From IMG/VR virus record IMGVR_UViG_3300018067_000024, positions 1 to 29,016 of that record: a DNA stretch of 29,016 bases; one strand, given 5' to 3'. The DNA is from a virus. The notes below the pieces were generated by a model that was not told the origin of the DNA, searched no databases, and saw only the letters and a program-made list of their open reading frames with translations. Shown piece after piece: positions 1 to 29,016 of this stretch. Made by a program: the position numbers and the translations under genes. Numbering within the stretch: position 1 is the first letter of the stretch; each line of letters starts with the position of its first letter.

Positions 1-1
1 C

Positions 2-454
2 GAATGGAACGGTTACGGTACCGTCAAGGTAGTCATTGTCAACTCTGACAATAGTATTCCCAATGCGGCTACGGTTTCCAAAGTGTATGATTACATACAA
101 ACTCGTAGACCTATCGGGGCGCATGTTACCGTAGAAGCAGCCGTGGCGGCAGGTGTTGATGCTCGCTTTACTTTGACAGTCGAGGAAGGTTTTAGCCTGG
201 CGTCTGTGCAGGATGAAGTGAAACAAGCCATTAGGGCATTTCTCAACTCTCAGCCTGTTGGTGGCGACGAAGGCTTTGTGTTGTTCTATCGTGTGCAGCA
301 GGCAGCTCTAGAAGATGTCAAGGGTATCGATACTTTTGACATGTACACCTCTGGCTACGGTATCCGCAGGTCAGGGGCATCGACGTTCAGTACCAACAAC
401 GTCACGGTTACTGGCACCGAGAAACCAATTGCGGGGACGATTACGGCTGTATGA
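2..454 (+). CDS. Baseplate J-like protein, C-terminal part (5' truncated by window edge)
   Basis: The reading frame is open from base 2 and ends in TGA at 452-454, giving 150 visible residues. The visible part has the C-terminal signature of the phage Mu gp47/baseplate J family: a G-x-V-K-V-V-I-V strand, a variable loop, then Y-D-Y-I-x-T-R-R-P-I-G-A followed by V-T-V-E-A. This family forms the wedges of the contractile-tail baseplate or the equivalent tail-tip ring. An internal GTG at 83 is not the true start, because clear homology lies upstream of it. The stop overlaps the next ATG (ATGA at 451), as expected for the gpJ-gpI/YmfQ gene order. The family call is from memory of the motif; the N-terminus is outside the window. 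Confidence 0.8.
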   Translation, partial: EWNGYGTVKVVIVNSDNSIPNAATVSKVYDYIQTRRPIGAHVTVEAAVAAGVDARFTLTVEEGFSLASVQDEVKQAIRAFLNSQPVGGDEGFVLFYRVQQAALEDVKGIDTFDMYTSGYGIRRSGASTFSTNNVTVTGTEKPIAGTITAV

Positions 455-1104
455 GAGACAAAGACTTTTACGGTTGGGGCCAGATTCTCATGGAGAATCT
501 GCCCACATACTGGGAAGAAGACGACTTCATGCAGCAGTTCCTGATGGCTATAGGGTTTGAGTTTGACCCTGTAGATCGCTTTACCAGATTCATGGTAGAT
601 AGCGAAATTCAAACTGCCATAGACCAAAGACTAGTTGCTAACCTGGAACCGATGCACTCGGCCTGGTTTGCGCGCACAGCTAACGAAGCAGCAATGAATC
701 TGTGGGAAGAGATGTTCAGCGCGCCTGCCGATCCGGGCTTAACCCTTGAAGAACGCAGGGCTGGCATCATCACTCGCATGAAGTCAACGGCTACCCCTAC
801 ACCAGCATACATCAAAGAGCAGATTGAACAGTATGCTGAAGAGATGGTAATCGTTGAGAAGTTCGATCTACCAGGGAATGACCTTAGACGGTACAGCTTC
901 GATATCCGCATCCTCAAACCAAAGGGTTTCCCGCCCAATGTGGCAACGAACATCGATCTCATGGTTAGACGCATCAAGCCATCCCACCTAGGGTACTCCA
1001 TTATCTACAGTGAAGTAACCTGGCATGGCGATGCAACCAATATGTGGAACAATACCTGGGCGGATCTTGGTAACGTATCTTGGGCAGATCTGAGGTTTGG
1101 ATAG
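451..1104 (+). CDS. YmfQ/DUF2313-like tail protein (Mu gp48-type)
   Basis: 217 residues, starting at an ATG that overlaps the baseplate J stop by four bases. The hallmark stretch is around residues 98-126: L-T-L-E-E-R-R-A-G-I followed by a T-P-T-P-A-Y-I-K-E-Q-I segment. In this family these residues describe how successive tail-tip subunits are built. The C-terminus is rich in Trp (W-H-G-D, W-N-N-T-W-A-D-L, W-A-D-L). It follows baseplate J directly, the standard order in Mu-like and many siphovirus tail modules, which supports the call. The product would be a virion tail-tip component assembled in the cytoplasm. No enzymatic motif is visible. Confidence 0.75.
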   Translation: MRDKDFYGWGQILMENLPTYWEEDDFMQQFLMAIGFEFDPVDRFTRFMVDSEIQTAIDQRLVANLEPMHSAWFARTANEAAMNLWEEMFSAPADPGLTLEERRAGIITRMKSTATPTPAYIKEQIEQYAEEMVIVEKFDLPGNDLRRYSFDIRILKPKGFPPNVATNIDLMVRRIKPSHLGYSIIYSEVTWHGDATNMWNNTWADLGNVSWADLRFG

Positions 1105-1959
1105 ATGCAAACAACTGTGCGACATGGATTCTTACTTCCGGAAGTAACTGATGATGACCCTACACCCAACGCGGGTGTGCGGGACACCACCAGATTCAAT
1201 TCAGGGTTGAGTGACCGCTCTACCTTCTACGACTTTGATGAAACTATCACGGGCAACTGGAGCTTTGGATCTATCACGCTTACAGGTGGGTTGAGCCAGG
1301 ACCTGGTCAACAACACCGGAGCAGCCAGAGTTCCTGGTGACGTGGTGATGCTTGATCCCAATGTTGACCGTGGCTTTATCCTGCCTGTAGCCAATGCTGT
1401 TGGTCCTACCGTCGGGGTTGTAGTGGCAAATATCGCGGCTGGTGCTGTCGGGCGTGTCGCAATGGAAGGCTTTGTCCGGACGAAGGTCACGGGTATTAGC
1501 CGTCTACAATATCTCGTGACACAGAACGCTAGCGTTATAGCGGCAGGTAGTGCACTAGGTAGCAGCGCAGCGTTTGGGATTGCTCTGGAGAACCCCTCAG
1601 GCGGTACGTGCCTGGCCTACCTGCACCCAAGTGCGGGTACCGATCCCGAGAGTATGTTTAAGACCACGACATTGCGGACCAACGTCACCCCTGTGACTGC
1701 TGCGATGTTGGTAGGTAAACTCTATCTCTTTGGGTATCTGGCATCTGCTCAAGCAGTGGTACTGCCTGACCCAACCATCAATGAGCGCCCCATTACTGTT
1801 GCTGCCGAAGCAGGCCAGATGAACCTCACGGCCACTGGAGGTTCGACTATCATAGGTGGCTCTACGAATCTGGTTACAGGCGCTGTTCAGAACGGTGTCA
1901 TTGTCGCCCCAGAAGCCTTTACCTACAAAAGCAATGGCATTCAGTGGAGAGCGGTATGA
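1105..1959 (+). CDS. Virion appendage or tail-fibre-like protein
   Basis: 284 residues; the ATG directly abuts the upstream TAG, with GAGG about nine bases upstream. Composition is rich in Gly, Ala, Val and Thr, and the predicted structure would be mostly beta. The middle (about residues 80-190) has the pattern V-P-G-D-V-V-M-L, then G-x-V-x-V-G-V-V and A-A-G-A-V-G-R-V-A. That pattern resembles small phage decoration or fibre beta-domains that carry a 'value/novel state' fold. No catalytic motif is visible. Its position between the baseplate genes and a repeat-rich fibre suggests an exposed tail-tip component. The specific family is not recognised; the role is inferred from context and composition. 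Confidence 0.55.
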   Translation: MQTTVRHGFLLPEVTDDDPTPNAGVRDTTRFNSGLSDRSTFYDFDETITGNWSFGSITLTGGLSQDLVNNTGAARVPGDVVMLDPNVDRGFILPVANAVGPTVGVVVANIAAGAVGRVAMEGFVRTKVTGISRLQYLVTQNASVIAAGSALGSSAAFGIALENPSGGTCLAYLHPSAGTDPESMFKTTTLRTNVTPVTAAMLVGKLYLFGYLASAQAVVLPDPTINERPITVAAEAGQMNLTATGGSTIIGGSTNLVTGAVQNGVIVAPEAFTYKSNGIQWRAV

Positions 1960-3056
1960 CATACCAGAATCTTGGCTATTGGGTCGGCCAAGCTAACGAT
2001 CTCAGTACGGGCAACCACCCTACTGGATGGACCAATGGGCAGCGTTGGTCTGAGACTGCTAGCGAATGGCAGACCATGTTCAATACCGAGTATTCGTCTG
2101 CTAGAGATACATCTGTTGGTCAGCCTGGTAAGCCAAGCGGAAACCAGCATCCAACAGGTTGGGCATCTGGGCAACTCTGGTCTGTAACAGCTACCCAATG
2201 GAACGGTATGTGGGGTACAGAGTGGACCAATGCTAGGGACAACTCTGCAGGACAGTCTGGCAATGGACTAGCTGCTCAGCATCCTACAGGGTGGGTAGCA
2301 GGACAACAATGGTCCGCTACTGCTCAGCAGTGGTGCGAAATGTGGGGCATCGAGTGGCGGGCTGCTAGAGATCCGCAAGGGTTCCCTTACAGCTATCCAG
2401 GGCAACCAGCTAATGGTGTCTATTGGAAAAATACTGCTGAACTTTGGAAGGGACAGGCGGACTACTATTGGGGTCCTGCTGAAGCCTGGAATACTGGTTC
2501 TACCTACAAAGCTCTCTACCAAGCCTATGTCGGCTATTATAACGACATGGTTGCCCAGAGAGATTACTGGATCAATGCGGCACACAATGATCCCAACGTG
2601 TGGACGAATCAGTACAACGCTGGCGACGCTGCTGCTCAGGCTGCGTACAGGCCCCCAGGTATCCGGAGCTATGACGTTGGTTTCGCCAACAAGAATGTTC
2701 AGAAGAACCTATGGACCCAGGTAGGGGTGTTCTACGCTCCCGTAACAGGCCACTATTTCCTCTACTGGTATGCTACTATCACTGGATACGATAGTGGCTA
2801 TAACAGCGGCAACAGAGGGAGACTAAGACTTAGTAGTCCGAACAACGGGTTGCTCGAAGGTCGGAATGCTGGTTTGAAACCGGACAACAACACTGCTGAC
2901 ACCATGCTCGCGGTAGGTGCTCTGGTGTTCATGGGTGCAGGTCAGGGAGTAGGCTTCGATGCCTATATCGAGGCACCCAATGAATCCTTTGGCCGAAACG
3001 TGGTGGACAACGTTGCGCAGATCAAGTTCGTTCCCGAGTATAGCTACCCGAAGTAG
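1956..3056 (+). CDS. Tail fibre-like protein with Trp-rich 44-residue repeats
   Basis: I place the start at the ATG at 1956, which overlaps the previous stop as ATGA and is preceded by GGAGAG; an in-frame GTG lies twelve bases upstream. The product has 366 residues. Three repeats with a 44-residue period begin at residues 21, 65 and 109; each carries H-P-T-G-W, G-Q-x-W-S, T-A-x-x-W and E-[WY]-x-x-A-R-D. A Tyr/Trp-rich middle follows, and then a C-terminal domain (about 230-366) that looks like a compact beta domain with T-G-H-Y-F-L-Y-W and an I-K-F-V-P-E-Y tail. This kind of domain often caps phage receptor-binding proteins (C1q/TNF-like strands), but I cannot confirm the fold. Adhesion to the host surface is an inference from position and architecture. 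Confidence 0.6.
   Translation: MTYQNLGYWVGQANDLSTGNHPTGWTNGQRWSETASEWQTMFNTEYSSARDTSVGQPGKPSGNQHPTGWASGQLWSVTATQWNGMWGTEWTNARDNSAGQSGNGLAAQHPTGWVAGQQWSATAQQWCEMWGIEWRAARDPQGFPYSYPGQPANGVYWKNTAELWKGQADYYWGPAEAWNTGSTYKALYQAYVGYYNDMVAQRDYWINAAHNDPNVWTNQYNAGDAAAQAAYRPPGIRSYDVGFANKNVQKNLWTQVGVFYAPVTGHYFLYWYATITGYDSGYNSGNRGRLRLSSPNNGLLEGRNAGLKPDNNTADTMLAVGALVFMGAGQGVGFDAYIEAPNESFGRNVVDNVAQIKFVPEYSYPK
2016..2372 (+). repeat. Three in-frame 132-bp coding repeats
   Basis: Units begin at 2016, 2148 and 2280, each at the His codon of H-P-T-G-W. The conserved core is 31 residues and the connector 13, so the period is exactly 132 bp twice. The invariant residues are mostly Trp, Gly and the closing A-R-D, while the connector is variable (S-V-G-Q-P versus S-A-G-Q-S). 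The units have diverged at the nucleotide level, so this is an old duplication kept for protein structure, not a recent slippage product. Confidence 0.85.
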
Positions 3057-3064
3057 GAGGTCAG

Positions 3065-3358
3065 ATGCAAATTATTCTCAAGCTTAATCCCAAGACAGCC
3101 AGACATCTGTCTTACTGCATAGGTCGCTCTGATGAAGCAAATGCTGTGGTTGGGGCAGCGACTCAGGCAGCAAGGTCTGCCGAGAGGAATGTTCATGACA
3201 TGATTGCCATGATTGCAGATCAGGATGGCCAGAAGATACCTGACAACTTTGCTGTCACGTTTGACAGTGAACTGAACCAGATTATCATCACCGAGCAGGA
3301 GACAACTCAATATGTTGCTCCGATACCTCTGCAAGTAAATGGTGTGAAGGAACACTGA
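3065..3358 (+). CDS. Hypothetical small protein
   Basis: 97 residues. The start is well supported by a strong ribosome site (GTAGGAGGTCAG) about five bases before the ATG. The protein has no membrane segment. It contains an Ala-rich helical middle (A-N-A-V-V-G-A-A-T-Q-A-A-R-S-A) followed by D-N-F-A-V-T-F-D-S-E and a short beta-like C-terminus. I do not recognise the family. It lies between the fibre and lysis genes, and its stop overlaps the next start as TGATG, so it is probably translated as part of the same late message. It may be a fibre chaperone or a minor virion protein, but nothing in the sequence decides this. Confidence 0.7.
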   Translation: MQIILKLNPKTARHLSYCIGRSDEANAVVGAATQAARSAERNVHDMIAMIADQDGQKIPDNFAVTFDSELNQIIITEQETTQYVAPIPLQVNGVKEH

Positions 3359-3585
3359 TGGGCCAGATCGACCACGTCATATGGTCTTCTGTCATGCAGC
3401 TAGACTATGTGTATGCGAATGCCATCCCTACCAAGTGGCGAGAAGAACGTGACAATGGTAACCCGCTTGGCGTACCTTGCACCCCAGAAATAGATGTGCC
3501 TGGTCCAGCTGGCTCCAAGGAGCAAGGCTTTACCAGCGGGGTAACTATACATTGGGATCCTGAAAACGGTGCCTACCTCTGTTAG
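3358..3585 (+). CDS. Small protein with LGFP-repeat-like segment
   Basis: 75 residues; its ATG overlaps the upstream TGA. The C-terminal half reads G-N-P-L-G-V-P, a Pro/Gly linker, then Q-G-F, V-T-I-H-W-D-P-E-N-G-A-Y. This spacing resembles LGFP-type cell-wall-binding repeats, which typically have LGxP, then a Q-x-F, G-x-I-Y-W-x-P-x-x-G-A pattern. Only one unit is present. It lies immediately before a lysozyme gene that starts inside its last codons, so a role in wall binding or virion-associated lysis is plausible. The LGFP match is a pattern reading and not a confirmed family assignment. Confidence 0.55.
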   Translation: MGQIDHVIWSSVMQLDYVYANAIPTKWREERDNGNPLGVPCTPEIDVPGPAGSKEQGFTSGVTIHWDPENGAYLC

Positions 3586-4195
3586 TCTCTTCTATCCGCC
3601 TGGCAAGCGGCTAGAAGTATTGCCTCCCAAACCACCTGTAGCTCCCAGAGAACAGTACCTGATAGATGTGTCTAATTATCAGGGTGTTCTGACAGACAAG
3701 TGGTTTGATGAATGGAGTGCAAAGGGGTTCTCTGGTATCATAGTCCAAGCCGTAACTGGCATGGATGGGCATACTTTGACTGCTCGTCAGCTTAGGAAAG
3801 CAGAGGAGAAAGGCTGGGAGATCAACGGGTACATCTGGTGTACTGGAGAAGCTCCAGTAACTAACCGCAGGCTTCAGTTGTTTGAGGGGATACCAATCAT
3901 TGATCTGTGGCTAGATGTCGAAGACATGCATCTGTTGCCTTCGGATGTCGATAACGACTTCCAGTTGTGCGACGAGTACATGGGTAAGAAGTGCGGCATG
4001 TACACTGGGAAGTGGGTCTTCGACAGACTAGGTTGGTCTCATCGTAACTACTGGTCGGACCGAGGGTTATGGGTGTCCATCTATGATGGATCGCCAGACG
4101 TAAACAAGGGCTTTGTTCCATTTGGAGGGTGGGAGCAATGCCTGATGAAGCAGTATACAGACACCCCGCTTGACTTGAATGTGAGACGGGTATGA
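3569..4195 (+). CDS. GH25-like lysozyme (endolysin)
   Basis: 208 residues from a GTG at 3569 that overlaps the upstream gene by 17 bases. After a Pro-rich lead (F-Y-P-P-G-K-R, L-P-P-K-P-P) the GH25 fold signs appear in order: L-I-D-V-S-N-Y-Q-G (Asp33), G-F-S-G-I-I-V-Q-A, the catalytic D-x-E in L-W-L-D-V-E-D (Asp116 and Glu118), G-M-Y-T-G, L-W-V-S-I-Y-D-G and a terminal W-E-Q, K-Q-Y-T-D-T with L-D-L-N-V. These are the usual GH25 landmarks for cleaving the MurNAc-GlcNAc bond of peptidoglycan. There is no signal peptide, so release would need a holin. It is shorter than many two-domain endolysins; no separate wall-binding domain is visible. Confidence 0.8.
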   Translation: MPTSVSLFYPPGKRLEVLPPKPPVAPREQYLIDVSNYQGVLTDKWFDEWSAKGFSGIIVQAVTGMDGHTLTARQLRKAEEKGWEINGYIWCTGEAPVTNRRLQLFEGIPIIDLWLDVEDMHLLPSDVDNDFQLCDEYMGKKCGMYTGKWVFDRLGWSHRNYWSDRGLWVSIYDGSPDVNKGFVPFGGWEQCLMKQYTDTPLDLNVRRV

Positions 4196-4749
4196 CGGTA
4201 GCTGCGTTCTATCCACCAACCCAGAAGCTCCTACCTCCACTACCAGATCCTGTTACTTGGTGGGATGTCTTCCAAGAGAATCGGGATATGGACATGCCAA
4301 GACAGGTCCGAGATTGGACCTGTAGTGCGTGTTCTATTGACTGGGTATTGAGAGCTACAGGTGTCTATCCGGGCTGTACTAGAGAATGGGTTGTCGGCGA
4401 GTTGGGGTATAATGAGTACTGTGGGCCTGGTGTCGGTATTAGCTCTAGTGCTGGCCTATGTAATTCTCAAGCTGCTATTCGCCTACTTGAAAGATTCTTT
4501 GGCGAAGGCAACGTTGTCCAGGAATGGCTCAACTTCGACAGAGCCTATGAGATAGCTACTCAAACTACTGGACTGCTGAACAGTACGGCGTGGTACCACT
4601 ACGTTGCTTTGAGGGGGGTCATCGGTAATAAGATTTGGATAGCAAACAGCGCGCCCAACTATCCCTCGTGGAACCCTATCCGCAATGAGATGGGTCGCAT
4701 CGAGTTCGAACGTTTCAACAGCTTTCAGGCCATTTGGATACGGAGGTAA
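4192..4749 (+). CDS. C39-like/papain-like cysteine peptidase, probable second lysin
   Basis: 185 residues; the ATG overlaps the lysozyme stop as ATGA. The N-terminus A-F-Y-P-P-T-Q-K-L-L-P-P-L-P matches the lead of the preceding lysozyme (F-Y-P-P-G-K-R-L-E-V-L-P-P). The catalytic-looking Cys lies in D-W-T-C-S-A-C-S (Cys44 or Cys47), His136 in W-Y-H-Y-V-A-L-R-G and Asn152 in I-A-N-S-A-P-N-Y. That Cys/His/Asn order fits C39-like peptidases that cut peptide cross-links of peptidoglycan in phage lysins. With the lysozyme it would give a glycosidase plus peptidase pair. The peptidase call rests on motif order, not on a search. It could instead be a virion-associated lytic protein. Confidence 0.6.
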   Translation: MTVAAFYPPTQKLLPPLPDPVTWWDVFQENRDMDMPRQVRDWTCSACSIDWVLRATGVYPGCTREWVVGELGYNEYCGPGVGISSSAGLCNSQAAIRLLERFFGEGNVVQEWLNFDRAYEIATQTTGLLNSTAWYHYVALRGVIGNKIWIANSAPNYPSWNPIRNEMGRIEFERFNSFQAIWIRR

Positions 4750-4754
4750 CTGAG

Positions 4755-4913
4755 GTGGCGGTACATCAATTACTACAGGTCGCAGCATTTATATTGCTGT
4801 TGATTGCAGCATTGTCTTCCTGGTCTTGGCGACCAGATTGGAATCATGCCTACGGGCACACTCTTGGTTGGGCTGGTCTAGCTTGCTATGTGCTGGCTGG
4901 TCTGACTGGCTAA
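4755..4913 (+). CDS. Small two-helix membrane protein, holin candidate
   Basis: 52 residues from a GTG at 4755, with a good ribosome site (CGGAGGT) seven bases upstream. Residues about 6-22 (L-L-Q-V-A-A-F-I-L-L-L-I-A-A-L) and 38-51 (G-W-A-G-L-A-C-Y-V-L-A-G-L) form two hydrophobic segments. They are separated by a short polar loop, W-S-W-R-P-D-W-N-H-A-Y-G-H. It sits directly behind two lysins, which makes a holin role likely, and small size with two helices fits class II holins. Holins share little sequence, so the function is inferred from topology and neighbours only. Confidence 0.6.
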   Translation: MAVHQLLQVAAFILLLIAALSSWSWRPDWNHAYGHTLGWAGLACYVLAGLTG

Positions 4914-4925
4914 TGACCTAGACTC

Positions 4926-6053
4926 GTGCAGAATATCCGTGGCATTCTGGGAACATGGGCTTGGTTATTTGTCTGTGGTGTTGGTGGAGTAGCGGGCACT
5001 ATTCTACTTCTCAACATCACAGCGGTAAGGGTAGCTGATGCTGTGCCAGATCCATTACCTACAGCTACCCTTGCTCCGACGACTAACCCTCTGCCGCCTG
5101 TAGTATTTCAGGTTACGGTGAACCAGAACGACGAGGGTGATGCTCAGATTGCCATTGCACAGGCTACCCCAGAAGGTACCCCAATTCCTGGTGCTCCTAC
5201 ACCTATTTCTCTGGCCGTCAATATTGATGATCAAGATGGCGACAGGGTAATAACGGTTACTCAGGATCAAGGGGAGATCCCCATAGTAACAGATGCTGAA
5301 ACGGGTGAGCCAGAGCCTACACCTACTCCAGTAGTTGTGGCTACGCTGGTGGTACCTGCTGGTCAGCCTCTGCCCAAGCCTGCTGTCAAGCCGCAAGCCA
5401 CGGTGATTATCAATACTCCAACGCCGGTGCCAGTTGAGGAACCTGAACAAGCTATAGTAGAGGGTGAGCCAGAGGAGATGCCGGAGACTCCTGCGGTTGC
5501 AGGGTTGCAGCCAAATGCAGCCCCTACCCCCACCCCCCTACCCGAGGAGGAAGAGGAACAGAGGAACAGTGCAGCCTCCACAGCTACTCCGGCTCCAACC
5601 AACACATCTGTGCCGGTAGCCCCTGGAGAACCTACCAATACTCCTGTTCCAGTGGCGACGGCTGCTCCTGTGGTACCTACTTCCATACCTACGTCTGGCG
5701 TTGCTCCAGAGGTACCTACAGCTACTTCAGTGCCAGTAGTGCCACAAGCTACTGCGACACCTGTACCACCATCGCCACCAACGTCTACACCTGTTCCCCC
5801 ACCAATACCCACTAATACCCCCGTACCCCCACCACAACCCACCCCGAGACCTACCAATACTCCAGTCCCGCCTCCAACGCCGGTACCCACTGAACCACCT
5901 TCAACTGGTAGGCCTCCGCCTGAGCCAACACGTACTCCAATCCCTACATTCACTCCACGTCCGACATTCACTCCACGTCCGACTTTCACACCAAGGCCAA
6001 CGTTTACACCGCGCCCGCCATTACCAACGTTGGACTTGCCATTCAGGCCGTGA
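4926..6053 (+). CDS. Membrane-anchored Pro/Thr-rich stalk protein
   Basis: 375 residues from a GTG at 4926 without a clear Shine-Dalgarno. Residues about 8-34 are one membrane helix (L-G-T-W-A-W-L-F-V-C-G-V-G-G-V-A-G). A modest folded-looking part follows (about 50-125, with V-F-Q-V-T-V-N-Q-N-D-E-G-D-A-Q-I and V-N-I-D-D-Q-D-G-D-R-V-I-T-V). The rest is an extended linker of P-T-P, T-N-T-P-V-P-P and T-P-V-P-P-P units, ending in four P-T-F-T-P-R hexapeptides and a short L-D-L-P-F-R-P tail. An anchored, extended surface or periplasm-spanning protein is likely; a spanin-like role is possible given the lysis neighbours, but is not shown. Such linkers are typical of extracytoplasmic Chloroflexota proteins. 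Confidence 0.7.
   Translation: MQNIRGILGTWAWLFVCGVGGVAGTILLLNITAVRVADAVPDPLPTATLAPTTNPLPPVVFQVTVNQNDEGDAQIAIAQATPEGTPIPGAPTPISLAVNIDDQDGDRVITVTQDQGEIPIVTDAETGEPEPTPTPVVVATLVVPAGQPLPKPAVKPQATVIINTPTPVPVEEPEQAIVEGEPEEMPETPAVAGLQPNAAPTPTPLPEEEEEQRNSAASTATPAPTNTSVPVAPGEPTNTPVPVATAAPVVPTSIPTSGVAPEVPTATSVPVVPQATATPVPPSPPTSTPVPPPIPTNTPVPPPQPTPRPTNTPVPPPTPVPTEPPSTGRPPPEPTRTPIPTFTPRPTFTPRPTFTPRPTFTPRPPLPTLDLPFRP
5946..6017 (+). repeat. Four 18-bp tandem units encoding T-F-T-P-R-P
   Basis: Units start at 5946, 5964, 5982 and 6000. The first two are identical; units three and four differ only at synonymous positions (ACA/ACT/ACG, TTC/TTT, CGT/AGG/CGC, CCA/CCG). Every difference keeps the hexapeptide. 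Confidence 0.9.
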
Positions 6054-6054
6054 T

Positions 6055-6348
6055 ATGGAAGAAACCTTTGTCCTCAATCTCACTACAATGGCAGCGATTG
6101 GGGGCATCATGGGCATACTTACAGGAGCGATCTCTTTCCTAGCCAGGGCTTTGATCGCTTCTAAAGATGTGCAGATAGAAAGTCTAAAGGCGGAAATGCT
6201 ACGTCGAGAAGAGCAGATGCAGAAGGATATCGATTACTATCGTGACTTCTCACAGTATCTGCTTGAGCCAGCCGAAGCACTGGTACGGGAAGCCACGTTT
6301 CGAAATACAAGGCCAGAAAAGAATACCGACCCACCACCAAGTCGGTAG
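6055..6348 (+). CDS. Membrane protein with N-terminal helix and coiled coil, holin/lysis candidate
   Basis: 97 residues. The ATG lies one base after the stop of the stalk gene. Residues about 10-34 (T-T-M-A-A-I-G-G-I-M-G-I-L-T-G-A-I-S-F-L-A) form one membrane span. Residues about 36-65 are strongly charged with heptad spacing (V-Q-I-E-S-L-K-A-E-M-L-R-R-E-E-Q-M), which suggests a coiled coil. The tail is polar and Pro-rich. This layout matches many small phage holin-like or Rz-like accessory proteins. It is the last gene of the late plus-strand cluster and is followed by a terminator. The family is not recognised. Confidence 0.65.
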   Translation: MEETFVLNLTTMAAIGGIMGILTGAISFLARALIASKDVQIESLKAEMLRREEQMQKDIDYYRDFSQYLLEPAEALVREATFRNTRPEKNTDPPPSR

Positions 6349-6387
6349 TTTTCCAGATCACCCGTTTTGCCACGGGCGGGTGAGAGT

Positions 6388-6450
6388 AGGCCCCTGAAAC
6401 GGTTGCGGCGCTTGCCCGCCGCTAGCAACCGGAGTAGGGGGTCTTTCTCT
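6388..6450 (+). terminator. Probable terminator of the late plus-strand operon
   Basis: An elongated hairpin can form: AGGCCCC at 6388-6394 pairs (with one G-U) with GGGGTCT at 6438-6444, and CGGTTGC at 6400-6406 pairs with GCAACCG at 6425-6431. An inner GGCG/CGCC caps it. A pyrimidine run TCTTTCTCTT follows. It lies 40 bases after the last late gene and faces the minus-strand terminator next to it. The inner part is strong enough to be a separate structured element. Confidence 0.5.
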
Positions 6451-6451
6451 T

Positions 6452-6495
6452 GGCAAAAAGAATCCCCTGCATACTCCATTCGTGCAGGGGATTCT
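6452..6495 (-). terminator. Intrinsic terminator of the minus-strand stalk gene
   Basis: A perfect 13-bp stem, AGAATCCCCTGCA (6459-6471) with its complement at 6483-6495, has an 11-base loop. Read on the minus strand it is followed by a run of five U. It starts four bases after the stop of the minus-strand gene that ends at 6499. Confidence 0.85.
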
Positions 6496-6498
6496 GAC

Positions 6499-7569
6499 TT
6501 AGGGAATTTGAGCTGGAGCTGGTGTTGTTACTGGGATTGCCTCTGGTGTCGGGGTTGCTGTTGGGATTGCTGGAGGAGCCACTGCTGGCACTGCTTCTTG
6601 GACTATTACGACTGGCAGTACCTCTGGCGTAGTTGTAGCAGCCACAGTGGGAACGAGGGTGGGTGTAACTGTGGGAACCACAGTTGGGACGATGGTAGCG
6701 GTCGGAACTACGGTTGCCAAGTGCTGGTCACAGATATGAGGTAATAGTGGCATCTCGCCACCCTGAGCAACGGCCTTGGGGACGTCATTGCTGCGGCGAA
6801 TTTCCCACATCTGGTTGGCGGGTTCGTAGTGGCAGTACTCACTCAGAGTAGAACCACCTCCTGATCCGCCACTTCCTCCACCGCCTCCTGTGCTTGAAGC
6901 ACTAGGCTGTTCTCCGCCTGCTGTACCGCCTGGAACGCTAAACTGTCCAGGTACTCCACCTGGGCTGCTGGCAGGATTTATATTGCAGTCAGGGCACCCA
7001 CCACCCGAACCTCCACCTCCTGTAGGTGTTGGTGCGGTTGTGATCGGGGTTGGTAAACTCTGTCCACCTGGCCCACAGTCTGGGCATGGCACTGGCGTGT
7101 TGGCTGGTGGAGTGTTAGTGGCCGCAGCCGTTGGTATCGGTGTCGCCGTAGCAGGAGTCGGTGTAGTTCCGAACTGACCTGATGGCGGCGGTGTGTTAGT
7201 TGGCGGGACCGAAGTTGGTGTTCCTCCGCCACCCGATCCTGGTGTTGATGTTGGCGGAATTGATGTCGGCGTGTTGATTGGCGTATTGGTTGGAGCCGAC
7301 GTGTTGGTAGGACCAGGAGTACTTGTCGGTGCTACCCAGGTTGGTGTTGTTTCAGGGGTAGCTGTTTTGGTCTTTGTAGGGTAGGGAGTTTTTGTGGCCT
7401 GACAGTAGTAATCCCAATCTTCGTAGCAGGCTGAATAAGTTTCTTCGTCCTCGTCAGTGGTGTGTGCTTTTGCTGGTGTCGCAACAGCGGTAGTTATGAG
7501 TGGGACGAGGAGTGCAAGTAGCATTCCTCCGACCAACAAGAACCACCAAGGGATAGTGCGCTTGATCAT
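6499..7569 (-). CDS. Secreted or membrane-anchored Thr/Pro- and Gly-rich stalk protein
   Basis: 356 residues. The ATG at 7569 has GAGGATC just upstream. Residues about 6-32 (W-W-F-L-L-V-G-G-M-L-L-A-L-L-V-P-L) are a signal peptide or anchor, ending near A-K-A-H. A short Cys-containing segment follows (Y-S-A-C-Y-E-D-W-D-Y-Y-C), then P-T-N-T-P, T-S-T-P-G linkers and Gly-rich stretches. Two C-P-D-C motifs lie in the Gly-rich part. A small globular-looking island comes next (C-H-Y-E-P-A-N-Q-M-W-E-I-R-R, then H-I-C-D-Q-H-L), and then more T-P-T repeats to the end. It has the style of Chloroflexota surface proteins and parallels the stalk protein at 4926-6053, though encoded on the other strand. Function is unknown. 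The C-P-D-C pairs could bind metal or form disulphides. Confidence 0.7.
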   Translation of the reverse strand: MIKRTIPWWFLLVGGMLLALLVPLITTAVATPAKAHTTDEDEETYSACYEDWDYYCQATKTPYPTKTKTATPETTPTWVAPTSTPGPTNTSAPTNTPINTPTSIPPTSTPGSGGGGTPTSVPPTNTPPPSGQFGTTPTPATATPIPTAAATNTPPANTPVPCPDCGPGGQSLPTPITTAPTPTGGGGSGGGCPDCNINPASSPGGVPGQFSVPGGTAGGEQPSASSTGGGGGSGGSGGGSTLSEYCHYEPANQMWEIRRSNDVPKAVAQGGEMPLLPHICDQHLATVVPTATIVPTVVPTVTPTLVPTVAATTTPEVLPVVIVQEAVPAVAPPAIPTATPTPEAIPVTTPAPAQIP

Positions 7570-7584
7570 TGGATCCTCGTAAAA

Positions 7585-7617
7585 AGAAACCCCCTGTGGA
7601 TGTCCTACACAGGGGGT
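7585..7617 (-). terminator. Terminator between the 50-aa ORF and the stalk gene
   Basis: A perfect 10-bp stem, ACCCCCTGTG (7589-7598) with CACAGGGGGT (7608-7617). On the minus strand it is followed by UUUCUUUUU. The plus strand also has CTCTTTT, so it could act in both directions. Because no separate promoter is obvious for the stalk gene at 7569, this may work as a partial terminator with read-through. Confidence 0.75.
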
Positions 7618-7626
7618 CTCTTTTAC

Positions 7627-7779
7627 CTACGGCTTGGGTGCGGGTTGGGGCTGCGTCGGCGGGTTTGGCTCAGCAGGCGGAGTTGTTGGCTCCTGCTGCT
7701 CGCCTGGCCTCGGCTGCGCCGGCTTCTCACCCGGCTCTCGAGGATCCCGTGGATCCCGAGGCTCCTGTGGACTTGACAT
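7627..7779 (-). CDS. 50-residue Pro-rich charged peptide
   Basis: The ATG at 7779 has a very strong ribosome site (AAGGGAAGGAGGGAGC) just upstream, and the TAG is at 7627-7629. The sequence is almost wholly disordered: it opens with S-S-P-Q-E-P then R-D-P-R-D-P-R-E-P-G, continues with E-K-P-A-Q-P-R-P-G-E-Q-Q-E-P and ends in P-N-P-P-T-Q-P-Q-P-A-P-K-P. There is no Cys or Trp and no membrane segment. It is flanked by its own promoter and structured leader upstream and a terminator downstream, so it looks like a dedicated single-gene unit. The family is not recognised. A small phage protein that binds a host target is one possibility. Confidence 0.65.
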   Translation of the reverse strand: MSSPQEPRDPRDPREPGEKPAQPRPGEQQEPTTPPAEPNPPTQPQPAPKP

Positions 7780-7804
7780 ATGCTCCCTCCTTCCCTTGAA
7801 AGTA

Positions 7805-7941
7805 GAGTTAGCAGGCTACTTGCGACGTTTGTGACAACACCGCCACCCACTGGATTAAACTGCCGCTCGACAATCCAATCGCCTCACCGCCGTAGGCCCA
7901 CCCCGTATGCAGACCTACAGTCACCCTCGCCTGCTAACTCC
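7805..7941 (-). ncRNA. Structured 5' leader RNA of the 50-aa ORF
   Basis: Read on the minus strand, the segment begins at the predicted transcript start. It can form a closing helix of 12 perfect pairs (7929-7940 with 7805-7816). Nested inside without conflict are a 5-bp helix (7920-7924 with 7831-7835), a hairpin UGUAGG/CCUACG (7914-7919 with 7891-7896) and an 8-bp hairpin AUUGGAUU/AAUCCAGU (7872-7879 with 7849-7856, one G-U). The ribosome site lies just after the closing helix. No reading frame of note fills it. It does not match a tRNA or any riboswitch I know. It could be a cis-regulatory leader or a free small RNA. Confidence 0.5.
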
Positions 7942-7947
7942 AGCGTA

Positions 7948-7976
7948 AGTGTAGCAAACAAAAACCCCGCTAGCAA
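7948..7976 (-). promoter_or_regulatory. Promoter for the structured leader and 50-aa ORF
   Basis: On the minus strand: TTGCTA (7971-7976), 17-bp spacer ending in GTTTGC, then TACACT (7948-7953). The predicted start is about 7940-7941. The same -35, spacer length and GTTTGC-TACA core occur at the helicase promoter (10826-10854). The -35 lies inside the stem of the preceding terminator. Confidence 0.7.
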
Positions 7977-7988
7977 TCACTAGCGGGG
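7956..7988 (-). terminator. Terminator of the acidic/basic histone-like gene
   Basis: A perfect 9-bp stem, CCCCGCTAG (7965-7973) with CTAGCGGGG (7980-7988), six-base loop. On the minus strand it is followed by UUUUUGUUU. It lies 22 bases after the stop at 8011. Confidence 0.85.
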
Positions 7989-8010
7989 CTTGAAACTAGT
8001 CGGAACGATG

Positions 8011-8460
8011 TTAGCCAGAAAGCGTGTAGCTATCAGCCTCTTCGTCGATCTCCACGTCGAAACCCTTGCTCTTGAGGAACTTGGCGTAGAAAGCGACATC
8101 GAAGTTCTTGTAGTTCTTGGCGTCTGAAAGCTCTTCGATACCCTTCTTACTGGCGAAGCCGGCGGCACGCTTCTTGATCTCTGCCGAGGTACCACCCCTC
8201 TTCATTGCCCGCATGATGAAGTCTCTCATGCTGTTGGCATTAGGGGTGTAGGAACCTTCTTCAGCATCGGCCTTGGCGACAGTCTTCTTGACAGCACCGT
8301 TGGTCTTGGCAACGCCGTTGGTCTTGGACTTGGCGATAGGAGCAGCAGCCTTCTTCTTGCTCGAGACTACGACTACCTCTTCCTCTTCGTCATCCTCATC
8401 CTCGTCTTCGACCACGGGCTTGCGAGACGCCTTGACAGGCGTAACTTTTTTGGTTGGCAT
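8011..8460 (-). CDS. Histone-like hypothetical with acidic and Lys-rich linker and C-terminal helical domain
   Basis: 149 residues. I start at the ATG at 8460 (M-P-T-K-K-V-T-P-V-K), which has AAGGAG eight bases upstream; a longer open frame upstream runs through the promoter. Residues 1-15 are basic, about 16-30 are a block of Asp/Glu, and about 33-65 are a Lys/Ala/Thr linker reminiscent of histone H1 tails. The C-terminal 75 residues look folded and helical (M-R-D-F-I-M-R-A-M-K-R-G-G-T-S-A-E-I-K-K-R-A), like a small winged-helix or helix-turn-helix domain, with F-Y-A-K-F-L-K-S-K-G-F-D-V. A DNA- or chromatin-like packing or regulatory role is inferred. No named family is recognised. Confidence 0.75.
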   Translation of the reverse strand: MPTKKVTPVKASRKPVVEDEDEDDEEEEVVVVSSKKKAAAPIAKSKTNGVAKTNGAVKKTVAKADAEEGSYTPNANSMRDFIMRAMKRGGTSAEIKKRAAGFASKKGIEELSDAKNYKNFDVAFYAKFLKSKGFDVEIDEEADSYTLSG

Positions 8461-8474
8461 TTCGATTCTCCTTA

Positions 8475-8521
8475 GCAACCACAATAGATTGGGAAGTCCG
8501 ATTTCCCTGATAATCGGTTGC
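8475..8521 (-). promoter_or_regulatory. 5' UTR with two mutually exclusive helices
   Basis: In the predicted leader of the 8460 gene, GCAACC (8475-8480) can pair with GGTTGC (8516-8521), next to the AAGGAG ribosome site (8468-8473). Alternatively CCGATT (8498-8503) can pair with AATCGG (8512-8517). The two share bases 8516-8517, so they compete. Confidence 0.3.
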
Positions 8522-8532
8522 TGCACAAAAGC

Positions 8533-8561
8533 ACTATAGCACGGACGGTTCTGGGGTGCAA
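8533..8561 (-). promoter_or_regulatory. Promoter of the 8460 gene
   Basis: On the minus strand: TTGCAC (8556-8561), 17-bp spacer, TATAGT (8533-8538) with an extended TGC before it. The predicted start near 8526 gives a leader of about 65 bases. The -35 lies just inside the end of the preceding small gene. Confidence 0.7.
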
Positions 8562-8564
8562 GCT

Positions 8565-8705
8565 TTATTTTTCTTCGCGCGGAGGTCCTTGTGAAGGTAG
8601 AAGTGGATCCTCCCAGGGCTCCAGGCCAGACATCTTCTCCAAGAACAGGTACAGGCCCACGGTCATGCCTATACCGCACAGAACACCTAGGAGGAATATC
8701 ATCAT
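8565..8705 (-). CDS. Small single-span membrane protein
   Basis: 46 residues. The ATG at 8705 overlaps the stop of the upstream minus-strand gene (ATGA), and the frame ends in TAA at 8565-8567. Residues 2-22 (M-I-F-L-L-G-V-L-C-G-I-G-M-T-V-G-L-Y-L-F) form one membrane helix. The C-terminal half is acidic and Pro-rich (E-P-W-E-D-P, G-P-P-R-E-E-K). It is the last gene of the helicase transcription unit. The family is not recognised. Phage operons often end with such small membrane proteins, and their roles range from superinfection exclusion to unknown. Confidence 0.6.
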   Translation of the reverse strand: MMIFLLGVLCGIGMTVGLYLFLEKMSGLEPWEDPLLPSQGPPREEK

Positions 8706-8932
8706 GGCTTCTTGTATTCCCCTGCCCTCTTATTGGCCTCGCGCTCTACTACATCGAACAGGCGTTTATATGCTTCCGCAGATGTTTCCCCTTCTCGCTT
8801 GGTACCTTCTGCCCAAGACTCTACGCGCAAGCTCTGATACTCGCCCATGTTGAGGGTAACCCCAAAGCTTACGCCTATGCGATCCCCAATATCGATGGGG
8901 CTAATCTTCTTGATCGTCGTGTCCCGTGGCAT
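8702..8932 (-). CDS. Hypothetical protein in helicase operon
   Basis: 76 residues from an ATG at 8932, overlapping the preceding minus-strand gene by 32 bases. The N-terminal half looks beta (I-G-D-R-I-G-V-S-F-G-V-T-L-N-M-G-E-Y-Q-S-L-R-V). The C-terminal half is an amphipathic helix (A-E-A-Y-K-R-L-F-D-V-V-E-R-E-A-N-K-R). This arrangement of a short beta-hairpin plus a Tyr/Lys helix is common in small phage proteins of replication operons. I recognise no family and no active-site motif. Confidence 0.65.
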   Translation of the reverse strand: MPRDTTIKKISPIDIGDRIGVSFGVTLNMGEYQSLRVESWAEGTKREGETSAEAYKRLFDVVEREANKRAGEYKKP

Positions 8933-9329
8933 TCTTCAACCCAACTATGTAAGACTTGTGCGTCTGTAGTGTGCTGACACCTTCGATGTCTTCGATGGTT
9001 AGTATACCATCCCGCATAAGCTGGAAGATTGCCTCGTCGCTGCGCACCTCGGTAGGAACAATGGTGAACACCAGTTCCTCAGGTATGCGCTTGCGCTTCA
9101 ACAATGCCTTCAGCGATTCGTTGTTCCAGATCTGCGTAGTACCCTGCCGCTTTTGCCACTTGGTACCAGTTTCAGGGTCTACGACGTCTGTAAGGTTGCG
9201 TCTTTCGTAGTAGGATATGACTGCTGCGTTGATGTTGTCTATACTGCGAGTAAGCTTCTTTCGCTTCTCGTCCAGGGTAAACCTAAGACGCAACCAGCCT
9301 AGTAGCTCGGCCCGATCCTTGACTTTCAC
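8901..9329 (-). CDS. Hypothetical protein in helicase operon
   Basis: 142 residues from a GTG at 9329, inside the last 47 bases of the helicase gene; a TTG further in is a weaker alternative. The N-terminal part is a basic helix (L-R-F-T-L-D-E-K-R-K-K-L-T-R-S-I). A middle segment follows with D-P-E-T-G-T-K-W-Q-K-R-Q-G and W-N-N-E-S-L-K-A-L-L-K-R-K, then I-V-P-T-E-V-R-S-D-E-A-I. It is soluble, with no Cys cluster. It is co-directional with the helicase and presumably co-transcribed, so a replication accessory role is possible. I do not recognise the family. Confidence 0.65.
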   Translation of the reverse strand: MKVKDRAELLGWLRLRFTLDEKRKKLTRSIDNINAAVISYYERRNLTDVVDPETGTKWQKRQGTTQIWNNESLKALLKRKRIPEELVFTIVPTEVRSDEAIFQLMRDGILTIEDIEGVSTLQTHKSYIVGLKNATGHDDQED

Positions 9330-10812
9330 GTATAATCTCTAGCTCCATTTCTGCGTAGGCTTTTCTTCTTTCGTACCACTGGCTAACGAGGACCCTCGGG
9401 ACATCCACGTAATCGCGGACGATAACGTCTCTCTTTCTGGGATGGACACGTTGAATTCGTCCAACTTGCTGCGCAATCTTGCCTTGAGCCCGCGAGGGAA
9501 ACACAAGGTGGAGTCTGTCGAGCCTTGGGATATCCAATCCCTCATCTGCCAGTTTTGTTCCAAATAGAACGCGCAAAGTGCCTTCTCTAGCTGCTGAGAT
9601 AGCCCCTTGCCTTTCTTTCTTTGTACGGCTAATATTGCGTGTGACACGTCCATAGCTATCCTTTTTAGTTCCTCCGGCGATAAGGAGCTCTTGGGAAATG
9701 TCAGGCCGACGCGACCTGAGAGTGCTTGCCAGGAGTGCGAGGTGGTCGATTTGCTGAGATAGGACAAGTTGGACGTGGTCGCCGCTGTCGTGGTCTGCGA
9801 TGATGTTCTCGATGATCTGGTCATTCCTTCGTCTATCATTGATCAGAGAACGCACCATATTGTGCCATTGGCGCATGTTAGTATAAGGGTAGTTGAACCC
9901 TGTGTCGTGGACCATCACGACAGGGTCTACAATGAGTCCTGCGCGCTTTAGTGCCCTACGCTCGACCTTTGCTATTACCGGCCCACAGATGGCGTACAGA
10001 AGCCCTTGCAGATTGTCTTCTCGTCTGGGGGTAGCCGTGGCTCCAAAGCGGTAGTACGCGGGAAACTGCGTCATCACTTCTTGGAAGCACTGTGCGGGAC
10101 AGTGGTGTGCTTCGTCCAGTATGATGCATCCCCACATGTTCACAAACTCAGGAGTAAGCTCTCTACGCGCCAGCGTCATTACACTAGCCAGCGTGATTTG
10201 CTTTATATCGTAGACATCCCCTTGGATAAGTCCGGGTTCATAGCCAAGAAGATCGCGGCAATAATCTTGCCATTGCTTGAGAAGATCATCTGTATGAGCC
10301 AGAATGATTGTGGGCTGTCCAAGCTCCGCAACGACATATAGCAGCATGACCGTTTTCCCAGAACCGCATGGTGCCTCGAGTACACCCTGATGTCCATAGT
10401 CATCATGCAATAGGTCCCGAACCGCAGGTTTCTGCGGTTCCCATAATTCTATGTCATGGGGTAGTGGCTTGGGATCGAACGTAACACGCAGGTCTTCCCA
10501 CTCTACGTCAATCTCTAGCTCATTGCACAGCTTCTCAAACTCGGGAACAAACTCTCTCGCGATGTAGTATCCAGACCCGTCTTCACTTGTCTCGATCCCA
10601 TATATGTATCGCGGGAGTTCATTCCATGTACCTGAACTCTTGTTGTATGTGCTGGTGCTCAGTTGTCTAAAAACGCGGTCTTTGTATTCGGGATTCTCCC
10701 ACGTTAGGTGCGACATGAGTGTCTGGTATAATGGTCGCGGTATCTCGTCTCTTGGGACGAACAGTCTTCCCCCAACCGTCGCATGGATGATTTGCCTAGA
10801 TTGTCTGGCCAT
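9283..10812 (-). CDS. SF2 DEAH-type helicase (XPB/UvsW-like)
   Basis: 509 residues. I start at the ATG at 10812 (M-A-R-Q-S-R-Q); the longer frame would use a TTG that is part of the promoter -35. An N-terminal domain of about 130 residues resembles the XPB-type damage-recognition region. Then come Walker A A-P-C-G-S-G-K-T (about 147-154), motif Ia I-L-A-H-T, DEAH at about 233-236, motif III F-G-A-T-A-T-P-R-R, motif V F-G-T-K-L-A-D-E-G-L-D-I-P and motif VI Q-Q-V-G-R-I-Q-R. These are all motifs of an ATP-driven SF2 helicase. In phages such enzymes remodel forks and recombination intermediates, as T4 UvsW does. It heads a minus-strand operon with its own promoter. Confidence 0.88.
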   Translation of the reverse strand: MARQSRQIIHATVGGRLFVPRDEIPRPLYQTLMSHLTWENPEYKDRVFRQLSTSTYNKSSGTWNELPRYIYGIETSEDGSGYYIAREFVPEFEKLCNELEIDVEWEDLRVTFDPKPLPHDIELWEPQKPAVRDLLHDDYGHQGVLEAPCGSGKTVMLLYVVAELGQPTIILAHTDDLLKQWQDYCRDLLGYEPGLIQGDVYDIKQITLASVMTLARRELTPEFVNMWGCIILDEAHHCPAQCFQEVMTQFPAYYRFGATATPRREDNLQGLLYAICGPVIAKVERRALKRAGLIVDPVVMVHDTGFNYPYTNMRQWHNMVRSLINDRRRNDQIIENIIADHDSGDHVQLVLSQQIDHLALLASTLRSRRPDISQELLIAGGTKKDSYGRVTRNISRTKKERQGAISAAREGTLRVLFGTKLADEGLDIPRLDRLHLVFPSRAQGKIAQQVGRIQRVHPRKRDVIVRDYVDVPRVLVSQWYERRKAYAEMELEIIRESQGSGRATRLVAS

Positions 10813-10825
10813 TGGTGTACCTTTT

Positions 10826-10854
10826 ATTGTAGCAAACCAAATGTCCCGTAGCAA
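10826..10854 (-). promoter_or_regulatory. Promoter of the SF2 helicase operon
   Basis: On the minus strand: TTGCTA (10849-10854), a 17-bp spacer ending in GTTTGC, then TACAAT (10826-10831). The predicted start is about 10819, leaving a leader of only six or seven bases before the ATG at 10812, with AAAGG partly upstream of it. It is back to back with the plus-strand promoter at 10912. Confidence 0.75.
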
Positions 10855-10911
10855 TCTATAACTTAGACGTCTAATCTACTTTGTTTTGATATGGCTAGGA
10901 ACGTCGTAACT

Positions 10912-10919
10912 GCTATACT
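10912..10919 (+). promoter_or_regulatory. Extended -10 promoter upstream of the initiator gene
   Basis: TGC-TATACT at 10911-10919 without a good -35. The run TATACTGTGGGGT followed closely by GCAAAAAGA is repeated before the helicase gene at 11887-11911. The predicted start (about 10926) lies within two bases of a GTG at 10928. Confidence 0.5.
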
Positions 10920-10927
10920 GTGGGGTT

Positions 10928-10963
10928 GTGCAAAAAGAGGGTAAGCGGGTCTCTGGTCTATGA
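10928..10963 (+). CDS. Leaderless mini-ORF coupled to the initiator gene
   Basis: GTG at 10928 opens an 11-codon frame (M-Q-K-E-G-K-R-V-S-G-L) whose TGA overlaps the ATG of the next gene as ATGA. It starts at or within two bases of the predicted transcript start. A parallel arrangement precedes the helicase gene. It may be a leader that delivers ribosomes to the downstream start. Translation is inferred only. Confidence 0.35.
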   Translation: MQKEGKRVSGL

Positions 10964-11859
10964 CTAAGAACCAACGTCTCGTGCTGGTATGGCTGAAGGA
11001 AAACAGCAGCCAGTCTGGAGTTATCCGGTGCAGTAACAGCCGGATAGCAGAGGTTTTCGGATGGTCACAGCCGTATGCCCAGAAGATACTGAGCAATATG
11101 GTCAGCATGGGTTACCTGGCAGAGCTTCTTAAAGGGGCCGGGCACCGACCAACGAAATACAAAGTCTTGTCTCCTAGGGACAATCTTTCTAGCCATAATA
11201 ACCCCCTCCCCCTACCTTTAGGTAGGGGTAATAAAACGAGCAAGCGCGAGGGCGTGTTTGGGAGTGCGCGTATACGTGTAGCGAATGATGAAGGTTCTCT
11301 ACCTCTTCCTCAGTCACGGCGGGTAAACCGTGACGGCCCCATGAAAAAGTTTCGTGAGAAATGGGACCAGGTGAGTAAGTGGGGACCCACAGACATCGTT
11401 TGTTATTATCGTTGGCTGTACCATACAAGATTTGGCGAAATGCCAGAGGTAGACTGGTCTATCTGCTGTGGCACAGCCAGATCGTTGATGAAGCGTCTTG
11501 GCAGTTCTAAGTCTGTAAAGCGATACCTGCAGATTGCTTTCAGTATCATACGCTTCAAACCTCAGGGTCTCAATTCGCTCTACCACAGTACCCTTTATGA
11601 ACAGGTGCGGCAACATTGGGAAGATGATGAGGATCTGTGGGATGATTACCATGACGATTGGGTCTTTCCTTGGTGCAAGCAAAAGATGCTCGAGCGTTCT
11701 CGGGAGATGAACCGAGTGTACATGCAGCATCTGTGGGATGTATCGCGTACTCCAGAGCATCAAGCTCGGATGGAAAAACAACGACAAGAGAGACTGCATA
11801 AGGTCATGTTTCAGAATATGAAAGATAATTGGGAATTGTACTCGGAAGTCCGTCGCTAG
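10960..11859 (+). CDS. Replication initiator or helicase-loader-like protein with N-terminal winged helix
   Basis: 299 residues. Residues about 1-65 form a winged-helix-like domain (N-Q-R-L-V-L-V-W-L-K-E-N, then S-N-S-R-I-A-E-V-F-G-W-S and a recognition-helix-like Y-A-Q-K-I-L-S-N-M-V-S-M-G-Y-L). A low-complexity linker of about 60 residues follows (N-N-P-L-P-L-P-L-G-R-G-N). A C-terminal helical domain comes last, with many aromatic residues. It directly precedes the DnaB-type helicase gene, as do lambda O and DnaD-like loaders, and its domain order fits. The linker DNA holds several inverted repeats. No ATPase motif is present, so it would bind DNA or helicase and not act as an AAA+ loader. 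The role is inferred from context. Confidence 0.6.
   Translation: MTKNQRLVLVWLKENSSQSGVIRCSNSRIAEVFGWSQPYAQKILSNMVSMGYLAELLKGAGHRPTKYKVLSPRDNLSSHNNPLPLPLGRGNKTSKREGVFGSARIRVANDEGSLPLPQSRRVNRDGPMKKFREKWDQVSKWGPTDIVCYYRWLYHTRFGEMPEVDWSICCGTARSLMKRLGSSKSVKRYLQIAFSIIRFKPQGLNSLYHSTLYEQVRQHWEDDEDLWDDYHDDWVFPWCKQKMLERSREMNRVYMQHLWDVSRTPEHQARMEKQRQERLHKVMFQNMKDNWELYSEVRR
11205..11336. other. Inverted-repeat cluster inside the initiator gene, candidate origin
   Basis: Within the linker-coding part lie CCCCTACC/GGTAGGGG (11209-11216 with 11221-11228, 4-base loop), the palindrome CGTATACG (11269-11276) and GTCACGG/CCGTGAC (11313-11319 with 11328-11334). Lambdoid origins lie in the same place within gene O. 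No clear iterons are visible. Confidence 0.3.
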
Positions 11860-11863
11860 TGGC

Positions 11864-11892
11864 TGGCATCCCAGGTTTGGGACTGGTATACT
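11864..11892 (+). promoter_or_regulatory. Promoter upstream of the replicative helicase gene
   Basis: TGGCAT (11864-11869), 17-bp spacer, TATACT (11887-11892) with an extended TGG. It is followed by GTGGGGTGCAGCAAAAAGA, which repeats the sequence after the promoter at 10912. It lies just after the end of the initiator gene. Confidence 0.55.
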
Positions 11893-11897
11893 GTGGG

Positions 11898-11930
11898 GTG
11901 CAGCAAAAAGACCTAATGTGGGGTACGTAG
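11898..11930 (+). CDS. Leaderless mini-ORF coupled to the helicase gene
   Basis: GTG at 11898, five bases after the -10, opens a 10-codon frame (M-Q-Q-K-D-L-M-W-G-T). Its TAG overlaps the GTG start of the helicase gene (TAGTG at 11928-11932). It mirrors the mini-ORF at 10928. Expression is inferred. Confidence 0.35.
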   Translation: MQQKDLMWGT

Positions 11931-13225
11931 TGGCGACAAACGAGGACTTGCTTATTAGTGCGATTGTGCGACACAGTCGCGGGCCTGGACATGGCGTAGG
12001 CACTGCATCTAGACATGGTGCAACCGATACCGTGTTTATGCGGCGAAAGGCTGAGTGGCTATGGCTTCAGGAACATAGGACAGCAAGCAAAGAAACATTC
12101 AAAGCGCGCTTTCCTAATTTCAGAGTCTATACCACAGACCCGGAAGAGATGCCGTTGCTGGTGCAACAGGCGCAGCGCACCAAGGCAGAGTATGACTTGG
12201 GAAAGATGTTCGAGCGTGCCATGCGACGTCTGGGCCGTGTCGAGCCAACGCAGCTTGCGACCGAACTCGAAGGCGATATCCGACAAATTCTTCAGTTATA
12301 CGCCAAGGGCGAGGATGTCGATCTGGTCAATAACTGGCAGCACACGTACAACCACGTGAAGCGTGCCCACGATCAGATTGAATCGGGGCATTCCATTGGG
12401 TACCCGTTTGGTATACCAACCCTGGATAAATTCACGGGTGGGATGCAGGCCCCAGACTTGATTACCATCGTGGCCCGCCAGGGCGAGTTCAAAACGTGGA
12501 TGTCTCTGTTCTTCGCAACCAAAGCATCTATCGAAGGTGCAAAGGTTTTGTATGCCAGCCTGGAGATGTCGCCAGCCCAGATTGGTATGCGGGTGCAGAC
12601 CTTGATGAACAACATGCTGGCGTCCAGTATGCAAGACGAGTTCAAGGACCGCTTCAGCAACATGGGTATGATGATGGGTGCCGTAGACCTGCCCAAGTAC
12701 AGGCGGTTTCTCATCAGAGCCAAGAAACACCTGAAGTCTGGCTTTATCACCCCCAATGCGCAGGGTGGGTTCTCGATGGCTACGATGGTAGCTAAGTGCG
12801 AGCAGCACAGGCCGGACATTGCGTTCTTCGATTACTTCGGGTTGGGTGTGGGCAACGACGTGGTGCGGGGCGGAGACAACTGGATTCAGGCAGTCCAGAC
12901 AAGCCGTATGGCGAAGCACAATATCGCCCGCCAATTTGACATCCCGTTTGTGCTAAATGCACAAGCGAACCGCAAGGGCGTAGATGCACAAGATGCGCCA
13001 GAGCTAGACCATATCTCATTGACGGATGCTCTGGGCGCAGATAGCGACCAGGTGTTGTCCCTTCGATACAGGGCGGGCGACCTGAAGATGGTTGTGAAGA
13101 AGAACAGGCGGGGTCGTACAGGAGATACAATCAAGTTCGAACTGGACATTGACAATGGAGTCATCCAAGAGCTCGAGGGTACCAGGGCACGCCGGGGACG
13201 CAACACCGAAGAGTCCGAAGATTAA
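11930..13225 (+). CDS. dnaB: DnaB-type replicative helicase
   Basis: 431 residues from the GTG at 11930; another in-frame GTG lies at 11918. A helical N-terminal domain is followed by the RecA-fold motor. F-G-I-P-T-L-D-K-F-T-G-G precedes the Walker A loop A-R-Q-G-E-F-K-T-W (about 182-190). Walker B is I-A-F-F-D-Y-F-G-L. The family motif V-L-N-A-Q-A-N-R-K-G and the L-T-D-A-L-G-A-D-S-D-Q-V-L-S-L segment (equivalent to the 'G-S-x-x-I-x-Q-D-A-D' arginine-finger region) follow. The K-K-N-R-R-G segment near the C-terminus is also typical. It would unwind DNA at the phage fork with the adjacent primase. The Walker A loop has Phe where DnaB proteins normally have Gly before Lys. Confidence 0.85.
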   Translation: MATNEDLLISAIVRHSRGPGHGVGTASRHGATDTVFMRRKAEWLWLQEHRTASKETFKARFPNFRVYTTDPEEMPLLVQQAQRTKAEYDLGKMFERAMRRLGRVEPTQLATELEGDIRQILQLYAKGEDVDLVNNWQHTYNHVKRAHDQIESGHSIGYPFGIPTLDKFTGGMQAPDLITIVARQGEFKTWMSLFFATKASIEGAKVLYASLEMSPAQIGMRVQTLMNNMLASSMQDEFKDRFSNMGMMMGAVDLPKYRRFLIRAKKHLKSGFITPNAQGGFSMATMVAKCEQHRPDIAFFDYFGLGVGNDVVRGGDNWIQAVQTSRMAKHNIARQFDIPFVLNAQANRKGVDAQDAPELDHISLTDALGADSDQVLSLRYRAGDLKMVVKKNRRGRTGDTIKFELDIDNGVIQELEGTRARRGRNTEESED

Positions 13226-13373
13226 CTGGCGCGAGCTAGTTGTAGGTGTGCTTATCGTAGCGGTGTTCTGTTTGGCTGCATACCTGACTGTGATGGCTGC
13301 GGGAAACAGACCTACTCCCCCTGTAAACTATCAGTCTACCCCACAGTCAAGACCAAATACCCGTGTTCCATGA
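13155..13373 (+). CDS. Small single-span membrane protein between helicase and primase
   Basis: 72 residues if started at the ATG at 13155, which overlaps the helicase C-terminus by 71 bases; a TTG lies two codons upstream and a GTG near 13250 would cut into the membrane segment. After a basic lead (S-S-K-S-S-R-V-P-G-H) and N-W-R-E-L, the stretch V-V-G-V-L-I-V-A-V-F-C-L-A-A-Y-L-T-V-M-A is one membrane helix. A short Pro/Thr/Gln tail follows. It has no recognisable family. Placement inside the replication operon suggests a membrane tether or an unrelated 'moron'. The start is uncertain. Confidence 0.45.
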   Translation: MESSKSSRVPGHAGDATPKSPKINWRELVVGVLIVAVFCLAAYLTVMAAGNRPTPPVNYQSTPQSRPNTRVP

Positions 13374-14337
13374 TATTGACGACCTTGAGATCAATGTACC
13401 ACAGGTACTTGATAGACTCAAGATAGAAGGCGAAGTTATACAGCAGGAGTTCGTGGCGCTGTGCATCTTCCACGGCGAAACGGGCGCACCCAACCTGGAG
13501 ATCAATACCGTAACTGGTCTCTGGCATTGTTGGGTCTGTGGAGAACGGGGTAACCTGCCCCGTCTGGTAATGCTAACGCAGGGCACCACTTACCGTGATG
13601 CCATAGACGTTGTCAGCGAGTACGGCAGCCCATTAGATATAGTAAGCATGCGTAACCGTGGGTTGGCCCAGCTTGACACAATCCTTAACCCTCCACGACA
13701 CAAATTCAAAGCAATCGATATATCGCGGTACCAGAAGGGTAAATCATGGTGGTGGTTCAATGGATTACCATACGGTAGGTTCTCTAGGGAAACTGTCGAC
13801 CGATTTCGCCTTGGCTACGACGGAAGCTCTAAGCGATCGGTTATCCCAGTTAGAGCAGATGGAAAGTGGGTCGGTATTATCCGCCGTGCCGTCAATGCGT
13901 GGCAACACCCAAGATATCTCTACTCTAAAGACTTTGATCGCCGCCATGTCCTGTACGGAATGCCGTACATACCTGCCCGCCGAGATTCTTGCATTATTGT
14001 CGAAGGTGCCAAAGATGCACTCCGCGCATACGAATATGGGTTGGATAACATAGTAGCAACGCTAGGTACCGGGCTAACGCGCGAACAGCTAGCTTTACTA
14101 GCCGAAAGGTTCGATGAGGTAACTGTGTTCAGCGACAACGACGCCGCTGGTCAAGTGGCACAACTGAAAATGTGCCAGCAATTAGCAGAGTGCATTCCGC
14201 GTGTATTTGTTGTACAATGGCGTAGCATTGGGAAGAAAGATCCCAATGAGCTCACTGAGCCAGCAATGCGCAGGCTGCTGCGTGACCGTATTCACTGGAC
14301 TACGTTAGTGGAACCGGACTACGACCCATGGAAGTAG
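13363..14337 (+). CDS. DnaG-type DNA primase
   Basis: 324 residues from a GTG at 13363, overlapping the preceding small gene by 11 bases. A compact zinc-ribbon is visible: Cys34 and His37 in A-L-C-I-F-H-G, and Cys56 and Cys59 in W-H-C-W-V-C-G. The TOPRIM core follows, with C-I-I-V-E-G-A-K-D-A-L (Glu214), A-T-L-G-T-G and V-F-S-D-N-D-A-A-G (Asp258 and Asp260). These are the metal-binding residues of DnaG-like primases that synthesise RNA primers. It lacks a long C-terminal helicase-binding domain, and is thus shorter than bacterial DnaG (about 580 aa), as is usual in phages. It follows the helicase, its expected partner. Confidence 0.88.
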   Translation: MFHDIDDLEINVPQVLDRLKIEGEVIQQEFVALCIFHGETGAPNLEINTVTGLWHCWVCGERGNLPRLVMLTQGTTYRDAIDVVSEYGSPLDIVSMRNRGLAQLDTILNPPRHKFKAIDISRYQKGKSWWWFNGLPYGRFSRETVDRFRLGYDGSSKRSVIPVRADGKWVGIIRRAVNAWQHPRYLYSKDFDRRHVLYGMPYIPARRDSCIIVEGAKDALRAYEYGLDNIVATLGTGLTREQLALLAERFDEVTVFSDNDAAGQVAQLKMCQQLAECIPRVFVVQWRSIGKKDPNELTEPAMRRLLRDRIHWTTLVEPDYDPWK

Positions 14338-14339
14338 TC

Positions 14340-14570
14340 ATGGTTATCCTGGGTGTGATAGCTGTGATGTGGGTCTTGTGGGGTACTGCTGCTGAAGAGA
14401 AAGATCCTATAGTAGTGGCGGCGAAACAACGTCGTACTTCGGCTATAGAGATGCGCTCTAGACGGTACACCAACGTAGTCTTGAAGAGACAGGTCCAGAC
14501 GGTACGTCACAAGGTCGCTGGTATTGGTTCAGGTACAGGTAACGGAGGAGCCACCCAGAATAAGAGCTGA
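14340..14570 (+). CDS. Small single-span membrane protein
   Basis: 76 residues from the ATG at 14340, which has GGAAGT six bases upstream and lies just after the primase stop; an in-frame ATG at 14328 is an alternative. Residues about 1-18 (V-I-L-G-V-I-A-V-M-W-V-L-W-G-T-A) are a membrane helix. A basic cytoplasmic-looking tail (K-Q-R-R-T-S, R-S-R-R-Y, L-K-R-Q-V-Q-T-V-R-H-K) and a Gly-rich end follow. This is the third small membrane protein among the replication genes. The family is not recognised. Confidence 0.5.
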   Translation: MVILGVIAVMWVLWGTAAEEKDPIVVAAKQRRTSAIEMRSRRYTNVVLKRQVQTVRHKVAGIGSGTGNGGATQNKS

Positions 14571-14580
14571 ACGTGGCAGC

Positions 14581-14609
14581 TTGCTCCGCAAAGCTGGGAC
14601 AAGTACACT
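14581..14609 (+). promoter_or_regulatory. Promoter of the SSB gene
   Basis: TTGCTC (14581-14586), 17-bp spacer, TACACT (14604-14609). The predicted start near 14616 gives a leader of about 33 bases ending in GAGGAGATAT before the ATG at 14649. Confidence 0.7.
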
Positions 14610-14619
14610 TTGGTGGTAG

Positions 14620-14633
14620 GGCCAGGACTGGCC
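14620..14633 (+). promoter_or_regulatory. Inverted repeat in the SSB leader, possible operator
   Basis: GGCCAG (14620-14625) and CTGGCC (14628-14633) are separated by two bases and lie just after the predicted transcript start. Phage ssDNA-binding proteins often control their own translation through leader structures. Here this is only a possibility. Confidence 0.35.
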
Positions 14634-14648
14634 TAAGTGAGGAGATAT

Positions 14649-15644
14649 ATGGCAACTAAGAGCAGTGCATTTTCACGCAATGGGGACGATGCGCCAAAGA
14701 GCATCAAGGTGCGAACCGTAACGCACGCAGATGCCAGGAGCATGCAGGACTCCGCCAAGCAGACGCCAAATGTGCGTTTGACATTCAAGGAAGGCGAAGC
14801 CCGTACCGTTCGCTTTCTGCACGAGCCGTTCGACCGCCGCAATCCGTGGGTGGAGTATGGCGAACACTACATTCAGGGTGGTGGCGGCAACAACGGTGGG
14901 TATGTCCCGTGCATCGAAGACTGCACGCTGGATGCCGACTTCAGGCCAGGTAAACGCTGGTATGTCAATGTCTGGGACCGGGATAGCAAGCAGGTCCGGC
15001 TTCTCAAGCTGACTGGTGCAATGGTCGAGAACCTCATCATCAAGTTCGAGCGTCGCGGAACTATCATGGATCGCGACTACAGCATTACTCGGACGGGTGA
15101 AGGTACTGATACCAAGTACCATATCGAGGCCGAAGAGAAGGAAGCGTTTACCCAACGCCCCAAGCAGATCGATATCAATGCGTATCTGGACCAGCAGGCC
15201 CAGGCGTATTACGGCAGCCGCAAGCTGAAAGCACATACGTCCGCCATCGATGACGATGATGAAGAGGACGTGGAAGATGTTGAGGATACCGAGGAGGACG
15301 AGGACGAAGAGGAAGCGCCTCGCAAGGTAGTCAAGGGCAAAACAACAACCAAGCGTCGTCCTGTGGCCGACGAGGATGAGGATGAGGAAGACGAATCGGG
15401 CGAAGAAGATGAATCGGAAGATGAAGAAGACGAAGATGAAGACGAGCGCCCAGTCCGCACCAAAGCTGCCGCCGGACGCTCCAGCAAAGCCGCAGCCGTA
15501 GAGGAGGACGAGGACGAAGATACTGATGAAGACGATGAGGAGGATGAGGACGAAGAGGACGAAGCGCCACGACGGAAGACTACGAAAACCACCTCTCGTC
15601 CAACGACCACAACAACCAAGCGTCCACTCGGCAGTCGACGCTGA
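14649..15644 (+). CDS. gp32-like ssDNA-binding protein with very long acidic tail
   Basis: 331 residues from the ATG at 14649, with GAGGAG five bases upstream; a GTG at 14637 is in frame but lies within the ribosome site. The N-terminal 200 residues fit a gp32-type OB-fold core: V-R-F-L-H-E-P-F, Y-V-P-C-I-E-D-C, K-R-W-Y-V-N-V-W-D-R, V-R-L-L-K-L-T-G and F-E-R-R-G-T-I-M-D-R-D-Y-S-I. The last 130 residues alternate blocks of Asp/Glu with short Lys/Arg/Thr blocks. Acidic tails recruit replication partners in this family, but usually they are far shorter. It would coat single-stranded DNA at the fork. It has its own promoter and terminator. Confidence 0.75.
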   Translation: MATKSSAFSRNGDDAPKSIKVRTVTHADARSMQDSAKQTPNVRLTFKEGEARTVRFLHEPFDRRNPWVEYGEHYIQGGGGNNGGYVPCIEDCTLDADFRPGKRWYVNVWDRDSKQVRLLKLTGAMVENLIIKFERRGTIMDRDYSITRTGEGTDTKYHIEAEEKEAFTQRPKQIDINAYLDQQAQAYYGSRKLKAHTSAIDDDDEEDVEDVEDTEEDEDEEEAPRKVVKGKTTTKRRPVADEDEDEEDESGEEDESEDEEDEDEDERPVRTKAAAGRSSKAAAVEEDEDEDTDEDDEEDEDEEDEAPRRKTTKTTSRPTTTTTKRPLGSRR

Positions 15645-15650
15645 TTTTTT
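15619..15650 (+). terminator. Terminator of the SSB gene
   Basis: AGCGTC (15619-15624) pairs with GACGCT (15637-15642), extended by an inner ACT/AGT after one mismatch, followed by GATTTTTT. The stem lies within the last codons and the stop. Confidence 0.7.
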
Positions 15651-15686
15651 CGATCGGTTAGAGCAGACTAGGTAATCTATAGGGGT

Positions 15687-15716
15687 TTGCATGGGGACCG
15701 TCCGGTGTGCCATAAT
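15687..15716 (+). promoter_or_regulatory. Promoter of the DUF5679-like and DUF932-like genes
   Basis: TTGCAT (15687-15692), 18-bp spacer, CATAAT (15711-15716). GCATGGG and its complement CCCATGC (15689-15695 and 15728-15734) flank the promoter, so a repressor site is possible. Confidence 0.6.
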
Positions 15717-15751
15717 GTACAGGTCGGCCCATGCAGCCCAGGGAGAAACTA

Positions 15752-15955
15752 ATGGCAGTCCTCGAAGAAGGCCAAGAGCTATACGATGGGTATTGCATGA
15801 AGTGCCGCGTCAAGGTCAAGAACCTGCGAGGGAGGTACCGCGTAACACCCAACAACCGTGGCATGATCGAAGGTAATCACACCAAGTGCGGGACGAAGGT
15901 GGTTAAGATCACCAAACTACGCCCCGAAGTCAAACAGAAGAAAGCAGTGGCATAA
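15752..15955 (+). CDS. DUF5679-like small zinc-ribbon protein
   Basis: 67 residues from the ATG at 15752, which has GGGAGAAA just upstream; an in-frame ATG at 15731 lacks a ribosome site. The first half has Y-D-G-Y-C-M-K-C-R-V-K, and the second has G-M-I-E-G-N-H-T-K-C-G-T-K-V-V-K-I. This is the DUF5679 pattern (G-Y-C-x-K-C, then G-x-C-P-x-C-G-T-K), with the third Cys replaced by His. A zinc-binding role with three Cys and one His is plausible. Members are common in phages and actinobacteria and have no known function. It is followed by the DUF932-like gene after four bases. Confidence 0.65.
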   Translation: MAVLEEGQELYDGYCMKCRVKVKNLRGRYRVTPNNRGMIEGNHTKCGTKVVKITKLRPEVKQKKAVA

Positions 15956-15959
15956 CACA

Positions 15960-17069
15960 ATGACGCAAATGGTTGATCGTGAAACGGCGCTGCAGACGCT
16001 CCTACCCTTCAGTGGGCTTGAGGAACGCCAGTTTGCCCCAGACGACAGCTATGGATTGCAGACGGGCACAAACGGCAAAGTTCAGTATCGGTTCGGTAAC
16101 AAGGACGACGTGTTGCCTCTTGGGCCAGGGGCATGGGACACGCTGTTCCGAGTTAGCGGCTTGCAGACGAACAGCATGCTCAAGTTCATGGGTACACCAG
16201 CGCAGGAGCACGTTGTAGGTCTGTTGGATCACGCATTCCGAGAGCGCCAGGGCAATCTAAAGGCGCTAACCCGTGATGGTGAGATCCAGGCCATCATCGA
16301 TGGCAGGGTCGAAGTGCGTGACCCCGTAGACTACATGCGCACGGCAGAGCGGGCAATGGGTGGCCGTCGGCATGTCAAGGGCTACAAAGTCTGGGGTACT
16401 CAGGACCGCCAGTATATCTCATTGGTCACTGATAAAGAGATTAGCATGGGTGGCCGCGACTACCAGCGTCTCGAAGGTGGTGCCCAGGGAGCTAAGGTCA
16501 ACGACGTCGTAGCGAGCGGCGTGCAGTTGTACATTAGCCCATACGGGTACAGTGCCCCAGGTGGTACCGGACTCGGTCTAGACCTCTCGGGATACTGGGA
16601 GCGCCTGCTGTGCACCAATGGCATGACCAGTACCCAGAATGTCATGCATTTCACCAAGCGGGCAGATGAGTCGGACGACAAAGAGTGGATCACCACTAAC
16701 GTGCCCACCATCCTCAACAAAGTTGAGACGGAGGTTGATCGATTCAAGGCGCTGAAGGATGTGGCGGTCGGGCAGCATACCGACGAAGAGCTTGCGGCCA
16801 TGCTGCAAGACTTTGGCATCCCGCCCGTTGTACGGGACATGATCCGCAACAGGCTGGTCAACCATCCTGTGGAGAACCTGTATCAGTTGGCTAACCACGT
16901 GACCTACGTGGCCTCCAACTACAGCAGGGTCTTGGAGGATCCCTCCCTGGTACGGCGGCTGATGCGGGTTGGCGGCAACATCGTTCAGCACCACAGCATC
17001 TGCGAAACCTGCCATCGCGTTATGCCCAAGCGTGAGCGGCGGCGCGTGGCGGCTTTGCAGGAGGCGTAA
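15960..17069 (+). CDS. DUF932-like phage protein
   Basis: 369 residues from the ATG at 15960; an ATG three codons later is also possible. The central part carries V-Q-L-Y-I-S-P-Y-G-Y, G-T-G-L-G-L-D-L-S-G-Y-W-E-R-L-L-C-T-N-G-M. That matches the DUF932 pattern in which an N-S-x-x-G stretch leads to R-L-V-C-x-N-G. The C-terminal region ends with H-S-I-C-E-T-C-H-R-V-M-P-K, a possible metal site. DUF932 proteins are frequent in plasmids and phages near recombination and ssDNA genes, and their function is unresolved. It lies next to the SSB and DUF5679-like genes, and is transcribed with the latter. Confidence 0.6.
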   Translation: MTQMVDRETALQTLLPFSGLEERQFAPDDSYGLQTGTNGKVQYRFGNKDDVLPLGPGAWDTLFRVSGLQTNSMLKFMGTPAQEHVVGLLDHAFRERQGNLKALTRDGEIQAIIDGRVEVRDPVDYMRTAERAMGGRRHVKGYKVWGTQDRQYISLVTDKEISMGGRDYQRLEGGAQGAKVNDVVASGVQLYISPYGYSAPGGTGLGLDLSGYWERLLCTNGMTSTQNVMHFTKRADESDDKEWITTNVPTILNKVETEVDRFKALKDVAVGQHTDEELAAMLQDFGIPPVVRDMIRNRLVNHPVENLYQLANHVTYVASNYSRVLEDPSLVRRLMRVGGNIVQHHSICETCHRVMPKRERRRVAALQEA

Positions 17070-17095
17070 GCGGAACTCCTTGGTCGGAGGAAGCG

Positions 17096-17123
17096 TGGGG
17101 GTGGGAAACCACCCCCATTGCTT
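17096..17123 (+). terminator. Strong GAAA-tetraloop hairpin, possible weak terminator
   Basis: TGGGGGTGG (17096-17104) pairs with CCACCCCCA (17109-17117) across a GAAA loop: nine pairs, mostly G-C. The downstream bases TTGCTTTG are not a true U tract. It may be a leaky terminator or a processing/stability element between the DUF932-like gene and the modification cassette. Confidence 0.45.
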
Positions 17124-17138
17124 TGTGTGGAGTGATAC

Positions 17139-17561
17139 GTGGCAACACCAGAAGATATGATTCGTGTTGAGATCAAACAGGGTTGGCTGCTTGACCAGTT
17201 CGCAGAGCATGTACTAGGGCTAAACCCGGAGGAAGAGGCATACGAGACACAGTTATGGCTAGGTGAGCTCAACCTCGACTTTGCTTCAGCACTGGTAAAG
17301 TACGATGCGCTGGTACAGCAGAAGAACCAGCAGTACGGCGATGCATGGCAGAAAGACGGACCAGTTACGTCCCTGGTAGATCTCAAGGATAAGCTGTATC
17401 GCTTGCAGTCTGCTGGCGACAGTGGGGCCATCCTTACCTGGGACGTAGACAAACTCAGGGGTACTCTGTACGACATACTGGTGCGCAGCCTTATGATACT
17501 GTCCTGGTTCGAACTCAACTTTGATGATGATGACGATGAGAGAAAAAACGGGAGTGACTAG
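17139..17561 (+). CDS. DUF1599/Nmad1-like protein (nucleotide-modification-associated domain 1)
   Basis: 140 residues from a GTG at 17139 with GGAG eight bases before it. The core reads K-N-Q-Q-Y-G-D-A-W-Q, S-L-V-D-L-K-D-K-L-Y-R-L-Q and L-Y-D-I-L-V-R-S-L-M-I-L-S-W. This is the all-helical pattern of DUF1599 (named Nucleotide modification associated domain 1 from its frequent neighbourhood with DNA base-modification genes). The C-terminus is a short acidic tail (D-D-D-D-D-E-R-K). The stop overlaps the next start (TAGTG), so it is translationally coupled to the deoxyribosyltransferase-like gene. The fold call is a pattern reading; the biochemical role of the family is unclear. Confidence 0.55.
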   Translation: MATPEDMIRVEIKQGWLLDQFAEHVLGLNPEEEAYETQLWLGELNLDFASALVKYDALVQQKNQQYGDAWQKDGPVTSLVDLKDKLYRLQSAGDSGAILTWDVDKLRGTLYDILVRSLMILSWFELNFDDDDDERKNGSD

Positions 17562-18103
17562 TGATCATCAGACCGTATACATCGGGCACTATGCAAGTAG
17601 GTTGGCGCGATGAACTAGAAACCAAATACAAAGATATCATCCGTGAAACTATCGCAGCCAAGTGGTCCACCATCAAAGTTCCAGCGGATTATAGTCGGCC
17701 TCGTCAAGACATTGATCACCTGCTTGGTCGCGTGGTTTGGCTACATCCTCGTCCCCCGGTTTCTGTTCGAGATGGGGATCGTGCCGCCAGAGCTGGCTTT
17801 TACATTCCTCGCAACCTACGTCTTATCCACGATTGTGACTTTGTGCTTTCTTGCATCTACCCGACATACCCATCCATTGATTCTGCTCATGAAGTGGGGG
17901 CCGCTTATGCTTGGGGTAAACCTGTTGTCACTGTGGATCTCACGGGCGGCGCTGGAGATTATGCAGCATGGCGGGCAATGAGCCTGGTGGTACTCGATAG
18001 CATTGATGCCGCTGCTGACTACCTGCTGTATCAGGTTCAGGATAACGATGACCTAACGGCGCAGTTGAGCCAGAACACGGTAGGTGATAAACTACCCGTA
18101 TGA
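17561..18103 (+). CDS. Nucleoside 2-deoxyribosyltransferase-like protein
   Basis: 180 residues from a GTG at 17561, overlapping the previous stop, with ACGGGAG upstream. It starts with M-I-I-R-P-Y-T-S-G-T-M. The second half carries the most diagnostic stretch: N-L-R-L-I-H-D-C-D-F-V-L-S-C-I-Y then D-S-A-H-E-V-G-A-A-Y-A-W-G-K-P-V-V. In nucleoside 2-deoxyribosyltransferases the equivalent E of 'x-E-x-G-x-A-x-x-x-G-K-P-V' is the catalytic nucleophile, so the Glu of A-H-E-V-G is the candidate. The enzyme would transfer deoxyribose between bases or cleave nucleotides. Next to base-modification genes it may supply or remove a modified nucleotide. It could also be a related TIR-like or MazG-associated hydrolase. 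Confidence 0.65.
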   Translation: MIIRPYTSGTMQVGWRDELETKYKDIIRETIAAKWSTIKVPADYSRPRQDIDHLLGRVVWLHPRPPVSVRDGDRAARAGFYIPRNLRLIHDCDFVLSCIYPTYPSIDSAHEVGAAYAWGKPVVTVDLTGGAGDYAAWRAMSLVVLDSIDAAADYLLYQVQDNDDLTAQLSQNTVGDKLPV

Positions 18104-19554
18104 GATTCCTGGTAATTGACTTTGAAATCATCGAACGCGGTGGGATAAACCGCATTGTCGAAGGATTGCAGTATGGTCTAGAAGCTATCGGGTGCACGTT
18201 CGATTACTTTTGGGCCAGTAAGGCCGGCAGGGTACGCAGCCTAAGCCAGACGGCCCCTACGATGGTCAATAGCAGGTACTACCGCTTACCTGCTAAGCAA
18301 CTACCGTACCGTGGCGATGAGGCGAGGAGGCAATATCGTACGCTCTTGCGCGACTACGATGTTGTCATGTTCATGTTGCCATGCCCGCACGATATCAAGA
18401 GCAATACCGGGGATATGTCGTGGATGATGTTGTATCAGGAGGCCGCGGAGGCGGGGCTTCCGATTATGGTGATGATCCACGACAACCTGTGGGACACCTA
18501 CTACCCGTGGTATCGCCAAGTATCGGACTTGGTGAGCCTACACATGTTTACATGTTATCAATCCAAATACGACTCCCTGGCGCGTCTGCCCGGACACTTC
18601 GTGTTTCTGCCCACCCCGTTGGACGTCAGTCAAGCGGCTTTGTACCATCCAGAGAAGACTGGATCTATTTGCTGGATGCCGCAATGGAAGAAGTGGAAAG
18701 GCATCTATCCTTTCATTAAGGCACTGCCACAGATAGAGCACCCTGTCGATATGTACAACGCCGGGATCGAGTACCACAATGCGCGGAATAAAGTGGGGGC
18801 GGGTTGGAAAGATGGCATCGGCCTCGACCATGTTGGTCGCCGTCGTGGCCGTGGGCGACCTGATCACCAATATTGGGGAGCACAATTACCTGCCGAGCTG
18901 CCTGGGATTTATCGTAGGCACAATATCAGCGTGGATCTTAGCGGTTCTATTGGTGGGCAAAGATTCGACGGACAGACATCCTGTGTTATGCTTGAGGCCA
19001 TGCTGTACGGTTGCGTTTCGGCCGTTAGCACAAGGGTTCAGGAGCACCGATGGAGTCCCCTTTCCCAAGCCGATGTTACTTGGGGACTGCCCCCTTCACC
19101 TGACGGAATTGCAGAACGACTTAATGAACTGATGGCAGACACGCGCCTTCAAGCGCGTATAGCTTACAGGGCATTGGAGTTTGTACGGGAGTATAGCGAT
19201 GCTAGGGTTCACGCGGAAACAATCCTCGATCACATCCAGAATCGAGAAGCATATGGACATACGCCTGGCATTGTTCTTCCTGGTTTCTGGGATACTGTGT
19301 GCGATGATCCCGTTCCTGAAGTCATACTGTCTGAAAGACAAGACGAGTACGTCTCAAAGAACACCGCAGCCGTTGCCGTCCTGGGCTCAGGGGTAGACGA
19401 AGAGGAGCTAGACGAAGAGGCGCAGGAAGAAATTGCGGCTATGGGCAACGAAGCCTTACTGCAAGTCTTATCCTCACCACCATCAACGCCAGATGGGCGT
19501 TGGATCAAGTTTATCAGTGGCGTGGCACGGGCTTGGTTGGAGGCCTTCGAATGA
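18100..19554 (+). CDS. GT-B glycosyltransferase (GT4-like), candidate DNA glycosylation enzyme
   Basis: 484 residues; the ATG overlaps the upstream stop (ATGA). The N-terminal Rossmann half has E-R-G-G-I-N-R-I-V-E-G-L and D-Y-D-V-V-M-F-M-L-P, and then I-M-V-M-I-H-D-N-L-W. The C-terminal half carries L-D-L-S-G-S-I (from V-D-L-S-G), then T-S-C-V-M-L-E-A-M-L-Y-G-C, whose E-A-M-x-Y-G-C is the usual nucleotide-sugar-binding helix of GT4 enzymes. A long acidic C-terminal tail follows (D-E-E-E-L-D-E-E-A-Q-E-E). No membrane segment is visible. The gene lies in an overlapping chain with the radical SAM enzyme, so glycosylation of a modified DNA base is an attractive inference. Glycosylation of a protein or cell-wall target is the alternative. 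Confidence 0.7.
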   Translation: MRFLVIDFEIIERGGINRIVEGLQYGLEAIGCTFDYFWASKAGRVRSLSQTAPTMVNSRYYRLPAKQLPYRGDEARRQYRTLLRDYDVVMFMLPCPHDIKSNTGDMSWMMLYQEAAEAGLPIMVMIHDNLWDTYYPWYRQVSDLVSLHMFTCYQSKYDSLARLPGHFVFLPTPLDVSQAALYHPEKTGSICWMPQWKKWKGIYPFIKALPQIEHPVDMYNAGIEYHNARNKVGAGWKDGIGLDHVGRRRGRGRPDHQYWGAQLPAELPGIYRRHNISVDLSGSIGGQRFDGQTSCVMLEAMLYGCVSAVSTRVQEHRWSPLSQADVTWGLPPSPDGIAERLNELMADTRLQARIAYRALEFVREYSDARVHAETILDHIQNREAYGHTPGIVLPGFWDTVCDDPVPEVILSERQDEYVSKNTAAVAVLGSGVDEEELDEEAQEEIAAMGNEALLQVLSSPPSTPDGRWIKFISGVARAWLEAFE

Positions 19555-20552
19555 TTCCGCAGTACGCACCAGTAGATCTGCGCACCAAGATCCTCAGCTT
19601 CAGAAAGGATGCAGTCAGGCTAAACCGTGGAGAGATGGTTGCCCCCACGATGGCTATTGTATATCCTACATATAGCTGCAATATGCGTTGCTTTGGCTGC
19701 ATCTCTAACGCTGAGAATGCACACCCTGCTAGTCTTGGCGTCGATCTCTTTGATGATTTCGTTAGTGACTTTAGCCAGATGGGCGGAGAGTCGTTGGAGT
19801 TTTCGGGAGGTGGTGAGCCCACTCTACATCCTAAGTTTGGTGACCTTATCGCTTCTGTTGCTCGGCGCGATCTACAGTTCGGAATGATTACGAACGGAAC
19901 CAAACCAGATGTTTGTGGGATTGCTTTGGCTTACCCTGGAACTCGCTACCTACGCATCAGTGTTTATACTGTTAACCAACTTGAACACGTTAGACGAATT
20001 AGTCAGAAACGTGATGCTCTTGGTTCTACTTGTCGCATTGGTGGGAAAATCCTGCTTGGCAGCAGCAGCGTTCCAGCGCTCAAATTCCTTACGGAGGAGA
20101 TACTAGATGCAGGTGTCGACTTCGTCAGCATCAAAGCTAAGCGGCACTGCGCAGATGATCCTGAGGGGCTACCTGAGGATAGCAAGCAGCATCTTGAGGC
20201 TACCCTTCAAGAGCTTAGAGATAGATGGCCCGGAAGAGTATTCGGTGGTATCACTAAGACTCACCAAGTTGGAACCTGCTGGCTCTCACCGCTACACACT
20301 GTGGTCGACGCACTTGGCATCGTGTGGGTGTGCTGTTACTATCAGGACCGAGTTGAGGATATCAGCATCGGCAGGCTTTCCGATGTTGCGGGAGGAAAGT
20401 TCCGAGATCTTTGGTATTCGCCCGCACACCGTGCCGCCATGCAAAGAGTTATCATTCCGGAGTGCGACTTCTACGACTGCCGATTTCATGTATATCACGA
20501 CGTGATGAACGAAGAGCTCAAAGATGATGCCTCCCATCTCGCATTCATATAA
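19551..20552 (+). CDS. Radical SAM enzyme with SPASM/twitch-like C-terminus
   Basis: 333 residues from the ATG at 19551, which overlaps the glycosyltransferase stop (ATGA); a longer upstream frame is not used. The 4Fe-4S motif is C-x3-C-x2-C in Y-S-C-N-M-R-C-F-G-C (Cys43, 47, 50). The SAM-binding G-G-G-E-P-T follows at about 86-91. The C-terminal 120 residues contain G-T-C-W, W-V-C-C-Y-Y, P-E-C and Y-D-C-R-F, which fits an auxiliary cluster domain, and an R-L-S-D...L-W-Y-S motif typical of SPASM proteins. Radical SAM enzymes act in thymidine hypermodification of some phages. The substrate here is unknown. Confidence 0.8.
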   Translation: MIPQYAPVDLRTKILSFRKDAVRLNRGEMVAPTMAIVYPTYSCNMRCFGCISNAENAHPASLGVDLFDDFVSDFSQMGGESLEFSGGGEPTLHPKFGDLIASVARRDLQFGMITNGTKPDVCGIALAYPGTRYLRISVYTVNQLEHVRRISQKRDALGSTCRIGGKILLGSSSVPALKFLTEEILDAGVDFVSIKAKRHCADDPEGLPEDSKQHLEATLQELRDRWPGRVFGGITKTHQVGTCWLSPLHTVVDALGIVWVCCYYQDRVEDISIGRLSDVAGGKFRDLWYSPAHRAAMQRVIIPECDFYDCRFHVYHDVMNEELKDDASHLAFI

Positions 20553-20562
20553 CCCGGAGAAA

Positions 20563-21468
20563 ATGGATGCGTTCTGGAACTTCGTTGTAGAAAGACAGTC
20601 TGTATATCACAAGCGTATGGTACTTGGAGAACTTCCCCCATGGACACAGGATCCAGTGTTGCGGCAGTACTTCTTCACCAATGTGTACCGTGAGCTTGAC
20701 AAGGGCACTGTCTTCCTCATCCGCAACATACTGCGGATACAAGACGACAAAGACATGCTGTTCGCCATCATGGTGTACAGGCTCTTTAATGACATAGATA
20801 CCTTCAGGTTCCTGTGGCTGCGCTGCAAGCAAACCCGTTGGGGAGACTGGGATTGGGAGCGTGCGGCTCGGTACCTGGTGGCCTATGAGAACCACGGTAA
20901 TCGTGTATTCACAGATGCCTTTACGGTTACAGGCGTAAAGTTTGGCGGGTTTCCAGACAAAATCAGGAACATCTGCTGGCTGGTAGGCAAGCTGCAACGC
21001 CAAACCCCCGTACTGCTAGAGAGTATCAAGTCTGCGAGGTCTCTGAAACGTGTATGGCAAATCTTCAATGACACAGAAGGATTTGGACGTTTCCTGGCCT
21101 ATGAACTCGCAATTGACGCTAATTATAGCAGACTCATTAACTTTAGCGAGAACGATTGGGTCAACGCAGGACCTGGCTGTAAACGTGGTATCCAATGGAT
21201 CTGGGGTGACCGTGACTCTGGTCACAAGTGGGAGGAGTATATCGTATATCTTCAGGCTAGACAGCGAGAGCATATCGAGCGAATTGGACGCTATGAAAGA
21301 TGGCTTGAAGTCTATCCTGGTTATGACATGACCCTGCGCGGCGTAGAGCACTCCCTGTGTGAGTTTCAGAAGTACGCCCGTGCTCGGTACCATGCTAATC
21401 CTGATGGTACGCCTAGTCGCTCGGCTACGCGCAAATACACTCAACAACTACAACCTGCACTCGTGTAA
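20563..21468 (+). CDS. aGPT-Pplase2/5-hmdU DNA kinase helical-domain protein (DNA base hypermodification)
   Basis: 301 residues. I start at the ATG at 20563 (M-D-A-F-W-N-F-V-V-E-R-Q), which has CGGAG just upstream and lies after the radical SAM stop; the longer frame begins at 20524. The helical family signature is strong: E-R-Q-S-V-Y-H-K-R, P-P-W-T-Q-D-P-V-L-R-Q-Y-F-F-T-N-V-Y-R-E-L-D-K-G-T, then M-V-Y-R-L-F-N. Later come G-F-G-R-F-L-A-Y-E-L, A-G-P-G-C-K-R-G and a C-terminal G-V-E-H-S-L-C-E-F-Q-K-Y. This matches the alpha-glutamyl/putrescinyl-thymine pyrophosphorylase clade associated with hypermodified thymidine in phage DNA. No P-loop is visible, so it is unlikely to be the kinase itself. 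It ends the five-gene cassette. Confidence 0.75.
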   Translation: MDAFWNFVVERQSVYHKRMVLGELPPWTQDPVLRQYFFTNVYRELDKGTVFLIRNILRIQDDKDMLFAIMVYRLFNDIDTFRFLWLRCKQTRWGDWDWERAARYLVAYENHGNRVFTDAFTVTGVKFGGFPDKIRNICWLVGKLQRQTPVLLESIKSARSLKRVWQIFNDTEGFGRFLAYELAIDANYSRLINFSENDWVNAGPGCKRGIQWIWGDRDSGHKWEEYIVYLQARQREHIERIGRYERWLEVYPGYDMTLRGVEHSLCEFQKYARARYHANPDGTPSRSATRKYTQQLQPALV

Positions 21469-21483
21469 ACGATTTGTTACAAT
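21455..21483 (+). promoter_or_regulatory. Promoter of the secreted double-psi barrel gene
   Basis: CTGCAC (21455-21460), 17-bp spacer, TACAAT (21478-21483). The predicted transcript start is about 21489-21490, which is the ATG of the gene itself. Translation would therefore be leaderless. Confidence 0.65.
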
Positions 21484-21488
21484 AGGGC

Positions 21489-21875
21489 ATGCAGGCTTTG
21501 CTAGGCGCGCTGATGGCTCTAGGTGTAGCGACCTCGTCCATGGCAGCCGAACAAGAGACATTGCGTGTCAGGGTTACGTTCTATACCCTTCGCGGCACTA
21601 TGGCTAGTGGATCTTATACGCATAAAGATGCAGCAGCATGTTCAGATTGGCTACCTATGGGGACGAAGCTGATGTTCCCGGATGGCTGGATTGTGACGTG
21701 TCTAGACCGGGGCATGGGCGACATTATATGGAACGCCCGCCGTACTGGACACGATGCCTGGGTAGACGTTTGGGCACCCTCCTATGCCTGGGGCATAAAG
21801 AACGTTGAGAGTGATTACGGGCAGACCACCCAGATGCAGATGGTACGGTGGGGGTGGGGTGATGCCGACTCCTAA
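21489..21875 (+). CDS. Secreted 3D/RlpA-like double-psi beta-barrel protein
   Basis: 128 residues from the ATG at 21489, with no ribosome site. The first 20 residues (A-L-L-G-A-L-M-A-L-G-V-A-T-S-S-M-A-A) look like a signal peptide. The mature part has T-F-Y-T-L-R-G-T-M-A-S-G, A-A-A-C-S-D-W-L-P-M-G-T-K-L, V-T-C-L-D-R-G-M-G, D-V-W-A-P-S-Y-A-W-G and M-V-R-W-G-W. That order is typical of 3D and RlpA-like double-psi barrels, which bind or cut peptidoglycan. The D-V-W-A-P-S motif is the most diagnostic. Its role may be in wall remodelling on entry, release, or superinfection. It is downstream of the modification genes but has its own promoter. Confidence 0.65.
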   Translation: MQALLGALMALGVATSSMAAEQETLRVRVTFYTLRGTMASGSYTHKDAAACSDWLPMGTKLMFPDGWIVTCLDRGMGDIIWNARRTGHDAWVDVWAPSYAWGIKNVESDYGQTTQMQMVRWGWGDADS

Positions 21876-22074
21876 TGGGCTGATCTTGCCCTTTGAGTTC
21901 ATGGATCAACAACTACAAGCCAAAGGTATAGAAGGATATGTCGACCCCCTTACAGGGCTCTTTGTGGTCCGCGACAACGAACCAGCTAGACAGCTACTCA
22001 CTACGCGCCAAGTACACCCCAGGAACTATTCTGGAAGTGCACGCAGACGCCCCACCAGGGAAGATCTGGTGTAA
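21862..22074 (+). CDS. Small hypothetical, possibly first part of a frame-disrupted gene
   Basis: 70 residues from an ATG at 21862, with GGTGGGGTG upstream. It reads L-P-F-E-F-M-D-Q-Q-L-Q-A-K-G-I-E-G-Y-V then V-D-P-L-T-G-L-F-V-V-R-D-N-E-P-A-R. These parts look like a genuine protein. The C-terminal 20 residues are unusually Arg-rich and low in structure, while the alternative frame from about 22010 on becomes protein-like. Either this gene ends normally and overlaps the next, or the two were once one gene. No family is recognised. Confidence 0.5.
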   Translation: MPTPNGLILPFEFMDQQLQAKGIEGYVDPLTGLFVVRDNEPARQLLTTRQVHPRNYSGSARRRPTREDLV

Positions 22075-22330
22075 GCACTGCGAAACTTACCTGATGATTG
22101 GTGCAGAGTCGGTTAGTCACCAGAACATGGTACGCACTTCTCAGTTGTGTACCGCGTGCTCACAGTGGAACTATATCGACGAAGATCTTCGGATTGTGCA
22201 CTCCCCGTCATGTGCAGTGAAGACCGGAGAAATGGTAAAATTGGCTATGGGCGGATCGCAAGCCAGGGGTACCGTAGTTCCTGATAGAGATGCTACGCAA
22301 GAAGAAGCTGCTGCGTGGCCGCATGTCTAA
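22037..22330 (+). CDS. Small zinc-finger-like protein (start uncertain)
   Basis: 97 residues from a GTG at 22037; the frame is open from an ATG at 21938, but the added N-terminus looks like a shadow of the other frame. The core is P-P-G-K-I-W-C-K-H-C-E-T-Y-L-M-I-G and L-C-T-A-C-S-Q-W-N-Y-I-D-E-D, two C-x2-C pairs about 27 residues apart, as in a small zinc ribbon. The tail is soluble with V-V-P-D-R-D-A-T. Its stop overlaps the start of the DNA polymerase gene by eight bases, consistent with translational coupling. The function is unknown; zinc-ribbon proteins near polymerases are frequent in phages. Confidence 0.5.
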   Translation: MHADAPPGKIWCKHCETYLMIGAESVSHQNMVRTSQLCTACSQWNYIDEDLRIVHSPSCAVKTGEMVKLAMGGSQARGTVVPDRDATQEEAAAWPHV

Positions 22331-25300
22331 ATTCGTTCATCTGCATACCCACACTGAGTATAGCGTGCTAGACGGCTTAGCACGCATACCCGATCTGGTT
22401 GACAAGGCGAAGCGTGATGGGCAACAGGCACTCGCAATTACAGATCATGGACGCATGTCTGGAGTTCCTGAGTTTTACCAGGCATGCCGAAAGGCTGATG
22501 TTCGGCCTATTGTTGGACAGGAATTTTATCTTTGCGATGACTGTTCCGACCGCACCCGGACCATCGACCCAGAGACTGGTAAGAAAGAAGGCCCTAGGCG
22601 GCACCATCTGGTACTCTTGGCTCGAGACAGACGTGGGTATGAGATACTGTGCGAGCTTAGCAGTACCGCGAACGATCCTAGCCACTTTTATTACAAGCCT
22701 CGTATTGATTACGGTACGCTGGAAGCTCTATCAAGGAAAGATAGACGCCATCTTATTGCCAGCTCAACTTGTCTCAATGGGCCAATACCTCAGCTCATTC
22801 TCGCAAACAAAAATGGCTCAGCGCTCGAACTAGCCCAATACTTCCGAGAGCTTTTCCCGTACTTCTATCTTGAACTACAGCGCCACGACTACAACCAGAA
22901 GAAACAAGGCGACCGCAGGGCTAACGCGGACCAAGAGAAGGTTAATGACAAGCTCATCAGATGGAGCGAACGATACGGATTCCCATTGGTCATCACCAAT
23001 GATAGCCACTACGTTGAGCCAGCCCATCACTCCGTACATGACATCTGGTTGGCGTGCCAGACAGTATCGTTATGGCGGGATGCGACCCGGTTTCGCTTTG
23101 ACGGTTCAGGATATCACCTCAAGACAACTAGGGAAATGCGAACACTCTGGGCGGATAGACCTGAGGTATGGGCAGCTAGCCAGCGAACTATCCAGGCTTA
23201 CACAGCAGATATACAACTCAGTATCCCAGAGTTGGAACAGCGAAGCTGGCACATCCCAGTGGCACCACGAGCAAACACAGAGATATCTTCTGCTGACTAT
23301 ATGCGCCAGATCTGCGTCAAAAGGCTGCGAGTGCTGGAGAGACGTGGAGGGCTGGCCTCTTCTCCTGATGTATACCGGGATCGCCTCGACTACGAACTCG
23401 GGGTCATCACAGGCAGTAAATTTGAGGAAGAATTCCTTATTGTCCGTGATTACATCAATTGGGCTAGGGATCATAACATTCGGGTTGGTCCTGGCCGTGG
23501 CAGTATGGCAGGGGTTCTCGCAGCCTATCTTATGGGCATTGTTGACGTGGACCCTGTGCGCTTTGGTCTTATGTTTGAGCGTGCTCTCAATCCAGCGCGC
23601 CCGTCGCTTCCGGACTTCGACGTAGACTTTCCCAACAGCAGGCGTATGGATGTGGTGAGGTATCTGCTAGACAGATACAATAAGCCACCATATCAAGCAC
23701 AGCAGGTGGGGACCTTCTCCAGAGGTGGGCCGCGCAGCACTGTTCAGCGTTTGCTTAGTGCACTGGACTTTACCAGGAGTGAACAGTTCTCGGCAAGTAA
23801 GTCTTTGCCAGATGCAGCACTTATTGTCAACCTCAAAGCCAGCGGCGACCTGAAAGACCTGTTGCAAGACGAACATCTGCACCCCGTACTAAAAGGGGCT
23901 ATGGTTAGCTACCCCGCGTTTTATGATTGGGCTACGACGTGTCAGGACCTTATCACGGGCGAAGGTAAGCACGCCGCTGGCATAGTAATTGCCGACGAAC
24001 ACTTCGACCTGCAAAAGCTAGTGCCGACTATGATGGTGGGACGTGGGCAGGGAAGAGGTCAAGCGGCAGTAGTAACTCAGTATGATATGGAGGGTCTCAA
24101 ACGCCTGGGTGTGGTGAAGTTTGACATCCTAAGCCTTACTACCTTGGATGTCATACAAGACTGCATCGAGCTTATCGGGGAAGATCCGTTCGAGGACATG
24201 TATGAGTACGAAGACGAAGCGGTTTGGGCCACTCTCAATCGAGGTGCCTGCTCAGGGGTATTCCAAGTTGAAGGTGGTACTTCCCGGCAGGTTGTTAGAG
24301 ATCTCCAGCTCCAAAGCTTCGAAGACCTTATTGCTGTCATGGCCCTCGGGCGTGGTGGTGCTAACCAGTTCGTCAGTGCCTACCGGGAAGGTCGTGACGG
24401 CGGTACTGCAGACCTCCGGAGAAAGCTCCCAGACAGAAGGCTACGGCGCATACTTCCCCAAGGCGTTGTCCTTTACCAGGAACAGGTTATGGAGATTGGA
24501 CTTCAAATCGGAGGGTTCGACCACCATCTTGTAGACGAACTGAAGGAAGCCATCAAGTATAAGAAGGGGGATATATGGGACGAACTCAAGCCACTTTTCT
24601 TCAATGGGGGCGAACTCTACGACAAGCTCAGTGGCAAATCCAAGGGAGCCGCCCTGGGCGCGCTGAACAACGGGTGCAGCCAGCAGGTAGCCGACCAGAT
24701 TTGGGAGATGATTTGGAGCTACCGAGGGTACGGTTTCAACCGGGCACACGCTACCGCGTATGCGATGATAGCGTATCAGACAGCGTGGCTCAAGACACAC
24801 TATCCTGCTAACTTCTTCTGCACGCTACTGAGCTACGCTAACAAAGACGATTACCCCGTGTACATTGATGAAGCCAAGCTGTTCTTTGGTCTGCGCTTCC
24901 TACCCCCGGATGTGAATAAGTCAGGTTCAGGATTTGTCGTAGAAGGTAAGCATGGCATACGATACGGCCTGACTGCTATAAAAGGGTTAGGTATTGCGGC
25001 CTGCACGGAACTGGTGGAGAACAGGCCGTTCACCTCGGAGGAACACTTGGTCAAGACAGTAACTAAAAGGAGGTGCAACGTTAGAATCATCGACCTGCTG
25101 CGTCGCGTTGGAGCGATGGAAAGTATTGGCACGCAGGGAGATGAAGACCGTGGTAAGACAGAGCTTGAGCTCTTAGGCACATATGTAACTACTCATCCGA
25201 TTGACCAGTACAGAGCCGCACTGGACAAGAAGATCCGCCGACAACTGAACCTTAAAGCACTTACGTCTTCGCAAGATAAGTGGGTCTGGGTTGGCGGGCA

Positions 25301-25526
25301 GGTAGATCGGGTTAGAGAGATAACCACCAAGAACGGTTACAAGATGGCCTTCGTTCAGGTAAAGTATGAAGGGTTGGGATCTTGGGACGTAGTTGTGTTT
25401 CCCGAACGATGGGAGCAACATGGCCCGCACCTGTTCAAAGGACGCGTCGTCATGGTGTACGGCAAACGGCAAAATGACAGAAACAGCATTGTCTTTGAAG
25501 AGGCGAAATATCCGGTCCCAGCGTGA
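22323..25526 (+). CDS. dnaE: DNA polymerase III alpha-type (DnaE-like) replicative polymerase
   Basis: 1067 residues. I choose the ATG at 22323 (M-S-K-F-V-H-L-H-T-H-T-E-Y-S); the longer frame from 22290 adds a Lys-rich lead not seen in the family. Domains in order: PHP with V-H-L-H-T-H and I-T-D-H-G-R plus D-S-H-Y, apparently with intact metal ligands; polymerase palm with G-P-G-R-G-S-M-A-G and P-D-F-D-V-D-F (Asp431 and Asp433) and a third Asp in V-V-K-F-D-I-L (Asp601); then F-Q-V-E-G-G-T-S-R, Y-Q-E-Q-V-M-E-I, G-F-N-R-A-H-A-T-A-Y and a C-terminal OB-like part. It has the size of a short DnaE. This indicates the phage copies its own genome. Confidence 0.9.
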   Translation: MSKFVHLHTHTEYSVLDGLARIPDLVDKAKRDGQQALAITDHGRMSGVPEFYQACRKADVRPIVGQEFYLCDDCSDRTRTIDPETGKKEGPRRHHLVLLARDRRGYEILCELSSTANDPSHFYYKPRIDYGTLEALSRKDRRHLIASSTCLNGPIPQLILANKNGSALELAQYFRELFPYFYLELQRHDYNQKKQGDRRANADQEKVNDKLIRWSERYGFPLVITNDSHYVEPAHHSVHDIWLACQTVSLWRDATRFRFDGSGYHLKTTREMRTLWADRPEVWAASQRTIQAYTADIQLSIPELEQRSWHIPVAPRANTEISSADYMRQICVKRLRVLERRGGLASSPDVYRDRLDYELGVITGSKFEEEFLIVRDYINWARDHNIRVGPGRGSMAGVLAAYLMGIVDVDPVRFGLMFERALNPARPSLPDFDVDFPNSRRMDVVRYLLDRYNKPPYQAQQVGTFSRGGPRSTVQRLLSALDFTRSEQFSASKSLPDAALIVNLKASGDLKDLLQDEHLHPVLKGAMVSYPAFYDWATTCQDLITGEGKHAAGIVIADEHFDLQKLVPTMMVGRGQGRGQAAVVTQYDMEGLKRLGVVKFDILSLTTLDVIQDCIELIGEDPFEDMYEYEDEAVWATLNRGACSGVFQVEGGTSRQVVRDLQLQSFEDLIAVMALGRGGANQFVSAYREGRDGGTADLRRKLPDRRLRRILPQGVVLYQEQVMEIGLQIGGFDHHLVDELKEAIKYKKGDIWDELKPLFFNGGELYDKLSGKSKGAALGALNNGCSQQVADQIWEMIWSYRGYGFNRAHATAYAMIAYQTAWLKTHYPANFFCTLLSYANKDDYPVYIDEAKLFFGLRFLPPDVNKSGSGFVVEGKHGIRYGLTAIKGLGIAACTELVENRPFTSEEHLVKTVTKRRCNVRIIDLLRRVGAMESIGTQGDEDRGKTELELLGTYVTTHPIDQYRAALDKKIRRQLNLKALTSSQDKWVWVGGQVDRVREITTKNGYKMAFVQVKYEGLGSWDVVVFPERWEQHGPHLFKGRVVMVYGKRQNDRNSIVFEEAKYPVPA

Positions 25527-25541
25527 GAGTTGGAGGTACTA

Positions 25542-25937
25542 ATGCTACTAGATTTTCTCAAGAAAAGGGGCGCTCCGCAACTACATCGATGCTTCACGTG
25601 TCTGGAGCCCCGTACCGAAGAGCAACTACGGAAGGTTGTCTATGAGGTCGAAGTCTGCCACCACTGCACCACCACAACTAACGGAAGTGCAGACGATTTT
25701 GCAGAAGAGATTCGGGAAGGAAGTGCTCTTCCGCGCATCGGACCCGAGGTTCCAGATCCGGAGAATCTCGACCGGGATTTTGACCCTGGACTTTTTGTTG
25801 GGTGGCGGGATCGCATTGGGGCGTATAACCGAGTTCTACGGCCAGTATGCAGCCCTGAAGAGTCATGCCTTGTACAGGACGATAGCTCTGGCTCAAGCGG
25901 CGGGACTCAACTGCGCCTTGATGGATGCGGAGCATAG
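25542..25937 (+). CDS. Small zinc-finger ORF overlapping recA
   Basis: 131 residues from an ATG at 25542 with a strong ribosome site (TGGAGG). The first 45 residues contain L-H-R-C-F-T-C-L-E-P-R-T and V-E-V-C-H-H-C-T-T, two C-x2-C pairs. The remaining about 85 residues lie over the start of recA in another frame and are Asp/Glu/Pro-rich with little apparent structure. The recA frame is clearly the conserved one there. The true protein may be only the first part with a later extension, or the overlap may be real. No function can be assigned beyond probable zinc binding. Confidence 0.5.
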   Translation: MLLDFLKKRGAPQLHRCFTCLEPRTEEQLRKVVYEVEVCHHCTTTTNGSADDFAEEIREGSALPRIGPEVPDPENLDRDFDPGLFVGWRDRIGAYNRVLRPVCSPEESCLVQDDSSGSSGGTQLRLDGCGA

Positions 25938-26679
25938 TTTTGATCCAGTACACGCCACACGTCTTGGAATCAACCTTGCCGACCTCACTATGGTTGGCAA
26001 TCTGGATTCGGGCGAAGAGATTATCGATGTGGGCGAGGCACTGATTCGTTCAGGTAAATTCGATGTGGTGGGCGTTGACAGCATAGCCGCGCTAGTACCC
26101 AAAGACGAGCTAGAGGAAAGCGCAGAAGCTGCCCAAATGGGTAAAATGGGTAAGCTTACTAGCAAAATGGCGCGCAAGTGGAATGCCGTCAACAACGGTC
26201 AAACCGCTGTTGTCTTGATAAACCAGGTGAGAGAGAATGTAGGCGTCCATTATGGCAACCCCGAGAAACCAGTGGGAGGACGTGCGTTCGGTTTCTTTGC
26301 TAGTCAACGTGTGGATTTCCGTAAGGGTGAGGCAATCAAGGGAAAGACCCGTCGAGTCGAAAATGGCAAAGTCGTTGAAAAGGATGGTACCGTCGGTCGT
26401 GTTGTGCGAGTCCGAGTGGAGAAGGACAAGACTGGAGCAAACGCAGAGCGTGACGGGAGCTTCCGATATCTCTTTGCCGTGCGTGCAGTGGATAAACTTA
26501 GCGAACTCTTGCAACTAGGTCTGGAAGTAGGGTGCATCGAGCAGTCTGGCCTCCGGTACAGTACCCGCTGGACGGAACCTATGATGCGTACTGCTTTCTT
26601 GAATGCCCTGGGGCGAGACCCAAAGCTAGCCAGGACACTAGAAGCAGCAGTGAAAGTGAGGGGGAGTAATGCCGATTGA
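25642..26679 (+). CDS. recA: RecA/UvsX-like recombinase
   Basis: 345 residues from the ATG at 25642, which has GGAAGG seven bases upstream. RecA landmarks: I-S-T-G-I-L-T-L-D-F-L-L-G-G-G, then the ATP loop G-Q-Y-A-A-L-K-S (67-74), M-D-A-E-H-S-F-D-P (catalytic Glu97), V-D-S-I-A-A-L-V-P-K, V-L-I-N-Q-V-R-E-N-V-G and F-G-F-F-A-S-Q-R-V-D-F-R. The Walker A loop has Leu where RecA normally has Gly before Lys, as in T4 UvsX (S-F-K-S). Core residues for strand exchange otherwise look intact. It would drive recombination-dependent replication and repair with the SF2 helicase and SSB. Confidence 0.88.
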   Translation: MRSKSATTAPPQLTEVQTILQKRFGKEVLFRASDPRFQIRRISTGILTLDFLLGGGIALGRITEFYGQYAALKSHALYRTIALAQAAGLNCALMDAEHSFDPVHATRLGINLADLTMVGNLDSGEEIIDVGEALIRSGKFDVVGVDSIAALVPKDELEESAEAAQMGKMGKLTSKMARKWNAVNNGQTAVVLINQVRENVGVHYGNPEKPVGGRAFGFFASQRVDFRKGEAIKGKTRRVENGKVVEKDGTVGRVVRVRVEKDKTGANAERDGSFRYLFAVRAVDKLSELLQLGLEVGCIEQSGLRYSTRWTEPMMRTAFLNALGRDPKLARTLEAAVKVRGSNAD

Positions 26680-26983
26680 TGAAGTAGAGGTGGCGGTAGA
26701 TCCACTAGCGCAACTGCCACCAATGCCAACGCCTGATCCTGGCATGATGTGGATCAGGCTTACCATGAACACAGCCATCAGTGAAGAGATGGCTATGGAC
26801 ATGATGCATGACATAGCTGACAATCTGCGGACCGTGACCCATATGGTCAACTATGCAGAGTTTGATGCTAACGTCAACGGCGTTATACTTACCTACGAAA
26901 AGGAAATACTACCTGCGATAATTGGTGATCTTACACCAACTCCAACGTGGTTGTTATCGGGAGAGCCGACAGTTAATGCCTAG
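26669..26983 (+). CDS. Hypothetical protein
   Basis: 104 residues from an ATG at 26669, with AGGGGGAG upstream and an 11-base overlap with recA. The N-terminus is acidic and Pro-rich (V-D-P-L-A-Q-L-P-P-M-P-T-P-D-P). The middle is a Met-rich helical region (M-M-W-I-R-L-T-M-N-T-A, E-E-M-A-M-D-M-M-H-D-I). The C-terminus contains Y-E-K-E-I-L-P-A-I and a Thr/Pro-rich end. It has no Cys and no clear membrane segment. The tight coupling to recA suggests a shared message. No family is recognised. Confidence 0.65.
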   Translation: MPIDEVEVAVDPLAQLPPMPTPDPGMMWIRLTMNTAISEEMAMDMMHDIADNLRTVTHMVNYAEFDANVNGVILTYEKEILPAIIGDLTPTPTWLLSGEPTVNA

Positions 26984-27257
26984 GAAGCCAGAGGACGAAC
27001 CAACATCAACAGGGGATGCAGCCGAAGCCTTTCTTCGTAACCTGACATCAACGCATGATACTGACCAGTTGGGACAGGGTCTGGACGAGCTGGCCCAAAT
27101 GTTCTACACCTACTTTGAGAAACTTCAAGAAAAGGGATTCCACTACAGCAAGGCGTTTATCCTGACGCGAGATTGGCATGGGTTCTGGTGGTCAACCAAA
27201 TTCCAGCACGAGATGATGCATATGCATCCGCCACAGGACGAGGATGACCATTCCTAA
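26976..27257 (+). CDS. Hypothetical protein
   Basis: 93 residues from an ATG at 26976, overlapping the previous stop by eight bases; the open frame extends upstream but without a supported start. After a short Arg/Pro/Glu lead it is helical (G-D-A-A-E-A-F-L-R-N-L, L-D-E-L-A-Q-M-F-Y-T-Y-F-E-K-L). The end is rich in Trp and His (D-W-H-G-F-W-W-S, E-M-M-H-M-H-P-P). The His/Met cluster might bind metal, but nothing decides that. I do not recognise the family. Confidence 0.6.
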   Translation: MPRKPEDEPTSTGDAAEAFLRNLTSTHDTDQLGQGLDELAQMFYTYFEKLQEKGFHYSKAFILTRDWHGFWWSTKFQHEMMHMHPPQDEDDHS

Positions 27258-27582
27258 ATGGTCAGAAAAGCCAGAGAAGGATAACAAGAAACACGAGAAG
27301 GCATGGGCAAAGGCACGAGGCGGGCGTGCTCAGCCTTCCTCGGGTAGATTCTGGCATGCCAAGATGGACGTCAAGGACGACGAACTTCTGACAGATAACA
27401 AGCAAACGAGCAGATTATCTTACACTATCAAGTTGTCCGACTGGCGGCAACTACAGCGGGCTGCTTCTAGGGAAGGATTGGCCCCGTGTTTGCAGATAAC
27501 ATTCATCACCGAGCAAGGCCCTGTTGATATGGTAGTGCTATCTGCCGACATGATCACTCGCCAGAATCTGGCACATCCATGA
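27244..27582 (+). CDS. PD-(D/E)XK endonuclease-like protein, possible resolvase
   Basis: 112 residues from an ATG at 27244, overlapping the preceding gene by 14 bases. After a Lys/Glu-rich helix it has A-R-G-G-R-A-Q-P-S-S-G, K-M-D-V-K-D-D-E-L-L-T-D-N-K-Q-T and Y-T-I-K-L-S-D-W-R-Q-L-Q. This resembles small phage nuclease-fold proteins with G-G-R-x-x-P-x-S-G, then D-V-x...D/E-x-K-x-T and a basic helix. The candidate active site is the Asp of M-D-V and D-N-K, where most relatives have E-x-K. It could cleave branched DNA as a Holliday-junction-like resolvase. The assignment is from pattern only. Confidence 0.5.
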   Translation: MTIPKWSEKPEKDNKKHEKAWAKARGGRAQPSSGRFWHAKMDVKDDELLTDNKQTSRLSYTIKLSDWRQLQRAASREGLAPCLQITFITEQGPVDMVVLSADMITRQNLAHP

Positions 27583-27881
27583 GTTACCATGATACTTGGC
27601 CTTCCTCATCTCCACTGTCAATCTGTCCTAACTGCGAAATCCCTACCTATCTAGGAGATCATAGGACAGACGATGGGTGCTTTGCAGCACTCAAGCAGTA
27701 TGTGAAGCTGTGTCAGGATGAGATCGAAAACAGCCGGATGCGAGACTTCCAACACCCTACCCGTGAAGAACTACTTGAGCAGATCGCCTACCTGGCTGAG
27801 CAGTTCGACAAGTTTGTGATCTACGTGCAGTCTATGCAGAGCCACATTGCAGATGCGTCGCGTGGTAAAATGGTACCGTAA
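27579..27881 (+). CDS. Hypothetical protein with N-terminal Cys motif
   Basis: 100 residues; the ATG overlaps the upstream stop (ATGA). Near the N-terminus is I-C-P-N-C-E-I-P-T-Y then D-D-G-C-F-A-A-L-K, a C-x2-C with a later Cys, possibly a small metal site. The rest is a long charged helix (E-E-L-L-E-Q-I-A-Y-L-A-E-Q-F-D-K-F-V-I-Y-V) that could form a coiled coil. The stop overlaps the next ATG. No named family is recognised. Confidence 0.65.
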   Translation: MSYHDTWPSSSPLSICPNCEIPTYLGDHRTDDGCFAALKQYVKLCQDEIENSRMRDFQHPTREELLEQIAYLAEQFDKFVIYVQSMQSHIADASRGKMVP

Positions 27882-28063
27882 TGGCAGGGGCGCACGTACA
27901 TAAGAATTTGAGCTGTGTAGAATGTGGCGTAGTGATCTATAAAGAAGCTATGTGCATCTTGTGGCGCGGCGAAGAATACTGCATACTACCTCAGCTTACT
28001 TGGTGTGAGTCTTGCCTGCACAAAGAGAAAACTTTGCATCAAGAAGCGTTGGAAGGTAAATGA
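27881..28063 (+). CDS. Small zinc-ribbon-like protein
   Basis: 60 residues from an ATG that overlaps the preceding TAA. It has L-S-C-V-E-C-G-V-V-I near the N-terminus and L-T-W-C-E-S-C-L-H-K near the C-terminus, two C-x2-C pairs as in a zinc ribbon, plus single Cys residues between them. Small proteins of this kind are frequent in phage early regions and often bind nucleic acid or host factors. Function is unknown. Confidence 0.6.
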   Translation: MAGAHVHKNLSCVECGVVIYKEAMCILWRGEEYCILPQLTWCESCLHKEKTLHQEALEGK

Positions 28064-28398
28064 ACGTTAGTTCATTCCAGATTCAAGGCAACCCTCAAGA
28101 TATCACTACCCTGAAGTGGGTGTATGTCATGCCCACCAAGATTTCAGTGGCTACACGCACTGAGACGCGCCGGGCTATGTACGAGACCTTCTACAGGCTG
28201 ATGTTTCTGACCAAACGTAAAGTCTGGTTGAAAACAAAGAAGTCGAAGAGGGAGGAACGTGTTATACTTGTTCCAAGCCCGCATGGCTTGAGCGACTGTG
28301 ACCGCATGTTTCTCAAGAAAAAAGGCTTCCCTATAAAGACAGAAGGGTGTAGCAGGGATTCCTGCTTTCGATGTAGGAGTAATGGCTTCAGGCTTTGA
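28060..28398 (+). CDS. Hypothetical basic protein
   Basis: 112 residues; the ATG overlaps the previous stop (ATGA). The middle is highly basic (T-K-R-K-V-W-L-K-T-K-K-S-K-R-E-E-R). The C-terminus has S-R-D-S-C-F-R-C-R-S-N-G-F. It contains Y-E-T-F-Y-R-L-M-F and V-I-L-V-P-S-P-H-G. A nucleic-acid-binding role is possible from composition, but no family is recognised. Confidence 0.6.
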   Translation: MNVSSFQIQGNPQDITTLKWVYVMPTKISVATRTETRRAMYETFYRLMFLTKRKVWLKTKKSKREERVILVPSPHGLSDCDRMFLKKKGFPIKTEGCSRDSCFRCRSNGFRL

Positions 28399-29016
28399 CA
28401 TAAAGAAGTACCTCAAGAACAGGCGTGATCCGACGAAGGTACTGACACCACTGGTAGACCAGTACATGATCACGCAGGACTTGGGCGACTTCACGCCAGC
28501 CGAAGCCAAGTTCGCGGCCAAGCTGCTTCTAGCTCGTAAGCAACCTAGACAGCGCACCTACTTCAGCCCCTCTGGGAGCAAGCGTTGCTTACGAGAGCAG
28601 ATGCTAGCTATCAAGGGTATGCCAGGCCGGATAGACGACAACCCCCGTACCAATAGTCTATTTGACGATGGGCACTGGCGACATCTTAGATGGCACACTA
28701 TATTCCTGCGCATGCAGCGGGCAGGCTTACTAACGGTACACGCGCAAGAGGAGCTAATAGAGTATCTACCGTGGTACGTGGCTGGCACACCCGATGATGT
28801 TGTGGAAATTGGGGGCGAGATTTACGTTATTGATGTGAAGGGAGCGAACGACGCGGTCTTCAAGGAGATCGAACGGACGCATAAACTTCCAGAGCATCTG
28901 CAGGGATACAACTGGCAGCTCCACAACTACATGCAGGCGCTCCACATCAACAAGGGCATTCTCTGGTTCGAGAACAAAAACACCCAGGAGTACTTCGAGC
29001 TTCCGGTTACGCGGGA
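28382..29016 (+). CDS. RecB/Cas4-like PD-(D/E)XK exonuclease, 3' end beyond window
   Basis: The ATG at 28382 has TAGGAG just upstream and lies in the last codons of the preceding gene; 211 codons are visible and the frame stays open to the edge. It has Y-F-S-P-S-G-S-K-R-C-L-R-E-Q, the usual N-terminal Cys helix of Cas4/RecB-type nucleases. Then come F-D-D-G-H-W-R-H-L, the G-T-P-D-D (G-x-P-D) motif, V-I-D-V-K-G with the Asp and Lys of the active site, and Q-G-Y-N-W-Q-L-H-N-Y-M-Q (Q-x3-Y-like). These define the PD-(D/E)XK order. The enzyme would process DNA ends for RecA-dependent recombination. The C-terminal Cys cluster that would show an iron-sulphur site is outside the window. Confidence 0.7.
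   Translation, partial: MASGFDIKKYLKNRRDPTKVLTPLVDQYMITQDLGDFTPAEAKFAAKLLLARKQPRQRTYFSPSGSKRCLREQMLAIKGMPGRIDDNPRTNSLFDDGHWRHLRWHTIFLRMQRAGLLTVHAQEELIEYLPWYVAGTPDDVVEIGGEIYVIDVKGANDAVFKEIERTHKLPEHLQGYNWQLHNYMQALHINKGILWFENKNTQEYFELPVTR

What the first reader, a model, noticed from the sequence alone, without database searches (positions are those of the whole stretch)
7805..7941. 137-nt leader that folds into a closed multi-helix RNA from its predicted first base
On the minus strand a promoter (TTGCTA-17-TACACT) predicts a start at 7940-7941. Exactly there begins a 12-bp perfect helix closed by its partner 112 bases later. Three further helices nest inside without conflict. The strand then runs directly into a strong ribosome site and a 50-aa ORF. 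This reads as a structured cis-regulatory leader or a phage small RNA of unknown type.
Basis: partly seen in the sequence, partly recalled or inferred. Interest (0 to 1): 0.62.

Follow-up and report, generated by a model that had tools for sequence, protein, structure and literature searches.

The report
Phage leader RNA closed at its start
In a group of uncultivated phages, the messenger RNA for one tiny proline-rich protein is predicted to begin with an RNA fold whose closing helix starts at the predicted first base; relatives rewrite the letters but keep the helix, so the fold is selected, probably to protect the message, though that role is untested.

Summary
The 137-nt minus-strand leader folds at -66.2 kcal/mol (z -6.7; 0 of 200 shuffles as good). 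The same transcription unit (extended -10, leader, strong ribosome site, Pro/Glu-rich small ORF, terminator) is present in six distinct phages of an uncultivated group. In five, a helix begins about 6 nt after the -10 and closes 8-11 nt before the ribosome site. Its letters differ, yet 100% of pairs are kept and 6 of 9 show two-sided changes. The inside is variable: three phages carry a multi-branched domain with shared junction letters (GAGGG and AGUA), two a plain hairpin, and the sixth has almost no leader. No Rfam family and no isolated phage matches. Most likely it is a cis 5'-end cap that stabilises a short monocistronic mRNA beside an open ribosome site, in the manner of the ompA 5' stabiliser. 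A processed small RNA or a protein-binding leader remains possible. New variant of a known kind; moderate interest.

The parts
7948..7976 (-). Promoter: -35-like TTGCTA (7976-7971, inside the upstream terminator hairpin), 17-nt spacer, TG-extended -10 TACACT (7953-7948)
   Evidence: Sequence; TGN followed by a TACACT-like hexamer recurs at the same place in all six relatives
7929..7940 (-). P1 5' arm GAGTTAGCAGGC, starting at the predicted +1
   Evidence: covariation
7805..7816 (-). P1 3' arm GCCTGCTAACTC
   Evidence: covariation
7924..7928 (-). Junction GAGGG directly above P1, identical in window, L006 and L016
7817..7821 (-). Junction AAGTA directly before the P1 3' arm; AGTA shared by window, L006 and L016 (with GAG opposite it this resembles a bulged-G / loop E motif, by eye only)
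7892..7918 (-). Inner hairpin P2 (GTAGGTCTGC / GTGGGCCTAC)
   Evidence: MFE; a hairpin at this place but of different sequence in L006 and L016
7853..7880 (-). Inner hairpin P3 (GATTGGATTGTC / GGCAGTTTAATC)
   Evidence: MFE; hairpins of other sequence in L006 and L016
7822..7846 (-). Last inner hairpin P4; pairing ambiguous in the window (MFE pairing, or GTGGCG/CGTCGC as in relatives, 6 kcal/mol less stable)
7793..7804 (-). Short single-stranded linker between P1 and the SD; all that is left of the leader in L007
7786..7792 (-). Shine-Dalgarno AAGGAGG
   Evidence: in all six relatives
7627..7779 (-). 50-aa Pro/Glu-rich small ORF (MSSPQEPRDPRDPREP...); Pro/Glu-rich ORFs of about 26-68 aa at the same place in relatives
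   Evidence: no PHROG or Pfam match
7581..7617 (-). Intrinsic terminator (ACCCCCTGTG...CACAGGGGGTTTCTTTTT) ending the unit of about 360 nt
   Evidence: sequence; hairpin + T run after the ORF in all relatives

Best explanation
A self-contained phage transcription unit makes a short monocistronic mRNA (about 360 nt) for a small Pro/Glu-rich protein. The 5' end of the mRNA is locked at +1 in a helix (P1) that closes 8-11 nt before a strong ribosome site. By burying the 5' terminus in a duplex and keeping the start site beside it free, the leader would hinder 5'-end-dependent decay (RNase E/RppH or RNase J type) and raise the yield of the small protein. Shown here: the unit, the predicted start geometry, selection for P1 pairing, and variability of what P1 encloses. 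Inferred: transcription start, stabilisation, high expression, and that the multi-branched interior is an optional extra domain.
For: P1 keeps 45/45 pairs over five distinct leaders, with 6 of 9 pairs changed on both sides; covariation score 0.811 against 0.334 +/- 0.082 shuffled, 0/500, and slid controls at most 0.300. The position is constant: P1 starts 6 +/- 1 nt after an extended -10 and ends 8-11 nt before the SD in all five; chance per leader 0.15-0.3%. Among SD-ATG sites in the related loci only this locus shows such a helix. The interior is exchangeable: multi-branched in window, L006, L016; plain hairpin in L004 and L015; absent in L007. The multi-branched form sits on three separate branches of a gene tree, so the interior was probably lost repeatedly while P1 stayed (small tree, unrooted). 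The SD is about as accessible with as without the leader in most relatives. Known precedent: 5' stem-loops plus a strong SD stabilise ompA and other mRNAs (reviews PMC7509114, PMC3997798).
Against: No transcript, half-life or 5'-end data. L007 manages without the structure, so it is not essential for the gene. A bare hairpin would be enough for a stabiliser, so it does not explain why three phages keep about 110-150 nt of interior with shared junction letters. The host and its RNases are unknown. Only five distinct leaders were found.
Confidence: 0.5

Rival explanations
1. The structured part is the product: a small RNA of about 137 nt, cut from the mRNA in the single-stranded linker, that acts in trans or binds a phage or host protein; the small ORF is its carrier or a second product.
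For: A compact closed fold with z -6.7; junction letters GAGGG and AGUA shared by three otherwise divergent interiors, which a mere stabiliser would not need; a single-stranded linker follows P1.
Against: The interior is missing in L004 and L015 and everything is missing in L007, while the ORF and SD remain in all six. The leader has no terminator of its own.
Confidence: 0.2
2. A true cis-regulator (riboswitch or protein-binding leader, e.g. autoregulation by the small protein) in which the junction binds a ligand and changes translation or stability of the small ORF.
For: Multi-branched fold, conserved junction nucleotides of bulged-G type by eye, position directly before the SD.
Against: No alternative SD-sequestering fold is evident and SD accessibility hardly changes with the leader in most relatives. 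No terminator/antiterminator is evident in the leader. The interior is not conserved and is absent in half of the relatives. No Rfam match.
Confidence: 0.2
3. Antitermination leader (put-RNA-like) or leader-peptide attenuator that controls genes beyond the terminator after the small ORF.
For: The structure starts at +1, and a small ORF with a terminator follows; in the window, L007, L015 and L016 a same-strand ORF lies beyond the terminator.
Against: In L004 and L006 the convergent operon's terminator element follows directly, so no same-strand gene is evident to be controlled.
Confidence: 0.05
4. The 12-bp inverted repeat is a DNA feature: ends of a small mobile element (MITE-like) inserted between promoter and ribosome site, with L007 as the empty site.
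For: Perfect inverted repeat with a presence/absence pattern at one site.
Against: Arms differ between phages yet pair, with G-U wobbles in L015 and L016; always exactly at +1; no second copy in the related records searched; no consistent target duplication by eye.
Confidence: 0.03

Closest known systems
5' stabiliser stem-loops of bacterial mRNAs (E. coli ompA 5' UTR and others)
   Same: Helix at the very 5' end, short single-stranded gap, strong SD; would protect a short mRNA
   Different: ompA-type stabilisers as I know them are simple stem-loops; here three of five enclose a multi-branched domain with shared junction letters. No decay data here
Phage and bacterial structured 5'-UTR motifs in Rfam (e.g. 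manA and wcaG in cyanophages, PMC2864571)
   Same: Structured RNA in the 5' UTR of phage genes, found by comparison
   Different: No match to any of 4227 families; only sub-threshold, chance-level hits, mostly to the upstream terminator hairpin
T4 gene 32 leader pseudoknot (PMC3014915)
   Same: Structured phage leader before one gene, with unusually stable mRNA
   Different: Gene 32 uses a pseudoknot and autogenous repression; here a 5'-closing helix and no sign of repression
Type I toxin mRNAs with closed leaders (hok, tisB type; from own knowledge)
   Same: Short mRNA, structured leader, tiny ORF, terminator
   Different: The small protein is hydrophilic and Pro/Glu-rich, not a membrane peptide; the SD is not buried by the leader; no antisense partner was identified

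Membership tests
5'-terminal stem-loop mRNA stabiliser | Helix that includes the first nucleotides of the transcript | tested here: met
   P1 starts 6 +/- 1 nt after the -10 in five phages; the start is predicted, not mapped
5'-terminal stem-loop mRNA stabiliser | Pairing, not sequence, is conserved | tested here: met
5'-terminal stem-loop mRNA stabiliser | Ribosome site left accessible beside the helix | tested here: inconclusive
   Accessibility similar with and without leader in most; SD partly paired with the ORF start in several; L004 pairing varies with length folded
5'-terminal stem-loop mRNA stabiliser | Longer mRNA half-life because of the helix | not testable with these tools
   needs RNA decay measurements
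Any Rfam RNA family | Match at the family's gathering score | tested here: not met
   permissive searches
tRNA or tmRNA | ARAGORN model match | tested here: not met
Attenuator or antiterminator leader | Controlled gene downstream of a terminator on the same strand, in all relatives | tested here: not met
   Not evident in L004 and L006
MITE-like insertion | Multiple copies / target duplication | tested here: not met
   single copy; no consistent duplication by eye

The most novel reading that the evidence does not exclude
A new phage RNA class: a +1-anchored helix closing a multi-way junction with a bulged-G-like GAG/AGUA motif that binds a phage or host protein, perhaps released as a stable small RNA, and reduced to a bare 5' cap or lost in sister phages.
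Probability: 0.25. Interest if true: 0.6.

Novelty: new variant of a known kind. Interest (0 to 1): 0.42.

Why it matters
It is a clear comparative case in phages where natural selection keeps a helix at the predicted first transcribed base while the letters and the enclosed domain change. The series multi-branched, hairpin, none at one locus in sister phages is a natural experiment on what a 5' cap of RNA structure does. It also shows structured RNAs, absent from Rfam, in an uncultivated phage group.

Tried and rejected
Rfam at gathering and permissive thresholds: nothing but chance-level hits, mostly to the terminator hairpin. DNA search of 50,697 phage records: one 42-nt chance-like match, E 0.1. 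Protein search of the upstream genes in isolated phages: none, or helicase at about 25% identity. GTDB genomes: no relatives. A MAFFT alignment of whole leaders does not align the inner helices, so no covariance model was built; pair counts were made on P1 only, with arms placed by hand, which leans towards the helix, though slid and shuffled controls were run. The fine folding scan timed out and was repeated coarsely. L033, pulled in by the second element's motif, is an unrelated phage by its sequence context.

Full report
Observation. The -10 is also TG-extended. The leader folds at -66.2 kcal/mol, z -6.66, none of 200 shuffles as stable, and P1 has pair probabilities near 1. The -35 lies inside the terminator hairpin of the upstream gene. 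The unit ends in its own terminator at 7617-7581, so the predicted RNA is about 360 nt with one small ORF.

Where it lies. The window is a 29-kb virus record. Its neighbours are a helicase, a 142-aa and a 76-aa protein, a Lys/Glu-rich protein directly upstream, and on the other strand a DnaB-like helicase, primase and DNA polymerase III alpha. Relatives were found only as uncultivated contigs, two of about 90 kb; isolated phages show at best about 25% identity in the helicase.

Relatives. Six distinct phages carry the same unit: upstream gene, extended -10, leader, GGAAGGAGG or GAAAGGAGG, Pro/Glu-rich small ORF, terminator. L002 is identical to the window here and L020 is near-identical to L015. 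In L004 the script took an upstream ATG that overlaps the SD; the ORF meant is the next one, MFEDPKAPDPRPEP..., seen. Leaders (predicted +1 to the SD): window, L006 and L016 multi-branched (about 144-181 nt); L004 and L015 hairpins (64-72 nt); L007 about 10 nt, unstructured.

Selection on P1. Over the five structured leaders the nine P1 pairs counted are all standard (45/45), six pairs have two-sided changes, and one pair occurs as AU, CG, GC and UA. Shuffled controls reach the covariation score in 0/500 and the percentage paired in 0/500; slid helices fall to 15.6-50% paired. A +1-anchored helix of >=9 bp ending just before the SD occurs in 0.15-0.3% of shuffled leaders, yet in all five real ones. 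Among SD-ATG sites of the related loci only this locus has such a helix, although a free helix of >=10 bp occurs near 3.5% of random points; the site count there includes duplicates from overlapping loci.

Interior. Three multi-branched leaders share GGCGAGGG at the top of the P1 5' arm and AGUAG before the 3' arm. GAG facing AGUA fits the bulged-G (loop E) consensus by eye; this is a lead from memory, not a test. The inner hairpins differ in sequence. In L006 and L016 a hairpin stands directly before the AGUA; in the window that hairpin can form only at a cost of 6 kcal/mol against the MFE. The window's inner fold is thus unsettled. On a small gene tree the multi-branched form occurs on three separate branches, next to sisters with a hairpin or none, which suggests repeated reduction; with six tips, no root and possible recombination this is inference.

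Mechanism. The part under selection is the closure of the 5' end, and the enclosed domain is exchangeable. The SD is not hidden by the leader in most relatives. No same-strand gene is evident after the terminator in L004 or L006, so attenuation or antitermination is unlikely as the shared role. The best reading is a 5' cap that stabilises the mRNA, as known for 5' stem-loops with a strong SD (PMC7509114, PMC3997798). Steps not shown: start site, decay, yield, host nucleases. The shared junction letters keep a protein-binding or small-RNA role open.

Known or new. No Rfam match, not a tRNA, single copy in the records searched. It works like a 5' stabiliser on the anatomy; membership in that functional kind needs decay data. 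New variant of a known kind.

Noticed in passing
window 6356-6450, + strand: A second structured element between convergent operons, found in 8 distinct related records: hairpin ACCCG/CGGGU, then a terminator-like helix GRCCCC/GGGGUC-UUUC with a GAA/AGUA (loop E-like) internal loop, a covarying helix, and a nearly invariant tip GCGGYGCUUGCCCGCCGCUAGC. Six pairs show two-sided changes; no Rfam match. CGGCGGG of the first hairpin could also pair with CCCGCCG of the tip in most relatives.
   Followed up: partly
window 7627-7779, - strand: The small ORF belongs to a fast-changing set of Pro/Glu/Asp-rich peptides (26-68 aa, e.g. MFEDPKPPDPEPEPQPEP) kept behind the same SD in all six phages; no family match for the window's copy.
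   Followed up: partly
window 8011-8526, - strand: Upstream gene has an almost invariant N-terminus QQPI(I)REIGLPNL(L/I)WLLRRIE, an acidic/Lys-rich middle and a conserved C-terminal domain (NSMRDFIMRAMKRGG...); no Pfam, PHROG or phage relatives outside this group.
   Followed up: no
window 26720-26856 (-) and 481-617 (+): Strong folding outliers in the coarse scan (about -5.5 in scaled units), within or near coding sequence.
   Followed up: no
window 4926-6053 (+) and 6499-7569 (-): Two long Pro/Thr-rich proteins with an N-terminal hydrophobic segment by eye (PTNTPVPP-type repeats), which hint at a Chloroflexota-like host; host not tested.
   Followed up: no

Follow-up and report, generated by a model that had tools for sequence, protein, structure and literature searches.

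The M6/YuA-like pathway of thymidine hypermodification has reportedly been described by Lee et al. in work from 2018 and 2022. Its gene cluster, as found in Sphaerotilus phage SN1, resembles the locus analyzed here in having a thymidylate synthase (TS)-type hydroxymethylase, the HMUDK_hel domain, and a radical SAM enzyme. By contrast, our lineage of uncultured phages carries no detected P-loop 5-hmdU kinase, amino acid:DNA transferase (ADDT), PLP enzyme, or Nmad5, and instead has a GT4-like glycosyltransferase, a nucleoside 2-deoxyribosyltransferase (NDT)-like gene, a small gene A, and a radical SAM protein of another family. In the cultured Brevibacterium phage LuckyBarnes, HMUDK_hel is accompanied by a dUMP-type TS and two TAGT glycosyltransferases but by no PF18748 kinase, and the annotated stretch differs from our locus in having no radical SAM gene, NDT-like gene, or gene A. 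Clusters of HMUDK_hel, TAGT, and TS are also found on many IMG/VR contigs, although TAGT is a different family from our glycosyltransferase. Sugar-carrying bases replace T in Bacillus phage SP-15 (PMC5977210) and Yersinia phage YerA41 (PMC9023294), both of which have glycosyltransferase genes in their genomes. A sugar-bearing T is also the type of modification proposed for our lineage, from which SP-15 and YerA41 differ in both phage and chemistry. We consider it probable that our locus directs glycosyl-5-hmdU DNA hypermodification, with glycosylation in place of the kinase and amino-acid arm and with the sugar tailored by the radical SAM enzyme. The cassette would most likely belong to a sugar-adding branch of a pathway that has so far been known chiefly for attaching amino acids.

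The window, a 29,016-nucleotide stretch of an IMG/VR virus record, is a fragment of a larger genome. Five genes lie on its + strand within a long co-directional run, with 69 bases separating the block from the preceding gene and 20 from the next. Genes A (17139..17561, 140 aa) and B (17561..18103, 180 aa) have one base in common (TAGTG), B and C (18100..19554, 484 aa) overlap by four bases (ATGA), and C and D (19551..20552, 333 aa) also overlap by four bases if D starts at the ATG at 19551. Gene E (20563..21468) follows D after 10 bases, given its start at the ATG at 20563. Longer mechanical open reading frames (ORFs) open at a TTG at 19500 for D and at an ATG at 20524 for E; several relatives have a D start near 19551. 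All five ORFs were where a sequence-only reading of this DNA had placed them, and its stop/start joins and D/E gap hold with these start choices. The A-B-C-D-E order and strand were kept in every relative spanning the region, at protein identities to the block of 97–100% in one contig, 56–85% in several, and 36–60% in the most divergent. The five genes are real and tightly packed, and their arrangement is conserved beyond chance. A search of cultured phages covered 50,697 phage records and returned no match to any of genes A–D. Alignment-based viral scans with C and D found nothing beyond the known lineage, and a scan of bacterial genomes with D gave no match.

Gene E matched HMUDK_hel (PF18723) at 245.5 bits (cut-off 25, E 9e-73), and its match to ADDT (PF18724) was sub-threshold at 14.7 bits. 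The earlier description of E as a 5-hmdU-kinase helical domain protein was thus correct, but its label of aGPT-Pplase2 was not, as the family is annotated as aGPT-Pplase1 in other phages. A fold model of E (pLDDT 79) gave coherent top matches in a fold search, none with a significant E-value, which we treat as a hint. We propose that E recognizes or presents 5-hmdU in DNA.

Across 159 viral HMUDK_hel loci, drawn as the best 80 of two scans ranked by similarity to one glycosyltransferase-type and one kinase-type protein, a P-loop kinase and a glycosyltransferase never occurred together. Grouped into 116 clusters, which are not independent of one another, 39 had the kinase, 51 the glycosyltransferase, 26 neither, and 0 both (p about 1e-13). 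The contrast is claimed for individual loci and for clustering at 90% and 60%; it is gone at 40% because the merged clusters contain both kinds of locus. Sister HMUDK_hel loci switch between the two neighbors, and a profile-free check agreed, with 78 of the 84 glycosyltransferase loci having no small P-loop ORF of any kind. In this set of loci, kinase and glycosyltransferase are alternative neighbors of HMUDK_hel. In many of these other loci, TAGT occupies the place of C, and many phages carry a glycosyltransferase, HMUDK_hel, and TS with neither B nor D. The radical SAM family of D also differs from the M6-type family in the survey.

Gene C alone gave a weak glycosyltransferase match (PF13524, E 0.008, below cut-off). 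The profile of its wider family matched PimA (E 5e-4) and other GT4 structures, and family members matched the GT4 Pfam domains Glycos_transf_1 (to 5e-10) and Glyco_transf_4. On the basis of this wider-family profile, C is clearly a GT4-like GT-B glycosyltransferase, upholding the assignment made from the window. An AlphaFold2 model of C, built with six close homologues, reached a pLDDT of 42 and was left out of the assignment. Six additional lineages (L101, L144/L189, L174, L193, L225, and L237) have distant relatives of C next to HMUDK_hel and TS. No match to TAGT (TET-associated glycosyltransferase, PF20691) was found in the lineage records G000, G002, G005, and G006, and LuckyBarnes, Alakazam, and Mercedes were positive in the same search.

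Gene D scored above cut-off against Radical_SAM (PF04055, 38.9 bits vs. 29.5), and its CxxxCxxC motif, CNMRCFGC, is invariant, confirming the presence of a radical SAM enzyme in the block. Its C-terminus is SPASM-like, with invariant cysteines and a match to PF13186 of 18.8 bits against a cut-off of 21.5. The best solved relative of the D profile was DesII, a sugar-nucleotide enzyme (E 6e-8), and a weak match to cytosylglucuronate decarboxylase was also seen. D is a non-member of the DesII equivalog model TIGR04426 (33 bits vs. a cut-off of 450), and several other radical SAM families scored alike over its core. The link to sugar enzymes consists of these partial profile matches, and sugar tailoring is a proposed role for D.

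Gene B, a nucleoside 2-deoxyribosyltransferase/DNPH1-like protein, fell just under the cut-off for Nuc_deoxyrib_tr (PF05014, 27.0 bits vs. 28.8, E 5e-6). Its Ser105 and Glu111 are invariant and spaced as in MilB, and its profile weakly matched YtoQ, an NDT, and DNPH1. B is a probable N-glycosidase of nucleotides; nothing was found in favor of the base exchange that had been suggested for the cassette. Gene A, a small conserved accessory protein, had no Pfam family match. Its earlier identification as DUF1599/Nmad1 is rejected, as four lineage records searched with PF07659 at E <= 0.001 yielded nothing and no A-family member matched the model. Homologues of A lie directly downstream of HMUDK_hel in L123, L154, and L114.

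The hydroxymethylase had been expected outside the window, and relatives bear this out. Two related, circularly permuted genomes of ~90 kb encode a TS homologue, which in one of them lies 10.8 kb downstream of the cassette. The homologues in three relatives (G002, G005, and G007) carry the active-site signature of a phage dUMP hydroxymethylase of the SPO1 gp29 type. We typed them by residue signatures because a TS tree gave E. coli ThyA and T4 gp42 very long branches. By signature, the LuckyBarnes enzyme is of 5-hmdU type and those of Microbacterium phages Mercedes and Alakazam are of 5-hmdC type. In our lineage TS, which was seen in relatives and not in the window, is distant from the cassette, a point against the proposed scheme, as TS is adjacent in most other loci. 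We also considered carboxymethylcytosine systems (PMC12783734), because a DNA-methyltransferase-like gene lies near TS in G002, and nothing besides that gene fit.

The companion expectation, that a 5-hmdU kinase was merely encoded elsewhere, was not supported. The P-loop 5-hmdU DNA kinase profile PF18748, a model that misses divergent kinases (some HMUDK_hel phages have no match), found nothing in five records of the lineage (G000, G002, G005, G006, and G008) and was positive for SN1, SBSphiC, phiD3, and Kevin. A Walker A scan of the two nearly complete ~90 kb genomes likewise revealed no P-loop kinase-like ORF, and no kinase was detectable near HMUDK_hel loci with a glycosyltransferase. ADDT (PF18724), like this kinase an enzyme of the kinase/ADDT-type (M6/ViI) pathway, was likewise absent from these five records, with SN1, phiD3, and Kevin positive.

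In the pathway that we propose, a dUMP hydroxymethylase, whose gene lies ~11 kb downstream in one relative and presumably a short way past the end of our fragment, would produce 5-hmdUMP for incorporation into DNA instead of part or all of the T. E would recognize and present the 5-hmdU in DNA and C would put a sugar on the 5-hydroxymethyl group, taking the place of the P-loop kinase that neighbors HMUDK_hel in M6-like phages. D may alter this sugar, either on the nucleotide donor or on DNA, and B would probably act as an N-glycosidase on pool nucleotides, with A as an accessory protein. The modification presumably protects against host nucleases. B has no clear role in this glycosyl-5-hmdU scheme. 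Gene content, synteny, the hydroxymethylase signature, the failure to detect a kinase or ADDT, and the alternating neighbors are read from sequence, and all of the chemistry is inferred. The proposal of a DNA-base hypermodification cassette, probably sugar-bearing, is supported by intact synteny, HMUDK_hel, and the hydroxymethylase in relatives.

A kinase may still be involved if a host or unrecognized enzyme acts with E to phosphorylate 5-hmdU, D isomerizes what is attached, as the radical SAM enzyme does in M6-like phages, and C contributes another group. In M6-like phage SN1 and Bacillus phage SBSphiC, HMUDK_hel does adjoin a P-loop kinase or is fused to it, M6-type clusters include a radical SAM enzyme, and a divergent kinase could escape PF18748. 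However, neither a kinase (searched by profile and by Walker A) nor ADDT was found in two ~90 kb genomes, 78 of 84 glycosyltransferase loci have no small P-loop ORF, and the D family is not M6-type, and we regard kinase-dependent hypermodification as unlikely. GT4 enzymes such as PimA work on lipids and surface glycans. It is conceivable, then, that C and D, and perhaps B, modify glycans of the host surface or phage particle, with only E and the distant TS acting in DNA modification and the neighborhood being incidental. PimA-like GT4 structures are the nearest solved matches of the C family, and adjacency alone is weak evidence for a block that is itself part of a longer co-directional run. 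Yet members of the C family neighbor HMUDK_hel and TS in six lineages besides ours, gene order persists down to 36–60% identity, and the same place in many other loci is filled by TAGT, a phage-DNA glycosyltransferase family (PMC13390438), leaving a glycan role quite improbable.

The genes could also resemble a free nucleoside pathway of the mildiomycin or blasticidin kind, in which a hydroxymethylase, an NDT-type N-glycosidase, a glycosyltransferase, and a radical SAM enzyme would yield not modified DNA but a small nucleoside. Parallels to our gene set are MilA, a hydroxymethylase of the TS family, and MilB, an N-glycosidase of NDT type (PMC5175136, PMC4081090), along with the MilB Ser/Glu spacing kept in B and the weak pick of cytosylglucuronate decarboxylase by the D profile. 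Still, E, whose family is tied to DNA modification in phages, is never missing, TS carries a dUMP-type signature, and many phages do without B or D while keeping the glycosyltransferase, HMUDK_hel, and TS. We find such a pathway very improbable here.

Returning to glycosyl-5-hmdU, a broader reading is that HMUDK_hel is a general subunit for handling 5-hmdU in DNA and works with either of two interchangeable chemistries (phosphorylation on the way to amino acids, or direct glycosylation), and that our lineage makes a radical-SAM-tailored glycosyl-thymidine, for which we found no described example. We hold this reading tentatively, at somewhat less than an even chance. It would give HMUDK_hel, named as a kinase domain, a possible role beyond kinases. 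The sugar branch is predicted to be widespread and readable as HMUDK_hel with a glycosyltransferase and a dUMP hydroxymethylase but no kinase, and the cultured phages named here are where it can be probed directly. Sugar modification of phage DNA has consequences for restriction, CRISPR, and sequencing. Tailoring of a sugar on or for DNA by a radical SAM enzyme, if it does occur, would be new enzymology for making and labeling DNA. Another glycosyltransferase locus, L098, has an independent radical SAM protein nearest BtrN (7e-6). DesII and BtrN, the nearest solved relatives of D and the L098 protein, respectively, are sugar- and cyclitol-acting radical SAM enzymes.

A five-gene cassette had been proposed from sequence alone on the plus strand at 17139-21468, and an ORF and junction check found these genes, here A to E, in place with the tight junctions described: A and B share 1 base, the B/C and C/D overlaps measure 4 bases each, and E begins 10 bases past D. 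The starts of D and E are most likely 19551 and 20563, and the shorter D is backed by several relatives. Gene order and strand were constant in all relatives spanning the five genes. In G006 (locus L029), the 27-kb contig that diverges most, identity was 53% for A, 36% for B, 55% for C, 60% for D, and 38% for E. The overlaps are not fixed, as two relatives carry ~240-260 additional bases inside the cassette (L005:2166-2426 and L025:11456-11691), one of them between B and C, the other between C and D. Among 50,697 phage records, A, B, C, and D had zero tblastn matches, and E had 448, every one below 60% identity.

In the window, the cassette sits in the replication region, within a longer run of genes that point the same way. 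It is preceded by a helicase on the opposite strand (9283-10854) and by initiator-like protein, DnaB, primase, and SSB-like genes; it is followed by DNA polymerase III alpha (22290-25526) and RecA (25636-26679). The gene just 5′ of the cassette (15960-17069) is the region's best conserved, with 92% identity to the relative G002, yet in a PHROG search it weakly matched one family of unknown function and nothing else. Immediately 3′ of E, a 128-aa protein with a signal-peptide-like start (21489-21875) is kept at 46-85% between relatives and had no match in Pfam.

The window covers its virus record in full (29,016 bases), and that record is not part of a larger contig. Two relatives, G002 (90,615 bases) and G005 (90,205 bases), are circular permutations of each other and were therefore taken as close to complete genomes. 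The sequence-only reading had looked to the rest of the genome for a hydroxymethylase and a 5-hmdU kinase. A candidate for the former is present in relatives G002, G005, and G007, a thymidylate synthase (TS) homologue 10.8 kb downstream of E in G002, which would put the equivalent position in the window's genome just past the window end. The kinase was not recovered: neither the P-loop 5-hmdU DNA kinase (PF18748) nor the amino acid:DNA transferase (ADDT, PF18724) had a match in five records of the lineage, while the control phages gave hits. Scanning G002 and G005 for Walker-A motifs in every frame turned up solely helicases, the RecA ORF, and frames that apparently match by chance. By contrast, the cluster of the M6-like phage SN1 holds ADDT, a PLP enzyme, a radical SAM enzyme, the P-loop kinase (PF18748), HMUDK_hel (PF18723, the family of E), Nmad5, and TS.

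In phage records, the TS matches gp29-type proteins of SPO1 and SP8, among others (34-35% identity over the core), and SPO1 gp29 is annotated as a dUMP hydroxymethylase. In an alignment with E. coli ThyA, all three TS homologues, like SPO1 gp29, show Cys146-Asn147 and Asn177 and lack Trp80, whereas ThyA itself has Cys-His and Trp80, and the dCMP hydroxymethylase T4 gp42 carries Cys-Thr and, at 177, Tyr. Nearly all TS genes in the other HMUDK_hel loci share the signature of the three homologues. Long branches made the TS tree uninformative, and it is from these residues that we infer 5-hmdUMP as the product. Between cassette and TS in G002, a 189-aa gene kept in G005 and G007 matches phrog_757, DNA methyltransferase (L010:12324-12893, E 2e-62).

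To survey HMUDK_hel partners, we scanned IMG/VR twice with divergent HMUDK_hel alignments, took the best 80 loci each (159 distinct locus ids, a few contigs being in both), and searched all ORFs with profiles from kinases, ADDT, TS, the TET-associated glycosyltransferases (TAGT, PF20691), C, D, A, B, and extra families. None of the 159 loci held a kinase and a glycosyltransferase (GT) together within 6 kb of HMUDK_hel. Clustering at 90% identity gave 116 clusters, of which 39 held a kinase without a GT, 51 a GT without a kinase, 26 neither, and 0 both (p 1e-13), although the clusters are not independent and ranking by similarity to the E proteins of the window and SN1 enriched both locus kinds. 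ADDT and GT also never occurred together at this clustering (27 ADDT only). The kinase/GT contrast gave p 0.002 in the first scan by itself and p 0.0014 at 60% identity, where two clusters were mixed because sister loci differ: L098 and L099 pair a GT with a radical SAM enzyme where L100 pairs a kinase with ADDT, and the kinase of L242 has a GT as its counterpart in L237. These switches look like a swap of one HMUDK_hel partner for the other. In a profile-free check, 78 of 84 GT loci had no small P-loop ORF near HMUDK_hel vs. 5 of 43 kinase loci; among the six exceptions, two were one APS-kinase-like gene counted in overlapping loci (L144/L189), and one was a truncated RecA ORF (L092). The L098 row (5199-10108) reads SPASM radical SAM gene, 272-aa gene, 305-aa gene, HMUDK_hel, and TS; its 272-aa gene, entered as a GT, is GT-like by eye only, with no family assigned. 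L100 has radical SAM, ADDT, and kinases instead.

By itself, C fell under all Pfam cut-offs. Within HMUDK_hel loci, to which this search was confined, distant homologues (about 19-27% identity) adjoin HMUDK_hel and the hydroxymethylase in L101 (a tandem pair), L144/L189, L174, L193, L225, and L237. GT4 structures, PimA among them (E 5e-4), are matched by the wider family profile, and members match GT4 Pfam domains with E down to 5e-10, identifying C by homology as a GT-B, GT4-like enzyme. D is a radical SAM protein with an invariant CNMRCFGC motif and several invariant C-terminal cysteines. Against solved structures, its profile matched DesII best (E 6e-8, residues 31-229, reaching beyond the core), with cytosylglucuronate decarboxylase lower in the same list. 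Several NCBIfam radical SAM families scored alike over the core alone, and membership of D in the DesII family was clearly not borne out there. For D to be a sugar-acting enzyme, the chances are perhaps even. The radical SAM enzyme of L098 is of a different family (best match BtrN), and L162 and L194 carry a relative of it, so that radical SAM, GT, and HMUDK_hel co-occur in three lineages.

E has a fold model (pLDDT 79) whose nearest structures, helix-hairpin-helix 8-oxoG glycosylases and the PaMx11 5-PmdU glycinyltransferase, were not significant matches; with a weak sequence match to ADDT, they suggest a DNA-base-handling fold. In L123, L154, and L114, a relative of A directly follows HMUDK_hel, linking A to the wider system. 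B is a predicted member of the NDT/DNPH1-like superfamily, going by a Pfam score at the borderline and by its conserved residues Ser105 and Glu111; their spacing equals that of Ser97/Glu103 in MilB, which hydrolyses hydroxymethyl-CMP (PMC4081090). Our guess is that B trims the nucleotide pool.

A glycosyl-5-hmdU route is likely: the distant hydroxymethylase would make 5-hmdU, which would be built into DNA and presented there by E, C would glycosylate it, and D would tailor the sugar. A parallel in support of sugar tailoring is L144:120-4031 (IMGVR_UViG_3300033143_001775), with a C-family GT, a PIG-L deacetylase-like gene, HMUDK_hel, an APS-kinase-like gene, a 206-aa gene (sulfotransferase-like by eye), and a hydroxymethylase in a row; the product may be a DNA-borne sugar that is both deacetylated and sulfated. 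Sugar-bearing T modifications are reported for SP-15 (PMC5977210) and YerA41 (PMC9023294), making glycosyl-T chemically plausible. The cassette's parts are of known kinds; their combination and the general rule of GT in place of kinase are undescribed as far as the papers and records consulted show, and part of the rule may stand in two central pathway papers. HMUDK_hel may serve 5-hmdC too, as the TS of Microbacterium phages Golden, Alakazam, and Mercedes (L071, L072, and L073), found with HMUDK_hel, has a T4 gp42-like dCMP-hydroxymethylase signature (Cys-Thr, no Asn177). Alakazam and Mercedes additionally carry TAGT glycosyltransferases.
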